From Frankia alni ACN14a (GTDB lineage Bacteria > Actinomycetota > Actinomycetes > Frankiales > Frankiaceae), in the NCBI RefSeq assembly GCF_000058485.1, contig NC_008278.1, forward strand, positions 2,908,962 through 2,972,961: a stretch of 64,000 nt of DNA. Direction: 5' to 3'. Below the pieces are notes generated by a model. It saw only the letters and a list, made by a program, of their open reading frames with translations. It made no database searches and was not told where the DNA came from. Shown piece after piece: positions 1-64,000 of the stretch. The position numbers and the translations under genes are program-made. Position 1 is the stretch's first letter. Each line of letters opens with the position of its first letter.

Positions 1-1345
1 AGCCGATGAACGGTCCAGCGTCGTTGTCGGGATGCCAGTACATATAGGTGCCGTTGAACTCCCAGCCCACCCTGACGATGGAGTTCGCGCGACCGTTGTT
101 GACCAGCACCGTGCCGAACTGCCGCCAGTAGGAGTCATAGGCCCCGCTGGCGCAGGCCCCGATACTGGCCCCGACGTTCTGCGGGAACAGCGGCTGGCTG
201 ATCGACATGCGGCCCGGCCAGCCGCCGACCGCGTTGAACATCCACGCGCTGTTGGTGACCCCGCCCCAGGAGGTCCGGTCGGTGTAGGCCAGGTCCAGGT
301 CGACCGCGCGGCCCCGCCAGTTCCCGAACCCTTGGACCTGATCTCCGCCGTTGATCCCGGACAGCCACGGCAGCCCGGACAGCGGGCCGTTGCCCGCACC
401 GCCACCGCCGGTCGGGGACACCGACGGGGACGCGGACGGGGTCGTGGTGGGGGCGACCCCGACGGAGTACACGTCGGCCTTGTCGAAGGTCAGCGTCGGC
501 CCGCCGGTCGCCTGGGGGTTGTGCTGTCCCGTCAGGGTGATGATGGTGGTGTGGTTGCCGCTGGCCAGGACCGGTGAGGTCCACACCAGGTCCGGGGCCT
601 GCCCTGCCGCGCGATACCAGTCGGCCGTGCCTTGGCCGGCCCCGTCGGTGGCGATGCTGTCGATGCCGCCCTGGGGTTCCTTGACGCCGTAGACCTTCAG
701 CTGCACCCCGGCCCAGGTGATCGTCACCTTGTCCCCGGTGGCCGAGGCCCATCGGTAGGAGCTGTTCGCGGTGCTGGCCACGGCGGTGTTGCAGCCGGCG
801 GCGCACTGATGCCAGTTCGCGGCCGGGGTGTAGGACACCGTGTTGGTGGTCGTCCCGATCGCGGTGTCCTCGATGGTGGTGGACAGCACCGGTGCCCCGG
901 TCGGGGTCACGGTCGGCGCTGTCGAGGTCGGGGCCGGCCCCGGCCCCGGATTGCCTCCTGCGTAGGCGGTGTACCCGAAGGTGATCTGCCGGCTGGCCGC
1001 CGGCGCACCAGTCGAGGTCAGGAACTGCACGCGGAAGGCACTCGCGGTGACCTGGTCGACCGCGTGGATCAGTGGGGCGGTCGGTTCCACCACCACCGCT
1101 GCCGGCACCGGCAGCATCTGCAGCCCGACCGTGCAGTAGCCGGAGGGGTCGGTGGTGCAGGTGACCGTGTCGGCCTGCAACGCGACGGTGGCCGTGACCT
1201 GCCGCGGCTGCTGCGGCAGGGCGGTCCCTACCGTCACCCCCACCCCGGCTGCCACCAGCATCCCGACCGTGGCGAAGACCGCAGGCCGGCCGCCCCACCA
1301 GCGTCGGACCCTGCGCACCCGTGTCACCTTCCAGCCCCCGCTCAT
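1..1345 (-). CDS. secreted GH26-like glycoside hydrolase (3' end outside window)
   Basis: The reading frame runs off the window at position 1, so only about 448 N-terminal codons are seen. The ATG overlaps the stop of the GH16 gene by ATGA. An Arg/Trp-rich start is followed by a hydrophobic stretch (about residues 20-40), either a signal peptide or a membrane anchor. Next comes a module beginning ALQADTVTC that is also present in the GH16 neighbour, then a Thr/Pro-rich linker and Ig-like region. The last part has the pattern RVGWEFNG followed by MYW, with E429 as candidate acid/base; this resembles GH26 mannanases and lichenases. I infer a polysaccharide hydrolase carried at the end of the phage tail operon. 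The GH26 call rests on one motif and could be a related clan A family. Confidence 0.6.
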   Translation of the reverse strand, partial: MSGGWKVTRVRRVRRWWGGRPAVFATVGMLVAAGVGVTVGTALPQQPRQVTATVALQADTVTCTTDPSGYCTVGLQMLPVPAAVVVEPTAPLIHAVDQVTASAFRVQFLTSTGAPAASRQITFGYTAYAGGNPGPGPAPTSTAPTVTPTGAPVLSTTIEDTAIGTTTNTVSYTPAANWHQCAAGCNTAVASTANSSYRWASATGDKVTITWAGVQLKVYGVKEPQGGIDSIATDGAGQGTADWYRAAGQAPDLVWTSPVLASGNHTTIITLTGQHNPQATGGPTLTFDKADVYSVGVAPTTTPSASPSVSPTGGGGAGNGPLSGLPWLSGINGGDQVQGFGNWRGRAVDLDLAYTDRTSWGGVTNSAWMFNAVGGWPGRMSISQPLFPQNVGASIGACASGAYDSYWRQFGTVLVNNGRANSIVRVGWEFNGTYMYWHPDNDAGPFIG

Positions 1346-2574
1346 ACGCGCTGCCAGACACGCAAATAGTCAATGTCCATCGAGGCCGGAAACCGCGTGG
1401 TGCTATCAGGCCCGCCGTGCAGCGGCGGCCAGTTCCCACCGACACTCAAATTCGCGATCAGGTAGAACGGATAGGCTTTGAACGCCGCAGGATCGTGATA
1501 CCCGTTGCATTCCCCGGGATGATTCGCGGCATAGATCTCCGTGCAGATCGACAGCCGGGCTCGGTGGCCGTCGATGTACCAGGACAAATGGTCCGGTTCC
1601 CAGTCGAAGCCGTAGACATGAAAATTGGCCGCAGTATCGGGACCCGTGATGGTAGCCGTGGCAGTGTCTCCGGCCTGACCGCTGACCGCATCATGCTCGG
1701 TGAGGTGGACGGTGGTCGGATCGTTCCCAGCGATCTCGAACACATCCTCCTCGCCGGAATCCGGCCAGCCGCCGTACACACGCTGGTCCGGCAACATCCA
1801 CAGCGATGGCCAGAAACCGTTGCCGCTCGGGACGCGCACCCGCCCCTCGTAGTAGCCGTAGGTGAACTGGAACGGGTGATAGCCGGGATTGTTGGCCCCG
1901 AACACGTCCGGGCCCGTGGACACCATCCCCGAATAGATCTTCCCGCCGGATTGCGTGGCCGTCAGGTGCAGTTGTCCCCCGGAGACGGACACATTGTCGT
2001 TGCCGGTCGGGGCGGTGTTGTAGGTCTCCTGCTCGCGGTTGTACGGCTGGCAGGAGCTGGAAAACGACGGGTTGCACAGTACCCACCGGCTCAGGTCCAG
2101 CGCGGTGCCGGTGAAGTCATCCGCGAACGGCAGGGTCCAGGCCCCTGTCTGCCCCACCGGCCCGGTGGGGCCGGCCGGCGGGGACGTCGTGGGGGACGGG
2201 GAGACGGTAGGAGAGCCCGGTGGGCCGAGCGGCGTCTCGGGTCGGCCCAGCACAGCCGTGTACGCGAAGCGCACGGGGGTGGATGCCTGGGGGTTGCCGG
2301 TGACCCCCAGGAACCGCACCCGGAAGCTGGCCGGGGTGACCTGGTCGACTGCGTGTAGGGCCGGCAGCGCGGTCTCCACCCGGACCGCCGCCGGCTGCTG
2401 GAGCAGCCCCGTGCGCACGGTGCAGTACCCGGCGGTGTCCGTGGTGCAGGTGACCGTGTCGGCCTGCAGGCCTACCGTGGCGCCCGCGCCGCTGGAGGCC
2501 GGTCCTCCGATCGCGGTGAGCAGCGCGAGCGCGCCCAGCAGCGCCGTCATGGTCCGTGCCAGCCGCGTGCCCAT
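1342..2574 (-). CDS. secreted GH16 family endo-glucanase
   Basis: This 410-aa protein has a typical Sec signal peptide (MGTRLARTM, then a Leu/Ala-rich core, cleavage near residue 30). The ALQADTVTC-type module shared with the next gene spans about residues 35-110, followed by a Pro/Ser/Thr linker. The GH16 catalytic domain covers about 145-410 and keeps the family signature ExDxxE: E275, D277 and E280, inside GEEDVFEIAG. GH16 enzymes cleave beta-1,3/1,4-glucans or galactans with retention. All key residues are present, so activity is likely. It is the penultimate gene of the tail operon seen here and overlaps its successor by 4 nt. A Sec signal on a phage tail-operon enzyme is unusual: the product should be exported by the host cell rather than built into virions. 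Confidence 0.85.
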   Translation of the reverse strand: MGTRLARTMTALLGALALLTAIGGPASSGAGATVGLQADTVTCTTDTAGYCTVRTGLLQQPAAVRVETALPALHAVDQVTPASFRVRFLGVTGNPQASTPVRFAYTAVLGRPETPLGPPGSPTVSPSPTTSPPAGPTGPVGQTGAWTLPFADDFTGTALDLSRWVLCNPSFSSSCQPYNREQETYNTAPTGNDNVSVSGGQLHLTATQSGGKIYSGMVSTGPDVFGANNPGYHPFQFTYGYYEGRVRVPSGNGFWPSLWMLPDQRVYGGWPDSGEEDVFEIAGNDPTTVHLTEHDAVSGQAGDTATATITGPDTAANFHVYGFDWEPDHLSWYIDGHRARLSICTEIYAANHPGECNGYHDPAAFKAYPFYLIANLSVGGNWPPLHGGPDSTTRFPASMDIDYLRVWQRV

Positions 2575-2575
2575 C

Positions 2576-3448
2576 TCAGGACCACACCGGGGTGACGACC
2601 GCGGACATGTAGCTGGCAGCGGTGGTTACCGCGCCGTTGCCGGAGCCGCCGAATCGCAGGGCGTTGACCTGGATGCTGTACGCCCCGGAGATCACCCCGG
2701 TGTTGCCCGGGGCGTGCCGGATGTAGCCGGAGATCCCGGACTCCCACGGCACGCTGGTCAGGACCGCCCCGGACAGCGCGGGCGGGGTCTGCCCGGTGCC
2801 GTTGCGTACGTTGAGGGAGAACACGTCGGACGGCTCCGACTTGGCGATCGATGCCTGGACGACGAACGCGACCTGGACGCGGCAGCCGTAGTCCGGCACC
2901 TCCAGCCGCATGATTCCGACCTCGTTGGTGATGCCGGTGACGGGCACGGACGTCGCGGACAGGTAGCGGGAGGGCCACAGCCCCCGCCATTCCGCTCCGT
3001 CCCAACCAAAGGGCAGGCCGCTGTCCTGCTCGACCGCGATGTCCCCGGAGCCCTTCTGGCCGATCTGCAGGCGGGCCAGCCGGTTCGCGACGGTCCGGAT
3101 CCGCGGGGTGGCGGTCCAGGCGCTGCCGTCGTAGACGGCATGGCAGCCCGGGTTCTGCAACCAGGCGACCATGCCCCCGGAGGGGGTGAGGACCTTGCTG
3201 TCCCGGTCGGAGGCGTCCGCGTAGGACATCACCAGCCGGGGTTCGACGGCGACGGCGAGCGCCTGGATCTGGCCGGGGCCGTTGGGGGGGTCAGCCTGGG
3301 CCGGGTAGGGCAGGCCCTGCATCGACGTCGTGCCCACCCGGACCCCTTCGGTGGTGCCACCGCCGGCGCCCCCCGGCACGGGGATGGTCGGCAGGCGACG
3401 GGCGGGGTCCGTGTCCTCCCGTCGCCTGCTCAGCATAGCTACCCCCAT
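2576..3448 (-). CDS. putative minor tail protein
   Basis: A 290-aa protein with no catalytic motif that I recognise. It is Gly/Ser/Thr/Val-rich with predicted beta structure, as is common for actinophage minor tail or receptor-binding proteins. It lies between the OB-fold tail gene and the GH16 gene, and the GH16 start follows within 2 nt. The annotated ATG at 3448 makes a 158-nt overlap with the upstream gene; the in-frame ATG at 3322 would cut this to 32 nt, so the start is uncertain. The tail role is inferred from position and composition. Confidence 0.6.
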   Translation of the reverse strand: MGVAMLSRRREDTDPARRLPTIPVPGGAGGGTTEGVRVGTTSMQGLPYPAQADPPNGPGQIQALAVAVEPRLVMSYADASDRDSKVLTPSGGMVAWLQNPGCHAVYDGSAWTATPRIRTVANRLARLQIGQKGSGDIAVEQDSGLPFGWDGAEWRGLWPSRYLSATSVPVTGITNEVGIMRLEVPDYGCRVQVAFVVQASIAKSEPSDVFSLNVRNGTGQTPPALSGAVLTSVPWESGISGYIRHAPGNTGVISGAYSIQVNALRFGGSGNGAVTTAASYMSAVVTPVWS

Positions 3449-3734
3449 CCCCGGTTGGGGGTGAAGAGGTAGGGGGTAGGGCCATGCCGGCGCGGCGGAT
3501 GCGTCCCAGCACGATCATCTGCCCGCCGCCGTGCAGGACCAGCACCACATGGCCGGCCGCCGGCTCGGTGTAGGAGTCCAGCACGGCGATGTGGTCCACC
3601 GGGTCCGGGTCTCCGCGGACCTGCAACGCGAGGGTGCCGTCGGCATTCACGGCGGTGACCACCCCCACCCCCCACGGCACCCCGGCGGACGCGGCCTGGG
3701 CCAGCGCCATGGCCAGATCGAGGCGGGCCGCCAT
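3291..3734 (-). CDS. small OB-fold-like tail protein
   Basis: A 147-aa product. The first 85 residues fit the small OB-fold proteins found in many actinophage distal tails: pattern GVVTAVNADGT, then VVLVLHGGG and MIVLGRIRRA. The rest is low-complexity Pro/Gly/Arg sequence and overlaps the next gene out of frame, so it may be a dispensable tail. The ATG overlaps the stop of the sedolisin-tail fusion as TGATG, implying translational coupling. A role near the tail tip is inferred from position. Confidence 0.6.
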   Translation of the reverse strand: MAARLDLAMALAQAASAGVPWGVGVVTAVNADGTLALQVRGDPDPVDHIAVLDSYTEPAAGHVVLVLHGGGQMIVLGRIRRAGMALPPTSSPPTGDGGSYAEQATGGHGPRPSPADHPRAGGRRRWHHRRGPGGHDVDAGPALPGPG

Positions 3735-6655
3735 CAGGACTCCGCCGGTGCGGTGTAGGCACGCGTCTGGATGGTCATCGGCTGACCCGGCACCAGCGGG
3801 ATGGTCATCTGATCGATGATCTGCCGCTCCGCATGCGCGTCCGGATACACCGCTTGGATCACCTGGGAGCCGTCCAGCGCCGCGTTGACGATGTTGGACA
3901 CCTGCAGGACCGAGGTCCACTGGGTGACCTGCGCCAGCAGAGCCCCGGCCACGGCCGCCCCTTGCGCGTTGTTGCTGATCAGCGGTGAGGAGAAGAACCG
4001 CGGCTTCTTGCCGAACGGCCCTTGCCAGGAGGTGTGGCTGCTGGGGTCGGAGTCGACCAGCATCACCTGCACGGGGGTCTCCCCATCCAGCCGTTCCCCG
4101 CGCACCACTACTGCGTTGAACGTCCTGGTGCGGCCCACCCGGCGCGTAGCGCCGGTCATCACCCCTGCCGGGCCGGCATCGACCGTCCAGACCGGTGGAT
4201 CGGCCAGGGTCGCCACCGGCTGCACCACGGGATGCCCCCGCGCATCGAAGTAGCCTTCGGCGCCGATGGCGTCCTCCAGTTGGCCGATCGCGGCCCACCG
4301 GTCGGCGTCGGTCCATGTCATCTGCGCGGCCACCGTGACGGCATCCGCGCGGATGATCGGACTGGTGTTGATCGCCCCTGGGGGGAGGGCCAGGCCCATA
4401 AGTCGGGCGATCTCGCTGGCCACGGTGGCGCCGGGCAGGCTCTGCGTGGTGGCGGTGAACCGGTAGTCCGTGACGAACCCGCCCCGGTCCGACGTCTGGG
4501 TCAACGACACCCCGCTGGAACTCTCCACGACCGCGTCGGCTTCCTCGAGGTGGAACAGGCCCAGCGGGCACCACTCGATGCTGCCGTCCGGGTAGACCAG
4601 CCCCCAGTTGACGTATAGTTCGACGCCGTTGACCCCGGACAGCAGGTCCGTCACCTGCCAGGGGGACAGCCCCGGGGCGGCGATGGTGCAGGTCAACTGC
4701 CGGCGGATCCGCTGGGTGGCATCCACCTGGACTTGGCCGTCGACCACGGGTAGCCCGTCGGGGTAGCCGGGGATCTGCACCCGGGTGGAACCGACGTAGG
4801 GCACGATCCGCGCGGTCATGGAGTGCGGGCCGCGCAGGGCATCGAGGAACTGCTGGCTGACCAGCAGGGCCGTGACCGTGACCGTGTTGGAGATCATCGA
4901 GCTGGCTGCGAGCTCGCCGTCGACGGCCTGGTAGTGCACCGGGGTGTTGGTGGGGGCGGCCGGGTCCGACCCGGTCCATACCCCGCCGGTCAGCGTGGCC
5001 GGGGTGGCACCGGCGATCGGGGTCCTCACCCCGTCCGGCCCCACCCGGTAGATCGTCGCCGTGGTGAACTGCGGCCACCGCAGCGACAGGTCCACCGTGC
5101 TGCCGGAGGTGGACACGGTCGCGGTGAGCCGCGCCGGGTAGAGGGCGCTGAGCAGTGCGGCCCCGTCCGGCACCCCCAGCCCGGTGCACGCATCCCAGCC
5201 GGCGCGGGCGCTGTACCCCCGGTTGTTTCCGGCCACGATGTCGCGGCAGACCTGCGGGTTGCGGTACAGGAAGGGGTGCAGGTGGCCGACGCGGTAGCCC
5301 AGCGTCTGGGTGAGCTGGGCGGCGAGTCCGGCCAGCATCGGGGACACCGCGCTGGTCCCGCCGATGACGGCCCACTGGCCGCCGACCAGCACGATGCTGG
5401 TTCCGTCCGCGGCCGCGGTCGCAACGTCCGGGCCGCCGCGGCCGATACGGCTGCCCGGGTTGATGGACGGGGGGATGTTGGTGCTGGCCTGGTAGTCCGG
5501 TAGGTCGAACAGGTCGGAGATGCCGCCGCCGCTGTTGCCGTCTGCCCCGCCCCAGTCCCAGACCACCTCATCGGTGATCGTCTGGCCGGTGCGGACCAGC
5601 GTGGTGCCGCCGCAGGCCAGCATCCACGGGCTGCTGGCCGGGTAGTCTGCGTGCGCCAGGCCGTCGTGGACCCCGTCGGAGCTGCCGTCATCCCCGGAGC
5701 TGCAGGTGCAGGTGATCCCGAACAGCGCGGCGGTGTGTAGAACATCCTCCAGGGCGCTGATGGCCGCGGGGGTCCAGTTCTGTTCGGCGCTGCCCCAACT
5801 CAGGCTGATCGCGCACGGGCTGGTCACCGTGTCGTGGATGGCCGCGAGGTAGGCATCCACGAAGCCGGCGCTGGTGTTCGGGGCGACGTACACGGCCTGG
5901 CGGGCCTGCGGAGCGACCGCGCTGAGGATCGCGATGTCCAGCATCGTTTCGACAGAGCCGCCGTCGGAGCCCGGGCTGTTCGCGGCACCGTCCACGGAGA
6001 TGGAGCTGACCTGTGGGGGGGTGTGGCCGATCGCGGACCAGTAGGTGGCCAGGTCGGGCAGGCTGTAGCCGCCGCCGAACTCCAGGATGGCCACGGTCTG
6101 ACCACCTCCGGTCGCCGGGTAGTGGTCCCGCGCGGCCAGCGCGGTCGCGTAGAAGCGGCTGTCCGCTCCGCGGGCATCGGGGCCGGGGGAGGGGCGGTGC
6201 CGGTGGTGGGTGCGCAGTGCCGGCCGGTCGTCCAAGCCGAGCACCGCCACGACCCCGGCCAGCTCCTCGGGTATGTGCACCGGGCCGGTGCGCCCGCGGT
6301 ACCAGCCGCCGGGATGCTCCCAGCGGTCCAGCCGGACCCGGAAGGCACGGCCCATCTGCCCGACGGAGCCGGCCAGCTTGACCGTCCGGGCCGGCTGGTG
6401 CTCCTCGACGACGTCCAGGTCGTGTTCGGCGGCGAACAGGCGCAGCGCGGCGAGGTCCTGCGCGCGGGCGCCGTGGCGGGCCGCGAACTGGCGGCGGTCC
6501 ATTCGCACCGCGATGTCGGGGAGCGGTTGGGTGGGGCGCAGCAGCACCGTGACCTGCATGCGCGTGGAGCGGTCCAGCAGTCCCCGCCGGCGCGCGCCGC
6601 TCATCGGACGCCGGTGGCTGCCGGCCAGCGGCCGGTACCCGCGCGGGGTGGCCAT
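3734..6655 (-). CDS. S53 sedolisin/kumamolisin-type peptidase fused to a DUF5047-type phage tail protein
   Basis: This 973-aa protein joins two normally separate families. Residues about 33-150 match the pro-kumamolisin activation domain (MDRRQFAARHG, then GRTGPVHIPEELAGVV). Residues about 160-505 form the S53 catalytic domain. It has E236 and D240 of the Glu-x-x-x-Asp pair, D322 in SSGDDG (oxyanion Asp), S435 in GGTSAVSP, and the C-terminal calcium-site pattern starting D472 and continuing GWDACTGLGVPDG. All catalytic residues of a serine-carboxyl peptidase are intact. An FN3-like linker (about 510-605) leads into a DUF5047-like domain (SQQFLDALRG, then LPVVDGQVQVD), which in actinophages is a distal tail component. 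Start and stop overlap both neighbours as TGATG. I infer a virion-mounted, self-activating peptidase. No comparable fusion is known to me. Confidence 0.88.
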   Translation of the reverse strand: MATPRGYRPLAGSHRRPMSGARRRGLLDRSTRMQVTVLLRPTQPLPDIAVRMDRRQFAARHGARAQDLAALRLFAAEHDLDVVEEHQPARTVKLAGSVGQMGRAFRVRLDRWEHPGGWYRGRTGPVHIPEELAGVVAVLGLDDRPALRTHHRHRPSPGPDARGADSRFYATALAARDHYPATGGGQTVAILEFGGGYSLPDLATYWSAIGHTPPQVSSISVDGAANSPGSDGGSVETMLDIAILSAVAPQARQAVYVAPNTSAGFVDAYLAAIHDTVTSPCAISLSWGSAEQNWTPAAISALEDVLHTAALFGITCTCSSGDDGSSDGVHDGLAHADYPASSPWMLACGGTTLVRTGQTITDEVVWDWGGADGNSGGGISDLFDLPDYQASTNIPPSINPGSRIGRGGPDVATAAADGTSIVLVGGQWAVIGGTSAVSPMLAGLAAQLTQTLGYRVGHLHPFLYRNPQVCRDIVAGNNRGYSARAGWDACTGLGVPDGAALLSALYPARLTATVSTSGSTVDLSLRWPQFTTATIYRVGPDGVRTPIAGATPATLTGGVWTGSDPAAPTNTPVHYQAVDGELAASSMISNTVTVTALLVSQQFLDALRGPHSMTARIVPYVGSTRVQIPGYPDGLPVVDGQVQVDATQRIRRQLTCTIAAPGLSPWQVTDLLSGVNGVELYVNWGLVYPDGSIEWCPLGLFHLEEADAVVESSSGVSLTQTSDRGGFVTDYRFTATTQSLPGATVASEIARLMGLALPPGAINTSPIIRADAVTVAAQMTWTDADRWAAIGQLEDAIGAEGYFDARGHPVVQPVATLADPPVWTVDAGPAGVMTGATRRVGRTRTFNAVVVRGERLDGETPVQVMLVDSDPSSHTSWQGPFGKKPRFFSSPLISNNAQGAAVAGALLAQVTQWTSVLQVSNIVNAALDGSQVIQAVYPDAHAERQIIDQMTIPLVPGQPMTIQTRAYTAPAES

Positions 6656-8397
6656 CACGGGCTCCCCGGGGCCGCGGCCGGCGCGATGGCTGTTTCCAGC
6701 GCCGTCCACGATGTCTTGGCCAGCGTCACGTCGGCCCAGGTCTGGTAGGTGGCCAGTACGTCGGCCCAGGTACCGCCGTAGGTGGTGCCGGTGCCGCCGC
6801 CGGCTCCGATGCCGTCGCCGGGGCTGGCCGCGCGGCCTAGCCCGGAGGGGCGGCCGGTGTAGGTGACGGGCAGAGTGTGCACGCGGGCAGGTAGGCCGTA
6901 GCCGATGCGACTGCTGTCGTAGGCCCCGACGGCGATGTACCCGGAGTCGTCCCCGGCGGCGTCCGCGGCAGGGGCCCGGTAGTACAGCGTCTGGCCGTCG
7001 TCGAGCAGCGCCTCCAACGCGCGCCGTTCCTCATCGGTGAACGTCAGGATCTTCAGGGTGGTGGTGGGGGCCCAGCGCCGCCCGGACACCACGATCGGGT
7101 CCTCTCGGCCCAGCACCTGGAAGACGCCCTGGGGCAGGGTGCGGTTCTTGGTGGTGGCATGGTCCTCCGCTGGTGTGATCCGCATGGACAGTGACGGGCG
7201 GCCGGGGCTGATGAGCCAGTAGCCGGTGGAGCCGGGCAGGGTGACGGGCTGGCTGATCACCGCGCTGCCGGCCGGCTCGGTGGCCGTGTACCAGACGGGG
7301 CGGTCGGCGGGGGCCTCGACGTCGGCCCCGACCCACTGCCCGGAGGTGAGGGTGGCAGGGGCGGCCGACCGGACCGGAATGACTGTTCCTGTGGGGTCGG
7401 AGCGGGTGACGGTGACGGTCACGGGCTGGTTGGGCCCGGTCCATGCCACCTGTAGGTCGATCCGACCTGCCTGTACGTTCGGAACCGCGTAGATCACTCC
7501 GCCGAGCAGGGGTCGGCCGGTCAGGCTGCCCCGTTCGTGGATCTGCCCGGAGCCGACGAGGTGACATACCCCGGCTGCCGTGAGCACCCCGTTGCCGCTG
7601 ATCTGCCCGGAGCCCTCGCCCGGCTGACCGGCCGAGCCCCCGAGAACGGACAGCGCCGCGGTGCCGCGCAGTGCCGCGGCCCCGCTGGTGTGGGGGTGGC
7701 CCTCCCCGACGGCCAGCGTCCCGAGGCCGCTGACCGTGCCGGTTCCGGTGCCGGAGGCGGCCACGGGCAGGATTTCGACGGCCGCCCAGGACAGCGGCCC
7801 GGACGGCGCGGTGGTCGACAGCATCATCGGCTGTCCTTCGGCCCCCGCCGCGGTGCAGTACAGGGTGGCCGCGGTCAGCGGGGTGGCCGCGCTGTACCGG
7901 GTCACCCCGCTGCCGGGGGTGGGGGCGGCGCCGTTGGACCAGTCCGCGTAGATCCCCCACAGCCAGGAGCCGGTGCGGCTGCAGGGGACCTGCACGGACA
8001 GCAGACCGGTCGCGGTGCCCTGCGCGACGGTGCCGATCGGGCTGCCGGGATCCTGCCCGGTGAACACGATGACCTGCGCATACTTGGCATAGCTGTTGTC
8101 TGAGGCCCCGACCACGGTGACGGTGCGGGGGATTGCTGTGGTGGTCACGGCCCACCACAGCACCGCCTCGTCGTAGGCACTGGTCCCCCCTGCCCGGCCG
8201 GCAAGCTGCCAGGACAGGCCGCCGGTGTCAGTGATCCAGGGACCCACGCTGCCGCCGGCGTAGGTGGAGCCCACCTGCGCGGCCACCAGCAGCAGCGCCC
8301 CGGTCGGGGCGGTGAACGGGGCGGTGGTGGCCGGCCCGCCGCCGGTGAACTCCGGGACCAGGACCGGCGGCGGGGTGGAGGAGTCGACCGCGAGCAT
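6655..8397 (-). CDS. distal tail (Dit-like) structural protein
   Basis: A 580-aa protein between the tape measure region and the sedolisin-tail fusion, the usual place for the distal tail protein. The N-terminal 230 residues look like a beta-sandwich (LamG or Ig-like). A Gly-rich repeat region follows (about 230-300), then an FN3-like segment similar to the linker of the next gene. The C-terminal half has an RPSLSMRITPAEDH-type segment, a LTFTDEERRALEALLDDGQ segment and a Gly-rich terminus. No catalytic motif was seen. The stop overlaps the next start as TGATG. The Dit assignment is by order, not by a diagnostic motif. Confidence 0.6.
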   Translation of the reverse strand: MLAVDSSTPPPVLVPEFTGGGPATTAPFTAPTGALLLVAAQVGSTYAGGSVGPWITDTGGLSWQLAGRAGGTSAYDEAVLWWAVTTTAIPRTVTVVGASDNSYAKYAQVIVFTGQDPGSPIGTVAQGTATGLLSVQVPCSRTGSWLWGIYADWSNGAAPTPGSGVTRYSAATPLTAATLYCTAAGAEGQPMMLSTTAPSGPLSWAAVEILPVAASGTGTGTVSGLGTLAVGEGHPHTSGAAALRGTAALSVLGGSAGQPGEGSGQISGNGVLTAAGVCHLVGSGQIHERGSLTGRPLLGGVIYAVPNVQAGRIDLQVAWTGPNQPVTVTVTRSDPTGTVIPVRSAAPATLTSGQWVGADVEAPADRPVWYTATEPAGSAVISQPVTLPGSTGYWLISPGRPSLSMRITPAEDHATTKNRTLPQGVFQVLGREDPIVVSGRRWAPTTTLKILTFTDEERRALEALLDDGQTLYYRAPAADAAGDDSGYIAVGAYDSSRIGYGLPARVHTLPVTYTGRPSGLGRAASPGDGIGAGGGTGTTYGGTWADVLATYQTWADVTLAKTSWTALETAIAPAAAPGSP

Positions 8398-8400
8398 CCG

Positions 8401-8772
8401 CTACCCGCCGATGCTGGCCAGGCCGCCGGATGAGGGGTTGGTCAGCGTGTAGGTGCCCTGGGAGCTGTAGGGCTGGGGGGTCCCCAGCGGGGCGCCGCCC
8501 TGGAACACCCCGCCGCTGGCGGAGTCCCACGTGCCGACGAACGCCACCGTCGCCCCGCCGGGGACGTCGAACGTTACCGAGCTCGCCAGGTTCTTCGCGC
8601 CGGCCGCGGCCGGCGACCAGGACGCTGGCTTACGGGCATAGGCCGGGCTGCCACCGGCCAACTCACTGTCCCCGGCCGCGCCCGGGTCGGCTGCGTGCAG
8701 GGAGAAATAGAGGGCCCTGTTGGCCCCCAACTGATCGAGCATGTAATTCTTTGCCGCCGCGCTGAATCCCAT
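8401..8772 (-). CDS. conserved small phage tail protein
   Basis: A 123-aa product starting MGFSAAAKNYMLDQLG. It resembles the short proteins of actinophage tails with the pattern 'SLHTADPG...SELAGG.PAYARK' (family similarity from memory). GGGAG lies about 8 nt upstream of the ATG. It sits 12 nt after the tape measure gene and 3 nt before the Dit-like gene, so it is within the tail operon. Its exact structural role is unknown. Confidence 0.6.
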   Translation of the reverse strand: MGFSAAAKNYMLDQLGANRALYFSLHAADPGAAGDSELAGGSPAYARKPASWSPAAAGAKNLASSVTFDVPGGATVAFVGTWDSASGGVFQGGAPLGTPQPYSSQGTYTLTNPSSGGLASIGG

Positions 8773-8784
8773 TTTGGCTCCCTG

Positions 8785-11700
8785 TCAGCCTCTCTTGATA
8801 CCGCCGCGGAACGCGGCCGCGGTTTTGCGGTCGCGGTGGTCGATGCGGACGTCGATGATGTCCGTGATCTTTTGGTCGCCCAGGTAGACGTGAATGTCTC
8901 CGAGCTGCACCGGTCCGGCAGCTCCCCCGGACCGGCCGGAGGCCAGGTTCTGCAGGGTCTGCCACTGGCCGGGGGTGAACACGGCCGCAGGCTCCCCTGC
9001 CCCGGTGGCATTGAGGACCAGGCTGTGGCCGGGGGGCAGAATGCCACCGGAGTCGTAGCCCAGGTAGGAGCCGGAGTACAGGTTTTTGATGCGGTCGGGG
9101 CTGCCGTAGGTGTCCTTGATGTACCGCTCGCTGCTGATCAGGTTGTCCAGAGGGTTGAAGATGTCCCCGAATCCGCTCAGCATGTGCGCGCGGAAGGTGG
9201 ACGGCAGCATCTGCACCAGGCCGGTGGCGTGTTGCCCCAGAACCGCGGTTGGGTTGACTGCCCGAGCGTTGCCGCCCGATTCCAGTTGGACCAGCCGGGC
9301 CATGTCCGGGGCCCAACTGGCCGGCAGCCCGTTGATGGCCAGGGACTGCGTGATGAGCGCGGTCAGGTCCGCGGAAAGGCCCTTCTCTGCCCCGCCACCG
9401 AATATGGCATGCAGGGCAGAGGAGCCCAGGTGTTCAAGGCCGGAGAGAGCCCCGCTGGCCGCCTTCTTGGCTAGGCCGGTGGCCAGCCCGGGGACTTTCT
9501 CCAGGATCGAGCCTAGGTCGTCCAGGTGCTGGACGACCCAGCCCCAGGGGTCCTGCAACGCACCGGAAAAGATTTTGTCGAAGATGCCTCCCATGCCGGC
9601 CCCACTTGATACGATGCCCTTGATCAGTCCGCCGACGATGTGACCGCCGATATCGGCCATGACGGTGGACGGGCTCTTGATCCCGAAAAAGTGTTTGACC
9701 CCGTCGATGATCGAGGTGCCGATATCCTTGATGGTGGTCCACACCGTCTTCCCGGCATCCTTCAGGCCGTTGATCATCCCGTCGATGATGTCTTTGCCGG
9801 CGGTATAGAGCAGGGTGAGGGCGCCCGATCCGAAGTCGGAGAAGAACCTGGTGACATCGTGGAAGGCGGTGCTGACCAGACTTTTCACGTCACCCCAGAG
9901 CTTCCCCCAGCGCCCTGTGAAAATGTCGATGAAAATGGCGGCAATGCCAAGGATCAGATCGAGCGCGGTCTTGATCGCGTCGTGTATCAGCGTCCACGAG
10001 AGGACCACGGACCCCTTGACCAGATCCCAGGTAATCCGCCAGTAAATCAGCAGGGAGTTCAGGGCGAACTGAATCGCACCGAAGATGACGGCCCAGGAAA
10101 CACGGAAATCGGTTTCGACGATCGCCCATGTTTCCCGCCACAATGCTTTTATCTGCTCGCCGTTGTTATGCCAGAAATCGACGAAGACGCCGATTTCTCC
10201 GCGTATCCAGCTCAGCGGTCCGGCGATGAAGGCGCTGATTGCCTCGGAGACAACGGACCAGACTTCCCGGCCGGCGGTCTCGATACCGGAAAACGCGGCT
10301 CTGGCACCGTCGTGGAACCACGACACATGCCGGTAGGCATAGATCAGGGACCCGACCAGCAGCCCGATCCCGATCACGAGCAAGCTGATCGGGTTGGCGA
10401 CCATCACCGCGTTGAGCAGCGTCTGCGCGGCGGCCAGCGCACCGGTCGCCAGGCGCCACGCGCCGATGGCCCCCACCACCAGCCCGATACCGACGGCCCA
10501 GCTCCGGACCAGCGCCTGGTGCCGCTCACCCCAGCCGACCGCCAGGCGCACCGCCGAGGTCATCCCTCGGATCGCCTCACCGGCCCCGTCGAACGCCTCA
10601 CGGGCCAGGCGTCCGGCCCGGACGGCAACCGACTGCCAGCCCAGAATCTCCCCGGGATTCAGCTGCCCCTCGAAGCCGCCCCGCGCGAGGGTGAGCGCCG
10701 GAGTGACCTGCCGGCCCACCGCGCGCACTGCCGACCCGGCCGCGGCCGCCGCCCCGGCTGCCCCCTGCGGCGCGGGCCGTCCCGGGCGCAGCGTCAGCGT
10801 CCCGGCCGGGTCACGGGTGGGGGGCTGGAACTGGCCGCGCAGCCCGCCGGCGAACCCGGTCCACAGCCCCCGCGCGGTCGCGATGTCCCCGGTGAGGCTG
10901 CCCAGCCAGCCGGAACGGACCTGCGGGGACAGCGCCTGCCCGCGCATCGCGCCGACCAGCGCATCCCAGTCGGCCCGGACGGTGTGCAGCGTGCTGTGGG
11001 CAAACGCGCCCAGCCGACGCAGGAACCCCAGCACCCCGGAGCCGGGATCTGCCCCAGGCCCGGCCCGGAACCCCTCGATCAGGGCACGCCACAGCGGGCT
11101 GACCGTGCGGATCGCCGCGGCCAGCGTCCCGCCGATCCCCCCGGCCAGGTCCAGCAGCCCCTTGAGCAGCAGGGTGACCATCGGCAGAACGACGGTGCCC
11201 GCTTCGATGCCGAACGTGCTCAACCCGGCTTTGGCCCGGTCGACCTGGAACCGCAGCGTGGAGGTGACCGTGCTCCAGCCGGCCACGTTCTTACCCGCCC
11301 GGTTCGCTGCCTCACTGATATCCCGCGTGTTGGCGATCAGCTCCTGCATGTGAGGGCCGGTGAGCTGCGCTGCCGCCGTGAATCCCCGGGTGCCGCCGAC
11401 GATGGCATGCAACGCTGAGACCTGGCGGGCAGCATCGTTCGGGAACGTCGTCCCGATGTGCTGCTCGATCAGTTGGAGAGTGGCGACCAGACCTTTCTCT
11501 GCCAGGGAGTGCTGGACCTGCGTGACTTCCAGCCCCACCTCGGCCATGGCCGCGGCCGCCTCCCGCGACGGCGCGGCCATGCTTTGGAGCATGAATCGCA
11601 TCCCGGTGCCGGCCGACGCGGCGTCATGGGTGACGGAGGTGATGGTGGCCATCGCCCCGGTGACCTCAGCCAGTGGCACATGAAGTGCATTCGCGACCGG

Positions 11701-12648
11701 CGCGATCGTTTTCATGCCCAACGCCATGTCCTGCATGCGGACACCGCCGTGTGCAACGGTCTCCACCATGATGGACATGGCCCGGTTGGCCTGGCCGACC
11801 GGAATCTCATAGGAGCGCATCACGGTCATCAGGGACGTGGAGACCGTCTCCATGTCCGCCATTCCGGTGCGGGCCCCTTCGGCCGCGGCGTGCAGTACCT
11901 GGAGTGCCGCGGCCCCGTGATACCCGTCTGATTCGATTGAATAGATGCCTTTTTCTAGCTCGATCGCGGTGACGCCGACTTGGGTGGACATCGATTTCAT
12001 CCCGTCGGCGATCATCCCGAGATTTCCGGTGGCCTCACCCGCCCCGGTGGAAAGATCCTTCAGTCGGAATTCGAAATCCTGCGTCTGATGTGCGGCCGTG
12101 GCAAGCCCATGAACGCCCTCCAGAACGCCAAGGATGGCCGCGAAGTCTTTCAACTGACCGAGCAGCCCGCCGCCGAGGAAACTGCCGCCCTGCACGGCCG
12201 CCGCCCCGGCAGAGCCGGCCGCCTCCGCCCCGGCGATCTCGGCGCGTAGTTGCTGGACCTGCCGTTGGGCCGCAGCCGTATCGGCGTTGACCCGCACCGT
12301 GGGGCGCATGTCGCGGGCCATGGCATCCACCCGGTCCAGACCGCGCATGACCTGCCGGCCGTCGACATCCAGGCGGACGGTGGGCCGCATGTCGCGGGCC
12401 ATCACCTCAACCCGGTCCAGACCGCGCATGACCTGCCGGCCGTCGACGTCCAGGCGGACGACCGGCTTGAGGTCGCGGGCCATCACCTTGACCTGGTCGT
12501 AGCTGGCCCGCACCTGGGAGATGTCGGCCCGGGTTTTGATGACCAGCTCGCGGCTCATCGCCTTGTCAAAGAAAGCATTGATCTGCGTGAGCGCCGGTTT
12601 GGTATTGGCATTGACCATCGCCCATGCCTCACCGACGACGCTCTGCAT
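8785..12648 (-). CDS. phage tail tape measure protein with C-terminal lysozyme-like (SLT) domain
   Basis: A 1287-aa protein, the longest in the tail block. An AAGGAGGTG ribosome binding site lies just upstream of the chosen ATG (MQSVVGEAW). The N-terminal 120 residues carry a 27-aa tandem repeat. Residues about 190-480 match the TP901-type tape measure core (alternating Ala/Met-rich helices, e.g. VAHGGVRMQDMALGMK). Several hydrophobic helices follow around residues 700-970. The C-terminal part (about 1140-1250) has an SLT/goose-lysozyme-like pattern (RLVQLESGGNARAVNPT, then GLVQMLPSTF), with the Glu in LESGG as catalytic candidate. The protein should set tail length and help DNA cross the cell wall. 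It follows the frameshifted chaperone gene, the usual order in siphoviruses. Confidence 0.92.
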   Translation of the reverse strand: MQSVVGEAWAMVNANTKPALTQINAFFDKAMSRELVIKTRADISQVRASYDQVKVMARDLKPVVRLDVDGRQVMRGLDRVEVMARDMRPTVRLDVDGRQVMRGLDRVDAMARDMRPTVRVNADTAAAQRQVQQLRAEIAGAEAAGSAGAAAVQGGSFLGGGLLGQLKDFAAILGVLEGVHGLATAAHQTQDFEFRLKDLSTGAGEATGNLGMIADGMKSMSTQVGVTAIELEKGIYSIESDGYHGAAALQVLHAAAEGARTGMADMETVSTSLMTVMRSYEIPVGQANRAMSIMVETVAHGGVRMQDMALGMKTIAPVANALHVPLAEVTGAMATITSVTHDAASAGTGMRFMLQSMAAPSREAAAAMAEVGLEVTQVQHSLAEKGLVATLQLIEQHIGTTFPNDAARQVSALHAIVGGTRGFTAAAQLTGPHMQELIANTRDISEAANRAGKNVAGWSTVTSTLRFQVDRAKAGLSTFGIEAGTVVLPMVTLLLKGLLDLAGGIGGTLAAAIRTVSPLWRALIEGFRAGPGADPGSGVLGFLRRLGAFAHSTLHTVRADWDALVGAMRGQALSPQVRSGWLGSLTGDIATARGLWTGFAGGLRGQFQPPTRDPAGTLTLRPGRPAPQGAAGAAAAAGSAVRAVGRQVTPALTLARGGFEGQLNPGEILGWQSVAVRAGRLAREAFDGAGEAIRGMTSAVRLAVGWGERHQALVRSWAVGIGLVVGAIGAWRLATGALAAAQTLLNAVMVANPISLLVIGIGLLVGSLIYAYRHVSWFHDGARAAFSGIETAGREVWSVVSEAISAFIAGPLSWIRGEIGVFVDFWHNNGEQIKALWRETWAIVETDFRVSWAVIFGAIQFALNSLLIYWRITWDLVKGSVVLSWTLIHDAIKTALDLILGIAAIFIDIFTGRWGKLWGDVKSLVSTAFHDVTRFFSDFGSGALTLLYTAGKDIIDGMINGLKDAGKTVWTTIKDIGTSIIDGVKHFFGIKSPSTVMADIGGHIVGGLIKGIVSSGAGMGGIFDKIFSGALQDPWGWVVQHLDDLGSILEKVPGLATGLAKKAASGALSGLEHLGSSALHAIFGGGAEKGLSADLTALITQSLAINGLPASWAPDMARLVQLESGGNARAVNPTAVLGQHATGLVQMLPSTFRAHMLSGFGDIFNPLDNLISSERYIKDTYGSPDRIKNLYSGSYLGYDSGGILPPGHSLVLNATGAGEPAAVFTPGQWQTLQNLASGRSGGAAGPVQLGDIHVYLGDQKITDIIDVRIDHRDRKTAAAFRGGIKRG
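12289..12486. repeat. 81-bp tandem repeat inside the tape measure gene
   Basis: About 2.4 copies of an 81-bp unit encode 27-residue repeats of the form VMARDxxPxVRLDVDGRQVM followed by RGLDRV. The two full copies are nearly identical in DNA, so the duplication is recent. Tape measure length tracks tail length, so copy number here could change the virion. Confidence 0.85.
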
Positions 12649-12691
12649 CGCCTTGCACCTCCTTCCCGCCCGTCGCACGGGGAATGTCGGG

Positions 12692-13386
12692 TCAGCCGCC
12701 GGTCATCGCCCAGGCCCGCTGCAACGCGGCCTCGTCCTGCGCCCAGGGATTCGGCCCGTATTTGCGGATCCGTTCCGCATCGTGCGGGTCATCCGGGTGG
12801 GGTGTGGCCTGCGCGCCGCTGCGGCCCGGTAGCGGCTTCGCCAACTGTTCGTCCAGGGATTGACGGACCTCTGCCCGGCTGGCCCACGCAGAGGTCATGT
12901 CATCGACGATCAGCGCATACAGATGCGCGACTACCCGGTGAGCAGCGGTGGTTGCGGGGTCAACACCGGACCGTTCCAGGCGGGGTCCGTAGTCACCCCA
13001 GTAGGCGGCCCCGTTGGCGAGGATCCGGGCGACAGCCGGGTAGGGCGCCGGGAATATGCTTCCATCAGGACTCGGAACAGCTTTTCGAAGTAATGGGCAT
13101 CGATGGTCGCGCCGCCCGAGGTGGTCATCAGCAGCCGCTGAAAACGTTCCTGCTCCTCCTCCACGACAACTCCGCGGACGAAATCGACCATCGCGGCCGC
13201 GCCCAGTGCCTCATCTCCGGTGTGCTCGGCCAGACCGAACCGCAGCATGTGAAGAAAAGGCGCCGAGTCCACCCCGTGGAAGGTGTGGATCTCCGGCTCG
13301 GTGAGATCCTTGCGGTGCATCGCGATCCGGATGATGACCGGGTCCGCCGGCTCTGCCGGGTGAACATCGATCCTCAGCTCGGGCAT
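12692..13386 (-). CDS. tail assembly chaperone gpG (12931-13386) with -1 frameshift product gpGT
   Basis: The zero-frame product (12931-13386, 151 aa, MPELRIDVHP) sits directly upstream of the tape measure gene, the position of gpG-type chaperones. In the -1 frame an open stretch runs on to 12692 and encodes a sensible sequence (ARILANGAAYWGDYGPRLER, then IVDDMTSAWASRAEVRQ) with no usable start of its own. A programmed -1 frameshift would give a fusion of about 231 aa. The -1 frame is open well upstream, so the slip site cannot be fixed by eye. One A-rich candidate is CGAAAAG at 13081-13087, which is not a perfect X-XXY-YYZ heptamer. The position, reading-frame relation and overlap match the conserved siphovirus arrangement. 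Confidence 0.8.
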
Positions 13387-13397
13387 GTCCGTCCCTT

Positions 13398-13832
13398 CTA
13401 TGTGATGGTGAGGTGAAGGTTGTCCGACAGATATCGGTTCGGCGCGGTCCCCGGATGGTTAACTTTGCGGAGAAACACCCAGGTGTTTCTCTGCGGCCAG
13501 TAGAAATGCAGAACGCCGTCCCGGCGGCGAGGGAAGATCGTGTGGGGTCGGCTGCCCTCGTGGTGGAGTAGCGCGATCGGATCCGCGGACCCCACCCGCA
13601 CCGACGGGCCCAGAGGGCTCGCGATCGACTGGATGGTCAGGCTGTCCCGCAGTTGCCCGACACGCCGGTCACGGGCCCGGCCCAGTGGGTCGGGCACGGC
13701 AACGCCCACCTGCCTGCGGGCCGCGACCAGCAGCACCGTCCCGCGCCGGTAGACCTCCCGACCCACCGGACCGGTCAGGCTGACGAAGAACTCGGCCTGC
13801 CCGGCCGGGTTCGGCACCCACCAGGCGCTCAC
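13398..13832 (-). CDS. head-tail joining protein (HK97 gp10-like position)
   Basis: A 144-aa product with a GTG start that overlaps the preceding stop by GTGA. Its start, VSAWWVPNPAGQAEFFVSL, is followed by a conserved-looking middle and a C-terminal beta segment ending HLTIT. The position between connector genes and the tail chaperone suggests a tail terminator or head-tail joining protein. The family was not recognised with certainty; assignment is by order only. Confidence 0.55.
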   Translation of the reverse strand: MSAWWVPNPAGQAEFFVSLTGPVGREVYRRGTVLLVAARRQVGVAVPDPLGRARDRRVGQLRDSLTIQSIASPLGPSVRVGSADPIALLHHEGSRPHTIFPRRRDGVLHFYWPQRNTWVFLRKVNHPGTAPNRYLSDNLHLTIT

Positions 13833-14338
13833 CGGACCGGGGCCTGCTCGAGCGCCAGGCCCACCTGGGCCTGCACCCCGGCCAGCCCGCCCTGCGGGCC
13901 GATCGGGGTGATGGGGGAGATGACGATCGGCACCCCGGGGCCGACCAGAAGATGTCCGCGGCGGGCGTTCTCCAGCAGGTCCTGGAGCACGGCCACATCG
14001 ATCCACGCCGCGTCCGCGTCGGCGGCGACGTCGAGCGGGTCGGGGGCGTACGCGCCGTCCTGCCCCTGGACGTGGACGGCCCGCAGGATGCTGACCTGCC
14101 AGGTGGCCGTGCGGAACGCTGCCGGGGGCCGCTGCCACAGGGCGACCTGCTCGCCGGGATGCCCGGCAGCCAGCCCTACCAGGTGCACCACCAGCTGTTC
14201 GTCGTCAGCCGGGGCCACCTGGCCGGGGGCGGTGTACCGGCGGTCCGGCAGGGGCACCCCGGCCTGGTGGAAGCCGGCCTCGACGACGGCGAGGACGCGA
14301 CGGCCCTGGGCGGCCAGCGCGGATGCGGCCAGGGCCAT
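13829..14338 (-). CDS. putative head-tail connector or tail completion protein
   Basis: A 169-aa protein starting MALAASALAAQGRR with a mixed alpha/beta composition, including HLLVGPGVPIVISPITPIGP near the C terminus. It is the second of four small genes between the large connector and the tail chaperone, the usual site of head completion and tail terminator proteins. It overlaps the next start by 4 nt. No specific motif was seen. Confidence 0.5.
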   Translation of the reverse strand: MALAASALAAQGRRVLAVVEAGFHQAGVPLPDRRYTAPGQVAPADDEQLVVHLVGLAAGHPGEQVALWQRPPAAFRTATWQVSILRAVHVQGQDGAYAPDPLDVAADADAAWIDVAVLQDLLENARRGHLLVGPGVPIVISPITPIGPQGGLAGVQAQVGLALEQAPVR

Positions 14339-14339
14339 A

Positions 14340-14675
14340 TCAGCCTCGCCGCCCGGTCGGAGCGCGACCGCGCCGCCCGGGCGGCTCGCGGCGGCCGGGC
14401 AGCCCGGTGTCGGCCCGCCCCGTGGTGTCGGACGGGAGGGGAGTGGGTTCGGCCGGGATCTGCTCGGCCGGGCGGTGGATCGCGCTGGAGGTGCTGGTCG
14501 CTGACGGGTCGGGGGCCTGCGCGACGGCGCTCAGCGTCGCGACCAGCTCAGGGTCGTCGGAGGAGATGCCTCGGTGTTGCAGGGAGGTGAGTGTGCGAGC
14601 AGCCCGGTCCGGGTCGCCGCGGACCGCGGTGATGATCTGCTGGCGTTCCAGGGTGGACAGCATCGGACCCCACAC
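14340..14675 (-). CDS. hypothetical phage protein
   Basis: A 111-aa frame with a helical N-terminal part (MLSTLERQQIITAVRGDPDR) and a Pro/Arg/Gly-rich C-terminal half that looks unstructured. The start is GTG at 14675 or, equally plausible, ATG at 14663. The stop is 1 nt from the next gene. Position in the head-tail module is the only hint to function. Confidence 0.5.
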   Translation of the reverse strand: MWGPMLSTLERQQIITAVRGDPDRAARTLTSLQHRGISSDDPELVATLSAVAQAPDPSATSTSSAIHRPAEQIPAEPTPLPSDTTGRADTGLPGRREPPGRRGRAPTGRRG

Positions 14676-14746
14676 CGGTGACGGTCAGCCCACCGCCAGG
14701 CGGTGGGCGACGTGCGGGAGGGGGTCCGTGTCCCTCGCTGTCCAGC

Positions 14747-15085
14747 CTAGCGGTCACCGCCGTCCACCGGGGGTAGGTCACCCTCGGCGGTAGAAGGTGG
14801 GGGTGGGGCGCTGGGGGCTGGCTGGGCGGCCTTCGCGTGCCGGGGGGAGCGGGCCTGCCCGCCGCGCGGGACATGGCCACTCGGACGGGGCACGGCATCG
14901 CGGCGCCGCTGCAGGTAGGCGGCCAGTGCCTGGTCCCCGATGCGGGCCACTTCCGCTGCCAGGTCCGCGGCCTGCTGCGGGTGGCGATGCTCCGCGGCCA
15001 GCTGGTCGATTTCGTCCGCGCTGGCCCCGGCACGTTCCAGCCGGCCGTACAGCACGGGGCCGAGGATCTGCAGGGTGGTGGGCAT
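14747..15085 (-). CDS. hypothetical small phage protein
   Basis: A 112-aa product whose first 65 residues are strongly helical (LERAGASADEIDQLAAEHRH, then AADLAAEVARIGDQALAAYL), with a Pro-rich tail. The ATG lies 1 nt after the connector stop. It may be a small head-tail accessory protein; no family was recognised. Confidence 0.55.
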   Translation of the reverse strand: MPTTLQILGPVLYGRLERAGASADEIDQLAAEHRHPQQAADLAAEVARIGDQALAAYLQRRRDAVPRPSGHVPRGGQARSPRHAKAAQPAPSAPPPPSTAEGDLPPVDGGDR

Positions 15086-15086
15086 G

Positions 15087-16268
15087 TCAGCCTCCTGATC
15101 TGCGGGTGCTGCCGAGGTCCGGGGTCCACACGGTGGGCATCCGGCGCAGCCTGTCCGGGTTGACCGTGCCGAGGAACAGCTCTGCCTCAGGGACCCCGAC
15201 CCCGCCGTCGGCGTCCAACGCCTGGTTCGCCACCTCGACGGTGACGCCGGCACGCTTCACGGCCGTGGCGCGGGCCGGCAAGGTCGCGCCGGTCGCCGGG
15301 TAGCCCAGCAGCTGAGCGATGGAGGCAGCCAGCGCGGCCGCGGCCAGCTTGCCCATCGCCGGGGGCGCGGTGCCGTAGGTGCAGGTCACGGCGAACGTGC
15401 CTGGTTCGGTGGGGGGCAGGTCGAGCTGCTGGTGGGAGGGCCAGCCGTAGCGGCGGGTGGGGACCGCGGTGGCGGTGGGCCGCACGCGCACCAGCCACCG
15501 TTGCTCGTCGATGCGGTACTCGGCCGGGGGGATGATCTGCCCGTCCAGCAGCACCTGGACGATGCTGCGCAGCGGGTACACCCCGAGGTCGACGGCCGGC
15601 GGCCAGCCGCCGCCACCGCGGCGGTCGTACACCCGGTCCGGGGTGAGCGCCGTCCACACGTCCCCGCTGGCATAGCCGTAGCAGCTGGCGAACGTGCCGA
15701 GGCCCGCGCCGATCCGTCCGGGGAGCGGGTCGGCGCTCGGGCGCATCGTCGCGGTGAGCAGCCCGGGGTAGAGCCGCCCGGACCGCAGGTAGAGGACCTC
15801 GCTGGCCGCCTCAGCACACTGCTGGAGCACCCGGCGGTCGACGCGGGCCATGCGCGGTCGGGCCGCGACGTCGTCGGCGCTGATCCACGGGGTGGGCAGC
15901 AGTGGGGCCGGATCCGGGCTGGCGGTGGGGCTGGAAAGTGCCGCCTCCACGCGGATGTGGGCCCAGGTGTGCAGCGGCCAGGTCTCGCTGGCCCCGCCGG
16001 GCAGCGTGACGTGCCATTCCCCGGCCAGATTCCCCGGGGCGGCGGTGTCCTCGAGCGTCCAGGGGTACTGGACCAGGCCGCCTGCCGCGTACACCACCTG
16101 CGCGGGCGCGTTGATGACCACCTCGCCGCCCACGGTGGGACGGGCCACGAACCGGACCGCGGCCCCGGTCAGGTCCTGCGGGCTGCGGCTGATCGGGTTG
16201 AGCAGGGTGTCGGTGAGCGTCGGCTGAGTGTCCCCCTGTCCGACCTGGAAAACGGGCAAATTGCTCAT
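15087..16268 (-). CDS. fused Ig-like domain and gp6-type head-tail connector
   Basis: This 393-aa protein appears to have two parts. Residues about 1-115 resemble the BppU/Ig-like N-terminal module of phage baseplate proteins (QPTLTDTLLNP, then LTGAAVRFVA). From about residue 128 (ISADDVAARPRMARVDRRVL) it resembles head-tail connectors, with an N-terminal helical bundle and a beta-rich insertion. The start overlaps the stop of the large fibre gene by ATGA, so a connector is translated directly after four fibre genes, which is an unusual order. Connector identity is inferred from the helix pattern and position. Confidence 0.55.
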   Translation of the reverse strand: MSNLPVFQVGQGDTQPTLTDTLLNPISRSPQDLTGAAVRFVARPTVGGEVVINAPAQVVYAAGGLVQYPWTLEDTAAPGNLAGEWHVTLPGGASETWPLHTWAHIRVEAALSSPTASPDPAPLLPTPWISADDVAARPRMARVDRRVLQQCAEAASEVLYLRSGRLYPGLLTATMRPSADPLPGRIGAGLGTFASCYGYASGDVWTALTPDRVYDRRGGGGWPPAVDLGVYPLRSIVQVLLDGQIIPPAEYRIDEQRWLVRVRPTATAVPTRRYGWPSHQQLDLPPTEPGTFAVTCTYGTAPPAMGKLAAAALAASIAQLLGYPATGATLPARATAVKRAGVTVEVANQALDADGGVGVPEAELFLGTVNPDRLRRMPTVWTPDLGSTRRSGG

Positions 16269-19234
16269 GAGATCGTGATGCCGTAGCGGGTGCCGTACCA
16301 GCTCATCAGCGCGGCCAGCTCCCCGCCGCTCAGGGCCCTGCCGTACACGGTGAGCTCGGCCATTTCGCCGTCGTACCAGTTCGAGTTCGCGCCGCTGTTG
16401 GTGCCCAACCGCAGCCCCGGCAGGGCGGCAGAGGCGCCGGTGCCGGTGGTGCCCGTGACGGTGGCGGTTCGGCTGTCCAGGTAGATCGCGCTGGCGCCGC
16501 TGTTGTACAGCACCGCGATCACATGCCAGGTGTCCAGCGTGATGCCCTGGTTGATCTCACTGACCGCCCCTGCGCCGGCGGACAGGGTGGTGCCGGTGGA
16601 GATCCCCGCGTAGGCATAGGTTCCGCTGCGGCCGGTGAACAGGTTCCCGGTGTTCCCCGTGTAGATCTTCGCGATGGCGATCACGGTGAGGGGGACTGCC
16701 CGCTTGCCGGCCCACACCCCGGAGTCCAAATTGTGATTGGACGCGGCGGTGAACACCAGCGCGGGCCGGCCGTTGACCCTGCCCGTCCGGTACACCGGCC
16801 GTTGCTCGACGGTGGCCTGGGTCAGGGCCGCGGCCTCCAGCCCTGCGCTCGGCGTCCAGGAACCTGCCGCGGTGCCGTCTGCCAGGCCGAGGCTGCCGGC
16901 ATCCAGCCAGGTCAGTAGTCCTGCCACCTGCCGGGGGTCGAACGGGGGAAGGGTCACCGCCGGGGGAGCGGGCGCAGTCAGCGTGGCAATGATCTGGTCG
17001 GCCATCGTGCGGTGGCCACGGTCTGTCTGGTGGACGAAGTCCGCCGGGTCAATCAGCAAGGATGCCTGGTCGGAGGCCTGGCTGGTGGGGTAGACACCGG
17101 AGATGTCCAGATAGTCCACCAGCCCTGGATGGGCTGCGGCCACCGCGGCCATCGCGGCGGTGTAGGCCGACCAGGGGTAGGCAGAGCCGGAGACATCCAG
17201 CCGGAGGTAGGTGGCGATCACCAGAATTGACGGAGTCGGGGTGACTGCGCCGGCCACGGCGTTGATGAGGGTCTGCAGGTTGGCCTGGAACGCTGTCGGG
17301 CTGACCCCGCCGGCGAAGTCATTGGCACCCAGCATGATCGTGACGAGGCGGGGGGACAGAGCTGCCAGCCGTTGGAACAGGCTGGGGGATGCCCCGGCCC
17401 AGGACGCCGCGGTGGTGCCGGCAGCGCCGGAGGTGTAGATCCGGATGCCGCTGATCTCATCCCCGCCGCGGACGTAGATTCCGTTGATCACGGTGGCCGT
17501 GCTGGCGGTGATCGTGATGCTGTGGGAACCGAAGCTCAGCACGGGGGAGATGTAGATGCCGTCGTGCCGGTCGGCGGTCCCGGCGGTGTCTGGGGTGATG
17601 GTGGCGCCACTACCCCCGTCCACGGCGACGGTGAACGCGCCGCTGTTGGGGCCCTGGACGAAGTGGACGTCGAAGCCGGTGCCGGCCTCGGTACGGCTCA
17701 TGCTGGCGGAGGCGGTCAACGTGACCGAGGCCAAGCCCAGCCCGTTGCCGTCCGTGCCGTGGCTGCCGGAGACGGTCCACCCGGTGTCGGTGGCCAGGAT
17801 ATGCACCCCGCCGGTCACCCCCGGGGGGTTGTAACGGGCGTGCAGGTCCACCCCTACCTGGTCGGTGTAGCGGCGGGTGCGGGCGGTGGCGTTGTACCCG
17901 GCGGTGGTGGAGGAGCCGATGCATACCGCGGACACCGGGCCGTACAGCCGGTTCCCCAGCCCGCCGCGCCACGCGGCGAGCTGGGGGCTGGTGACGGCTT
18001 GGGAGCCGACCGCGGCCTGCGCCGGTCCGATCCCCAGAGTGCGCAGCGAACCGGTCGAGGCTGCGGCGTCCACGGTGCCGGCGGCGACCGTGCCGGCACC
18101 GGTGCCGATGGGGAGCTGGGCAACAGGTACCCGAGCACTGCTGTCCAGCCCGGCGTACCCGTTCGGGGTCCCCTTCGCGGCGACGTTCTGCTTGCCGGCC
18201 AGATCCGCCGGCAGCCCGGCCACGTCGGCCTCGACCAGCGTCACCGCCCCGGTTCGCCCTGCCACGGATGAGACGGGGATGGCTGGGAGCTGGCTGGAGG
18301 GCACCAGCCCGTCGGCCCCGAGTGCCGCGTACCCGTTCGGGGTCCCCTTCGCGGCGACGTTCTGCCTGGCGGCCAGATCCGCCGGCAGCCCGGCCACGTC
18401 GGCCTCGACCAGGGCAATGTCCCCAGTCCGCCCTGCCACGGAGGTCACCGCGGTGACCGGAAGCTGGCTGACCGGTACCCGCCCATCGGAGCCGAGCGCC
18501 GCATAGCCGCCTGGCTGGCCCTTGTGCGCCGCCAGCTCCACCCCGGTGAGCCGGGGATCATTGCCGGCGGCGACCGTTGCCGGGCCGCTGCCGACCGGCA
18601 GTTGTCCCACGGGCACCGTCCCGGCGGCATCCAACGCCGCATAGCCGCCTGGCTGGCCCAACGCGGAGATCACCTGACGGGCGGCCAGATCCTCGACCAG
18701 TCCGGCGATGTCCGCCTCGGTCAGCACCACCGCCCCGGTGCGCCCAGCCACCGTCGTCACCGGGGCTCCCGAGCCGGGAATCTGGGAGGTCAGCAGCAGC
18801 CCGTCCGCGTCCAGCGCCGCGTAGCCGCCCGGCTGGCCGCGACGACTGGTCTGCTCGGCCCCGACGAGCCGCGGGTCGTCGGCGGCAGGGATCGTGCGTG
18901 CTGTGCTGCCGATCGGCAGCGCCTCGAACGGCACCCGTCCGTTCGGGTCGGCAGGGGCGTAGTCGTCGGGATCCCCGCCCACCGGTACCGCGCGCAGCTC
19001 CACGCCAGGGCCGACGAGATCGTAGAGGCCGGGTTCCGTCCAGAAGTCCAGCTGCCCGGTGATCGGGTCGACGATCACCGGGTTGTCCGCCAGGGCGCTG
19101 CGGTCCCGATCGGCGTAGAGCATGGCCGGCATCCCGCTGCCGGTCGGGTAGACCGTGACCGGCACCCCGCGGGCGATCTGCCCGTCGGTGCGCAGCGCGG
19201 TCTCCGCGTATCGGCCGGCGTAGGTGGCAGTCAA
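16265..19234 (-). CDS. tail fibre with SGNH hydrolase and LamG-like domains
   Basis: A 989-aa protein with a TTG start preceded by GGAG, 4 nt after the previous stop. Residues 1-95 form the TYAGRYAEALL-type adaptor shared by four tandem genes. About 95-410 consist of repeats of the form GYAALDxxGxVPxxQLP and VAGRTGAVTLxEADVAGL, typical of phage fibre shafts. An SGNH esterase domain follows with block I IGSSTTAG (near 437), block III LGANDF (near 635) and block V DFVHQTDRGH (near 736), so Ser, Asn, Asp and His are all present. The C-terminal 200 residues look like a LamG/concanavalin-type lectin fold. I infer host binding together with deacetylation or de-esterification of a surface glycan. 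Confidence 0.85.
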   Translation of the reverse strand: MTATYAGRYAETALRTDGQIARGVPVTVYPTGSGMPAMLYADRDRSALADNPVIVDPITGQLDFWTEPGLYDLVGPGVELRAVPVGGDPDDYAPADPNGRVPFEALPIGSTARTIPAADDPRLVGAEQTSRRGQPGGYAALDADGLLLTSQIPGSGAPVTTVAGRTGAVVLTEADIAGLVEDLAARQVISALGQPGGYAALDAAGTVPVGQLPVGSGPATVAAGNDPRLTGVELAAHKGQPGGYAALGSDGRVPVSQLPVTAVTSVAGRTGDIALVEADVAGLPADLAARQNVAAKGTPNGYAALGADGLVPSSQLPAIPVSSVAGRTGAVTLVEADVAGLPADLAGKQNVAAKGTPNGYAGLDSSARVPVAQLPIGTGAGTVAAGTVDAAASTGSLRTLGIGPAQAAVGSQAVTSPQLAAWRGGLGNRLYGPVSAVCIGSSTTAGYNATARTRRYTDQVGVDLHARYNPPGVTGGVHILATDTGWTVSGSHGTDGNGLGLASVTLTASASMSRTEAGTGFDVHFVQGPNSGAFTVAVDGGSGATITPDTAGTADRHDGIYISPVLSFGSHSITITASTATVINGIYVRGGDEISGIRIYTSGAAGTTAASWAGASPSLFQRLAALSPRLVTIMLGANDFAGGVSPTAFQANLQTLINAVAGAVTPTPSILVIATYLRLDVSGSAYPWSAYTAAMAAVAAAHPGLVDYLDISGVYPTSQASDQASLLIDPADFVHQTDRGHRTMADQIIATLTAPAPPAVTLPPFDPRQVAGLLTWLDAGSLGLADGTAAGSWTPSAGLEAAALTQATVEQRPVYRTGRVNGRPALVFTAASNHNLDSGVWAGKRAVPLTVIAIAKIYTGNTGNLFTGRSGTYAYAGISTGTTLSAGAGAVSEINQGITLDTWHVIAVLYNSGASAIYLDSRTATVTGTTGTGASAALPGLRLGTNSGANSNWYDGEMAELTVYGRALSGGELAALMSWYGTRYGITIS
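18155..18413. repeat. near-identical 86-bp repeat pair in fibre shaft
   Basis: Two copies (18155-18240 and 18328-18413) of an 86-bp segment within the fibre gene encode the NGYAxL/AAKGTP and PADLA-KQ shaft repeats. The DNA identity is higher than between other shaft repeats, which suggests recent duplication and offers a site for length change by recombination. Confidence 0.8.
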
Positions 19235-19238
19235 CGTC

Positions 19239-20933
19239 TTAGCTCCAGTCGGTGGTGAGCTGGAACGGGGACAGCACCCGGCCGGCGCCGGCGGCGCCGG
19301 CAATGATCGCGGTGGCGCAGGCACGTGCCCCGAGCTCGTTCAGGTTGATGCCGTCCGCCGCGTACAGACCGGGTGCTTTTCCGACAACTGCATCCACATC
19401 GGCGTAGACCACACCGTTGACGAATTCAGCGCACAGGCCCTGGATCGCCGTATTCCACGCGAAGACATCGGAGTCGGTGACGCTGGTGGGGAACGCTGCG
19501 TAGGCGCTCGCGTCTCGCAGCCGGGGGATCCCGCACACCACGGTGAGCGGGGGCATCGGGGCTTCGGCCTGCCAGTAGTCCAGGCCGACGTCACCGCCTG
19601 CGTCGACGGCGGTGATCGTTCCGACGATGGTCTTGCCGGCGTCGGCGGCGACCAGCCCGGGGATGCGCACGGCTATGTGGCCGTGGGCACCCCCCGCCGG
19701 CATGATCGCCGAGGTGCTGGTGGTGCCGCTGGTGCCGGTGGAGGCGGTCCCGGACCAGCTGATCGTGCCGCCGGTGGTGCCGGCCGCGCCGATCAGGCCG
19801 ATGGTCACCGTGCCGCCGGGGAAGTCGGCCGGCAGGGTGATCGTGAAGCTGCTGCCGGTGGAGGCCCAGCTCCAGTAGCCGCCGCCGCTGTTGTAGCTGA
19901 TGGTGGTGATCTCAGAGCCGCCGGTCAGGGCGACGGTGCTGTCGGTGTGCTCCCGCACGGTGGCCGCGCGATGCCGGGAGATCACCGCCCGCAGTGCGTG
20001 GATGAAGGCGTCGCGGACATGGGTCGACGGCCCGAGCGCGCCGAGGTCGTAGATTCCCCAGCACAGGACGGCGGTGCCGTCCCGGCCGATGTACGGCGCT
20101 CCCCGGACGGTTTTCGGTTCGGCTTGCAGGACCTGCGGATAGCCGCCTGCGCTGTCCCCTTCGGCCAGAAGCAGCGCGTCGTCGGCAGCCCGGTTGGTCA
20201 CTCGGCTGTCCGGGAGTCCGCACAGGGCTTGGACCAGCCGGTCGGCCCGGAACCCGGCGGATTCCACCGCCCCCGCGATCCGGTGGAACACGCTGTGCCC
20301 GTAGAACATCAGCTGGCGGGGCAGGATCGGCATGGCCGGCAGGTTGGCGGCCGGCAGCAGCGCGGCCGCGTCCAGAGGGGCGTAGCCGCTGGCGTGGCCG
20401 CGGCGGGCGGTCTGCTCCGCTTCGACGATCCGCGGATCGTCCCCGGCAGGCACGGTGCCCGAGCCGGTGCCGAGCGGCAGGTAGCCGAGGGGCACGTGCC
20501 CGTTGGCGTCCAGCGGCGCGTAGCCGCCCGGCGCGCCTTTGCGGCTGGACTGTTCGGCGTCGGCCAGCCGTGGGTCGTTGCCTGCGGCGATCGTGTCGGC
20601 CAGCGTCCCGACGGGTAGCTGGCGTGCGGGCACCGTGCCGGTCTGGTCGAGGGCGGGTACGTCGGCCGGGTCCAGCACCACCGGTGCGGCGAAGACCACG
20701 ACCCGGTCGCCGACCAGGTCGTACACCCCGGGCTCGGCCCAGAAGGCCAGCAGACCGGTGATGGGGTCGGCCGTGACGGGGTTGTCGGCGGCCGCGGATC
20801 GCTGCCGATCCACGTACAGCTCCGCGGGTACTGCGGAACCCGCGTGGAACACGGTCACGGCCGCGCCCTTGGCCAGGGTGCCATCGGTGCGCAGCGCGAC
20901 CTCTGCATACCGGCCGGCGTGGATCATGCTCAT
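19239..20933 (-). CDS. tail fibre with degenerate SGNH-like domain
   Basis: A 564-aa protein starting MSMIHAGRYAEVALRTDGTL, the shared adaptor module, followed by two QLP-type shaft repeats. From about residue 205 it has an SGNH-like layout: LMFYGHSVFH (block I, GDS changed to GHS), VLCWGIYDLG (block III, the Asn of GxND replaced) and DGINLNELG (block V, DGxH changed to DGIN). The nucleophile Ser remains but the catalytic His is Asn, so esterase activity is doubtful. A beta-sandwich insert (about 330-440) interrupts the domain. It overlaps the upstream gene by ATGA. It is likely a binding fibre derived from an esterase. Confidence 0.75.
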   Translation of the reverse strand: MSMIHAGRYAEVALRTDGTLAKGAAVTVFHAGSAVPAELYVDRQRSAAADNPVTADPITGLLAFWAEPGVYDLVGDRVVVFAAPVVLDPADVPALDQTGTVPARQLPVGTLADTIAAGNDPRLADAEQSSRKGAPGGYAPLDANGHVPLGYLPLGTGSGTVPAGDDPRIVEAEQTARRGHASGYAPLDAAALLPAANLPAMPILPRQLMFYGHSVFHRIAGAVESAGFRADRLVQALCGLPDSRVTNRAADDALLLAEGDSAGGYPQVLQAEPKTVRGAPYIGRDGTAVLCWGIYDLGALGPSTHVRDAFIHALRAVISRHRAATVREHTDSTVALTGGSEITTISYNSGGGYWSWASTGSSFTITLPADFPGGTVTIGLIGAAGTTGGTISWSGTASTGTSGTTSTSAIMPAGGAHGHIAVRIPGLVAADAGKTIVGTITAVDAGGDVGLDYWQAEAPMPPLTVVCGIPRLRDASAYAAFPTSVTDSDVFAWNTAIQGLCAEFVNGVVYADVDAVVGKAPGLYAADGINLNELGARACATAIIAGAAGAGRVLSPFQLTTDWS

Positions 20934-21877
20934 GGGGTGGCCGCCCCATAGACGACGGCGCCGGTGAACGTCAACGCGCCGATGGCGTAGGAGGGGCGCA
21001 GGTCCATGTCCCCGGCTGGCCCGCTGTAGGCCAGCACGGGCGGCATCCCGGACAGGAAATTCGCCCCCAGCCAGGTGCCGGCCAGCGTCGGCCCGGCCTC
21101 GGCCAGCGTGTCCACGAAGACGGCGAAGCCGTACCGGCTGCCGCGGAGGAGGCTGACCGTGCTGATCGAGGTGGGGCTGGACGCGCCGTTGTCGACGATC
21201 CGCCGTGAGCAGATCTCCTCGGTGCCCGCCCACAGCGTGGGGTCGGCCGCGGTCCGGCCGATGCACACCAGGTTCGACCCGGCGCTGTCCACCAGGTAGA
21301 GACCCATCCGCGCGGTTGTCACCCCGGCCGATGCCCCGCCCACCAGGAAGGTGGTGAGCAGGCCCGTCGACAGGGTGACGTCCGCGGTGAACATCCCGAC
21401 CAGCACGCTGCCCGGGGAGAGCGTCAGGTAGGAGCCGGCCCACAGCCGGTGCATGGTCTCCGCCCGCCAGGCCCAGGTCCCCCCGGACACGGTGTAGCCG
21501 GCGGCGCCGAGGATCCGCGGATCGTCGGCCGCGGCGACCGTGCCCGGCCCGGTACCCACCGGCAGCCGGGCATAGGGCACGCGTCCGGACGCGTCGAGGT
21601 CGGCATACTCCCGCGCGTCGGGCACCACCGGCACCGCGTAGACGACTTCGGTCGCGGCGGTGAGGTCGTACAGACCGGGGTCGGCGTAGAAGTCGAGCAT
21701 GCCGCTGGCCGGGTCGGTCATCACCGGGTTGGAGATCAGGATGGTGCGGGTGTGATCGGCATACAGGGTGGCCAGCGTGTTGGTGCCTGCCACATGGACT
21801 GTGACCAGGACGCCCTTCGCCAGCGTCCCGTCTTCCAGCAGCAGGGCCTCCGCGTACCGGCCCGCGTACGTCGCCAT
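20930..21877 (-). CDS. tail fibre/minor tail protein with shared adaptor module
   Basis: A 315-aa protein whose first 95 residues match the adaptor of its three neighbours (MATYAGRYAEALLLEDGTL, then LDFYADPGLYDL). One QLP-type repeat (residues 110-125) follows, then a C-terminal domain of about 180 residues. That domain is rich in Gly, Ser and aromatic residues and has no recognised motif, so it is probably a receptor-binding beta domain. The stop overlaps the next start by ATGA. Confidence 0.75.
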   Translation of the reverse strand: MATYAGRYAEALLLEDGTLAKGVLVTVHVAGTNTLATLYADHTRTILISNPVMTDPASGMLDFYADPGLYDLTAATEVVYAVPVVPDAREYADLDASGRVPYARLPVGTGPGTVAAADDPRILGAAGYTVSGGTWAWRAETMHRLWAGSYLTLSPGSVLVGMFTADVTLSTGLLTTFLVGGASAGVTTARMGLYLVDSAGSNLVCIGRTAADPTLWAGTEEICSRRIVDNGASSPTSISTVSLLRGSRYGFAVFVDTLAEAGPTLAGTWLGANFLSGMPPVLAYSGPAGDMDLRPSYAIGALTFTGAVVYGAATP

Positions 21878-21889
21878 CGGATGCCGTGG

Positions 21890-22567
21890 TCAGAGGACCA
21901 GGTAGGAGAAGGAGAAGGTGCCGGCGGCCTGGCTGGCGGCCGGCGCCGTGTGCGCGGACACCGTGAACGCTGTGGTGCTCGGCCGGCCCGCGAACAGCCC
22001 CAACTGTTGGGTGGCGTCGTTGTTCGGGCTGATGATGACCGCGCGGGGTGCGCTGGCCCACGCCGTCGAGAAGCTGACAATCACCTGCGCGCCGGCCGCC
22101 GGCGAGCCGCTCCCCGACCCGAACGTCACAGTCCCCGACTGATCATTGCTGGGGCCGACGACCGGTGCAGGCGGGGAGGTGCCTGCCGCCGCACCGGCTG
22201 CGGCGGTGACCGCAGGGGCGCCGGACACCAGGCGCTTGCTGGGATCCAGGCCCGGGTAGCCGGAAGCTGTGTCCCGCTGGTTGGCGTCCTGGAACTCTGC
22301 GGCGTCGGGGACCACCGCGACACCGGACACGGTAAGGCCCGGGCCTGCCAGGTCGTACAGCCCAGGGTCGGCCCAGAACCCCAGCACCCCGGAGACCGCA
22401 TCGCTGGTGACCGGATTCGCCGCCGTCGTGCTCTTGGTCCGGTCGGCGTAGAGGGTGGCCAGGGTCGTGGTGCTCGGCAGATAGACAGCGATCGCCCCGC
22501 CCTTGAGCAGGCCCCCGTCGCTGGTGAACGCGGCCTCCTCATACCGGCCGGCATAGGTGTAGGTCAT
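21890..22567 (-). CDS. short tail fibre protein with shared adaptor module
   Basis: A 225-aa protein, the first and shortest of four paralogous fibre genes. The ATG at 22567 is chosen because MTYTYAGRYEEAAF aligns with the adaptor starts of the other three. After the adaptor comes a Pro/Ala linker and a C-terminal beta domain (TVTFGSGSGSPAAGAQVIV) like the small collar or lectin domains of fibre tips. It follows the major tail protein gene by 41 nt. Confidence 0.75.
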   Translation of the reverse strand: MTYTYAGRYEEAAFTSDGGLLKGGAIAVYLPSTTTLATLYADRTKSTTAANPVTSDAVSGVLGFWADPGLYDLAGPGLTVSGVAVVPDAAEFQDANQRDTASGYPGLDPSKRLVSGAPAVTAAAGAAAGTSPPAPVVGPSNDQSGTVTFGSGSGSPAAGAQVIVSFSTAWASAPRAVIISPNNDATQQLGLFAGRPSTTAFTVSAHTAPAASQAAGTFSFSYLVL

Positions 22568-22608
22568 CCGGATGCCCTTCGCGCAGGGGTGAGCAGGACA
22601 GGCAGCGG

Positions 22609-23652
22609 TCAGTAGGGCAGGGCAGGGGTGGGCTGGTAGCCGACCGTGGGTAGGGGGTAGCGGGCCTCGCGGCGGCGGAAACTCACCCGAGAGCTGTCCT
22701 GCTGCCAGCCGCCGTCCGGCCCTCGACCCCAGTACAGGTTCGTGAACCCGAAGCCGCTGAAGCTCGAGGCGAGCGGGGAGGTGTCCAGCGTGCGGCTGCC
22801 CTTGTTCCACAACATCACCCGCGGCCACACCCAGTGGATGTAGGGCGGGTTCGCCGGACCTCCGTCAATCACGGCGCGGGACCATGCTTCGATGCTCACC
22901 CCGCACGGGTTGGGGTCGGTCTGCAGGTCGGGGTAGGCATACCCTTCCGTGCCGTAGCCGCTGGTGGAGTTGGTGGCCGGGGGGCCCGGCACGCATCCCA
23001 TCGGGGTGGTGCCGGTGTCCACGAACGTGGTGGCCCCGGCCGTCTCCAGCGGGACCACGGCGATCTGCGCGTAGGAGGCACCGACCTGCCGGTAGATCCC
23101 GGCCATGGTCGCCCCCGGGGTGAGCGGGATGCTGATGCTGACGCTGCCGTTCGGCCCGATGACCGTGGTGCTGAGCGGGCTGGCCGGGGTGGTCTCCCCC
23201 CGATAGTTCATCACCGTGATCATGTGGCTGTAGGTGCCGGAGGGCATCGACCCGCCGGTCGAGGAGGGGGTAGCGGTGGCCACCGGGGCGGTCAGCGGCG
23301 GATCGTTGCTGGTGAGCACGGTGCCGCCGGTCAGCAGCTCCTCCAACTCCGGGTCCGGCGCGGTCAGGTCGACGGACACCGTCAGCCGCTTGGGCAGGTC
23401 CGGGGTGCGCCAGGTGACCGCCAGGTTCCCGGCCGCGTTGCGGGCGCTGGTGTCCTGGCCGTTCTCCATATCCTGCGCGAAGTCAATCTTCGCGTACTGG
23501 TCGGTGACGACCATGTTGTTCGGACCCTGCGCGATGTGCCCCATCGAATCCAGCCGGCACACCCGCATCGCGACCGACAGTATGGAGGCGGCACCGTCGT
23601 TGCCGGTGGGGGAGACGGCCGGTGATGTCGCGGCACCGACGACGATAGGCAT
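22609..23652 (-). CDS. major tail protein with Ig-like decoration domain
   Basis: A 347-aa protein starting MPIVVGAATSPAVSPTG. The first 105 residues (VCRLDSMGHIAQGPNN, then VTWRTPDLPKRLTVSVDL) fit actinophage major tail tube proteins. An Ig-like insertion covers about residues 115-225 (SGTYSHMITVMNYRGETT). The C-terminal part (VSIEAWSRAVIDGG, then WVWPRVML) returns to the tube fold. It lies 3 nt after the preceding gene, within the structural operon. The identification is by overall pattern and position. Confidence 0.7.
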   Translation of the reverse strand: MPIVVGAATSPAVSPTGNDGAASILSVAMRVCRLDSMGHIAQGPNNMVVTDQYAKIDFAQDMENGQDTSARNAAGNLAVTWRTPDLPKRLTVSVDLTAPDPELEELLTGGTVLTSNDPPLTAPVATATPSSTGGSMPSGTYSHMITVMNYRGETTPASPLSTTVIGPNGSVSISIPLTPGATMAGIYRQVGASYAQIAVVPLETAGATTFVDTGTTPMGCVPGPPATNSTSGYGTEGYAYPDLQTDPNPCGVSIEAWSRAVIDGGPANPPYIHWVWPRVMLWNKGSRTLDTSPLASSFSGFGFTNLYWGRGPDGGWQQDSSRVSFRRREARYPLPTVGYQPTPALPY

Positions 23653-23655
23653 CTG

Positions 23656-24630
23656 TCAGACCTCCAAGTCCGTCTGCACCGCGAAATGCACGCTGTAGTC
23701 CCAGTAGGCCGCCGCGGCACGCTGAGCGGTCACCGCCACCGTGTTCACCGACCTGTCCAGATCGGCCAGCCACTCCCCATCGACGATGTAGGGATCTTCC
23801 AGCCTTATGTGGATCATCGACGTGGCATACAGCCAGGCGGCCCCGACGTTCGGTGTGCTGCCGCCGGGACCGGTTCCCGGGTATCCCGATCCGGGGACGA
23901 CAATGCTGTCCATCAAGGTGAGCAGGTATTTGCCCTCACGGCGGATCAATCCGTTTGCCTGCCACAGCGGTAGCATTTCGGGAAGGCAGTGGATCATGCC
24001 TCGGCGGCCGGGGCCGATGGGCTGGCCGGTGGAGACGTTCACCGCGTCCTGCGCCCCGGAGGGGGCCGCCGCGCCGGCGTTGGCCAAGGCCTGCTCCAGC
24101 AGGCCCAGCGCGCGCAGCGGGGCCACCGGGCCGCCTGCCGGGGTCAGGTCCACCACCGGACCGCCGTCGGCGATGACGGGCATGGCCAGCCACCGCTGCG
24201 GATAGCCTTTGGCCTGGGCAATCGTGCCCGTCCACAGCTCGTACTCCACCGCGGAGGAAGTACCGGCGACCAGGCTGCGAAGCGCCCGATCCTGCCACTG
24301 GGCCGCGTCCAGGCCGAACGTCGACCGGGGCTCCTGGTGGGACACGACGAACGGGACATAGTCCACGCGCGCCGGCAGCACCACCTCTGCCCCGCCGCCA
24401 CCGGGATACAGGCTGTTGGCAGTCGTGCGGTCGCAGACGTCGATGCTCTCCGGCTGCGTTGCCCCGTAGGGCAGGAACGCAAAGCCCCGTGGCCAGGAGG
24501 CCGCGACCTTGTCGTCTTCCGGGTCGGCGGTGACGGCCGCGCGCAGCAACGACAGCGCGGGTGGAGAGAGAGCTGGTGGAGCAACCGGAATCGCCATCGA
24601 GGGAATAGCGGAGCTGACCGTGATGGCCAC
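23656..24630 (-). CDS. phage structural protein of unknown role
   Basis: A 324-aa protein directly downstream of the major capsid gene and 3 nt before the major tail gene. It has a compact alpha/beta composition with conserved-looking stretches (VCDRTTANSLYPGGGG, WQDRALRSLVAGTSSAVEYE, RGMIHCLPEMLPLW). I do not recognise a family. Position suggests a capsid decoration, completion or minor virion protein. Confidence 0.6.
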   Translation of the reverse strand: MAITVSSAIPSMAIPVAPPALSPPALSLLRAAVTADPEDDKVAASWPRGFAFLPYGATQPESIDVCDRTTANSLYPGGGGAEVVLPARVDYVPFVVSHQEPRSTFGLDAAQWQDRALRSLVAGTSSAVEYELWTGTIAQAKGYPQRWLAMPVIADGGPVVDLTPAGGPVAPLRALGLLEQALANAGAAAPSGAQDAVNVSTGQPIGPGRRGMIHCLPEMLPLWQANGLIRREGKYLLTLMDSIVVPGSGYPGTGPGGSTPNVGAAWLYATSMIHIRLEDPYIVDGEWLADLDRSVNTVAVTAQRAAAAYWDYSVHFAVQTDLEV

Positions 24631-24728
24631 CGGCCTGCACCTCCCAGGACATGAGAAAACGGCGATCAGGGGTCGGGATGGTCTGCCGGGAGGACGGACC
24701 AGGACACTCCCGGCAGACCATCCACGTC

Positions 24729-26636
24729 TTAGAAGGAGCCGCCCGCTCCGTGCGCAGCCGATGCGGCCCCGACCAGAACGGACGGGGCCGCGCTGGTGGC
24801 GATCGGAAGTGAACTACCACCAGTCGGCAGGACCGTGGAGATCACACGGTGTGATTCCAGGCCTCGGAATGCCACGTTCTCAAACTGCTCTGTGAACGTC
24901 TGATAGTCGTTCGTCCCATTTAGGATGTGGTCGCGGACAACACCGAGGTTCAGAGATCCGCCGTCCAGGCGCAGAAACGTCCCCTCCGGGAAAATCCACC
25001 AGTGCAGCTCGGTGGGCCAGCCGTTGAGGTAGGCCACGGTCTGCGCGCCGTCGAGCTGCTGGGAGACCGGGGTCGGGCCACCGGACCACACCGCGGCGCC
25101 GTCGGCCGGTTCCGATTCCTTCAGCCAGGTGATGTTGCAGTTGCGGGCGGTGAACCAGGACTCGATCTGCGCGTCGGAGATCGCGCGGATGTTCGTGCCG
25201 GCGTCGTCGTGGGCCTGCTCGCGCAACACGTCCACGCGGATCAGATCCCGCGCGAACTCCGGCATCAGCACGCGCCACCGCTGGCCCAGCGGCAGACGGG
25301 CACGGTAGCGGGCCCGTGCCAGGTACAGGTCGAGGGTGGCCAACACGTCGCGATGCACACCGAGCAGCCGGTTGGCCAGCACGGTCGTGGACGCCGTGGT
25401 GATCTTCCCCAGGAGGTAGAGCTCGGTGAAACGGGCCGCGTAGGTCATCACGACCTTCGTGGCAGCGGCCACCTGTTCCGGGCTGTACCGGGCCATCATG
25501 TTGCCGACCTGCACGATCGTCGGGATGGCGTCGACCAGGACCTCCTGCTCCGTCCCACAGGTGATCACCCCGTGGGGTTTGGTGGCACCCCCCGGGTTGG
25601 CATCCGTGGCCTCCGTCCACAGGCTGGTGGAGGCGGTGGCCACCGTGTCGGTGATCTTCGGGCTGGACACCCAGCGCAGACCGCCGCGGGTGGCGTTGAA
25701 CGACGGCAGCGCGTTCTCCAACGGCCGGCTGTCGTCCCCCCAGGTCGGTATGGCGTAGTCCACCTCCACCGGGGTGCAGATCCCGCCCGACGCGACGATC
25801 GCCGACGACGAACAGACCTCGTCGATCTTCTCCTGGTCGCGGACCGGATCCCCGGTGAGCGTCCGCTCCTCCGGATAGGCGTCGACCTTCCACCGAGCGA
25901 CATGCTCACGGGGGAACGCCCGGGTGCCGAAACGGCCCAGCTTGTCGGAGATCAGCCGGCCCATCGTGTCCCAGCTGTCGATCGCGTCGCCGACCCGCAC
26001 ATGCGGGGATCCGGTCGCGGACATGTAGGCACCCATGCGCGCTCGGCCCGCCACCGCTGTCTGCGGGCGGCGGGCGGGATCCGCGGCCGGCGGCCGATGC
26101 GCGGACATGGCTCCCACCGGCGCCCGCACGGCCGGCGACGTCGAGCCGGCCCCGGAGGTCGTGGCCGGGTCAGCGGGTTCGGGGAGGCCAGCGTCCCCGC
26201 CGGCGTCCGGGCCGGTGTCCTCTACGCCGGTTGCCGCGCCGGCCGGGGGAGGAGGGACGGGTTGCGGGGGTGGCGGGGTGGGGTGGACCGCGTCCCGGAG
26301 CCGGGCGGCCTGCTCTTCGGCTGCCCCCAGGGCAGCGATCCGGGTCCGTACCGCACCGGTGGCCTCGCCGATCCCCGCGAGCACGCTGACCTGTTCCGGG
26401 GTGCGCGGTGCGTCGTCCTCCCCGTAGATCGCGTCGAAGGCGGCGACCAGCGCCGTCTCCACGCGAGCGAGGTCAGCGGCGGACAGCCCGACGATCTCCT
26501 GGTGGACGGTGGCCAGGGAGGCGGCTGGATCGTCGGCGCTGTCCAGCGCGGCAATCAGATCGAGAAGAGCCTGCAGGTGCACGACTACTACCCCTTCGGG
26601 GCGGCGACGGATGACCTGAGCGGTCCCGGTCGCCAT
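24729..26636 (-). CDS. major capsid protein with N-terminal scaffolding domain
   Basis: A 635-aa protein. Residues about 1-115 are helical and charged (LIAALDSADDPAASLATVHQ), followed by a Pro/Ala-rich linker to about 220, the layout of a fused scaffold (delta domain). The HK97-fold capsid part runs from about 230 to 635. The protease gene immediately upstream fits removal of the scaffold during maturation. Family usual length is 300-400 residues; the excess is the N-terminal domain. Confidence 0.8.
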   Translation of the reverse strand: MATGTAQVIRRRPEGVVVVHLQALLDLIAALDSADDPAASLATVHQEIVGLSAADLARVETALVAAFDAIYGEDDAPRTPEQVSVLAGIGEATGAVRTRIAALGAAEEQAARLRDAVHPTPPPPQPVPPPPAGAATGVEDTGPDAGGDAGLPEPADPATTSGAGSTSPAVRAPVGAMSAHRPPAADPARRPQTAVAGRARMGAYMSATGSPHVRVGDAIDSWDTMGRLISDKLGRFGTRAFPREHVARWKVDAYPEERTLTGDPVRDQEKIDEVCSSSAIVASGGICTPVEVDYAIPTWGDDSRPLENALPSFNATRGGLRWVSSPKITDTVATASTSLWTEATDANPGGATKPHGVITCGTEQEVLVDAIPTIVQVGNMMARYSPEQVAAATKVVMTYAARFTELYLLGKITTASTTVLANRLLGVHRDVLATLDLYLARARYRARLPLGQRWRVLMPEFARDLIRVDVLREQAHDDAGTNIRAISDAQIESWFTARNCNITWLKESEPADGAAVWSGGPTPVSQQLDGAQTVAYLNGWPTELHWWIFPEGTFLRLDGGSLNLGVVRDHILNGTNDYQTFTEQFENVAFRGLESHRVISTVLPTGGSSLPIATSAAPSVLVGAASAAHGAGGSF

Positions 26637-26729
26637 GCGCCCTGGGGTGTGTCGAGGCGGCTATGCCGGCCCTCCAGCTCGTACCCTGCCGACGCTACCA
26701 CCAGGGGTGGCCTGTGGGGTAGGGGTAAC

Positions 26730-28307
26730 TCAGGCAGCGGTGCGCTGGTGCACGGCGTCGCGCAGGCTCCGCGCGGCCAGTTCCAACGCCACCTGGCTGC
26801 CGAGGGCGGCCTGCTCCGCGATCCGCCGGCTTTCCGCGAGATGTGCCTGCGCGGCGGGGTCCAGTCCCGCGCGGCGCCGGCGGCCCAGCGCGGCCAGGGT
26901 CGGGCCGCCGGCCGCCACCAGCGCCAGCGGCTCCCCGGAGGCGGCCACGGCCAGCCGTGGAACCGGAAAGGCCGGGGTGTTGACCGCGAGCGCGGCCACC
27001 AGATGCAGACGGCCGCCGATGCGCCGCCAGTCCCCGGACAGGGCAGACCCGCGCAGTGCCCGGACCTGCTCCTCACTCACCCCGGGCCGCATCGCCCCGG
27101 CGACCCAGATACCCCACGCGTCCTCACCGGCCACCACGTCCGCCACGCCCGTGGCCGTGTTGTCGTAGTGCGCGATGGCCTGCGCGGCGGTGATGTCCGG
27201 CCGGGTGGAGGCGTGTCCGGTGTTCATGGTGATCGGGCCGGTCGGGATCAGCTGCCCGTCCTCGCAGGACACTGCCCCCGTCCGGTAGTAGGGGTAGGTG
27301 TAGCCCGGGCCCATCCTGGGAGCGCGTAGTCGCGCGCCGCCGGCACCGATGTGGTCGGTCATCCAGTCGGCCAGGTGTCCCCAGATCTGGCCGGAGTCCT
27401 CGATCGTCACCGGGGTGAGTTCGGTCAGGTGGGGATCGGCGAACCAGGCAGCGGGGGGTCGTGCCGGGTAGGCCGATGCGACGATGCGGGCCGGCTCCGG
27501 CGGGTGGATGGTCCACGCCGGCCAGGCCGAGGCCGCCATCGCTTCGCTGTCGTCGGTCTGGTCGGCCAGGGCCTGGGCCGGGGAGGGCAGCGGCTGCCCG
27601 TCGTCGTCCAGGCCGACGATGTAGGCACCGGCGAACGCGGGATGCGGTACCACCGTGAAGCCCATGACTTCACCGGCCGTGACGACCAGCCGCTCGGCGA
27701 TGGGGTAGCCGTCCTCGTCCTCCTCCAGGACCTCCCACTGCGCCACGCAGGCACCGAGGTCCCCGGAGACCCCGTTGAGCTGCCCGGCATAGATCCGCCG
27801 GGCGAAGCTCTGCGCTTCTTCCCGAGTGTCGAACTCCCCTGCGGCATAGAGGGCCTGCGCTCCGTCGGGGTACACGTCACCGCGGCCGTCTGGTTCGCCG
27901 GCCACGTCCCGGCGGGCCAAGCTGGTGATCCGCCCGACGTGCACGGCGTCCGTGGTGGGCAGGTTGCCATGCGGGGCCCGGTCGGTGGCCATGAGCGTCA
28001 ACGGGGCGTCGCGCCAGGTCAGCGCGTTGGGGGTGATGTATCGGCCGTCGGAGGTATCGACTCCCTCCACGATCCCGACGGGGATCGCAAAACCGATCAG
28101 TGGCCCGGTGGTCTCCGGCTCCGGGCTGTCCTCACCGTCGTCGGTCTCCTGCGCGAGGCTGGCATCGGCCCGGTCCGCCGCGGGGGTCTCAGCAGGCGCG
28201 GGCGGCCCGCCCGGCTCTGCTCCCGTGGCTGCGCTGGTCTCGGTGAGCTGCTGCGCCGGCTCGGCCGGCGGCTGGCTGGGGGCGGTGGTGGCCAGGACCG
28301 GTGGCAT
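26730..28307 (-). CDS. capsid maturation protease
   Basis: A 525-aa protein. A disordered Pro/Glu-rich start (about 1-65) precedes a domain like actinophage prohead proteases: FAIPVGIVEGVDTSDGRYIT, then QLNGVSGDLGA with the candidate nucleophile Ser, and TVVPHPAFAGAYIV. A middle region (about 300-430) and a helical C terminus (ESRRIAEQAALGSQVALELA) follow. It is the gene before the major capsid protein, as expected for a protease that trims scaffold. A G-rich spacer of about 90 nt separates the two. Confidence 0.8.
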   Translation of the reverse strand: MPPVLATTAPSQPPAEPAQQLTETSAATGAEPGGPPAPAETPAADRADASLAQETDDGEDSPEPETTGPLIGFAIPVGIVEGVDTSDGRYITPNALTWRDAPLTLMATDRAPHGNLPTTDAVHVGRITSLARRDVAGEPDGRGDVYPDGAQALYAAGEFDTREEAQSFARRIYAGQLNGVSGDLGACVAQWEVLEEDEDGYPIAERLVVTAGEVMGFTVVPHPAFAGAYIVGLDDDGQPLPSPAQALADQTDDSEAMAASAWPAWTIHPPEPARIVASAYPARPPAAWFADPHLTELTPVTIEDSGQIWGHLADWMTDHIGAGGARLRAPRMGPGYTYPYYRTGAVSCEDGQLIPTGPITMNTGHASTRPDITAAQAIAHYDNTATGVADVVAGEDAWGIWVAGAMRPGVSEEQVRALRGSALSGDWRRIGGRLHLVAALAVNTPAFPVPRLAVAASGEPLALVAAGGPTLAALGRRRRAGLDPAAQAHLAESRRIAEQAALGSQVALELAARSLRDAVHQRTAA

Positions 28308-28393
28308 GCGGACCCCTCCCCGCGCGAGGCGCGGGACGTCCGGCAGGCTCGGGGTCCGTGTCCTCCCAGCCGGTGAGGTCCAGGGTAGCTACC

Positions 28394-28588
28394 TCACCTC
28401 CGCGAAGGGCTACCTGCGCGAGTGGCGGCGGGCCGGGAGGGGGTAGACGGAGGCCTGTCGGTGCTGCGGGGCACCACCAGGGGCCGGTGGGACGGCGGCG
28501 GTGGGAGATGCCGATAGCCCCACACCGCCACCAGCGTGATCACGATCAAGACGGCAGCGGCGACCAGGATGATCCGGTACTCCCGCAT
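28394..28588 (-). CDS. small single-span membrane protein
   Basis: A 64-aa product with one transmembrane helix at about residues 6-24 (IILVAAAVLIVITLVAVWGY) and a Pro/Arg-rich remainder. Its ATG overlaps the lipoprotein stop as TGATG, so the two are probably co-translated and may act together at the membrane. A small one-span protein here might be holin-like, but nothing shows this. Confidence 0.65.
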   Translation of the reverse strand: MREYRIILVAAAVLIVITLVAVWGYRHLPPPPSHRPLVVPRSTDRPPSTPSRPAATRAGSPSRR

Positions 28589-29145
28589 CACAGGGCCCCC
28601 ACCGTGCGGCCCAGCGCCCGCCAGTCCCGGCGGAACTGGTTCTGCGCGGCGGTGAGCTGCATCGTCCCGGCACACACCCGCCCCCGTACCAGAGCCACCG
28701 TGGTCGGCATTTTGCTGCCGGCCGGCACCGGCCACAGATTGCTCAGATCTCCCGCCGTGCCAGGGGATCCGCCCACTTCCAGGGGAACCACGTACGCGAC
28801 GGCGAATCGGTCCAGCGGCATCCCCCCGTACCCGTAGGCCGTCATCAGCGACTTAAGCTGATCGTTTACCATCGCTGCGGGCAGCCGACGCGCGTCCACC
28901 CATCCCGGCGCGCACACGGTCCGGCGCACGGTGGCGGCACTGACCGCGGCATTCCGGCTGCCCGGCGAGCACCCCGGATCCGGCAGCTGACCGCCTGCCC
29001 GTGCATGGCAGCGGATCACCCCATGGGGGATGGCGATCGGACCTGCCTGGGCCATCAGCCCCGCGTCGGACCCGGCCGAGCAGCCCACCACCGTCACAGC
29101 CGCGGCCGTCACCACGCTCACCGCCACCCACCACCTACGCATCAT
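28588..29145 (-). CDS. secreted lipoprotein with HNH-nuclease-like fold
   Basis: A 185-aa protein with a signal peptide ending in a lipobox-like VVGC (Cys near residue 22). The mature part has the pattern YVVPLEVGG, a short gap, then NLWPVP, and near the end VCAGTMQLTAAQNQFRRDW. This is the layout of a common actinobacterial secreted family (DHLIPLELGG...NLWPEP...DW) related to HNH endonucleases. Here the usual Asp-His before IPLE is replaced (AYVVPLE), so catalysis is uncertain. The GGAAGGGGTGA ribosome binding site supports the ATG at 29145. A surface-exposed, possibly nucleic-acid-binding protein at the start of a phage structural operon may mediate exclusion of other phages; this is speculation. 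Confidence 0.65.
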   Translation of the reverse strand: MMRRWWVAVSVVTAAAVTVVGCSAGSDAGLMAQAGPIAIPHGVIRCHARAGGQLPDPGCSPGSRNAAVSAATVRRTVCAPGWVDARRLPAAMVNDQLKSLMTAYGYGGMPLDRFAVAYVVPLEVGGSPGTAGDLSNLWPVPAGSKMPTTVALVRGRVCAGTMQLTAAQNQFRRDWRALGRTVGAL

Positions 29146-29292
29146 GATCACGTCACCCCTTCCTGCGATCAACTCTATGGGGTAACGGTAGCGGTAGATA
29201 TGGCTGCGTGCGGGGTGAGGTAGGTAGGGTTGGGGTCATTCGGTCGCCGGGACCGGTGGACCGTCCGGTCCGGATCTGTACGGACGGCCCCG

Positions 29293-29339
29293 GCTGTCCC
29301 GAGCGGGACAGCGTCCCGCCGGGAGGACGCTGTCCCGCT
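29293..29339. promoter_or_regulatory. mutually exclusive inverted repeats in divergent intergenic region
   Basis: GCTGTCCC at 29293 pairs with GGGACAGC at 29305 (8-bp stem, 4-nt loop). The overlapping sequence AGCGGGACAGCGTCC (29302-29316) pairs perfectly with its complement at 29325-29339 (15-bp stem, 8-nt loop). The two hairpins share an arm, so only one can form at a time. They lie between divergent operons and upstream of the exonuclease gene. They could be an operator, a terminator or antiterminator pair, or part of an origin. Confidence 0.6.
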
Positions 29340-29391
29340 GTGGAGGGAACGGCCCGGCGGCCGAACCCATCGTTAAGAAAGGGCGATCTCC

Positions 29392-30309
29392 ATGTCCTGG
29401 CCTGCCAGCGGCGACCCCCTCACGTTCGGTGATACCGAGTGCATCAGCCTGCGTTCCGGCGCCCGCGTCATATGGGAGGCGGGCTTCGTCATGGACGTCG
29501 GGGGGCTGGTCAGAGAAATGCTGGTGCAGATCAGGCCGGACATGAGCATGGCCGATCCCAGATCCTTGGAGATCTGCCGCTTCGGTGAACGCTTCGCGCT
29601 GCCCGACGGGGTCGACGCCGCCCTGATGCACCCGGAGGCCGGAAGGATGGTCGTCCCGCTGGCAGAGGCCGAAGCGGCCGAGGTGATCGCCACCGCCCTG
29701 CGCGACACCCACCTGTTCGGGGTCGTCCCCAGCTTCGACGCGTTGCGGCTGGAACTGTGGCTCCGCGCCCAGCTGGGCAGCAGCTACACCTGGGAGAGTG
29801 CTCCCTGGCATTACCAGCCCCACGACGTGGAGGACCTAGCCGCCGGGGTCCTGATCGGCCAGGCGGCCACCGGCCTCTACCCGCGCGCCGCCGCTGCCCT
29901 TCGGCAGCTGGGCATGCCCTACAACACCGACGTCCTGTTCCGCTACTTCGACGTCCCGGACAATCCAGAAAGCCGCCACACTGCATTGGGGGATGCCCGC
30001 GCTGCCTACGCGCTGTGGCAGAAGATGCACGTCACCTCCGGGTTCAGCGTCGACGCTCTCAATGTGTCCTCCTCCACGGTCGCTCTGATTCTTTCTTTGA
30101 CGTCCTGGGGGGACACCAGCGCGGACGTGCTGAGCCGTTTGGCTAGCCTTCTCCATGAGCAGGTCCCAGACGGACAGGTGATCATTCTGGAGCCGGGGGG
30201 TTCACTCCGCGAAGCCGATGCCGACGCCATGGCCCGGGCGGGGTGGGTCCGATCCACCACCCCGCCCCGCTCGGACGACCAAGCCCAGTCCGCGACGGAG
30301 CACCGGTGA
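29392..30309 (+). CDS. DnaQ-like 3'-5' exonuclease
   Basis: A 305-aa protein starting MSWPASGDPLTFGDTECISL, with DTE as exonuclease motif I (D and E metal ligands). VPSFDALRLE fits motif II, and RHTALGDARAAYAL gives motif III (HxAxxDA). These are the acidic and His residues of the DEDDh family, which remove nucleotides from 3' ends. The C-terminal 90 residues have a separate helical character and no recognised motif. It is the first plus-strand gene of the phage region. Role in phage replication, repair or RNA turnover is inferred. Confidence 0.75.
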   Translation: MSWPASGDPLTFGDTECISLRSGARVIWEAGFVMDVGGLVREMLVQIRPDMSMADPRSLEICRFGERFALPDGVDAALMHPEAGRMVVPLAEAEAAEVIATALRDTHLFGVVPSFDALRLELWLRAQLGSSYTWESAPWHYQPHDVEDLAAGVLIGQAATGLYPRAAAALRQLGMPYNTDVLFRYFDVPDNPESRHTALGDARAAYALWQKMHVTSGFSVDALNVSSSTVALILSLTSWGDTSADVLSRLASLLHEQVPDGQVIILEPGGSLREADADAMARAGWVRSTTPPRSDDQAQSATEHR

Positions 30310-30521
30310 TGCGGCGGTAGGGGGTAGGGGTAGCCTCGGGGCTGTTGGAGGCCCCCGGACCCGACGCTGGTGACGTCGGGGATGCACCGGGGGTCAGACA
30401 CGCGACGCCCCATGGAGACGCACGTGCCCGTACGCATTCTGACCGTCCCTTCGGCTGCCAGGAAGCGGGCCGCAGACAACCCCACCTCACCGAAGGCCCG
30501 GTCCAGGGGGACCGGCGCGGC

Positions 30522-31505
30522 ATGAAGGGGTGGTGGCAGCGGAGCCGGCCACTTCGACTACCGCTCACCATGCTGATCTTCAGTCTGGGTATGAGCGTGT
30601 TCGCGAACGGCGAGCACGCCCTGATCTATCACCGGGCGCAGCTGTCCGCGTGGGCATCAGTGCTGCTGTCGGCGACCCCGCCGGTCGCGGTTCTGGGCTC
30701 GCTTCACATGCAGCTGTCCCCGTTCGGCCAGCCCGGTTCCTCGGGCCAGCGGTACGGCGACTGGGCGCTGACCGGCGCGGTATTCGCGTTGTCGTTCGCG
30801 TTGTCGTTCGAGACCCTGTGGCAGATCGGCCTGATCATCGGGCTCGACCACCACTTCGCCTGGATGTTCCCCGCCGGGCTGGACCTGGTGGCCGTGCGCG
30901 CGGCGGTCCTCGCGGATCGGATCGCTCGTCGCTCGGCCCCGCTTCTGACTGACCCTGCCGCCGCGGCGGAGGCAGTCGCAGGCGAGACAAGCCCGACCGA
31001 GGTCGAGGTGTTCGGGTCGCCAGCTCGTAGATGGCAGCCTTGGCGCAGCCGCGCGGCTGGCTCGGTCGCGGTCCGGCCGGCCCCAGCGCATCCTCTCCTC
31101 GACGCAGCCTCGCCTGGACACGCCGCGGTCGCCCCGGAGAACGGCAGCCCGACATCGCAGCCCGACGAACCCAGGCAGCAGCTGCACGTCGGCGTGCAAC
31201 CGGACGCCGCGCGGGTCCACTCTGAACCGCCGCCGGCTGAGGATGGCAAAGGTCAGCCGGATGATGTGCCGGCACAGGACCCCGAGGTGCCGACGTGGCC
31301 GGCCGACGACGTCGCACGGGCCGCGAAGGCCCGGGAGATCGCCGCCGACCGATTCCGGCAGGAATGGGAACGCCATCGCCGCTCCCCGCTGAACATCCCC
31401 GCGGCCGAAATTCTTTCCTGGGTACCCGGTGCCGGCATGCGTGAGGGATGGGCATACAAGCATCGCCGGAAGGCCGCCGACGCTGCCACGGTCGCGACAG
31501 GGTGA
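30522..31505 (+). CDS. DUF2637-like membrane protein with C-terminal basic domain
   Basis: A 327-aa protein. The first 150 residues contain about four hydrophobic segments (LPLTMLIFSLGMSVFANGEH, SVLLSATPPVAVLGSL, ALTGAVFALSFALSF, MFPAGLDLVAVRAAVLADRI), the layout of DUF2637 proteins found on actinobacterial plasmids and phages. The long middle is Pro/Ala/Glu-rich and disordered. The C-terminal 70 residues are charged and basic (AREIAADRFRQEWERHRRS, then WAYKHRRKA) and may bind DNA. ATG at 30522 is chosen because residues before it are low-complexity. A strong hairpin terminator follows 40 nt after the stop. Confidence 0.6.
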   Translation: MKGWWQRSRPLRLPLTMLIFSLGMSVFANGEHALIYHRAQLSAWASVLLSATPPVAVLGSLHMQLSPFGQPGSSGQRYGDWALTGAVFALSFALSFETLWQIGLIIGLDHHFAWMFPAGLDLVAVRAAVLADRIARRSAPLLTDPAAAAEAVAGETSPTEVEVFGSPARRWQPWRSRAAGSVAVRPAPAHPLLDAASPGHAAVAPENGSPTSQPDEPRQQLHVGVQPDAARVHSEPPPAEDGKGQPDDVPAQDPEVPTWPADDVARAAKAREIAADRFRQEWERHRRSPLNIPAAEILSWVPGAGMREGWAYKHRRKAADAATVATG

Positions 31506-31544
31506 TCCGGCAGGGCCGGTCGAGCGTGTGCGGTACCTGCGACC

Positions 31545-31575
31545 GTGACCGCACACCGCACTGGTGTGCGGTCAC
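31545..31575 (+). terminator. hairpin terminator after the DUF2637-like gene
   Basis: GTGACCGCACACC and its perfect complement form a 13-bp stem around the loop GCACT. There is no U-tract, as is usual for actinomycete terminators. It lies 40 nt after the stop at 31505. Confidence 0.75.
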
Positions 31576-31817
31576 CGCTCACGATCCGCTGACGGTCATG
31601 TGACTGTGCAGCAAGCGGGATGCCGGCCGTGAGGGGCCCCGCACGAGCGTGATGGCTGCCTGGACAGCCGTTCGACTGCCCCTGATTCACCCCCCTGACA
31701 GGAGCTAGCCCCGAGCAGCTGGCGGCCGGCGAGGCTGGGTGCCATGCCGGAGCCTCCGGACGGCCGACGTCCTTCCCCGGCCGGCACCGGCCGGGGAAGC
31801 AGGCCGATCATCGTGAT

Positions 31818-32207
31818 GTGACGCGCGTGAATTTTCGGGACGATGTCGAGGCGTGCGAGGCGCAGGTGTGGCTTCCGGGACGGCTGCTGATCGAGCTGGG
31901 CGCGGTCGTGGACGGCCTGCACAAGGTGGCCAACCCGTACCGGTGTTGGCTACCGGCCGAACACCCGGGTGAGCACTGGAGTCTGGGAATGGAGGCCACC
32001 GGCGAGGTGGGCCACTGGATCGTGTGGTCGGATGCAGCCCCACCGCGCTTGCTGGTGGCCGGCTTCTGCCACGCGACGCTGGAGACTTTCGACCTGCAGG
32101 AGATGGTCTACTGCAGGCTGGCCCGCGAACACCAGTGCCGTCATCTGGGCTACGGCCACATCGACGCTGATCGGCTCGGAAATGCAGCCATGAGCGTGTG
32201 CTGGTAG
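31818..32207 (+). CDS. hypothetical protein
   Basis: A 129-aa protein with a balanced composition and Trp-rich middle (RCWLPAEHPGEHWSLGMEA, then HWIVWSDAAP), and several Cys near the C terminus. The start is GTG at 31818 or 31827. It stands alone between two hairpin terminators. I recognise no family. Confidence 0.5.
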   Translation: MTRVNFRDDVEACEAQVWLPGRLLIELGAVVDGLHKVANPYRCWLPAEHPGEHWSLGMEATGEVGHWIVWSDAAPPRLLVAGFCHATLETFDLQEMVYCRLAREHQCRHLGYGHIDADRLGNAAMSVCW

Positions 32208-32282
32208 ACGATGTTTGCCGGCCTGATCTGCGTGAATCGCCGTCAACAACGGGGACGCCGACGGCCTGGTGCCCCTTCGGCA

Positions 32283-32306
32283 GGGCCTGCACGCTCGTGC
32301 AGGCCC
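32283..32306 (+). terminator. hairpin terminator after hypothetical gene
   Basis: GGGCCTGCAC pairs perfectly with GTGCAGGCCC across the loop GCTC (10-bp stem), 76 nt after the stop at 32207. Confidence 0.65.
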
Positions 32307-32804
32307 CGGCAGGTCTCCGGCGGCGCCATCGAGCCGGGGACCCCCTTGTGGACAGCGACCTGAACGAGTGCACGGTCGTGAGCGCCGATCGGCGGAGTCC
32401 AGTCCGGCCGACGGCGCCGGCCTCCACGACCTGACCGACGACCTGCACGTACCCGCCGGCCGCGACCACACAGCCCACCGCGCGATCCGCGACGCCGAAC
32501 CCCATGAGGGCAGAGCGCGCTTCCACCCCGTCATCGCTCACCCGCAGGATGCTCGAGGCGAAACGTCACCTGCACGGCCATGCGGATGCCGGCGGCGGTC
32601 TCGGTACTGTGCAGCCCAGACCGCACAGCACCGCACGGCCGAACAGCGCAGGTTCACGGCCATGAGCATGCTGTGGACCCGTCGCACTGCCTCTGCCACG
32701 GGTGGAGGCCGCACGGCGCAAACGTGACTATCGTCGTGCCGCGGGCATTCCGGGAACATCCGACGTAAAGTAGTTACCGATCTTGTCGGAGGAGGTCTTC
32801 CCCC
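32307..32804. other. 498-bp stretch without a convincing gene
   Basis: Open frames here have low-complexity Arg/Pro/Ala products and no ribosome binding sites. Just before 32805 the sequence loses GC (ACGTAAAGTAGTTACCGATC), which may be the promoter or operator of the following gene, together with a GGAGGAGG ribosome binding site. Confidence 0.5.
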
Positions 32805-33176
32805 ATGCCCGCACGTAGGAGCGACACCCCGGTGCTTCACGCGGTCCACCCCGGTGCACAATCACGCTACGCACGCGGGGGAGGGGAGATGAGTAGGCAC
32901 TGCGACCATGAGACAACGTCGGGAGCCCTGCGCGCCGCGTCGCGTATTGCCGTCGCCCCGACCGAATACACGCTGGACGGCGAACCGCAACCGGCGGGCC
33001 TGATCACCCTGTATACCGCGGTCTGTGCCCATTGCGACCGGCGGCTGTTCCAGACCCACCGCACCGTCTACGCCGCACGGCCAGGCGGTCCGGCCATCCA
33101 TCGCGGCCCCTGGTTCACTGACGCCCCGGACCCCGGCCGCAGACTGTCCGCGGTTCCTGCCGTAGGGGCAGGCTGA
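32805..33176 (+). CDS. small Cys-containing hypothetical protein
   Basis: A 123-aa protein with a strong GGAGGAGG ribosome binding site 8 nt before ATG. It carries CDHE near residue 33 and CAHCDRR near residue 75, a possible zinc site of the type seen in small phage proteins. An AT-richer promoter-like segment precedes it and a hairpin follows. No family is recognised. Confidence 0.55.
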   Translation: MPARRSDTPVLHAVHPGAQSRYARGGGEMSRHCDHETTSGALRAASRIAVAPTEYTLDGEPQPAGLITLYTAVCAHCDRRLFQTHRTVYAARPGGPAIHRGPWFTDAPDPGRRLSAVPAVGAG

Positions 33177-33180
33177 CCGG

Positions 33181-33228
33181 AGCAGGGACAGCTCGCGGGG
33201 GGTTGGTTCTCCCGGTCGCTGTCCTGCT
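33181..33228 (+). terminator. hairpin between convergent genes
   Basis: AGCAGGGACAGC (33181-33192) pairs with GCTGTCCTGCT (33218-33228) with a single bulged G and a 25-nt loop. It follows the stop at 33176 by 4 nt. It contains the same GGGACAGC arm as the hairpins at 29.3 kb. Confidence 0.5.
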
Positions 33229-33263
33229 GTAGGCTGCCTCTGCGCGCCGGCTCCTTTCGTACG

Positions 33264-34352
33264 TTCTTTGTTGACAGCCGGAATCCCGGTATAAGCCCGT
33301 CCGATGGCCCCGGCGCGCACCTCTCCTTCTCCGTGCTGCTAGGCGCGGCCGAGCCAGGCTTCGACTGCCGCGTCGACGGTGGCCTGGGTCCACAGGGGCG
33401 TGCGGCCCAGATGGAGATCGGCAGGCGGCACCACCAGGCTGCCCGGCCGGCGGGTCCACCCGTTCCGCGCGGCCGTCAGAGCCACCTGGAAGTCCTCCGG
33501 GTCGGCCGTCAGCCGTTGCGCGAACTCCGCGGCGCTGACGTACCGCTGGTCGCCGCCGCCACCGATACCCCTGATTCCGATCTTGGACAGTTGCGCCATG
33601 GCCGGCGGCTGTTCGGCTGGCAGCATCCGATCGCGCGCTGCTCCGGCCCGCTCCGCATAGATCAATATCTCCAGCGCCGACCACAACGGCGTCCGGCCCG
33701 TGCGGCTGCGCGCAGGGGGCAGCTTCGAGCGCGGGGAACCGGCGTTCTCCCGGATCGTCTTCGCGGACAGCCCGATCAACGCGGCAGCCGCACCACTGTC
33801 GATCAGCAGATCATCCTGCGTGTTCACCAGCAACGCCCAGGCGGACAGGCGTCGGTCGACCTCGGCCCAGAACGCCTGCCGCATCGCCTGCGTCCCGTCG
33901 TACTCCTTGTAGATGGGCGCGCTGCCCAGCAGCCGGCCGCCACGGCTGCGGAGAGTGCCGGCGGCCCACTGGGCCACGGCTTCCGGGCCAGCGAACCCGG
34001 TGACCGCCAGCGGCCGGCCCGCGGCGCTAACGACCACTGCGGCCAGCTTCGCCTCGGGGTCCTGCAACGCTCGGGGGAGCCGCGCGGGCAGGGGAGGCTG
34101 ATCGCCTAGCCTGTGCGGGCTCGTCAGCTGCGCATCTGCTTGGAGCACGGTGAAGCGGGGCAGCGCCGCCACCAGGCGGCCCGCTTGCTGCTGGGCAATC
34201 ACCCTGGCCTTCTCCTGTGCTGTCTGCGCATCGGGATAGCGACCCAACGCGACCGCTTGTTCGTTGGCCGTCCGTAGCAGCCCGCACCATGCGGCGCCCG
34301 GCATGGCATCACCCCTTCCGCGGCATTCAATCGAGAGCCATTCTTTGTTGAC
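33264..34352. repeat. 12-bp direct repeat flanking the putative DNA-binding gene
   Basis: TTCTTTGTTGAC occurs at 33264-33275 and 34341-34352, on either side of the 33339-34304 gene and in the same orientation. Both copies lie in short intergenic segments of lower GC than their surroundings. TTGACA/TTGACG within them could be a -35 box, or the pair could be operator sites for the gene between. Confidence 0.55.
33339..34304 (-). CDS. putative DNA-binding protein with two excisionase-like segments
   Basis: A 321-aa protein with a GGAAGGGGTGA ribosome binding site. Residues about 165-215 (LIDSGAAAALIGLSAKTIRE, then SRTGRTPLWSALEI) and 290-321 (LHLGRTPLWTQATVDAAVEAWL) both show the GRTPLW pattern of MerR/excisionase-type winged helices, where a conserved Arg-Thr-Pro and Trp follow the recognition helix. 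The segment DQRYVSAAEFAQRL between them is another possible helix-turn-helix. It is the only minus-strand gene in the 29.4-38.1 kb block. It could be a repressor, excisionase or terminase small subunit; the sequence does not decide. Confidence 0.5.
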   Translation of the reverse strand: MPGAAWCGLLRTANEQAVALGRYPDAQTAQEKARVIAQQQAGRLVAALPRFTVLQADAQLTSPHRLGDQPPLPARLPRALQDPEAKLAAVVVSAAGRPLAVTGFAGPEAVAQWAAGTLRSRGGRLLGSAPIYKEYDGTQAMRQAFWAEVDRRLSAWALLVNTQDDLLIDSGAAAALIGLSAKTIRENAGSPRSKLPPARSRTGRTPLWSALEILIYAERAGAARDRMLPAEQPPAMAQLSKIGIRGIGGGGDQRYVSAAEFAQRLTADPEDFQVALTAARNGWTRRPGSLVVPPADLHLGRTPLWTQATVDAAVEAWLGRA

Positions 34353-34517
34353 GTAGGTAACTTTACACGAGTTCTGTTTGCGGTGCGCTACCTGTCCTCA
34401 CTCGGCGCGGCTGCGCCTCCCCGAGCAGGTGGTGACCGCGGGTGTCGGCACGGGGTTCCGGCCGGTGCCGACACCGGCCAGCCCCTCCGCAGCCTCACGC
34501 AGTGGCAGTCTGAGCGC

Positions 34518-34829
34518 ATGAACCGTGTGCTGTACCCGGCCCGCGCGGTCCTGCCTGACGGGCGCACCATCCAGCCCGCGAAGGTGGTCGTCACCGACGC
34601 CGGCACCGTCGCCGTCTACGGAGTCCACGGGGGAACCCCCTACGCCGCCTTCCGTGGGGGCATCGCCGAGGTACGGGTGGACAACCTGGACACCCCGCAG
34701 TTGCCGTCCGATCGCCGGCACCTGGAGGTCGCCGTGGAGGCGGGCGGCATCCTCACCGTCCACCAGACCGGCCACTGCAGCTCCTGCGGCCCTCTGGGGC
34801 GCCTCATCCCGCACGAGCTCCAGCCGTGA
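34518..34829 (+). CDS. hypothetical protein with CxxC motif
   Basis: A 103-aa protein starting MNRVLYPARAVLPDGRTI, mostly beta-strand, with HCSSCGPLGRLIPHE near the C terminus, a possible metal site. It begins the run of small genes leading to the portal gene. No family is recognised. Confidence 0.55.
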   Translation: MNRVLYPARAVLPDGRTIQPAKVVVTDAGTVAVYGVHGGTPYAAFRGGIAEVRVDNLDTPQLPSDRRHLEVAVEAGGILTVHQTGHCSSCGPLGRLIPHELQP

Positions 34830-34942
34830 CCACGGCCCTGCCGCCCGCGGGACGGGCTGGGCACCGCAGCACCGCCCCTGAGTAACGGGGACCTACCCCT
34901 GGTCACCTACCCCAAGGGGACCGGTGAGGGAATGCTGGAACG

Positions 34943-35197
34943 GTGACAACTCCCTTTGCCCCCGACCAGGGCGACCTGGTCACCGCCGCGCACCCCGGTC
35001 CGCCCGATCTGTCCTGGAAAGACCTCACCGCGCTCACGCCCGAGGAGCAGATACGGGCCTACTGCCTGAACCTGGCCAGGGTGGACCTGGCCGACCCCGA
35101 CCAGCCGCCGCCCCCCTGGGAAGAGGTAGCCGCCGCTGCGGCCGGGTACCTGCGGTTCATCCGCAGCGGGCAGGAGCCCGAGGCACCCCGTGAGTAG
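34943..35197 (+). CDS. small hypothetical phage protein
   Basis: An 84-aa acidic protein with a GTG start, mainly helical (LTPEEQIRAYCLNLARVDLA, then WEEVAAAAAGYLRFIR). Its stop overlaps the next GTG start, so the two are co-translated. The spacer before it contains repeated CCTACCCC. Function unknown. Confidence 0.55.
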   Translation: MTTPFAPDQGDLVTAAHPGPPDLSWKDLTALTPEEQIRAYCLNLARVDLADPDQPPPPWEEVAAAAAGYLRFIRSGQEPEAPRE

Positions 35198-35528
35198 CCT
35201 GGATGTCCTGCTCTACCTCGGCGCAGTGGTACGCCTAACCAGGATGGCCACCGCCGACCGCATACCGCTGGGCGCGCTGCGGACGAAGGTCCTCGCGTTG
35301 GGGCGGACCAGGACACGACGTGAGGTCATTCCGAACGTCGGGACCGTGGAAATCCAGCCCGCGTGGGCCGAACTGTGGGCCTGTGAGGCGTGCATGTCGG
35401 TCTGGATAGCTTTGGGGTATGCGCCGGCCTACTGGGCTTGGCCCACTGTCATGTTCTGGCCCTCTTTGGCACTCTCCGGGTCGCTGATGGCAATTGCGGT
35501 GCCTCTGCTCCTGCGCCAGATGCGATAG
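35190..35528 (+). CDS. DUF1360-like small membrane protein
   Basis: A 112-aa protein with RLTRMATADRI near the start, WACEACMSVWIALGY in the middle and a C-terminal hydrophobic helix (LALSGSLMAIAVPLLL). This order matches DUF1360-type proteins seen near portal and terminase genes in actinophages (RLTRL..D, then CPWC.SFW). Here the usual CPWC is CEAC. Membrane role inferred. Confidence 0.55.
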   Translation: MSSLDVLLYLGAVVRLTRMATADRIPLGALRTKVLALGRTRTRREVIPNVGTVEIQPAWAELWACEACMSVWIALGYAPAYWAWPTVMFWPSLALSGSLMAIAVPLLLRQMR

Positions 35529-35624
35529 CCACCCCTCACCCCATCTACCTTTCCCTACCGCCCACTCGGAGGGGTAGGAGTGACATCCTGTGGGGTATGT
35601 CGTCCCCGCAGGGTAGGTGAGCCG

Positions 35625-38117
35625 GTGGCAATGTTCCGTCGTTCCGGATCTCCCCGCCGGGGGCGGCTGCTGGTCGCCTCCGGCGCAGCCCTGGACATCA
35701 CCGACAAAGACGTGGTGAAACGCGAAAAACGGTTGAGGCAGGCATGGCAGCCCGAAGCATGGGCGTACCGGGACCTGATTCCGGAGCTGCGCTACGCCCA
35801 CGATTGGCTCGGCTCCGCCGTTTCCCGCATGCGCCTGTTCGCCGCCGCATACACCGATGATCCGGCCGCCCCGCCTGTCCCCGCCGAGGAGGTCTCCGAC
35901 CTGCCGACCGGGCTGGCCGACGCGGCCCGGGCCCAAATGGAGCGGCTGGGCTCCGGACGAATGGCAATTGCAGCCCTGCTGCACACCCTTTCGGTCAACC
36001 TTGAGGTACCGGGCGAAACGTATCTGGTTGGGCTGGAGGAGCCAGGGGGTCAGGAGGACTGGACCATCCGCTCCGTCGACGAACTGGTCCCGACCGACGA
36101 AGGCTACCGCTTGCGTGATCTTCCCGCGGACGGGGCCGGCTACACCGTCAGCGGGGAACTACTGGATCCACGGCACAGCTATGTGGCCCGGCTATGGCGT
36201 CCCCACCCCCGCTACCGCGCGTTGGCCGACAGCCCCTCCCGGGCCATCATCGAAATCTGCGAGGAACTGCTGGACCTCTCCCGAGGGGTCCGCGCCGCTG
36301 CGAAAAGCCGCGCGATGACCAACGGCCTGTTGCTGGTCCCCGAGGAGCTGTCCGTTGCCGTCGGCGACCAAAGCGACAGCAACGCGACCGCCGATCCGTT
36401 CATGACCATGTTCACCCGGGCGCTCATGGCCGCAATCGTGGATGAGGGCTCCCCATCGGCGGTGGTGCCGATGGTGCTGCGCGGACCATCCGACATCCTC
36501 GAGACGATCAAATACCTACGCCTGGAACGCGACATCGACCGCACCGGGGTCGACACCCGCGCCGAACTGATCCGCCGGATCGCGACGGGCATCGACCTGC
36601 CCCCCGAAGTGCTTCTGGGAACGGCGGACGCTAACCACTGGACGGCCTGGCAGATCTCCGCAGATACATTTCGACACCACATCGAGCCGAAAGTCCTGTT
36701 CCAGGTTGATTCGCTCACCGCTGGGTTCCTGTGGCCGGCTCTGGCAGCCGAAGGATTTGATGCGGCGGAATACCGGCGCGTTGTCATCTGGTTCGACCCC
36801 ACCGAGCTCATCAAACCACCCGATCACACTGCCAACGCACTCCAACTGTTCGACCGCGGCGCCATCAGCTGGGACGCGCTGCGCCAGGCCGCGGGCTTTG
36901 CCGAGGCCGACGAACCCACCCCGGAACAGCTCCTGATGCAATTGATCGCCCGTCTCAAGGCGCTACCGCCCCCCGTGGTGCAAGCAGTCGTGCAGCGGAT
37001 GGACCCCACCCTGAAGATCAAAGAAGTGGTCCCGCCGCCCATCCAGGAACCCGACGGTAACGGGAACGAACCCTCGGAGCAGGACCCCCCGGCCGAGCAG
37101 GGTCCGCCCGAGGACGACGAGCCCCCCACCGGCCCACCCGCCAACCCCTCCCACGCCGTTCAGCCCATCACCGCCGCCGGCGGCCGCGGCACCGATCCCT
37201 ACCGCTTCGCGGTCGCCCTGGCCGACAGCGACCGCAGCATCATCGACCGGCTTCAGGTAGCTGCAGACGCGGAGATGCGCCAACTGCTCGGCCGGGCCGG
37301 AGCGCGGATCCGCACCCGCGTCCGGGCCGACCACCACGCCAGCAGCGCCATCAACGGAATCGCCAACATGCGGGTGTGCGCCACCCTAGGACGCGCCCGC
37401 GTACTGGCGGCCTACGCCGAACTGGAGGACGAAGGCGAGGACAGCCGATGGGATCAGCTGGCCGAGTTCTGGCGTGAGCTGATCGCCGCCGCCCTCGCCC
37501 ACATCCACGCCCGCTTGGGCCACCTCATCCCGACCGCGACCGCAGCGGACCTGGCGGAGCTGGGCAGTCTGCTGCACCAGCATGCCGATGCCGCGTGGCA
37601 GTGGCTGGCCACCGCCCTCAACGGCCTGTTCCGCCGGCTGCTTTACACGCCGGACCCGGAGCCGGTCACCCTGCCTGACGAGCCCGCCGGCCCAGTGCTC
37701 AGCGATGGCCGAATGCTGATCCCCGCGCGGCTGATCCGCGCCGCGCTGGCGATGGCCGGCGGTGCAGGTGGAAGGGAGACCTCCCCTGGTCTCGGCACGG
37801 ACGGCACCCTCGCAGATCCGACAGAGCTGCTGGGCGGCCTGGCACTCGGCGCGGACGTGCTGGCATGGCTGGCTCAGCATCAGGTGCGAGTTCAGGGATG
37901 GGAGTGGCGGCACTTCACCCTGTTCCGTCGGGCGTTTCGGCCGCACCTGGAGCTGGACGGGCTACACGTGACCGGCCTGTCCGACCCGCAACTGATCAAT
38001 GCTAGCGCGTTCCCGCCGACCGCAACCCTCTTCCCCGGAGATCACGAGGGCTGCCGGTGCGACCTGATCCCGCTTCTACAGGTGGCGGCCAGCGAAGCCA
38101 ACGCGCAAGCCGCTTGA
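35625..38117 (+). CDS. phage portal protein fused to a MuF-like head morphogenesis domain
   Basis: An 830-aa protein; GTG at 35625 (VAMFRRSG) is the preferred start. Residues about 30-480 fit actinophage portal proteins (YRDLIPELRYAHDWLGSAVS, DVGTRAELIRRIATGID-type segment, then GTADANHWTAWQI). A disordered acidic Pro-rich linker (about 480-540) leads to a helical C-terminal part ending DHEGCRCDLIPLL, the hallmark of MuF-type minor head proteins (DHxxCRC). Portal and MuF proteins are usually separate genes. It lies on the strand opposite to the capsid genes and about 7 kb away from them. Its last 42 nt overlap a truncated gene, so it marks the right edge of the phage region. Confidence 0.82.
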   Translation: MAMFRRSGSPRRGRLLVASGAALDITDKDVVKREKRLRQAWQPEAWAYRDLIPELRYAHDWLGSAVSRMRLFAAAYTDDPAAPPVPAEEVSDLPTGLADAARAQMERLGSGRMAIAALLHTLSVNLEVPGETYLVGLEEPGGQEDWTIRSVDELVPTDEGYRLRDLPADGAGYTVSGELLDPRHSYVARLWRPHPRYRALADSPSRAIIEICEELLDLSRGVRAAAKSRAMTNGLLLVPEELSVAVGDQSDSNATADPFMTMFTRALMAAIVDEGSPSAVVPMVLRGPSDILETIKYLRLERDIDRTGVDTRAELIRRIATGIDLPPEVLLGTADANHWTAWQISADTFRHHIEPKVLFQVDSLTAGFLWPALAAEGFDAAEYRRVVIWFDPTELIKPPDHTANALQLFDRGAISWDALRQAAGFAEADEPTPEQLLMQLIARLKALPPPVVQAVVQRMDPTLKIKEVVPPPIQEPDGNGNEPSEQDPPAEQGPPEDDEPPTGPPANPSHAVQPITAAGGRGTDPYRFAVALADSDRSIIDRLQVAADAEMRQLLGRAGARIRTRVRADHHASSAINGIANMRVCATLGRARVLAAYAELEDEGEDSRWDQLAEFWRELIAAALAHIHARLGHLIPTATAADLAELGSLLHQHADAAWQWLATALNGLFRRLLYTPDPEPVTLPDEPAGPVLSDGRMLIPARLIRAALAMAGGAGGRETSPGLGTDGTLADPTELLGGLALGADVLAWLAQHQVRVQGWEWRHFTLFRRAFRPHLELDGLHVTGLSDPQLINASAFPPTATLFPGDHEGCRCDLIPLLQVAASEANAQAA

Positions 38118-38318
38118 GTGAGTGGTGTTTTCGCCGCAGTCCGAGGCGAGGAGTGCTGCGAGGTTGTGCACGGCCGACGCCGCGGTCGGGTCGTTGTCGC
38201 GGTCGGCTGCGCGGGCGCGTCGGGTCAGGTCCGCTACGCGTTCGTCGAGTGGGAGGCAGGCAGGGCGAGGACGGGGCAGGAGGGGAAAGCGGCGGGCCGT
38301 CGGCCCGGTCGGGTCCAC
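38076..38318 (-). pseudogene. truncated N-terminus of a conserved actinobacterial gene
   Basis: Immediately after the methyltransferase stop, a frame with a GTG start at 38318 encodes DERVADLTRRARAADRDND, then ASAVHNLAALLASDCG. This resembles a family of actinobacterial proteins (ALIASDCGLPDLAR...) often found near XRE regulators and RiPP genes (from memory). After ASDCG the expected LPDLAR is lost. The frame runs through ENTTHS into the 3' end of the portal gene and stops. The gene is therefore broken at about 38130, at the boundary with the phage region. Confidence 0.6.
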
Positions 38319-38319
38319 C

Positions 38320-39570
38320 TCATTCCCAGGTGACGGTGATGGGGCGGTGGGGGCGATGCAGGACGAACCGGCCACCGTCAGTGTTGGCGGTGGGGGGTGT
38401 GTCGGGGAGTGCGAAGGTGACGTGGCGATGCCGGAAACCCTGATCCCACAGCGTGATTTGCTGTCCGACGTCGGTGGCGAGCTGCTGTCCGGTGGGGCCG
38501 TGGCCGAGGACACCGACCTCGTACTGACGGCTGCCGTCCGCGGCCGGCGGGGCTGGGCGCAGGGTCAGGTAGGCCAGGCTGCCGTCCGCGGCGCTGGTGG
38601 ACATCGCAACGGTCGAGAACATCGGAGAGACCAGGCCGCGCTTCTTCGCCGCGGTGTCGACGTTCATGCGCATGAGGGGGTTGGCCAGTCCGCAGGCCAG
38701 CCACAGGTAGAGCCACTCGAACGACTCTCCCGGGCCGAACACCACGCCAGTCCACGCCTCATAGCGGGGGGTGTCTAGGACGCCGGTGAGGGTTTCCTGG
38801 TTGGTGGCGTGGCTGTTGTCCCGGTGGGTTTGCAGGGTGACTTCGCCGGTGCCGGTGAGGTCGACGGTGCCGCGAGCGTCATCGCCGAAACCGCGGAGGG
38901 GCATGAACGTGCACATTTCACTGCCGCGGCTGATCCACCCGTCTTGGTCGCGCTCGAAGATGATGCTGCGGGAGGCCGCGCCGGCCAGGCGCAGCGGCAC
39001 GACCAGTCGGCCGGCGGGGGCGAGCTGGTCGAGCCAGGCGGTGGGGGTCTCGACGGCACCGACGGTGGCGATCACCCGGTCGTACGGTGCTGCGTCGGGG
39101 TGGCCGAACGCGCCGTCGCCGAGGACGACGTCGACGTTCGTCACCCCAGCCGCGGCCAGGTGGGTTCGGGCGCTCTCGACGAGGTCTTCGTCGATGTCGA
39201 CTGCGGTGATGTGGCCGGAGGTGCCGACGATGGCGGCCATGAGCGCGGCGTTGTAGCCGGTGCCGGCGCCCACCTCCAGGACGCGGTGGCCGGATTCGAG
39301 GTGGAGCTGTTCCAGCATCATCGCGACGATCCGGGGCTGGGACGCGGCGCTGATGGACACGCCGCTGTCGTGCTTGGTGTAGACGGGATCGTCGGCATAC
39401 GCCTGCTCGAGGGGCACGCCGGGCAGGAACAGGTGCCGGGGTACGTCGCGGATCGCGGTCTCGACCTCGGGCGTCTTCACGGTGTCCTGGCACAGACGGT
39501 CGGCAAGCTTGGCGCGCAGGTCGCGGGCGGGGTCGGACGAGACACTGGCGTCGCTGACAGTGGCGGGCAT
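38320..39570 (-). CDS. PIMT-like methyltransferase of a class I lanthipeptide cluster
   Basis: A 416-aa SAM-dependent methyltransferase related to protein L-isoaspartate O-methyltransferases. It has VPRHLFLPGVPLEQAY (PIMT start), VLEVGAGTGYNAALM (SAM motif I), AVDIDEDLVE (acidic loop) and VIATVGAVETPTAWLDQLAPAGRLVVPL, followed by a C-terminal extension of about 200 residues. In lanthipeptide systems such as OlvS, enzymes of this kind act on an Asp of the modified peptide and lead to isoaspartate. It is the last gene of the lan operon, 56 nt after the SpaB_C-like gene. Confidence 0.85.
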   Translation of the reverse strand: MPATVSDASVSSDPARDLRAKLADRLCQDTVKTPEVETAIRDVPRHLFLPGVPLEQAYADDPVYTKHDSGVSISAASQPRIVAMMLEQLHLESGHRVLEVGAGTGYNAALMAAIVGTSGHITAVDIDEDLVESARTHLAAAGVTNVDVVLGDGAFGHPDAAPYDRVIATVGAVETPTAWLDQLAPAGRLVVPLRLAGAASRSIIFERDQDGWISRGSEMCTFMPLRGFGDDARGTVDLTGTGEVTLQTHRDNSHATNQETLTGVLDTPRYEAWTGVVFGPGESFEWLYLWLACGLANPLMRMNVDTAAKKRGLVSPMFSTVAMSTSAADGSLAYLTLRPAPPAADGSRQYEVGVLGHGPTGQQLATDVGQQITLWDQGFRHRHVTFALPDTPPTANTDGGRFVLHRPHRPITVTWE

Positions 39571-39626
39571 GTCGCGGAACCTTATCGGTGTCGGGTTTGA
39601 CGGACGGCGATGTCTGCCAGATTGGG

Positions 39627-40409
39627 TTATGGGGGTGTATTGCCAAAGACGGCCTCCTTGGCTGCTCTTGCGAGTGTGGTCTGGGTGGTTGCTGTGAGTC
39701 CGAGTCGGTTCCAGTGGAAGATCACGTGTAAGGCTATGATCGCGCGTATTCCGCGGGTGAGTGTGCCGTTTTCCCGCAGGGTTCGGAGTTTCTCGCCTGT
39801 TTCCTTGAATGCGTTGAGCCAGTCGCGGCCGATGAGGTCTGCTCGGGCGTCGCGGAGGAGGAGGTGGCGGACGTCGCTGGTGAAGGATGCCCATGCCTGG
39901 GGGTCCGCTGGTGCGCCGGCCGGGCCGGGGCGCTGTTCGACGACCCGTGCCCACACGTCGCCCTGCTCGTTGAAGTCCAGTCCGGCGGCTCGCATGAGCG
40001 CGGTGCACAGCACGAGGGAGTGTTCCCGCCGGTCGGCGGGGTCGTCGCGGAGGAACGTGAGCAGGTGGCGGCTGTCGTGGTGGAACAGCGTGTGCGCGGT
40101 GTTCATGCTGCTGGGACCGCCGAAGGCGTGGACTTCCGGTTCGTAGATGTCGGCGGTCCAGCGGACCCCGTCGGTGAGCGGTAGGTGGATGGGGTCGGGG
40201 TTCGGCTCGCCGTGGCCGATCGTTTCCCGCGCGACCAGGTAGCGGATACGCCAGGGGCCTTTGCGGATGAAGAACCAGGCGGTGATGAGGCTGTCGGCTT
40301 CGGCGGCGGGCAGGACGCGGGCGAGGTGGTCGATGGCGTGGCGTTCCCGCTGGTGGGGGTCGGGGCTGGGGTAGGTGATGTTCACCTGCTTCCAGGCCGT
40401 CTCGTTCAT
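39627..40409 (-). CDS. stand-alone thiopeptide-type (SpaB_C-like) biosynthesis protein
   Basis: A 260-aa protein starting MNETAWKQVNITYPSPD, with DSLITAWFFIRKGPWRIRYL and a helical C terminus. This is the pattern of the 'thiopeptide-type bacteriocin biosynthesis domain', the glutamate-elimination part of split LanB enzymes. The LanB in this cluster already has its own C-terminal SpaB_C-like region, so a second copy suggests a different role such as another elimination step, partner binding or a non-canonical addition. It starts 17 nt after lanC. Confidence 0.75.
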   Translation of the reverse strand: MNETAWKQVNITYPSPDPHQRERHAIDHLARVLPAAEADSLITAWFFIRKGPWRIRYLVARETIGHGEPNPDPIHLPLTDGVRWTADIYEPEVHAFGGPSSMNTAHTLFHHDSRHLLTFLRDDPADRREHSLVLCTALMRAAGLDFNEQGDVWARVVEQRPGPAGAPADPQAWASFTSDVRHLLLRDARADLIGRDWLNAFKETGEKLRTLRENGTLTRGIRAIIALHVIFHWNRLGLTATTQTTLARAAKEAVFGNTPP

Positions 40410-40425
40410 CGTCGGACCCTTTCGG

Positions 40426-41499
40426 TCAGCAGAGCAGGAGGCAGGCGTCCCACCGGGTCGTGGTCCCGGCGATGGCCAGGTGGGCGCCGGCCGCGCCGTC
40501 GAGGAATCCGGCGGGTTCGGTTGCCGCGGGCGTGGTGTGCTGGTGCAGGCGCGCCAGCGGTTCGATCGGGATCGGGGTGAGCGCGTCGGCGGCGATCCGG
40601 CGTGCGGCGGTGAGGAGCCCGGCGGTTCCGTGGCACAGGCCGCGGTCGACGAGGCTGCCGAGCTGTGCCGGATCGGTGATGCAGGCGGCGAAGGCTCTTT
40701 CGGTGGTGCGCTGGCGGGCGGTGTCGCCGAGGGCGCGGCCGGCGAGCTGCTGGGCGCGGGCGATGCCGGGCGCGCCGTAACACCACGACAAACGCGGCGG
40801 GCGGGACAGGTGTAGTTCGCCCCGGTCCAGGTCGTCGAGCGTGACGAACTCGGGCCACCACGAACCCTCGCTGGTCTGCCGCTGCCAGGTGTCCAGCCAC
40901 TGGCAGACCCGTGTGATCGCCTCCGCGTGCCCGTCGACCGTCACGCCGTCGATCAGCGTGAGGGCTAGGAGCGCGAGCGGGCCGGTGATGCCGTGAGCCA
41001 GCCCGTGATTACTGTGCCCGCCCGGCGGGGCCGGTTGGTCGCGGGTGGGGCCGTGCGGGCACCACCAGCCGGGGAGGCCGTTGATGGGGTCGGTCAGGCG
41101 CACCAGGTAGGTGAGCACGTCGCCGAGCAGGTCACGTTCACCGACGCGGCGCAGGGCGATGCCGAGTCCGGTCAGTCCGCGGATCAGGTCGTACTCGGCG
41201 TATTCCGGCCGGCGGCGATGGTCGATGCGGCGGTGGGCCGCCCCGAGGCGGCGGCGGGTCAGCGTCGCGGTTCCCGCTGCAGCGGTGGCGGTGGCTCGCG
41301 CGAGGCCGGGCTGGTCGGTGCCGGCGAGGACGAACGCGAGGGCGGGAGCGCCGTAGTAGAGGCTGGCGCTGTCGGCGATGCTGACGCCGTCGGCGACGGC
41401 CTGCTCCAGCGCCGTGTACATCGCCGCCCGCGCGCCGGTTTCCTGGTGGAGCAGGGCGATGCCCGCCGCTCCGTCGGCGAGGGACTGTCCCGCTGTCAT
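40426..41499 (-). CDS. LanC-family lanthionine synthetase (cyclase)
   Basis: A 357-aa protein with the LanC zinc ligands C240 (SWCYGAPG), C289 and H290 (LCHGTAGLL), and the NHGLAHGITG motif around residue 155. LanC enzymes add Cys thiols to dehydrated Ser/Thr to form thioether rings. Length is close to typical (about 400 residues). The ATG overlaps the lanB stop by ATGA, so LanB and LanC are co-translated. Substrate would be the 46-aa precursor encoded upstream. Confidence 0.93.
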   Translation of the reverse strand: MTAGQSLADGAAGIALLHQETGARAAMYTALEQAVADGVSIADSASLYYGAPALAFVLAGTDQPGLARATATAAAGTATLTRRRLGAAHRRIDHRRRPEYAEYDLIRGLTGLGIALRRVGERDLLGDVLTYLVRLTDPINGLPGWWCPHGPTRDQPAPPGGHSNHGLAHGITGPLALLALTLIDGVTVDGHAEAITRVCQWLDTWQRQTSEGSWWPEFVTLDDLDRGELHLSRPPRLSWCYGAPGIARAQQLAGRALGDTARQRTTERAFAACITDPAQLGSLVDRGLCHGTAGLLTAARRIAADALTPIPIEPLARLHQHTTPAATEPAGFLDGAAGAHLAIAGTTTRWDACLLLC

Positions 41500-44243
41500 G
41501 ATCTGATCCGGGCGAGGTCTGTCTGGACGGTGGCGCGGGCCAGGCGCAGGCAGTGCCGTTCGGATGCCAGGTCGGGGCCGATCATGCGAGCGTGGTGCAG
41601 GTGCAGCAGGTCGGCCAGCATCTGGTCCAGGTCGAGGCCGTCTCGGGCGGCGAGGGTCCGGTAGGTGGCCAGCGCCGCGGTCAGGCCGTCGTCTCCGTAG
41701 GGCGCGCGGGCCTCGGCGAGTTGGGCGGGTTCCAGGCGGGGCCCGCCGCCGTGGGGCGCGTGGTCGACGAGCCAGCGCGCACCGTCACCGGTGAATCCAT
41801 CAGCAATGGTGATCATTCCTGCTGCGGTGGCGCCCTGCCGGTTCCCGGACGGCCAGGCGAGGGCGGCGCGGGAGTCGGCAGCGAACACCGCTTCGGCTGC
41901 GGCGAGGGTCGGGCCGCGTCCCCAGCGGGTTTCGGGCCGGTAGGTAGCCAGGGTGTAGTCGGCCAGCAGTCCGTCGTTGTGCAGCCGCTCCGCCCACCCG
42001 GCGAGGTCGTGGGCGACGTCGGCGAACCGGGCGGCGCCGCATAGCGGGGTGCGTAGCCGTAGGTGTGGTTCGGGGTGTGGGTAGCGCAGGAACCACCAGC
42101 CCGTGGGCAGGCCGGGGAGTTCGCCCAGTCGGGTGAGGATGTGATCGGTGTGTCCGTGGAGGCGGGCGTCCAGCCAATGCGACCGGCCGGGCCTGTGGGC
42201 AAGGATGCTGACGGGATGGGCCGGCCGGGCAGGCGGGTGGTGGGCTGGCGGGGTGCGGGTGAGGGTGAGCAGGAGCTCGGCGGGTCTGCCGTCGATCCAC
42301 CCTGCCGGTCCGTCCGTCTCGGCGAGGACGGCGTGTCCGTGCCGGTCGAGATGGCTGCGCAGGACCCCGAGGTGGGCGTTCTCGTCCAGGTCGAGCCGTA
42401 GCCGTACGTCGTCGCCGCCGATCAGCACCTCTCGTGGCAGCCGGCGGCGTTCGTGGTGCTGGTGCCAGGCGGCCCGCCACTGCGACCAGGGTGCGGTGCG
42501 GGCGGGTAACGCCTCCGCGGGGATGATCCAGCGGGCCGGGTGCAGGATCGAACGACCCTGGCGGACCCGCGGGAGGAACGGCAACGTGCGAGCGTGCCCC
42601 CAGTCGAACCGGGCGCACGGCGCTGTCCACGCTGTCCAGATCTCGGTGAGGAAGCGGACGAGCGGCTGCTGGCGGGTCGTCAGGAGCACGCAATTGAACA
42701 ACAGCGGCTCGACCGGCCGACCAGTCAGGCGCGACACCAGCCAGAGCCGCTGCCCGTCGGCGGCCACCGCCAGGTCGTCCACCGTGCATACCGGATCGGG
42801 ATGGAGGTCGCCGACGGGCAGCACCGGTAGCAGCTCAGGCGTGCGGGCGACGGTAGCCAGCCGGGGGTCGAGCGGAGGCCCGGACAGCTGCACGGCGTCC
42901 GCGCCGGGTAAGGCTGTCGGCAGCTCGGCGTAGACGTTGCGGAACTGGTCCAGCTCGGTGGGGGTGAGCAGGTGCAGGAACCGGCCACCGGCCACACCGG
43001 CGTGGCGGGCCCCGCTCACCACCGTCAGGGTGAACGCGCCGCGGTCGAGGTCCTGAAGCGTTTCCGCGGTGAGAGTGAACCGCAGTTCGGTGTGCGGGAT
43101 CGGCGGCCGCTTGTCCTCGCTCCGAAGCCGTCCGAACAGATCGTCGTCCAGGACCACCTCGGCACATCCGTCCAGAGCAGCACCCTGGGCGAGGGTCGCG
43201 AGCAGAGCATCCCGGGCGGTGAACATCGCCGCATCACGGCGACGCGACCCCCGGTAACCAGCGGGGAACCCGAGAACGCCCACGACCTCCCGCAGCGGCA
43301 CAGCCGCGCCCGGCCCCCACCGCTCACTGAACGCGGAATGATAGGCGTCCCAGCCAGGCAGGCGTGGTGCGATGGCGACGAGCGCGGCGGCGGCGTCCTG
43401 CGCCTCGCGGACCACCGCGGGAGGCAACGTCACCGAGCAGTCGACCCGTAGATCGACCGCGATCCGCTCGCCTGGGTTGGGGAGAGCGATGTGGCGGGCC
43501 AGGTGCGCGGCCGGGTCGGTGACGGTCATCGGAGGGCGGACTGCCGACAGCAACACACCCGCGCCCACCAGGGCGGCCAGCAGTCGCTCCACCTTCGCGG
43601 TTGCCGTGGCCTGGCCGTCGGTCACCGTCGCGGCCAGTTCCCGGAACGGGATCGGGGCACGGGCCTTCTCGATCGCCACCCGCACCGGATCAGTCAGCTT
43701 GATCTCGACGTCCCACACTTGGTCGCCTTCGGCGCGTGCGCAGGGCAGCACCCATACCCCGCCGCGCGGATACCCCAGCGTGTTCGTCATGACTGTGACC
43801 TTGCGCAGCGTCGCCAGGTCCCGCTCCGCCGCTGCCGTGTAGTCGGCGACGGAGCGGTCGTCCAAGCGGACAACTTCGTGGTGCTGGTCGCCCCACCGGA
43901 CTGCCGCGCGGGGGCCGAACGCGAGGGGAGCCACGCCGGCGAACCTGCCGAAGGGCGTTGGCCGGGTCGTCCACCGCAGCAGATAGCGGACCGTCGTCTC
44001 CACCAGACGCCGCAGCCTGCGCGCTGCCATCGGTTCCTGGGCAAGCACGTGGGTGATCTGGGCGGCCAGCTCAGGGGCAGCCTGGCCGACGGCCGCCGCG
44101 AACTCCGGCAGCGCCCATACCTCCCGCAGCCACTCCAGCCACTCGCCGGCCTGGTTCGCGGTCAGATCGGGCCATGCGGGAAGCCGCAGATCTCGGGGGT
44201 AGGAGGCGGCCCTGATCAATGCCACGTTGGCCGCTTGGTACAT
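41496..44243 (-). CDS. lantibiotic dehydratase LanB
   Basis: A 915-aa protein with the N-terminal dehydratase (glutamylation) region over about residues 1-600, including LRRLVETTVRYLLRWTTRPTP near residue 85, and a C-terminal SpaB_C-like elimination region from about 640 (HPVSILAHRPGRSHWLDARL, then GWWFLRYPHPEPHLRLR). Full-length class I dehydratases are about 1000 residues, so this is a complete enzyme. It uses glutamyl-tRNA to dehydrate Ser and Thr. GGAG lies 8 nt before the ATG. The gene follows the precursor gene after a strong hairpin. Confidence 0.93.
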   Translation of the reverse strand: MYQAANVALIRAASYPRDLRLPAWPDLTANQAGEWLEWLREVWALPEFAAAVGQAAPELAAQITHVLAQEPMAARRLRRLVETTVRYLLRWTTRPTPFGRFAGVAPLAFGPRAAVRWGDQHHEVVRLDDRSVADYTAAAERDLATLRKVTVMTNTLGYPRGGVWVLPCARAEGDQVWDVEIKLTDPVRVAIEKARAPIPFRELAATVTDGQATATAKVERLLAALVGAGVLLSAVRPPMTVTDPAAHLARHIALPNPGERIAVDLRVDCSVTLPPAVVREAQDAAAALVAIAPRLPGWDAYHSAFSERWGPGAAVPLREVVGVLGFPAGYRGSRRRDAAMFTARDALLATLAQGAALDGCAEVVLDDDLFGRLRSEDKRPPIPHTELRFTLTAETLQDLDRGAFTLTVVSGARHAGVAGGRFLHLLTPTELDQFRNVYAELPTALPGADAVQLSGPPLDPRLATVARTPELLPVLPVGDLHPDPVCTVDDLAVAADGQRLWLVSRLTGRPVEPLLFNCVLLTTRQQPLVRFLTEIWTAWTAPCARFDWGHARTLPFLPRVRQGRSILHPARWIIPAEALPARTAPWSQWRAAWHQHHERRRLPREVLIGGDDVRLRLDLDENAHLGVLRSHLDRHGHAVLAETDGPAGWIDGRPAELLLTLTRTPPAHHPPARPAHPVSILAHRPGRSHWLDARLHGHTDHILTRLGELPGLPTGWWFLRYPHPEPHLRLRTPLCGAARFADVAHDLAGWAERLHNDGLLADYTLATYRPETRWGRGPTLAAAEAVFAADSRAALAWPSGNRQGATAAGMITIADGFTGDGARWLVDHAPHGGGPRLEPAQLAEARAPYGDDGLTAALATYRTLAARDGLDLDQMLADLLHLHHARMIGPDLASERHCLRLARATVQTDLARIRS

Positions 44244-44269
44244 CTCTGGCTCCGCGTCGCTGGATGGGC

Positions 44270-44301
44270 GGAGCGCCCGGCCGGAGTAGGCCGGGCGCTC
44301 C
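44270..44301 (-). terminator. attenuator-like hairpin between precursor and lanB
   Basis: GAGCGCCCGGCC (44271-44282) and its perfect complement (44289-44300) enclose a 6-nt loop; one more G-C pair extends the stem to 13 bp. It starts 14 nt after the precursor stop. RiPP operons often have such partial terminators, which keep precursor mRNA in excess over enzyme mRNA. Confidence 0.75.
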
Positions 44302-44314
44302 CGGGGCAGCGGGT

Positions 44315-44455
44315 TCAGCTGCCGTCAGCCTTGGTCGTGCATGCGTCCGACCTCGTGTTGCCCGAGCCACAGTTGTCATCGGTGCTGGTGGCGTGGCCGC
44401 TTGCGGCGGTTCCGGCGTCGACCAGGCGCAGATCCAGTTCGTAGTCGTCGTCCAT
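44315..44455 (-). CDS. FxLD-type lanthipeptide precursor peptide
   Basis: A 46-aa peptide encoded between a methyltransferase gene and lanB. The leader contains YELDLRLVDAG, a variant of the FxLD motif (Tyr for Phe at position 5) that names this precursor family. The core region (about 21-46) has Cys at 29 and 39, nine Ser/Thr (T23, S24, T25, S31, T34, S36, T40, T41, S46) and Asp at 26, 27, 37 and 44. This allows two thioether rings plus an Asp substrate for the methyltransferases. Its ATG overlaps the methyltransferase stop as TGATG, so the two are translationally coupled. The peptide follows the family pattern ...TDDxC...AC. Confidence 0.87.
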   Translation of the reverse strand: MDDDYELDLRLVDAGTAASGHATSTDDNCGSGNTRSDACTTKADGS

Positions 44456-45705
44456 CAGGGGGTTCCCTTCTCATGGGGGGTGAAGGCCAGGACGAGGCGG
44501 CAGTGCCGCTTGTCCAGGACCGCCCCGTCCGGCAGGTCGCCGTCCGGGGTGCGCGTGGGAAGGACATGCAGCACCGGCGGCGGGCTGCCCGCCTCCACCC
44601 ACGCACGCATGTGCTCGACCATCCGCCCGGCCGCCGCAGCGGCCACAATCCCGTGGGCGCATGCTCCAAGATCGAAATGCCGGTCGGTCCAGCGCAGCGC
44701 CGACCGGTAGGTCAGCGTCCCGGCCTCCAAGGTGGCCGGGACGGCGAACCGCCACGAAGGCGTGACGATGCCGGCCTCGACGGCGTCCTCCTGCGCGGAG
44801 AGCACAACGAACTGTTCCGCGTCGCGTCGCGGCCGGGTCGCCAGCCACAGATCGAGGTCGGACAGGTCAGTGCGGGGCGGCAGGCTCACCCCGGCCCACA
44901 CCTGCTCGCGCGGCGTCGTAAGGAGATCAGCGACCGCGGCCGGGTCGACGTGCTGGCCCTCATCCAGCCGCAGATGAACCCCGTCCGCGATGTCTACGTA
45001 GCGCACCTCACGGGCGCCGGCGCCCTGCATCGAGACGAACCCGCACAACCGCTGGCTCACGCTGACCAGACGGTCCTCGCGGCGCCGCAACGCCCACGAC
45101 CGGGACATCCCGAACGTGCGCAGCGGCAGCACCAGCACGCCATCATCGGTGAGCTGATCGATCCACGCGGGCGGGATATCCCACGACCCGACCGTGACGA
45201 TGATCAGGTCGAAGGTGCGGGCCGGCACGATCGGATGCTCGGCGTCCGCGCACACCACGGTGACGTCGTCATAGCCGGCCGCAGCCAGGCAGGAGACCGC
45301 CCGATCGGTCACCTCACGGTCGATGTCGACCGTGGTGACCGATCCCGATGCGCCCACGAGTTCCCGCAGCAGCGAAGCGTTGTAGCCACCGCTGCCGATT
45401 TCCAGCACGTGGCGGCCATCCAGCCCGTTGAGCGCGTCCGCCGCCTGACCAAGCATCCGCGCGATCAGGAACGGCGCCGACACCGAGCTGATGGCTTCGT
45501 CGCCGCGCATCTTCTTCAGGACAGCTTCGTTCTCATACGCCTGTTCCAGCGGAAGGCCCGGCGTGAACAGCTCACGGGGAACGGTCCGCAGCGCCCTCTC
45601 CACCTCCGGTCGCGGCGAGGAGCCTTCCGCCGCCTGATCGGCCACGAACCGGTCGACCATCGCGTTACGAAGGCTCTCGCTGCCCATCGTGCCGACGCTC
45701 GTCAT
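44455..45705 (-). CDS. FxLD-system methyltransferase (PIMT-like)
   Basis: A 416-aa protein of the same family and length as the one at 38320-39570. It has VPRELFTPGLPLEQAY, VLEIGSGGYNASLL (motif I one residue shorter than in the paralogue), TVDIDREVTD and LIIVTVGSWDIPPAWIDQL. The first gene of the operon, it carries GAGAGG 6 nt before ATG and shares its stop with the precursor start. It fits the 'methyltransferase, FxLD system' type, expected to act on the lanthipeptide. Confidence 0.87.
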   Translation of the reverse strand: MTSVGTMGSESLRNAMVDRFVADQAAEGSSPRPEVERALRTVPRELFTPGLPLEQAYENEAVLKKMRGDEAISSVSAPFLIARMLGQAADALNGLDGRHVLEIGSGGYNASLLRELVGASGSVTTVDIDREVTDRAVSCLAAAGYDDVTVVCADAEHPIVPARTFDLIIVTVGSWDIPPAWIDQLTDDGVLVLPLRTFGMSRSWALRRREDRLVSVSQRLCGFVSMQGAGAREVRYVDIADGVHLRLDEGQHVDPAAVADLLTTPREQVWAGVSLPPRTDLSDLDLWLATRPRRDAEQFVVLSAQEDAVEAGIVTPSWRFAVPATLEAGTLTYRSALRWTDRHFDLGACAHGIVAAAAAGRMVEHMRAWVEAGSPPPVLHVLPTRTPDGDLPDGAVLDKRHCRLVLAFTPHEKGTP

Positions 45706-46226
45706 GGTGTCCTCTCTCGATTTCGCAACTCAGCGGCATGTACGACGTCGACGGTCAACCTGTCACCTCAATCGCTAGATGAATTGTCCCCGCAACTAGT
45801 TCAATGATTCGGATGAACTGTGTTCCCGGGGGTCTCCGTCGTCGTCCGAGTCTGCCACCGCCACTGCGCTCTACCTCGAGCGGCTGCGCGGCCCTGGTCG
45901 CCCGCACCCGCCGGCGCGGACCGACCCGCGGATCAAGGCCGTCTCCCGCTTTTGCTGGCTAGCGTGACCCACCACGATGGTGCGAACCGACAGCGCCGGC
46001 ACTCGCGGAGGGACAGGGGTCCATTTCCACCTCCTTTTGCGGAACGTCGGCGATGAGGCTGGGAGTAGGGCCGCCGGCTAGAAGCGGTTGGTTCCTGGGG
46101 GTGTTCTCACCATGCACGTCCGCGGCCCGTTGGGAAAGGGCTGTGCGCCTAGTTGGCACAGACGATGCGGAACACGCAAAACCTGTGCACATCCCAACAC
46201 ACCCCGCTATGGTGCAGGCGGGGGTG
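45706..46226. promoter_or_regulatory. divergent regulatory region of the lanthipeptide cluster
   Basis: About 520 bp separate the divergent methyltransferase and XRE genes, with no convincing gene inside. A direct repeat GATGAAyTGT (45778-45787 and 45812-45821, 34 bp apart) flanks the palindrome AACTAGTT (45794-45801); this AT-richer segment lies about 75-115 nt upstream of the lan operon start and is the best operator candidate. On the other side, TATGGT at 46208 could be a -10 box for the regulator. Confidence 0.5.
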
Positions 46227-47594
46227 ATGCCCATGGACTCCACCTCGAACCACGATCCGACGATCGGTGAAACGATCCGGCTCGCTCGCCTCGCGGCCCA
46301 CCAAAGCCAGCGGCAACTCGGCGCGACGCTGGGCTACTCCGCCTCGGCAATCAGCCGGCTGGAAACAGGCAAGAGCTCCCTAGACCTGGACACGCTGCGT
46401 TCCATAGCAAACGTCCTGCACATTCCCCCGGAACAACTCGGGCTGGCTCCCGCCCACCGCAATCCCTCCGACACGCCCGTCGCCCCCGCAACCCTGGAGA
46501 TACCTGCTGCTACGCTGACCGCGACGGACACGAAGGATGGTGACGACCGGGTGCATCGGCGCAGGTTCCTCGCGGCCGGAGCAGGAGCAGCCGCCGCGGT
46601 AGCCATCGGGGCGCCCGCCCATGCGACGCCAGCACCACCGCAGGAGATATCGACCGCCCGGCTGGACCAGGTGCTGTTCACCGCCGCTCCCGCTGTAGCC
46701 CCCGTGGCCGTCGAGCAGTTACGGGCCGCGCTCGCCGCCGCCCGCAGCGACTTCCGTGCCGCCCGGTACGCCACCCTCGCCGATCAGCTACCCCACCTGA
46801 TCACCCTCGGTGAGACAAGCCAGGCGGCAAGCATCGGAACTATCCGCGAGGCCACGTCCGCCGTCCTCGCCGACACGTACTCCCTCACCACCGAGTGGTG
46901 CATCAAGCAGCACCAAGACCCGCTGGCATGGGTCACCGCCGACCGGGCACTGCGTGCCGCTCGCGCGAGCGGCAACCCGACGACCCTCGGCGAAGCCGCC
47001 CGCATGGTCGCCATCGCGATGCGCCGCGTCGGCCACTACGACGCCGCCGCGGACCTGCTCACCACCACCGCGCTCAACCTCGGCGCCGACCACGGCAACC
47101 CCGACCCCAACACCCTCGCCGCGTACGGCTCCCTGCTGCTGACCGCCTCCTACGCCGCAGCGCAAGGCGGCAACCGACCCACCGCCCTGGACCTGGCCGG
47201 CGAAGCCGAACAAGCAGCGCACCGCCTGCACGACCGCCCCGTCACCGGCCTGTTCACCCCGGACTTCACCACCCAGCAGGTCGCGCTCTACCGCATCGGC
47301 GTCCACCTCGCCCTCGGCGACAGCACCGGAGCCCTCACCCACGCCCGCACCGTCGACGTCACCCGCCTACCCTCCCCGGAACGGCAAGCCCGATACTGCC
47401 TCGACGTCGCCCGCACCTACCGCACCCTCGGCAAACCGGACAAGGTCTACCAGGCCCTGCTCGCCGCCGAACGGTACGCACCAGAAGACGTCCGACGCCC
47501 CAGCGTCAGAACCGTCGTCGGTGAACTGCTCTACGCCCCAGGCAACATGCCCGGACTCCGCACCTTCGCCCACCGCATCGGCGCCTCCGCGTGA
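46227..47594 (+). CDS. XRE-family regulator with TPR-like C-terminus
   Basis: A 455-aa protein. The helix-turn-helix lies at about residues 10-65 (IGETIRLARLAAHQSQRQLG, then YSASAISRLETGK). A linker contains RRRFLAAGAGAAAAV, a twin-Arg-like hydrophobic stretch common in this regulator type. The C-terminal 300 residues are helical repeats resembling TPRs, probably a ligand or peptide sensor. ATG at 46227, 46233 or 46209 are all possible. It is divergent from the lan operon and likely controls it. Confidence 0.85.
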   Translation: MPMDSTSNHDPTIGETIRLARLAAHQSQRQLGATLGYSASAISRLETGKSSLDLDTLRSIANVLHIPPEQLGLAPAHRNPSDTPVAPATLEIPAATLTATDTKDGDDRVHRRRFLAAGAGAAAAVAIGAPAHATPAPPQEISTARLDQVLFTAAPAVAPVAVEQLRAALAAARSDFRAARYATLADQLPHLITLGETSQAASIGTIREATSAVLADTYSLTTEWCIKQHQDPLAWVTADRALRAARASGNPTTLGEAARMVAIAMRRVGHYDAAADLLTTTALNLGADHGNPDPNTLAAYGSLLLTASYAAAQGGNRPTALDLAGEAEQAAHRLHDRPVTGLFTPDFTTQQVALYRIGVHLALGDSTGALTHARTVDVTRLPSPERQARYCLDVARTYRTLGKPDKVYQALLAAERYAPEDVRRPSVRTVVGELLYAPGNMPGLRTFAHRIGASA

Positions 47595-47751
47595 ACAATC
47601 CCCGAAGACCACTTTCCCCAGGCGGTGCGAACGGGTGAGCCGGCTCTGTACCGCACCGGCCGGCCATGCGGATGGTCTGCTTCTCCAGGCCCACGACGAT
47701 CAGGAGAATCCCCTCAGGGACCCGTTGAAGATCGTGCGGGGTGCGAGGCTC

Positions 47752-47829
47752 AGGATGGTGTTGGTGCACGCGGCGGATCGCCGCCTCGACAGCCGGCGTC
47801 TGAGTGGTGTTCTGGCTTAGGACGAGGCC
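47752..47829 (-). pseudogene. fragment of a FxLD-type methyltransferase N-terminus
   Basis: In the 275-nt gap between convergent genes, the minus strand encodes SQNTTQTPAVEAAIRRV, which matches the start of the lan methyltransferases (CQDTVKTPEVETAIRDV). The match ends within about 20 residues and no start or SAM motif follows. It suggests a third methyltransferase gene was lost by recombination here. Confidence 0.45.
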
Positions 47830-47869
47830 AGGCGGGCGCGTGGTTCGCTGGCGGATCGATCCGCGGCTT

Positions 47870-48424
47870 CTACGCCGGCACGTTCTGCGAGCGGCGGATG
47901 ATGGTGTCGTAGGTGTCGGCGGTGCGGTGCAGCCCGCCCGCGAGGCTTCGGGCGAAGGTGTCGAGGCGGTCCTGCACGTCGGCGGCGTGTTCGTCGGGCT
48001 CGGCGAGTTGTTCGAGCTCGAGGAACACGCCGGCGCCGTCGACCTCATCGAGGCAGAGAGTGATGTGCCCGTGGCGGGTGGTGCGGCGTCGTTTGACGAT
48101 GCGGACGGTCGGGGTGAAGCCCATGGCGAGGATTGCCTGGTGCATCTGCTCGCGGTCGGCGATCTCGGTTTCCTGTTCGTCGCAGGCCATGGTGTTGTCG
48201 ACCGGGGTTTTCACCGTGAACAGGTGCCGGCCGTCCTGGCTGCGTAGGCGCGCGAAGGGAACTCCGATGCGGCCCATGCCGTACCGCCAGCCGGCGCGGG
48301 CGTAAGCCTGGTCGTCCTGGACGACGGGCGGGGTGAGCGTCAGACCGCGGTGCTGCAGGGCGGCGTGGAGCTCGTCGGGGTCGTCGACGCGGTACTTGAC
48401 CTCGATCTCGCGGATGGGGCTCAC
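47870..48424 (-). CDS. CYTH-domain protein (CyaB/thiamine-triphosphatase type)
   Basis: A 184-aa protein starting with GTG: SPIREIEVKYRVDDPDEL contains the ExExK start of CYTH enzymes. FARLRSQDGRHLFTVKTPV, TEIADREQM, RIVKRRRT and CLDEVDGAGVFLELEQL supply the conserved basic and acidic residues lining the tunnel. CYTH proteins bind or hydrolyse triphosphates (inorganic triphosphate, ThTP) or, in class IV, act as adenylate cyclases. GGAGG precedes the start. It is the last gene of the radical SAM operon. Confidence 0.85.
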   Translation of the reverse strand: MSPIREIEVKYRVDDPDELHAALQHRGLTLTPPVVQDDQAYARAGWRYGMGRIGVPFARLRSQDGRHLFTVKTPVDNTMACDEQETEIADREQMHQAILAMGFTPTVRIVKRRRTTRHGHITLCLDEVDGAGVFLELEQLAEPDEHAADVQDRLDTFARSLAGGLHRTADTYDTIIRRSQNVPA

Positions 48425-48504
48425 AGGGCGGGGTCCTCCAAGGCGTCCGGGGGCGACCGAAGCCTAGCGGGACCGGGCCGGGCGGAAGGGGCGCCGGGCC
48501 GGGG

Positions 48505-49323
48505 TCAGAAAAGCGTGTCGGGTTCGTCGGCGCCGCCGGCCACGGTGATGGGGCGGGGTTGGGCGCCGGGGATGGTGAGGGTCAGGGTGAGCGCGGAGTG
48601 ATCGGACAGCTTCGTAAGGCGGGGCTCGTCGAGGTAGTCGCAGGCCTCGACACGGTCGCGCAGCGCGGCGGAGCAGAAGGCGTGGTCGTAGCGATAGCCG
48701 TCGCCGGAACGGCCGACCCAACTGTAGGCGGCGTCGGTGGGGTGCAGGACGCGGAAGGCGTCGACGAGGCAGTGTTCGTCGAGCAGGGCCCGGTAGAAGT
48801 CGTACTCGAACGGCGCGAAGAACGGGTAGCGCGGGCTGTGGTCGGGTTCGAGGATGTTCAGGTCGCCGAGCAGGACGGTGGGAAGGTGTTCGCTGCCGGC
48901 GAGCGCGGCGTGGCAGGCCGCGAGCCATTTGGTTTTGCGTTCGGTCTTCTCGGCGCTGGCGTCCCGGCTGGGCACGTACAGGCCGATGAGCCGTAGCGGG
49001 CCCAGGTCGGTGGGCACGGCGGCGGCGGCGGCGCGGGCGGCCAGGTAGCCGACCCGATCGGGGAACGGATCAGGTTCAGCCTCGACCCGGCTGACGACCA
49101 TGGTGCCGTAGTGGCCGTATTCGGGCCAGCGGTGCACCACCTGATGGCCGGCGCCGGCGAAGGCGTCGGCGAGCAGGTGGCATCCGGCGCTGTCTTTCGT
49201 CTCGGTGAGCACGAGGATCTGCTCGTCGCGGCTGGTAAGCCAGTCAAGCTGGCGTCGAGCACGGTCGGCTGACGGGTTACCGATGTTGAAGGTCAGCAAT
49301 GTCAGCTTGGCCGGAGAGGTCAC
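48505..49323 (-). CDS. endonuclease/exonuclease/phosphatase family protein
   Basis: A 272-aa protein with a GTG start (VTSPAKLTLLTFNIGNP) inside the end of the preceding gene. EEP motifs are intact: FNIGN, LVLTETKDS (metal-binding Glu), LLGDLNI (GDxN), YRYDHAFCS and KLSDHSALTL (SDHxxL). The family cleaves phosphodiester or phosphomonoester bonds in nucleic acids, lipids or small nucleotides. Here the substrate may be a nucleotide-like metabolite, given the kinase and CYTH neighbours. Confidence 0.85.
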   Translation of the reverse strand: MTSPAKLTLLTFNIGNPSADRARRQLDWLTSRDEQILVLTETKDSAGCHLLADAFAGAGHQVVHRWPEYGHYGTMVVSRVEAEPDPFPDRVGYLAARAAAAAVPTDLGPLRLIGLYVPSRDASAEKTERKTKWLAACHAALAGSEHLPTVLLGDLNILEPDHSPRYPFFAPFEYDFYRALLDEHCLVDAFRVLHPTDAAYSWVGRSGDGYRYDHAFCSAALRDRVEACDYLDEPRLTKLSDHSALTLTLTIPGAQPRPITVAGGADEPDTLF

Positions 49324-49945
49324 CGTTTCTCCGTTGTGCGTAGAGGATGAGGATCTGCTCGGCGAGCATCCTCCCAACCTCGGCACCGGGGAGGGCGGTG
49401 GAGTCCAAGACGGACACGGGCCAGCCCACCTCGGTTAAGGCGGCGACCGCATCCTGGTAGTAGCTGGTTTCGAGGCAGGCGGCGTCGGGGTGGCGTTCAA
49501 AGCGGCTGTTCGTGACCCCGCCGCGGGCGGCCATCCGCGCGGCGATCGCCGTCGGAGCTGCGGTGAGGATCACCGCCAGGTCCGGCTGCAACAACCCGGC
49601 GTTGATCTCCAAGATGGTGGGGATTGTGATCGCGTCGAAGCGTTGGAGGACGAGGCTGGAGGGGATGTACCGGTCGCTGACGACGACGTCCCCGGCGTCG
49701 AGGCGGGGGATGATTTCGGTGGTGACGTGGTGATGGCGGTCGCCGGCGACGAGGTGGGCGAGGGCGAGCCCGCGGTGGCTGTTGGTGCTGGCCCGGATGA
49801 GGTTCCCGATCGGGCTACGTGACGGTTCGGTAGTCGCATGGATCGGCACCTTCTGGTCGCGCAGGATCTCGGTGACCGTGGCGAGGGTGGTGGATTTTCC
49901 GACGCCGCCGGGTCCGTCGACGCTGACGAACAGGCCGGGCCTCAC
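49277..49945 (-). CDS. thymidylate-kinase-like P-loop kinase
   Basis: A 222-aa protein. The GTG start overlaps the radical SAM stop by 4 nt. VSVDGPGGVGKSTT is the P-loop, TTEPSRSPIG the dTMP-binding segment (usual EPG pattern partly changed) and VVSDRYIPSSLVLQ the DR[YF] signature. AARMAARGGVTNSRFE fits the LID region. It could phosphorylate dTMP or a modified nucleotide. Its place in a radical SAM/EEP/CYTH operon suggests a dedicated, non-housekeeping role. Confidence 0.85.
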   Translation of the reverse strand: MRPGLFVSVDGPGGVGKSTTLATVTEILRDQKVPIHATTEPSRSPIGNLIRASTNSHRGLALAHLVAGDRHHHVTTEIIPRLDAGDVVVSDRYIPSSLVLQRFDAITIPTILEINAGLLQPDLAVILTAAPTAIAARMAARGGVTNSRFERHPDAACLETSYYQDAVAALTEVGWPVSVLDSTALPGAEVGRMLAEQILILYAQRRNGDLSGQADIADLQHR

Positions 49946-51051
49946 GCGGACACCAGCGGCAGGACCCTGCGCGGCTGGGGGGCGGTCGGGCACAGCTCGT
50001 CGAGGGCGCCGATGCGCTGCCCGGCGGAGATGACCGCCGCCGCGCAGCCTTTGCCGCAGGACCCGGCGATGGTGCAACTCTGGCAGGAGGTGTTGGTGCC
50101 CATCGGGTAGCGGTCGGTGAACCGGAAGGCGTCGAGGCGGGCGGCGAGGTCGGGGTCGGTGAGGATGTTTCCGGCGATGAACTCGGCCGGGTCGTGCGGG
50201 GACTGCGGGGTGCGGGCGGCGAACACCAGGTAGGGGCAGACGGTGACGTCGCCACCGGTGAACACGTAGATGATCGTGCCGGCTTCGCAGCCGGCCAACG
50301 GCAGCCCGCCGAAGTTCGGGAAACGGATGTGCACAACGTCGAGGTCGTCGCTGTCGAACGGGGCGGTGCGGGCGACGATGTCGGCCATGTGCTCGTCGGC
50401 GGTGGCCAGCGCGCGCTGGGCCTTGACGCCGCGGCCCATCGAGGACAGTGGGTTCATCAGCACGTAGCGGGCGCCGTGCTCGGTGGCGAACGCGCACAGC
50501 GCCTGGTACTCGTCGATGTCGGCCAGGCTGTTCGGGGTGCACAGCAGGCCCTGGAGCAGGCCCGCGGCGGCCAGGGCCTTCGTGGTGGCGATCGTCGTGT
50601 GGAAGCTGTCGCGGTCGCCGCGGAACCGGCCGTGGGACTCGGGAGCGAAGCCGTCGAGGGAGACGTTGCAGTGCACCCCACCGATCGCGGCCAGCGCGTC
50701 GATCTGGGCGGCGGTCAGGGTCGTGGCGTTGGTGCAGATCCCTACCGCCATCCCCGCCGAGCGGAATGCGGTCACGACGTCGAGGAAACGGAGGTGCAGG
50801 GTGGGTTCCCCGCCGGTCAGCGTCACCCGCTCCACGCGGCACTCGGCCAGCCGGGGGATGACCGTGTCGACGATCCGTTCGTAGGGCATGGTCTGGCCCT
50901 GCCGTGTCGCGGAGACGAAGCAGTGCGCGCAGTGCAGGTTGCACCGCTCGTCGATCTGTACCAGCGCCTTTCTGCTCTCTCCGTCGGTGGTGGTACGGAA
51001 GTAGCAGGACGATGCCTGTTCACCTGCGCGGGCGATGTTCCGGGCCGACAT
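49942..51051 (-). CDS. radical SAM/SPASM domain enzyme
   Basis: A 369-aa protein with GGAGGA 9 nt before ATG (MSARNIARAG). C37, C41 and C44 in CNLHCAHC form the radical SAM cluster, and TLTGGEPTLH is the SAM-binding GGEP motif. The C-terminal part has the SPASM pattern with Cys in GCEAG, CPYLV, CQSCTIAGSCGKGC and LC, enough for auxiliary Fe-S clusters. SPASM enzymes usually modify peptides or carry out similar radical chemistry. No precursor peptide gene was found next to it. Confidence 0.9.
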   Translation of the reverse strand: MSARNIARAGEQASSCYFRTTTDGESRKALVQIDERCNLHCAHCFVSATRQGQTMPYERIVDTVIPRLAECRVERVTLTGGEPTLHLRFLDVVTAFRSAGMAVGICTNATTLTAAQIDALAAIGGVHCNVSLDGFAPESHGRFRGDRDSFHTTIATTKALAAAGLLQGLLCTPNSLADIDEYQALCAFATEHGARYVLMNPLSSMGRGVKAQRALATADEHMADIVARTAPFDSDDLDVVHIRFPNFGGLPLAGCEAGTIIYVFTGGDVTVCPYLVFAARTPQSPHDPAEFIAGNILTDPDLAARLDAFRFTDRYPMGTNTSCQSCTIAGSCGKGCAAAVISAGQRIGALDELCPTAPQPRRVLPLVSA

Positions 51052-51120
51052 GGGACACGCTCCTCCGGATACCTGTGACCGGATTGCCACGACCCGCAGT
51101 GTCCCCGTTTCCCGATATCG

Positions 51121-51203
51121 CCGTCTCGATGTCCCCGAGAACATCTCGGAGTAGTTTGGGGGGGAGCTGTTCGCATTTCCCCGCCCGTTTCCCCGGAGAA
51201 CAT
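51121..51203. promoter_or_regulatory. candidate LysR operator in the divergent gap
   Basis: TCTCG (51124), CGAGA (51136) and TCTCG (51144) form overlapping inverted repeats. CCCCGAGAACAT (51133-51144) recurs as CCCCGGAGAACAT at 51191-51203, close to the regulator start. Such repeats between a LysR gene and its divergent target are typical. Confidence 0.5.
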
Positions 51204-51218
51204 TGGAAGGCGGCTCGT

Positions 51219-52268
51219 GTGGCAGACATGCCTGTGCAACTATCAGTTTCCGCGGCCCAGGAGATCGCCGATGCGCTCGGCTGCCCGGCGCCGCTGCTGG
51301 ACGTCACCTTCGACCAGCTCCGCACCTTGCTCGCCGTCTGCCAAAGCGGTTCTCCCCTGCAGGCCGCCCGCCTGCTGGGTCGGGAGCATTCCAGCGTCCG
51401 CAAACAGGTCGACACCCTCAACCGCATCTTCAGCGCGATCTGCGGAGAGCCGCTTGCCGTCAAACAAGGCCGTGGGCAGGACTATCTGTTCACCCCCACC
51501 GGCGAGACCGTCGCGGGGATCGCCCGCGCGATGTTCACCGAGTGGACGACCGGCATCCTTGACCGCCGGCGCCGCCTCGGGTCCACCATCACCGTGGCAA
51601 CCACCGAGTTCACCATCGACTTTGTCGCTCAGGTCTGGCCCGCCGTGGCTGAGGAGTTCACCCGCCGAGAGATCGATTTGAACATCGTCCACGTCCGATC
51701 CCGCGAGCTGTGGGCTCAGCTCGACGCCAAGAACGTCGACCTCGTCGCCGGCAGCATCCCCGCCGGTCCCGGCCCCGACCCGATCCCCGACGCCTATGAG
51801 GTCCTGGAGTGGCACCGCGAGGACCTGGCCCTGCTCACCAACCTGCCCCTACACGACCTGCCTGTTGACGCGGTCGACCAGCAGCGCCTGCCCACCATCC
51901 CGCTGCTGGCCCCGTCCGCCGGCCTGATCGCCGAATTCCTCCGCCGCTGGTACGGGCCGGACTACGCCAGCCAGCTACGGATCGTCGCCGAAGCCGACAA
52001 CATCTACTACGGCCTGGCGCTTCTGCGCTCCCCCCTCGTACGTGGCGCACTACTCGCCACCCACGCCACCGCCCAAGCGGCTCTCGACGGCCGACTCCCC
52101 GGCGGCCCCGGACTCCGCCTAGTCCGGCTCACCGACGACTACCAGCCCCCGCTCCAGGTCCTCGCCGGCATCTTCGGCAGGAAAGGAGAACGGCAACGCT
52201 ACGACGCCCACCATCCCCTCAACCTGCTCTGGAATGCCCTGACCGCCCACGTCACGGCGCGACAGTAG
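51219..52268 (+). CDS. LysR-family transcriptional regulator
   Basis: A 349-aa protein. GTG at 51219 is favoured by GGAAGG 8 nt upstream; ATG at 51228 is the alternative. The winged helix lies at about residues 25-85 (TFDQLRTLLAVCQSGSPLQA, then REHSSVRKQVDTL). The C-terminal effector domain covers about 115-330 (STITVATTEFTIDFVAQVW). Family members bind a small ligand and control a divergent operon, here the radical SAM genes. Confidence 0.85.
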   Translation: MADMPVQLSVSAAQEIADALGCPAPLLDVTFDQLRTLLAVCQSGSPLQAARLLGREHSSVRKQVDTLNRIFSAICGEPLAVKQGRGQDYLFTPTGETVAGIARAMFTEWTTGILDRRRRLGSTITVATTEFTIDFVAQVWPAVAEEFTRREIDLNIVHVRSRELWAQLDAKNVDLVAGSIPAGPGPDPIPDAYEVLEWHREDLALLTNLPLHDLPVDAVDQQRLPTIPLLAPSAGLIAEFLRRWYGPDYASQLRIVAEADNIYYGLALLRSPLVRGALLATHATAQAALDGRLPGGPGLRLVRLTDDYQPPLQVLAGIFGRKGERQRYDAHHPLNLLWNALTAHVTARQ

Positions 52269-52378
52269 CTATAAGACGCCGCACGGCTTGGCCTTCAGTC
52301 CACCCGATGGCCCCATCTTCGGCACCGCAGTACGGTTCGATACCGACGACTGGCTTCGCCCCGACGATCGGATGCCCG

Positions 52379-53023
52379 ATGACCGGTACCTGGCAGGACG
52401 CCGCGCTCGTCGCGATCGACCTCGAAGGCACCGGCGCCCAGGACGGTGATCAGGAAGACATCCTCGAAATCGCCCTCGTGCCCCTGCACGCCGGCGCGAT
52501 GCAGATCGCCGAGTCCTACACCACGGTCATCAACCCCGGGCGGCGTATCGCCGCCCGGCCATGGCTCTCACCTGGCCTGACGAACCAGGTCCTCGCTGGC
52601 AGTCCACCACTTGGCCGAGTGGAACCCGAGCTCGCCGCCCGGCTGAATGGCCGGATCCTCGTCGGCCACAACGTCGGCGTCGACTGGCGTCTGCTGCACC
52701 GCCGGTGCCCCACCGTCACACCCGCCGGGCTGCTCGACACCCTTCGACTCGCCCGACACCTCGGCGTGCGTACAGGTAACCCCCTCACCACATTGCTCGA
52801 CCGACACGACCTCACCCGGCAGGTCACCGAACTGGCAGCGGGCAGCCAACCCCACCGCGCACTGTGGGACGCAATCGGCGCCGGGCTACTCCTCGCCACC
52901 CTCACCCACCAATTCGACAGCTCTCGACCGGCCACACTCGACGAGCTTCACAACCTCGCCGGAATCCCCCTCAGCCTCCCTGTCCCAGGATGGCCCACAG
53001 GCGACCAACCCGGGCTGTTCTGA
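52379..53023 (+). CDS. DnaQ-like 3'-5' exonuclease
   Basis: A 214-aa protein; ATG at 52379 gives MTGTWQDAALVAIDLEGTG, with IDLEGTG as exonuclease motif I (D, E). GRILVGHNVGVDWRLL is motif II, and HRALWDAIGAGLLL is motif III (HxAxxDA pattern). All DEDDh residues are present. Short stand-alone homologues act in DNA or RNA end trimming. It ends 27 nt before the convergent XRE gene. Confidence 0.85.
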   Translation: MTGTWQDAALVAIDLEGTGAQDGDQEDILEIALVPLHAGAMQIAESYTTVINPGRRIAARPWLSPGLTNQVLAGSPPLGRVEPELAARLNGRILVGHNVGVDWRLLHRRCPTVTPAGLLDTLRLARHLGVRTGNPLTTLLDRHDLTRQVTELAAGSQPHRALWDAIGAGLLLATLTHQFDSSRPATLDELHNLAGIPLSLPVPGWPTGDQPGLF

Positions 53024-53050
53024 GATCGGTCGACCTGTCTCATGCGCGGG

Positions 53051-54370
53051 TCAGACCTCGGCAAGCCGCTGGCCGAGTGCGGCGACTTCCCGCAGATCGG
53101 GATGATCTTTGGTTAGCTCAACATGTACCCGGCTCGCCCGGGTGACGACCGGGGCGGACGGCCACGCCTCGGAGACCGTGAGGGCCTGCGACGCCGCTTC
53201 GGCAGCGCGGCCGGGGTCGGTCGTCCGCAGCGCCAGAGCGAGTGCACACCACGTGACACTGCGGCTCTGCGTGTCGTATGGCTTGTAGATCTCGATCGCA
53301 TCGTAAGCGGCGGGCTCGGCGTCTGGATCATTGATCTCAGCGAGGGTGAGAGCGGTGTACAGATGCTTCTCTTCGGGGTCGAACAGGGCAGCGCCGGCGC
53401 GGCGCTTCACCGCGAGCGGCGCCTCCTGCATAACTTCGAGCGCCTGGCGTGCGCGGTCAGGGCGGTTTCCAGCGCCCTCAGCCACAGCAGCATAGGCGGC
53501 AAGGCGCGGCAGGACATAGGGGTCGACCTCGGGCTGACGTATCGCGTTTTGCGCGAAGCGAGCGGCTTGCGTGTAACGCCCGGCGTTGAATGCAATGCAC
53601 GACCGGAGACCGGCGACACTCCCGGCAAGCAGAGAGTCTCCGGCGTGGGCGGCGTACTGCTCGGCGACTGTGGCGAACCCCGCGGCGAGCTCACGGTCGC
53701 CGGTGTGGTAACCGAGGCGTGCCAGATAGTACGCATACTGGCCGGCGATGCCCGCGACTCGGGCCTGTGTCTCCGGCTGGCGCGTCGCCTGCGCGATCTC
53801 CTCGGACTGCTCCCAGCAGGACAGGAGAGCGCCGAGCAGCTTGTCCTGGGGCGTAGACCAGTAGGTCTCCGCGATCGTGGTCGTGCCCTCTTCGAGCCGG
53901 GTCAGGGTCCACTCCGCCGGCGTCGTCGACATCGCCAGCGACGCGCGTTCCGCGAGCGAAAGCGCGGCGGCGATGGCGGGCGTGGCCGCTCCAAGGCGGA
54001 GTAGTGCGCGTCTGTCCGTAGTACTCACCTCCTCCGTTATCACTGTGCGCTCCAGGATAGGGAGGAGTCCACCCCGTGGGAGGTCGAGCCCGGCGTCCCG
54101 CGCGGCGGCTTCGAGCTTCGCTGCCTGCCAGGCGCGGATCAACTGGCCATCGGCGCCGAGCTCGTTGTCCAGATCCCTGACGACGTGCCTGACGGGGAGC
54201 AGTTTGGGATTCGCGTTCTGCTGGCCTCGTATCGCGGCGGAGACCGCGTACCGGTTACTGCCGATCGCGTCCGCCAGCTCCGTGAAGGACCGATCTTGCT
54301 GCTTGAAGAGCCGATCGGCAAGGGCCGCGAACGCCTCGCGGGCGCTCGGCGACGGCGGATCGTCGTGCAC
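53051..54370 (-). CDS. XRE-type regulator with TPR-like repeats
   Basis: A 439-aa protein with a GTG start. The helix-turn-helix is at about 12-65 (SFTELADAIGSNRYAVSAAI). A segment DRRALLRLGAATPAIAAAL is the same type of Arg-led hydrophobic linker as in the 46-kb regulator. The C-terminal 280 residues are helical repeats of TPR type. It is transcribed divergently from the 55-64 kb operon and could control it. Confidence 0.8.
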   Translation of the reverse strand: MHDDPPSPSAREAFAALADRLFKQQDRSFTELADAIGSNRYAVSAAIRGQQNANPKLLPVRHVVRDLDNELGADGQLIRAWQAAKLEAAARDAGLDLPRGGLLPILERTVITEEVSTTDRRALLRLGAATPAIAAALSLAERASLAMSTTPAEWTLTRLEEGTTTIAETYWSTPQDKLLGALLSCWEQSEEIAQATRQPETQARVAGIAGQYAYYLARLGYHTGDRELAAGFATVAEQYAAHAGDSLLAGSVAGLRSCIAFNAGRYTQAARFAQNAIRQPEVDPYVLPRLAAYAAVAEGAGNRPDRARQALEVMQEAPLAVKRRAGAALFDPEEKHLYTALTLAEINDPDAEPAAYDAIEIYKPYDTQSRSVTWCALALALRTTDPGRAAEAASQALTVSEAWPSAPVVTRASRVHVELTKDHPDLREVAALGQRLAEV

Positions 54371-54968
54371 GGTGGTGGGCTCCCCTCCCGGCGGTGGTCA
54401 CGTTACTCGGTCGTGAACGCGTGCGTTCCCAAGGAACAGTCTGTACCAGATCTGCCGCACACGGTTGCATGTCCCCTACCGGCGGATGCGTCCGCTGTCA
54501 CCCAGCGTTCAGGAGGAGGGCCTGTGGTACCGACTGGTCCTCCTGTTGGGATGCCGACCGCCGCCGGGGGCGGCCGCCGCTCGGATCGAGCTGTCCTCGC
54601 GGATCCGCCCACGGGGAGTGCTGGTGTCGAGCTGCGCGGAGGCTCGGCGGCGGCCACCCGTCCGGGGAGGGGGCCGGTTACAGATCTGCCGACCCCCTCT
54701 CTTCCGGTCCGTAGCCCGGGCAGGGCCTGGACTGAGTTGCGGACCATGTACGGCTGGTAGGTCGCCGGGCTGCCGGCGCCTCGGTCTACCAGGATTTGTC
54801 CTACCGGTGCATTCTGGCCGCCATTTCCGTGTCGGCGTCCTTTGACCTGCCCTATCCGTGGCCCGTGGCCTGCCCAGACGGCGTGTTTTCCCCTTCACGT
54901 CCTGTGGACGGCTGCGATTGAAATGCGGATAGGGCAGCTACACCTTCACATTCCCTCTGGAGATCCAC
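54371..54968. other. 598-bp divergent intergenic region
   Basis: No convincing gene: all frames give low-complexity Arg/Pro/Gly products. It holds the promoters of the regulator at 54370 (leftward) and of the 55-64 kb operon. The last 60 nt are AT-richer (GATTGAAATGCGGATAGG) and precede a GGAG ribosome binding site. Confidence 0.5.
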
Positions 54969-55421
54969 ATGCTTTCTCTTCCTGGCGCTGTCGCCACCTC
55001 GGTCGTCCCGACGGCGGGGTTGTTCATCGAGGAGCTTCACCATCTGCCGCTAGAGATGGCGCAGCTCCCGAAGATTGCCGGTGCGTGCACGGCCTACACC
55101 GAGCAGGTCGAGAAGCTGGTGGAGCAGCGGGGCGGGGTCGCCGTCGCTCTCCACCAGGTGCTCAACCGGCCGCACCGGCTGTTGCCGGAGGAGGTCACCG
55201 CCGCGCTGGCCCAGGTCGACGCCTACGCCGACCTCGTCCGGGACGTCGGATACCTGTACGTCGAGTCGCTGACGGCGGGCCGGGCGCATCTGACCGACGA
55301 GCAGATCGTCGAGGCGGCCCGGCTCCGCACCGGCCAACTGGACAAGGTCAGGGCCCTGCTGCTCGGCGGCATCGGGGGAACCCGCTCCGCTGAGCCCGCG
55401 CCGGAGCCGGTCGCGGCCTGA
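54969..55421 (+). CDS. helical hypothetical protein, first gene of the 55-64 kb operon
   Basis: A 150-aa acidic protein, mostly amphipathic helix (ACTAYTEQVEKLVEQRGGVA, then PEEVTAALAQVDAYADLVRD). GGAG lies 8 nt before ATG. It has no signal peptide or catalytic motif. It opens the polycistronic run; the 86-nt gap to the next gene is the second largest within the operon. Confidence 0.6.
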   Translation: MLSLPGAVATSVVPTAGLFIEELHHLPLEMAQLPKIAGACTAYTEQVEKLVEQRGGVAVALHQVLNRPHRLLPEEVTAALAQVDAYADLVRDVGYLYVESLTAGRAHLTDEQIVEAARLRTGQLDKVRALLLGGIGGTRSAEPAPEPVAA

Positions 55422-55507
55422 TCCCCGTCGTCTCCCTGCCCGCGCCGCGCCAGGATCCGCGGGGATCCCGTGGGTGGGGAGGCTCCATCTTCCTGGAAGG
55501 AGCAGCC

Positions 55508-55861
55508 ATGGACAGTCCGCCGGTGGTCGCGGGCTGTGCGCTCACCCGGACCGGCGACCAGATCGCGATCCGCTATGCCTCCGTCGGGGTGGAGCGTGAG
55601 CTGCGGATGCCGTGCGCGGCCTGGGCGGGTCTGGCTGACGCGGTCCGCGCGGGCACGCTCGACGCGCTGGATGACAGGTGGGTGCGTTGGGCCGGCCGGA
55701 ACGCGGTCGGCTTCGCGGCCCTGCGCGGCGGTCAGCTCCACCTCATCCACGGCGATCAGTACCCCCGCGAGTACCGCCTACCGGCTTCGGCGTGGGAGGC
55801 GGTCACGGCGGCGGCCCGCGGCACTGAAAGCGACCCTCTCATGCCAGCAGGAGTCCAGTGA
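55508..55861 (+). CDS. hypothetical beta-rich protein
   Basis: A 117-aa protein preceded by GAAGGAG. Alternating short strands (AIRYASVGVERELRMP, then GFAALRGGQLHLIHGDQ) suggest a small beta fold. The stop overlaps the next GTG start by 4 nt. No family is recognised. Confidence 0.6.
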   Translation: MDSPPVVAGCALTRTGDQIAIRYASVGVERELRMPCAAWAGLADAVRAGTLDALDDRWVRWAGRNAVGFAALRGGQLHLIHGDQYPREYRLPASAWEAVTAAARGTESDPLMPAGVQ

Positions 55862-56727
55862 CCACCACAAATCACGAAGGGATCGAGTCTCAGCCTCGGG
55901 AATGGTGGCAGACAATGACTGATTCTTCGCTGTCCTCGGTGGACCTGAGGACCGACCAGCCGCATTCAGCGCGGATGTACGACTACTACCTGGGTGGGAA
56001 GGACAACTTCCCGGCCGACCGGGAGGCCGCGGAGGACGCGCTCGCCGTGTTCCCCAGCGCGCGGGTGATGGCCCGGGAGAACCGCGAGTTCATGGCCCGC
56101 GCGACCCGCTACCTCGCCGGTGAGGTCGGGGTCCGGCAGTTCCTCGACATCGGCACGGGTATCCCGACGAGTCCGAATCTGCATGAGGTCGCCCAGGGCA
56201 TCGCTGCGGACACGCGGGTGGTGTATGCGGACAATGATCCGATCGTGCTGACCCACGCCCGTGCGCTGCTGACCAGCACCCCGCAGGGCCGGACGGCCTA
56301 CCTCGACGCCGATCTGCGCGACCCCGAGCGGATCATGACCGCGCCCGAGCTACAGAGCACCCTTGACCTGACCGAGCCGGTTGCGCTGTCCGTCATCGCG
56401 ATCCTCCATTTCGTGCCCGACGACGCCGACCCGTATGGGATCGTCCGCCGGCTGCTGGAGGCGTTGCCCTCCGGGAGCTATCTGGCGCTGACCCACGCGA
56501 CCGCCGATCTCGATCCGGCGGCGGGGCAGATGGCGGAGAAATACCGGGAGCAGGGGATCACCGCGGTCGAGCGCAGCCACGCGCAGATAACCAGTTTCTT
56601 CGCCGGCTTGGAGCTGGTCGACCCGGGTGTGCAGGTGGCGCACCGGTGGCGTCCCGACGACCCGACGGCCGCGGATCTCACGGATGCGCAGGTGAGTATC
56701 TACGCCGGGCTCGGACGCAAACCATGA
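55858..56727 (+). CDS. Methyltransf_19 (DUF574) SAM-dependent methyltransferase
   Basis: A 289-aa protein with a GTG start. It carries the family hallmarks PHSARMYDYYLGGKDNFPAD, then FLDIGTGIPTSPNLHEVAQ (SAM motif I) and VVYADNDPIVLTHARALL. This family is abundant in actinomycetes; substrates are mostly unknown. ATGA and GTGA overlaps tie it to both neighbours. It is the only methyltransferase in this operon with an intact SAM site. Confidence 0.9.
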   Translation: MTTTNHEGIESQPREWWQTMTDSSLSSVDLRTDQPHSARMYDYYLGGKDNFPADREAAEDALAVFPSARVMARENREFMARATRYLAGEVGVRQFLDIGTGIPTSPNLHEVAQGIAADTRVVYADNDPIVLTHARALLTSTPQGRTAYLDADLRDPERIMTAPELQSTLDLTEPVALSVIAILHFVPDDADPYGIVRRLLEALPSGSYLALTHATADLDPAAGQMAEKYREQGITAVERSHAQITSFFAGLELVDPGVQVAHRWRPDDPTAADLTDAQVSIYAGLGRKP

Positions 56728-57605
56728 GCGCGTTCACCCCGGATGATCCCCCGCCCGCTATCGAGGTGGATGGGGCAGTGGATTCCGAGACGGTGCGGGA
56801 GTTGCTGCTGGAGGGGGCCGGTGCGGGCTCGGTCCTGACCCTGTCCAACCAGGACCTGCCGGGCCCGTGGGCCAGCGCGGGCCAGCCGGTGGAGACGCTG
56901 GAGTCGGTGCCGGAGGACTGCATTGACGGTGTTCTCGCCGTTGAGGGGTTCACCACGGTGCCGGTGCGGCCCCGGATGGGCCAGATCGCCCGGGTGCTGC
57001 GGATCGGGGGCTGGTTCGGTTTGGCCCAGTCGGATCACACCTGTACGTTCGCGGGCCTGCATCTGGGCGGGTGGACAGGCGGGGAACGCCGGGCCCTCGA
57101 CGCGGCGCTGCTCGCTGCGTTTCCGCACCAGCGGGGCGCGGTGGTCGAGGAGCTGATCTGGGAGGCCCGCGAGCAGGGTCTGCGTCCAACCCGTCTGCAT
57201 CTGGGATTCGCCCACCGGAAGGTGGGGGCCGGGGATCTGGATGACTACCTGCGTGAGGGGCCTGCGGCCGGGATACCCGGCCCGCTGGATCGGATCACCG
57301 CCGCGGCCGGGGTGACGCTGGCCGACCGGTACGCCGAGGTGTGGCAGGACGCGACCGCGACCGGGCCAGTCACGATGTCCACGCCGATGGTCGTCCTGGC
57401 CGCGCGACGGGTGGCGGGAGATCCGCTGGCGCCCGTCGCCGGGCCCGCGCGCCGTCTCCCCTTGCTGGCCGAGCCGATCCGCAGCCCTCGCCCGGAAGCA
57501 GAGCGGGCGATCATGGACGCTCTGGGTAGACATCGGCGGCGCTGGGACGACCTGGTCGCTGGGACGCGCAGAGAGTCCCGGCGGGAACGGCAGGGGTCGG
57601 CATGA
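56724..57605 (+). CDS. methyltransferase-like protein lacking SAM motif I
   Basis: A 293-aa protein with the downstream part of a class I methyltransferase fold (RMGQIARVLRIGGWFGLAQSD). The region where GxGxG should lie (VLTLSNQDLPGPWASAGQP) has no such motif. Its pattern after motif IV (EELIWEAREQGL, then LHLGFAHRK) is shared with the 57667 gene, so the two are tandem paralogues. Probably a pseudoenzyme or scaffold. It starts within the stop of the true methyltransferase. Confidence 0.65.
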   Translation: MSAFTPDDPPPAIEVDGAVDSETVRELLLEGAGAGSVLTLSNQDLPGPWASAGQPVETLESVPEDCIDGVLAVEGFTTVPVRPRMGQIARVLRIGGWFGLAQSDHTCTFAGLHLGGWTGGERRALDAALLAAFPHQRGAVVEELIWEAREQGLRPTRLHLGFAHRKVGAGDLDDYLREGPAAGIPGPLDRITAAAGVTLADRYAEVWQDATATGPVTMSTPMVVLAARRVAGDPLAPVAGPARRLPLLAEPIRSPRPEAERAIMDALGRHRRRWDDLVAGTRRESRRERQGSA

Positions 57606-57670
57606 GGCCCACCCGGCCGGCGACCACCCCCGCCGTCGGGCGCGGCGGTGAGCTGGGCCGCGGGCGATGA
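57602..57670 (+). CDS. 22-codon mini-ORF bridging two methyltransferase-like genes
   Basis: ATG overlaps the upstream stop (ATGA) and its own TGA overlaps the downstream ATG (ATGA). The basic 22-aa product (MRPTRPATTPAVGRGG...) may have no function beyond carrying ribosomes between the flanking genes. Without it there would be a 61-nt gap in the coupled chain. Confidence 0.45.
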   Translation: MRPTRPATTPAVGRGGELGRGR

Positions 57671-58500
57671 GCGGCGAGGCGGACCGCCGGGCTCGGTGGA
57701 CGTTCGCAGAGGAGGATCCACTGCCGCTGCTGGTCGGCGGGGCAGGGCTGAGGGACCTGGTGTACGCACGAGCCGACCTGGGGTCCGGTGCACGGGTGCT
57801 GGATGTGGGCGGGGACCCGCAGCTGTCCCGTGAGGTGGCCGAGCACGCCGGTGCCGGCACCGAGGTCGTGGTGCTCGCAGGCGACGACGCCCAGGTCTGG
57901 AACGGGCTGGCGCTGGACGACGGCGCGGTGGGGCTCGTCGTCGGCAACGACGCGCTGCGGGGCCCACTTGCTCCGGCACTGGCCGAGATCGCCCGGGTGG
58001 TGCGCCGCGGCGGGTGGGTCAGCCTCATTCAGCCGGCGCATGGCCGGGTGTTCACGCCCGCGCTGGCCGAAGACGGGCCGGTCTCGCAGCGGGTACTGGA
58101 AGGCGAGGTGATCTGGGCGGCGCGCGCCGTCGGACTGCTGCCCGTCATGGTCGGCCTGGGATTCCAATACCGTGAGGCCCCGGTGGGCGCCGTCGACGGT
58201 GTGCGTAGCCCGGTTACGGCCCTGCCCGTCACGCTCGCGACTCCGGTCGTGCAGATCGACGCGGTCCGCGTCGATCCGCGTCCGGACCGTGCCGTTCCAC
58301 CGGGCAGCGGGCCCGAGTGGTACGAGGCCTACCGGCGGGCGCTCGACCAGGCCGTCGCCGTGGGGATTCCGCTCGCCGCCTGGCAGATCGCGCAGGCGAT
58401 CGGCAACCACCTTGCCCGCGAGAGGGACCCGCTGTGCCACTGGCCGAGCAGGGTCGCCCCGATGTGGACTCCCTTTCACACTCCCGGCGACCCGCGATGA
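57667..58500 (+). CDS. degenerate SAM methyltransferase-like protein
   Basis: A 277-aa protein. VLDVGGDPQLSREVAEHAG stands where motif I should be and keeps only part of the GxGxG pattern. LAEIARVVRRGGWVSLIQP is the motif IV/V region. EVIWAARAVGLLPVMVGLGF matches the paralogue at 56724. The C-terminal 60 residues (WYEAYRRALDQAVAVGIPLA) are helical. The stop overlaps the next start. Confidence 0.65.
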   Translation: MSGEADRRARWTFAEEDPLPLLVGGAGLRDLVYARADLGSGARVLDVGGDPQLSREVAEHAGAGTEVVVLAGDDAQVWNGLALDDGAVGLVVGNDALRGPLAPALAEIARVVRRGGWVSLIQPAHGRVFTPALAEDGPVSQRVLEGEVIWAARAVGLLPVMVGLGFQYREAPVGAVDGVRSPVTALPVTLATPVVQIDAVRVDPRPDRAVPPGSGPEWYEAYRRALDQAVAVGIPLAAWQIAQAIGNHLARERDPLCHWPSRVAPMWTPFHTPGDPR

Positions 58501-58655
58501 CGCCGACCTCTGGAGATGCGATGCCGCCCGACGATGAAAGCGACGTGAACGCTCAGCTCCTGGCGGAGTACAAGCGATTCACCCGCAAGTGCTTGCGGGT
58601 GCTCGGTGCCGCTGCGCTCGTCGCGATTGTTCTCATGCTGTCGAGGGTCCTGTGA
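58497..58655 (+). CDS. 52-aa single-span membrane protein
   Basis: A short acidic N-terminal part is followed by a basic juxtamembrane stretch (YKRFTRKCLRVLG) and one hydrophobic helix at the C terminus (AALVAIVLMLSRVL). It overlaps both neighbours by 4 nt. A second 52-aa one-span protein lies on the other side of the PHP gene. Confidence 0.65.
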   Translation: MTPTSGDAMPPDDESDVNAQLLAEYKRFTRKCLRVLGAAALVAIVLMLSRVL

Positions 58656-59521
58656 GCGACCACGACGATGCTGACCTGCATTCCCATTCCAGCGAGTCGG
58701 ACGGCACCGTCCGCCCGAAGGAACTCGTCGGCCTGGCCGCCGAGGCGGGACTGAAATACCTCGGGTTGACCGATCACGACACCACCAGCGGTATCGACGA
58801 GGCCGCCGGCGCGCTGCCCCGCGGGCTGACGCTGCTGCCGGGCGCGGAGCTGTCGTGCTCGGTGACGGTGAACGACCGGCCGCGCACGGTGCACGTGCTG
58901 GCCTACCTGTTCAACCGTGAGAACCCGGCGCTGGGCGAGGTGATGGGCCGTGTCCGCGCCGACCGGGAACGGCGGGCCCGGGAAATCGTGGCGCTGCTGG
59001 CAGCGGACGGCCACCGGGTGACCTGGGAGGCGGTGCAGGCGCTGGCCGGGACTGGGTCGATCGGGAAACCGGCCATTGCCCAGGCCCTGGTCAACGTCGG
59101 TGCCCTGGCCGACGTCGGGGCGGCGTGGACGCCGGAGTGGCTCGCATCCGGTGGCCGCTACCACGTGCCGAAATGGCAGCCGGACGCCATCGACGCCATC
59201 AGGCTGGTCGAGGCGGCGGGCGGGGTCACGGTGCTCGCCCACCCGCTGCGCAAGGACCGCGGCGGGCTGCTCACCGACCAGCATCTGGCCATGTTGGCCG
59301 CGGCCGGTCTGTTCGGGATCGAGGTCTTCCATCCCGAACACGACGCCGAGCAGCAGCGCCGGCTGCGCGGGCTCGCCGCCGATCTCGGTGTCGAGGCGAC
59401 CGGGGGCAGCGACTACCACGGCGACCGCAAACCCCAGCCGCTCGGCGCGCACCGCACCTCCCGCGAGGTGGTGGAGCGGCTCATCGCGTCCGCGTCCGGT
59501 GCCACGCCGATCCGCGGCTGA
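58652..59521 (+). CDS. PHP-domain phosphoesterase
   Basis: A 289-aa protein with a GTG start overlapping the previous stop. DADLHSHSSESDGT (HxH motif), LTDHDTTSG, GAELSC, VLAHPLRK and GGSDYHGDRKP supply the metal ligands of the PHP family. The order and length match the TrpH/RNase AM-type subfamily, which hydrolyses 3',5'-bisphosphates or RNA 5' ends. Metal ligands appear complete. Confidence 0.88.
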   Translation: MSDHDDADLHSHSSESDGTVRPKELVGLAAEAGLKYLGLTDHDTTSGIDEAAGALPRGLTLLPGAELSCSVTVNDRPRTVHVLAYLFNRENPALGEVMGRVRADRERRAREIVALLAADGHRVTWEAVQALAGTGSIGKPAIAQALVNVGALADVGAAWTPEWLASGGRYHVPKWQPDAIDAIRLVEAAGGVTVLAHPLRKDRGGLLTDQHLAMLAAAGLFGIEVFHPEHDAEQQRRLRGLAADLGVEATGGSDYHGDRKPQPLGAHRTSREVVERLIASASGATPIRG

Positions 59522-59679
59522 TGGGCATCTGCCGGTCGCGGCGGGTCCGGGGGGCGGATCTCGACGGCCTGCCCGAGCAGACCCGGCGGGACATCGAGGA
59601 GGCGACGCGGTCGGCGGACGTGTGCCTCGCGGGTTTCTTCCTGTCCTGCGTTCTGATCATCGTCGTGGCACACGTGTAG
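59521..59679 (+). CDS. 52-aa single-span membrane protein
   Basis: A basic start (MGICRSRRVRGADLDG), a short helical acidic part (EQTRRDIEEATRSAD) and a C-terminal hydrophobic helix (VCLAGFFLSCVLIIVVAHV). Its ATG shares a base with the PHP stop (TGATG). Size and layout mirror the protein encoded at 58497. Confidence 0.6.
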   Translation: MGICRSRRVRGADLDGLPEQTRRDIEEATRSADVCLAGFFLSCVLIIVVAHV

Positions 59680-59725
59680 ATCGTCCGTGCGGGCCACGGC
59701 CGGTACGGACGGGAGAGGTCTTGAA

Positions 59726-60484
59726 GTGCAGGTGGGGGAGATGACCGCGGGAACGGCGGTGTGGTCGGGACGGTGGCTGGGCCTGCTCGATGCCGCGGGT
59801 AGGGCGGCGGCGCTCACCCTCGGTGTGGAACAGGTCCTCGACGCCCGCACGGTGATCGTCCAGCAGGACATGCCGGCCGACGAGGTGGTGCTGCTGGTGG
59901 CCGGCTGGGCGCGGAGCACCAGCATCACGCCGTCGGGGCGGGTGGTGCTGCACGACATCTACCATCCCGGCGACATCCTGGCGGAACGGCCGGGCAGCCC
60001 GCGGACCGCGACGGTGACCGCCGGCAGCACGACACGGCTACGGCGGATCCCGCCCGGCGACGTCGCCGCGTTCCTGGCCACCCATCCGGGGGCCGGGGCG
60101 GCGTGGCGGCAGAGTCTGTGCGCGCAGCGGCGCGCCGCCCGCCGGGCATGGTGGGCGGCCCCGCACCTCCCGGTCCCGCGCCGGGTGGCCAGGCTGCTCC
60201 TCGAGCAGCATCGGGCATTCGGCCAGGACCCGACGCACACCGGCGGGATCCCGCTGGTCCAACGCGACCTCGCCGCGATGCTGGGCCGGTCGGTGTCCCC
60301 GGTCCAGGCCGCGGTGGGCGGCCTGCGGCAGGCGGGGGCACTCGACATCGTCTCCAGCTCCCGCTGTATCCGGATCGTCGACCTGGCCGCGTTGCAGCAG
60401 CTGGCCGGGGAGCCGGTGCCTGTGGACGGCCTGCGCTGCGGGCCGGCGGCGCAGGGCTGCGTGGTCTGCGGGGAGAACCGGTGA
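59726..60484 (+). CDS. Crp/Fnr-family transcriptional regulator
   Basis: A 252-aa protein. GTG at 59726 has GGGAGAGG 7 nt upstream; ATG at 59741 is the alternative. The cyclic-nucleotide-binding-like beta-roll spans about 20-125 (VEQVLDARTVIVQQDMPADE). The winged helix is at about 175-230 (LVQRDLAAMLGRSVSPVQAA). The C terminus has three Cys in CGPAAQGCVVC, a possible metal or redox site. The stop overlaps the next start by GTGA. Confidence 0.85.
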   Translation: MQVGEMTAGTAVWSGRWLGLLDAAGRAAALTLGVEQVLDARTVIVQQDMPADEVVLLVAGWARSTSITPSGRVVLHDIYHPGDILAERPGSPRTATVTAGSTTRLRRIPPGDVAAFLATHPGAGAAWRQSLCAQRRAARRAWWAAPHLPVPRRVARLLLEQHRAFGQDPTHTGGIPLVQRDLAAMLGRSVSPVQAAVGGLRQAGALDIVSSSRCIRIVDLAALQQLAGEPVPVDGLRCGPAAQGCVVCGENR

Positions 60485-60780
60485 CCCCCCGCCCGCGGCC
60501 GGGACGGCGCCGCGGCCGGTTCCTCGCGCAGAGCCGTGCGGCGCTGCTGCGGCTCTCCGCACGCCCACCGCAGGTGCCGGCCGGCGTCCTCACCCGCGAG
60601 CAGGAAGCCGTGTTCCGCGCCCACACCCGCCGGGTGGACCTGCTTCACGCCTGGTATGCCGACGCAGCCGCGGAGCTGCAGCGTCCCGGTCGGCGTCCCG
60701 GCATGCCCGCGCTGCCCGCGCACGACGCCGGCCGCCGGCCGGAGAGCGAGGGGCCGATCGCGTCCCGGGGGGCGTCATGA
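60481..60780 (+). CDS. small basic hypothetical protein
   Basis: A 99-aa Arg/Pro/Ala-rich protein with a helical centre (LTREQEAVFRAHTRRVDLLH, then WYADAAAEL). GTG start and stop both overlap neighbours by 4 nt. It may be an accessory of the adjacent kinase-like protein. Confidence 0.55.
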   Translation: MTPRPRPGRRRGRFLAQSRAALLRLSARPPQVPAGVLTREQEAVFRAHTRRVDLLHAWYADAAAELQRPGRRPGMPALPAHDAGRRPESEGPIASRGAS

Positions 60781-62594
60781 CCGGCCCGCCGGCACGCGCG
60801 GACCTGGGGGCCGGGGAACCGGCGGTGCCGGCCGTGGTCGGGATCGGCGCGTTCCCCGTCGACTACCGGCTGGCCGACCCGGCGGGGTGGGGCCGGCTGC
60901 GGGGCCCGCTGGCCGCCGCGGGCATCGACGTCACGATCGGCGGGGAGACGCTGCTGCCCGCCAGGATGCGCCTGGACCCGGCCGAGGCCGGGACCGTCGA
61001 CACGATCACCCTCGGCGGGCCCGCGTTCACCGCCCTCGCCGCGCTGCGCCACCTCGACCCGACGCTGCCCCTGGGCGTGGTCGGGATGGCCGGGCAGGTC
61101 CCGGCGGGTGTGACCCCGATCCGGACCACCCTGGACGACCTGCAGATCGACACCCGGTTTCTGTTCGCCGCCGACGCGCCGGCGCAGAAGTGCCTGACGC
61201 TGCCCGGACCGGACGGGCAGCAGACCCTGCTCACCCAGCCCGGGGCCACCACCGCCCTGCCCGACCATCTGGCCGCCCAGCGCGCGGCGCTGGTGGACTA
61301 CCTGGCCGGCGCCCGGATCATCCACCTGACCAGCGTGCCGGGCACGCAGGCCGCTGCGGCACTGCTGGACCTGCTGGGAGCCGTGCACGCCCGCCAGCCC
61401 AGCATCACGATCAGTATCGATCCGGGATTCTGGGCGGCCAGCCCCGACCCGACCGTGAGCGCGCTGCTCGCGCTCGGCTCCCTGCTGCACCTGACCCCCG
61501 CCCAGTGCACCGCCCTCGCCCAGAGGCGCGCCGCGGACCCGCCGGGGCAGGGGCATGTCGATGCGGCCCACAGCATCCTGGCGCGGCTGGCCGAACCAGC
61601 CACCGTCGTGCTGCGCGAGCCCGGCGGGGCGCTGCTCACCCGTGACCTCGGCGAGGATCTGGAGACCACCGTCTACCGGCATGATCCGCTGCCGGCCGGG
61701 CAGATCCTGACCCCGACCGCCGGGGCCCTGTTCGCCGCCGGGATCCTCACCGCGACGCTGCGCGGCGACCCGCAGCCCGGCCCGGACCTCGGCGACGCGC
61801 TGGCCCGCCACGCCCTGCACCACCCCGGCCCCAGCGCGTACGCCGCGTTCCCCGCGCTCGCCCGCGAACATCTCGGCGAAACCCCCACCAGCCCGGCAGC
61901 CAGCCACCCCGCCACAGAGGCCCGGCGGCCAGGGTCCGCTGTTCCCCGCCACATTCCCAACGCCCTGACCGGAGGCCGTGACCTGCACGCATGCCTGCTC
62001 ATGGCCTGGGACCTCCTCGGTCACCGCACCCGGCTGACGTTGGACGAAGCCGACACGATCATCGAACCTCAGCCGAGGGTGCAACCCCGGCCGTCGGCGA
62101 TGCTCGCCTGGCTCGCGGGCACCGACCATGACGTCGAGCACGTCGAAGCCCTCGACATCGACGCGTTCACCCAGGCCCCACAGGTCCGCGCCAGCCGGGA
62201 CCTGGCCCGCGAGGCCGCGACACTGCGCCGCGGCCTCGCCGCGGGCGTGGTGTTCCAGGACCGCACCCCCGATCTCCAGGATGCCGCCCGGCGGATCAAG
62301 GACGGGTGGATCGGCATGATCCACCTGCAGCATCCGCGGTCCACCGTGCTACTCACCGCGATCGACGGGGACGACGCCGTCCTCCAGGTCCCCGGACCGC
62401 CGGCCCAGTGGGACTGGCACGCCCCGCGGCAGTTCGTCGAGGACTCCCTGCGCGTCGGCCGACCGCCCGCCTCGATCACCTACATCCGGCCACGGCACCA
62501 CCCGGCACCGGCCACCGCGCCCCGCACCCCGATGACGGGACGGGCCACGCCGGGTCTGCTCGGATCGCCGACGGAGGTCCAGGATGCCGGGTGA
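60777..62594 (+). CDS. PfkB-like protein without the catalytic Asp, fused to a C-terminal domain
   Basis: A 605-aa protein. The N-terminal 350 residues have the ribokinase/PfkB layout (TITLGGPAFTALAALRHLDP, AQKCLTLPGPDG, SIDPGFW, TVVLREPGGALL). At the usual DTTGAGDAF motif it reads LTPTAGALFAAG, so the catalytic base Asp is Ala. The C-terminal 200 residues (LLMAWDLLGHRTRLTLDEAD, then FVEDSLRVGRPPASITYIR) form a separate domain of unknown family. I infer a sugar- or nucleoside-binding sensor rather than a kinase. Confidence 0.7.
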   Translation: MTGPPARADLGAGEPAVPAVVGIGAFPVDYRLADPAGWGRLRGPLAAAGIDVTIGGETLLPARMRLDPAEAGTVDTITLGGPAFTALAALRHLDPTLPLGVVGMAGQVPAGVTPIRTTLDDLQIDTRFLFAADAPAQKCLTLPGPDGQQTLLTQPGATTALPDHLAAQRAALVDYLAGARIIHLTSVPGTQAAAALLDLLGAVHARQPSITISIDPGFWAASPDPTVSALLALGSLLHLTPAQCTALAQRRAADPPGQGHVDAAHSILARLAEPATVVLREPGGALLTRDLGEDLETTVYRHDPLPAGQILTPTAGALFAAGILTATLRGDPQPGPDLGDALARHALHHPGPSAYAAFPALAREHLGETPTSPAASHPATEARRPGSAVPRHIPNALTGGRDLHACLLMAWDLLGHRTRLTLDEADTIIEPQPRVQPRPSAMLAWLAGTDHDVEHVEALDIDAFTQAPQVRASRDLAREAATLRRGLAAGVVFQDRTPDLQDAARRIKDGWIGMIHLQHPRSTVLLTAIDGDDAVLQVPGPPAQWDWHAPRQFVEDSLRVGRPPASITYIRPRHHPAPATAPRTPMTGRATPGLLGSPTEVQDAG

Positions 62595-62877
62595 GTCGAC
62601 TCCGGGTGCAGAGGTTCGAGCGGATGCCCGTCCGGACCTGCGGGGCAGGGGATCTGGACCGCTCTGTCCTCCCCGCGGTCCGGCTGCTGCCGACCCCCCT
62701 CCGTCGCGTCCGCCCGGCGGCGGATGGCCGCGCGACACGAGCGTGCCGCGGGAGTGGTGGGCGGCGGTGCCAGGTCGCAGAGCTGCGCTGCCCCCCCGAC
62801 GTGTTCCCGACCGGGCCCTTCCCGCGCACCCCACCCACCCCGGCTGCCCACCGGCGATCAGAAGGGAGAACCGATGA
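62584..62877 (+). CDS. Pro/Arg-rich small protein
   Basis: A 97-aa low-complexity frame that starts 11 nt inside the preceding gene and ends in an ATGA overlap with the next. Composition is typical of non-coding shadows in GC-rich DNA, but the tight start/stop overlaps favour translation, at least as a coupling bridge. Confidence 0.4.
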   Translation: MPGESTPGAEVRADARPDLRGRGSGPLCPPRGPAAADPPPSRPPGGGWPRDTSVPREWWAAVPGRRAALPPRRVPDRALPAHPTHPGCPPAIRRENR

Positions 62878-63344
62878 CCCCCACTGCTTCCGTCGACTTC
62901 AACACCATCGAGCCAGGCGACCTCATCAACGTCGGAGCCGACCGGCTCTCGGGCGGCGTGCCCGCCGTGGGAGACGTGATCTTGTGCGACGACGGGGAGA
63001 GCCAACAGGCGTCCGCGGTCCTCGTCGCCGTCGAGGGAGACCGGCTGACGCTGCGTCTGGACATGACCTCGTTCGTGTTCACGCTGCCCTGGCCGAACGA
63101 CGACCGGCTGCACGGAGAATCCGGCGTCCCACCAACACCGAGCTGCCGGGTCTGCCCGCGGTGGCGGCAGCCGAGGGACACGGCAGGTCTTCGACCAGCC
63201 GGGATCGGTGCGCTGATGATGCAGAAGCGGGATCCGGGGCGGGCTCCCGGGGACGCGGGACCGCCGGTGGCGGAATGCGTCGTGGCGGTGGCCGCGATGC
63301 TGGCCCTGATCCTGCTGGCGCTGACACACCCGCATCTGCCATGA
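62874..63344 (+). CDS. hypothetical protein with C-terminal membrane helix
   Basis: A 156-aa protein. The N-terminal 80 residues are a small beta-rich domain (VDFNTIEPGDLINVGADRL, then VEGDRLTLRLDM). A Pro/Arg linker and a C-terminal hydrophobic helix (CVVAVAAMLALILLALTH) follow. It overlaps both neighbours by ATGA. Confidence 0.6.
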   Translation: MTPTASVDFNTIEPGDLINVGADRLSGGVPAVGDVILCDDGESQQASAVLVAVEGDRLTLRLDMTSFVFTLPWPNDDRLHGESGVPPTPSCRVCPRWRQPRDTAGLRPAGIGALMMQKRDPGRAPGDAGPPVAECVVAVAAMLALILLALTHPHLP

Positions 63345-64000
63345 GGGGCGATAGGGCGCAGGTGCGGCACCTGCACGCCGGCCCCCGTACCCTCGGCGGG
63401 CCAGGCCGGGAGACACAGCGGTGGGCGGGCCGGTTCCTGGGCACCCTGAGCCCGCAGGCCCGGGCCGCCGTCCTGAGCATGGGGCATGGAGACGTGGTCG
63501 CCGCGGGTGAGCCCGTTCTGGCGGAACCCGACGTGGGCCGGCTCGTGGTCGTGTTGCTCTCCGGCTGGGTGACGGTCACCGCCGCGGCGCAGAACGGGAC
63601 GACGGTCATGCTTGCCGTGCATCACGGCGGTGAGGTGGTGGGCGCCGAGTCGGTGGCGGCGGTGGGCGGGCTGCGGGTGACAGCGGGGGCGCTCACGCTG
63701 GTCCGGCGGATCCCGGCCGACCGATTCGCGGAGGTCCTCGCCGCGCACCCGTCCGCCGCGGAGGCGTACTGCCGCGCGCAGTGCCGCCTCCTCCGACAGG
63801 CGACCCGGCAGTGGATCACGGGTCTTGCGCCGGTCCCCGTGCGCGTGGCGCGTACGGTGCTCGACCTGACCCGCGGCTTCGCGGACCGGCGCGACGCGGC
63901 GGGATCGGTGGTGATCCCGTTGAGCCAGGCCGAGCTGGCGGAGCTCGCGGGTGCGTCCCTTCCCTCGGTGCAGCGTGCGCTGAGCGGTCTGCAGGACACG
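63341..64000 (+). CDS. Crp/Fnr-family regulator (3' end outside window)
   Basis: 220 codons are visible before the window ends. The beta-roll spans about 35-130 (GHGDVVAAGEPVLAE, then VVVLLSGWVTV). The winged helix starts near 200 (LSQAELAELAGASLPSVQRA). Its domain order matches the 59726 regulator, so the operon carries two Crp/Fnr proteins. The ATG overlaps the upstream stop. Confidence 0.85.
   Translation, partial: MRGDRAQVRHLHAGPRTLGGPGRETQRWAGRFLGTLSPQARAAVLSMGHGDVVAAGEPVLAEPDVGRLVVVLLSGWVTVTAAAQNGTTVMLAVHHGGEVVGAESVAAVGGLRVTAGALTLVRRIPADRFAEVLAAHPSAAEAYCRAQCRLLRQATRQWITGLAPVPVRVARTVLDLTRGFADRRDAAGSVVIPLSQAELAELAGASLPSVQRALSGLQDT

Follow-up and report, generated by a model that had tools for sequence, protein, structure and literature searches.

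An intact-looking S53 protease zymogen fused in frame to a predicted prophage baseplate hub

The window, i.e., the entire stretch of 64,000 nucleotides analysed here, harbors the tail operon and head genes of a prophage, whose host is probably Frankia alni ACN14a, with the following features:

1342..2574, minus strand: GH16 glycoside hydrolase (PF00722, E 9.7e-18)
2576..3448, minus strand: tail protein of the PHROG 16452 / 22620 type (PHROG 16452, E 1.3e-10; PHROG 22620, E 0.00031)
3291..3734, minus strand: small downstream tail gene, 3′ end uncertain, in the position of Samy gp24
3734..6655, minus strand: fusion gene encoding S53, an FnIII-like module and a DUF5047 predicted hub (973 aa; a single uninterrupted ORF)
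6655..8397, minus strand: upstream minor tail protein of the PHROG 16363 type, 580 aa (match at residues 309-561, E 9.7e-22)
8401..8772, minus strand: small virion protein of the Gp80 / PHROG 240 type (Pfam and PHROG matches)
8785..12678, minus strand: tape measure protein with an SLT transglycosylase domain (PhageMin_Tail, E 1.5e-32; SLT, E 6.4e-07; PHROG 167, E 4.4e-58)
15087..16268, minus strand: head-tail adaptor (PHROG 783, E 2e-36)
22609..23652, minus strand: major tail protein (PHROG 792, E 1.1e-14)
24729..26636, minus strand: major head protein (PHROG 777, E 5.1e-65)
26730..28307, minus strand: head maturation protease / portal-associated protein (PHROG 859 and 18402)
35580..37424, plus strand: portal protein (PHROG 776, E 4.1e-113 over residues 21-615)
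37434-37509: tRNA-Val, beside the end of the portal match

The order tape measure, PHROG 16363 protein, hub, small protein and PHROG 22620 protein agrees with the record of Streptomyces phage Samy, in which gp25, a PHROG 22620 protein, occupies the slot of the 2576..3448 gene. Judged by synteny, the GH16 gene fills the slot of the endolysin in Samy and AbbeyMikolon; no endolysin gene adjoining the fusion gene was found in the window. The portal gene lies on the strand opposite to the head and tail genes and its PHROG match ends beside tRNA-Val, next to which no att repeat of at least 14 bases was found. Terminase searches of the genome with PF03354 and PF03237 gave no match, nor did a search with phrog_775. 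Given the failure to detect these two terminase families and the opposite orientation of the portal gene, packaging may be defective in this prophage.

A sequence-only reading had placed an active-looking sedolisin, joined to a phage tail protein, at 3734..6655. These coordinates are correct; the strand, which that reading left unstated, is minus. The gene starts with the ATG at 6655, just after GGGGAG, and stops at 3736-3734; the stop of the upstream minor tail gene overlaps its start codon by one base, and the ATG of the small downstream tail gene overlaps its stop codon by one base. In each of the five sections tested, third-position GC content lies at 0.90-0.97, and since it is this uniformly high across one open frame, a frameshift or assembly join between the S53 and hub halves, which had been named as a possible flaw, is ruled out. 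An internal start at M587 may yield a hub-only product; no clear ribosome site for it was seen in the sequence. From N- to C-terminus, the protein consists of:

6218..6565, minus strand: pro-kumamolisin activation domain, residues about 31-146 (PF09286 at 52-142, with the 1t1e alignment from residue 40)
5132..6112, minus strand: S53 catalytic domain, residues about 182-508 (mature kumamolisin 1gt9, 308 bits over 182-507)
5936..5950, minus strand: predicted catalytic E236 (codon 5948-5950) and D240 (codon 5936-5938), invariant in alignment A7
5690..5692, minus strand: predicted oxyanion residue D322, invariant in A7
5351..5353, minus strand: predicted nucleophile S435 in GGTSAV, invariant in A7
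5240..5242, minus strand: predicted calcium-site D472 (RDIVAGNN), nearly invariant in A7
4865..5125, minus strand: FnIII-like spacer module, residues about 511-597 (fold type judged by eye)
3737..4861, minus strand: complete DUF5047 predicted baseplate hub, residues 599-973 (PF16466, PHROG 1887)

Profile searches recognised both halves. In the N-terminal half, Pfam reports Pro-kuma_activ (PF09286) at residues 52-142 (37.6 bits vs a cut-off of 23.5) and Peptidase_S8 at 232-451 (24.4 bits vs 21.8), and the alignment to pro-kumamolisin 1t1e spans residues 40-509 with about 390 bits. In A7, which comprises 15 rows (the fusion protein and 14 viral S53 proteins), E236, D240, D322 and S435 are identical throughout; E192, W287 and D472 were likewise confirmed at their numbered positions. 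D472 and the AGWDACTGLG stretch match kumamolisin, forming a predicted calcium site near the C-terminus of the catalytic domain, with residue roles which we take to be those of kumamolisin. Two further alignments are left aside: A5 was discarded, its hub rows having apparently been set on S53 columns, and A8 was likewise unused. All the sequence hallmarks of sedolisins (MEROPS S53), namely the triad, the oxyanion Asp, the calcium-site residues and the pro-domain, are present, which bears out the claim of a complete pro-kumamolisin and S53 catalytic domain. The Ser-Glu-Asp triad (E236, D240, S435) agrees with the sedolisin triad described in PMC6278154. The protein thus appears to carry an intact-looking S53 zymogen, predicted to be an acid protease. 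It shares with kumamolisin (1t1e, 1gt9) the pro-domain, catalytic domain, triad, oxyanion residue and calcium-site stretch; kumamolisin, however, stands alone as an enzyme, while the window's S53 domain continues into an FnIII-like module and then an entire phage hub.

The spacer shows 39% identity over 102 aa (E 2e-10, BLASTP) to a module of the upstream tail protein, although phmmer with that protein reported no target. Modules resembling it also occur in ORFs directly upstream of some other hubs. In the C-terminal half, for which DUF5047 similarity beyond residue 600 had been predicted, PF16466 matches at 640-766 (62 bits vs a cut-off of 25) and PHROG 1887, "tail protein," at 589-964 (E 1.7e-46). 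Residue 599 coincides with the start of standalone hubs, so the hub part is complete. It is 25-33% identical to the hubs of Brevibacterium, Streptomyces, Rhodococcus, Arthrobacter and Actinoplanes phages (51 records); for the homologue of phiAsp2, the database record reports that translation was confirmed via N-terminal sequencing. Comparison of profile A6 with PDB gave, both below significance, 3cdd, a prophage tail protein (best, E 0.074), and 8fqc, a baseplate hub (E 0.31).

The in-frame fusion to a DUF5047 domain was therefore read correctly; the accompanying label, "distal tail," does not fit. Two genes separate the fusion from the tape measure gene, the Samy homologue is annotated as a hub, and no distal-tail family is among the Pfam and PHROG matches of the fusion protein. 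Gene order and the Samy annotation favour baseplate hub over distal tail protein as the name for DUF5047. Samy and AbbeyMikolon (DUF5047 / PHROG 1887) resemble the window in the entire hub domain and in how the tail genes around it are arranged, but there the hub, annotated as baseplate hub or tail protein, is a separate gene, as it is in all eight phage representatives examined (357-385 aa).

A search for the same fusion in phage databases, which the sequence-only reading had proposed, returned none: all 51 phage records matching the fusion protein do so at the hub alone, and no record in the phage collection matched either its S53 half or a standalone viral S53 query. Nor was a second S53-hub fusion found among predicted viral contigs, where one of 80 viral S53 loci, the window's own, is hub-fused. 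The earlier description of sedolisins as usually secreted enzymes of bacteria and fungi needs widening, since dozens of predicted viral contigs, as distinct from cultured phages, hold S53 as a separate gene. The best segments of these standalone proteins (e.g., L163, L165, L166, L270) are 33-49% identical to the window's S53 domain and share its active-site residues in the aligned rows. The window copy differs in possessing both a hub fusion and a pro-domain, the latter being detected by phmmer in 8/32 viral S53 loci and in 24/80 including the window's own. No description of a phage sedolisin was found in the literature searched, where article bodies may hold a mention; under the terms searched, the standalone genes represent a phage enzyme group without a description.

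Other enzymes are found at the same site. In predicted viral contigs (IMG/VR), a PhoD-like phosphatase lies N-terminal to a DUF5047 hub in 15 cases (L287-L293, L295-L301, L306) and an M14 carboxypeptidase in four (L294, L308, L323, L356). These fusions were accepted after a codon-position frame control, which revealed that most of the listed long open frames upstream of hubs in GC-rich DNA are spurious. They are not independent observations, since six closely spaced metagenome numbers account for 18 of the 19 contigs. As in the window, the enzyme is N-terminal to the hub family within a single frame; by comparison, the enzyme is a phosphatase or carboxypeptidase in place of S53 and the hubs belong to another subgroup. 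Among cultured phages, Thermobifida phage P1312 encodes a "phosphodiesterase," gp22 (1096 aa), as the second gene after the tape measure gene. Here too an enzyme, PhoD instead of S53, forms the N-terminus of a protein from the tail region, and DUF5047 was not detectable in the C-terminal part of that protein.

The protein shows one hallmark of virion-associated hydrolases, an enzyme domain joined to a tail structural protein. We consider it reasonably probable that the protein is the baseplate hub of a siphophage-type actinobacterial prophage, bearing an N-terminal S53 zymogen via an FnIII-like spacer and opening the host surface during entry. A host-surface tool is probable because related viral sequences bear other enzymes at the same spot on the hub, and such an exchange pattern, being what one would expect of virion-borne hydrolases, strengthens that reading. 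The fusion, translated within the tail operon, would be built into the tail tip as the hub, as its operon position and homology suggest. The pro-domain would, as in the sedolisin family, silence the protease in the cell and during assembly. Once a released particle reaches a new host, cleavage at the cell surface, probably under acidic conditions, would remove the pro-domain, whereupon the catalytic domain, still tethered, would cut envelope or surface-layer protein, letting the tail through. For this passage the tail would be armed additionally with the tape measure protein's transglycosylase domain. The spore coat, rodlet or S-layer named as targets in the sequence-only reading, like the self-processing and virion location proposed there, found no support in the analyses.

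It is unlikely that the S53 half is instead a lysis or release enzyme, which loosens envelope protein layers at the end of infection with the hub as a merely convenient carrier. The company kept by the standalone viral genes speaks for it. In at least eight of 32 viral contigs with standalone S53, a wall hydrolase gene lies nearby, which points to lysis no less than to entry, and eight of ten hand-picked S53 neighbours score above a wall hydrolase Pfam cut-off. The 121 genes near S53 in these 32 contigs include, at E <= 0.001, GH25 (5), Amidase_2 (3), r1t holin (2), M15 (2), GH19 (2), M23 (1), NlpC/P60 (1) and CHAP (1), counts in which one protein may score in several families and some matches fall under the Pfam cut-off; the name endolysin applies to 15 of the 25 PHROG families listed. 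In the window itself, however, the enzyme would be bound to the particle through the hub, it retains the pro-domain detected in only a minority of viral S53 loci, and the endolysin slot is taken by GH16.

Quite unlikely, too, is that a decaying prophage has caught a piece of a protease gene which has no present function. The possible packaging defect, the opposite-strand portal gene and the single known example of the fusion would fit such cargo. Yet 973 codons have remained open with a uniform third-position signature, the tested catalytic residues are retained and the one-base overlaps are preserved on both sides. The phylogeny also counts against it: the window S53 forms a long branch outside the clade of the host-family S53 genes (L002, L004, L005, L006), its own placement being unsupported (0.29). 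An origin by capture of a chromosomal S53 gene of the host is likewise unsupported, L002 being 44% identical.

Very improbable is a protease that acts on the hub, the tape measure or its own chain while the tail is being assembled, and not on the host: sedolisin zymogens such as kumamolisin do self-process and the domain lies within a tail gene cluster, but hub-only phages exist (51/51 matching records), so the hub has no need of S53, and the site in other contigs holds PhoD or M14, enzymes without an obvious part in tail maturation.

Beyond an entry function for this hub, a broader proposal can be put forward tentatively: that the N-terminus of the hub is a plug-in socket for surface-opening enzymes exchanged among actinobacterial phages, here occupied by a virion proteinase that becomes active at acid pH, and only on the particle, to digest a proteinaceous layer in the host envelope. 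The fusions themselves are observed; a role as an exchange site is what they suggest. Tail-borne enzymes described to date mostly target peptidoglycan or polysaccharides; if the proposal is true, this tail would open protein instead. A hub-borne sedolisin would imply that filamentous actinobacteria possess a protein barrier which phages need to cut, and would constitute a particle-mounted protease that its own pro-domain keeps inactive. With the PhoD and M14 fusions, the hub site becomes a general, testable exchange point.

The gene delimited by the sequence-only reading at 3734..6655 is a single minus-strand gene with an ATG at 6655 and a stop codon at 3736-3734, encoding 973 amino acid residues. 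Its start overlaps the upstream tail gene's stop by one base and is immediately preceded by GGGGAG; its stop shares one base with the ATG of the next gene. GC3 in five sections, from the pro-domain to the hub, is 0.94, 0.91, 0.92, 0.97, and 0.90, which argues that the frame is continuous, and no frameshift separates the S53 and hub halves. An in-frame ATG at window 4897 (M587), 12 codons 5′ of the hub start, could yield a hub-only product.

Domain matches of the fusion protein
Residues 52-142, Pro-kuma_activ (Pfam, above cut-off)
Residues 232-451, Peptidase_S8 (Pfam, above cut-off)
Residues 589-964, PHROG 1887 "tail protein" (1.7e-46)
Residues 640-766, DUF5047 (Pfam, above cut-off)

Pro-kumamolisin aligned to residues 40-509 with approximately 390 bits. 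Residues E236, D240, D322, and S435, singled out earlier, are invariant in an alignment of the fusion protein with 14 viral S53 proteins (15 rows), in which E192 and D472 are nearly so. The spacer joining the two halves is 39% identical over 102 residues to a module of the upstream tail protein and, judged by eye, is FnIII-like. In a tree, the window S53 domain sits on a long unsupported branch. The host genome carries a second S53 gene (L002; G000:C1:860600-862102), the neighbours of which do not look phage-like by eye; with its host-family relatives it clusters with the viral S53 genes L161, L162, and L270.

The DUF5047 similarity expected past residue 600 is present, and the tail part begins at residue 599, the start point of standalone hubs. 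In Streptomyces phage Samy the tape measure is followed by a small protein, a PHROG 16363-type protein, a DUF5047 protein, another small protein, a PHROG 22620-type tail protein, and the endolysin, and the DUF5047 protein is annotated as the baseplate hub. AbbeyMikolon shares this layout and the window order matches both, a GH16 hydrolase occupying their endolysin slot. Judged by this gene order and the Samy annotation, the DUF5047 half is better called a hub than the distal tail protein of the sequence-only reading. The top PDB match of the hub profile is a prophage tail protein (3cdd), which is weak (E 0.074). Eight phage representatives were inspected, and in each the hub has a gene of its own (357-385 residues), whereas in the window it is fused; according to the record of the phiAsp2 homologue, N-terminal sequencing confirmed its translation.

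No second example of the S53-hub fusion was found in phage records, where all 51 matches were via the hub only; a standalone viral S53 query gave no match there. Plasmid records gave 43 matches, none covering 80%, and the 30 listed matched at S53 or at the hub, never at both. Eight of 35 host-family genomes matched the fusion protein at E ≤ 1e-10, the match extending into the hub only for the window's own. The hub occurs in 8 of 393 genomes of the class sample, the window's own included; the remaining matches fall in open frames of 364-682 residues. In surveys that were pattern-seeded and incomplete, S53 lay within the hub ORF at 0 of 124 loci in the first hub survey and 0 of 77 in the second (the window's own, L168, left out), and only the window's own was hub-fused among 80 S53 loci of predicted viral contigs examined of 95 confirmed. 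None of 23 enzyme-bearing or extended proteins matched S53. Searches of open-access papers listed none on a phage sedolisin.

Other enzymes do occupy this position. When reading frames were controlled by codon-position GC, a true N-terminal extension of at least 150 residues was found at 6 of the 203 hub loci, a set to which L163 and L270 had been added from S53 scans. The extension is a PhoD-like phosphatase in L229 and L234, an M14 carboxypeptidase in L245, and no recognised enzyme in L077, L078, and L163, to which Pfam assigns Phage-tail_3 instead of DUF5047. A scan around the extended hubs gave 78 loci (76 new and analysed), and the hub scans together comprise 278 hub loci, approximately 220 distinct by 50-residue core. 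Extensions were assigned as follows.

Enzyme-DUF5047 fusions in predicted viral contigs
PhoD (15 contigs): L287-L293, L295-L301, L306
M14 (4 contigs): L294, L308, L323, L356

L287, L293, and L294 are the same contigs as L229, L234, and L245, and 18 of the 19 carry one of six closely spaced metagenome numbers and are therefore not independent. Pfam analysis of 24 proteins (the 19 fusions, the window protein, L077, L078, L163, and P1312 gp22) detected DUF5047 in 19, PhoD in 15, counting P1312 gp22, and M14 in four. In the cultured Thermobifida phage P1312, PhoD forms the N-terminus of the tail-region protein gp22, but DUF5047 is not detectable there. On these domain assignments, the hub N-terminus is a site also occupied by PhoD and M14. 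By eye, L308 and L323 have an apparent extra domain within the M14 part.

A hub is a structural component of the tail tip. Surface digestion would be the simplest common purpose of three unrelated kinds of hub-fused enzyme, and S53, presumably mounted on the virion, would digest a surface. Until release, the enzyme would be kept inactive by its retained pro-domain. Passages of PMC6278154 describe sedolisins as acid proteases, and an acid setting would therefore be a natural trigger.

A lysis role would suit the standalone S53 genes of predicted viral contigs (32 with repeats and the window's own removed) better than it would a hub fusion. Among the 121 neighbours of these 32, wall hydrolase and holin families came up repeatedly at E ≤ 0.001: GH25 (5), Amidase_2 (3), r1t holin, M15, and GH19 (2 each), and M23, NlpC/P60, and CHAP (1 each); 15 of the 25 PHROG families listed bear the name endolysin. 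A wall hydrolase gene scoring above the Pfam cut-off lies nearby in at least 8 of these 32 (10 neighbours picked by hand), two of which, L161 and L162, are close relatives. In other viral contigs S53 lies amid tail or connector genes, and L078, L163, and L270 each carry a hub relative and a separate S53 gene. A maturation role for the S53 half fits poorly, since some phages have the hub by itself, and PhoD at the same site would be incapable of that job. Surface digestion is the preferred reading of the fusion.

Pro-domains were detected by phmmer in 8 of the 32 and in 24 of the 80 loci of the later scan (window's own included), counts from which divergent pro-domains may be missing. Standalone S53 loci (L160-L167, L247-L276, and L364-L443; IMG/VR) are scattered across dozens of contigs predicted to be viral, among them very large ones (447, 392, and 355 kb). 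In L271:6396-8813 a long insert, intein-like by eye, separates the initial part of the S53 catalytic domain from the rest of the gene; in L257:7389-12071, S53 with a pro-domain precedes, in one frame, approximately 1000 residues of repeats, cadherin-like by eye.

The host genome is a single contig of 7,497,934 bases. The matching IMG/VR viral contig (42,859 bases; IMG number 637000115) would, by arithmetic, span approximately window -5547 to 37311 (negative positions lie left of the window), its right end beside tRNA-Val (37434-37509). The fusion gene is surrounded by genes for tail, adaptor, and head proteins and for a tape measure with a transglycosylase domain, and the portal is encoded on the plus strand. 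The portal ORF (35580-38114) thereby runs counter to the remaining head and tail genes. Its PHROG match stops next to the tRNA-Val, so the end of the ORF may reflect either a junction at an attachment site or a rearrangement. An integrase match left of the window is weak (E 0.027). Neither of two terminase families searched for turned up in the host genome, and the surroundings of the tRNA-Val yielded no att repeat of at least 14 bases; the prophage may therefore be unable to package DNA. It also encodes another peptidase.

Second peptidase of the prophage
Window -3329 to -2580 (L027:10633-11382), minus strand, papain-like peptidase (PHROG 16701/Pfam C1)

By eye, the GH16 hydrolase (1342-2574) has a signal-like N-terminus, which an N-terminal stretch of the following gene (-508 to 1345; L027:13454-15307) resembles.
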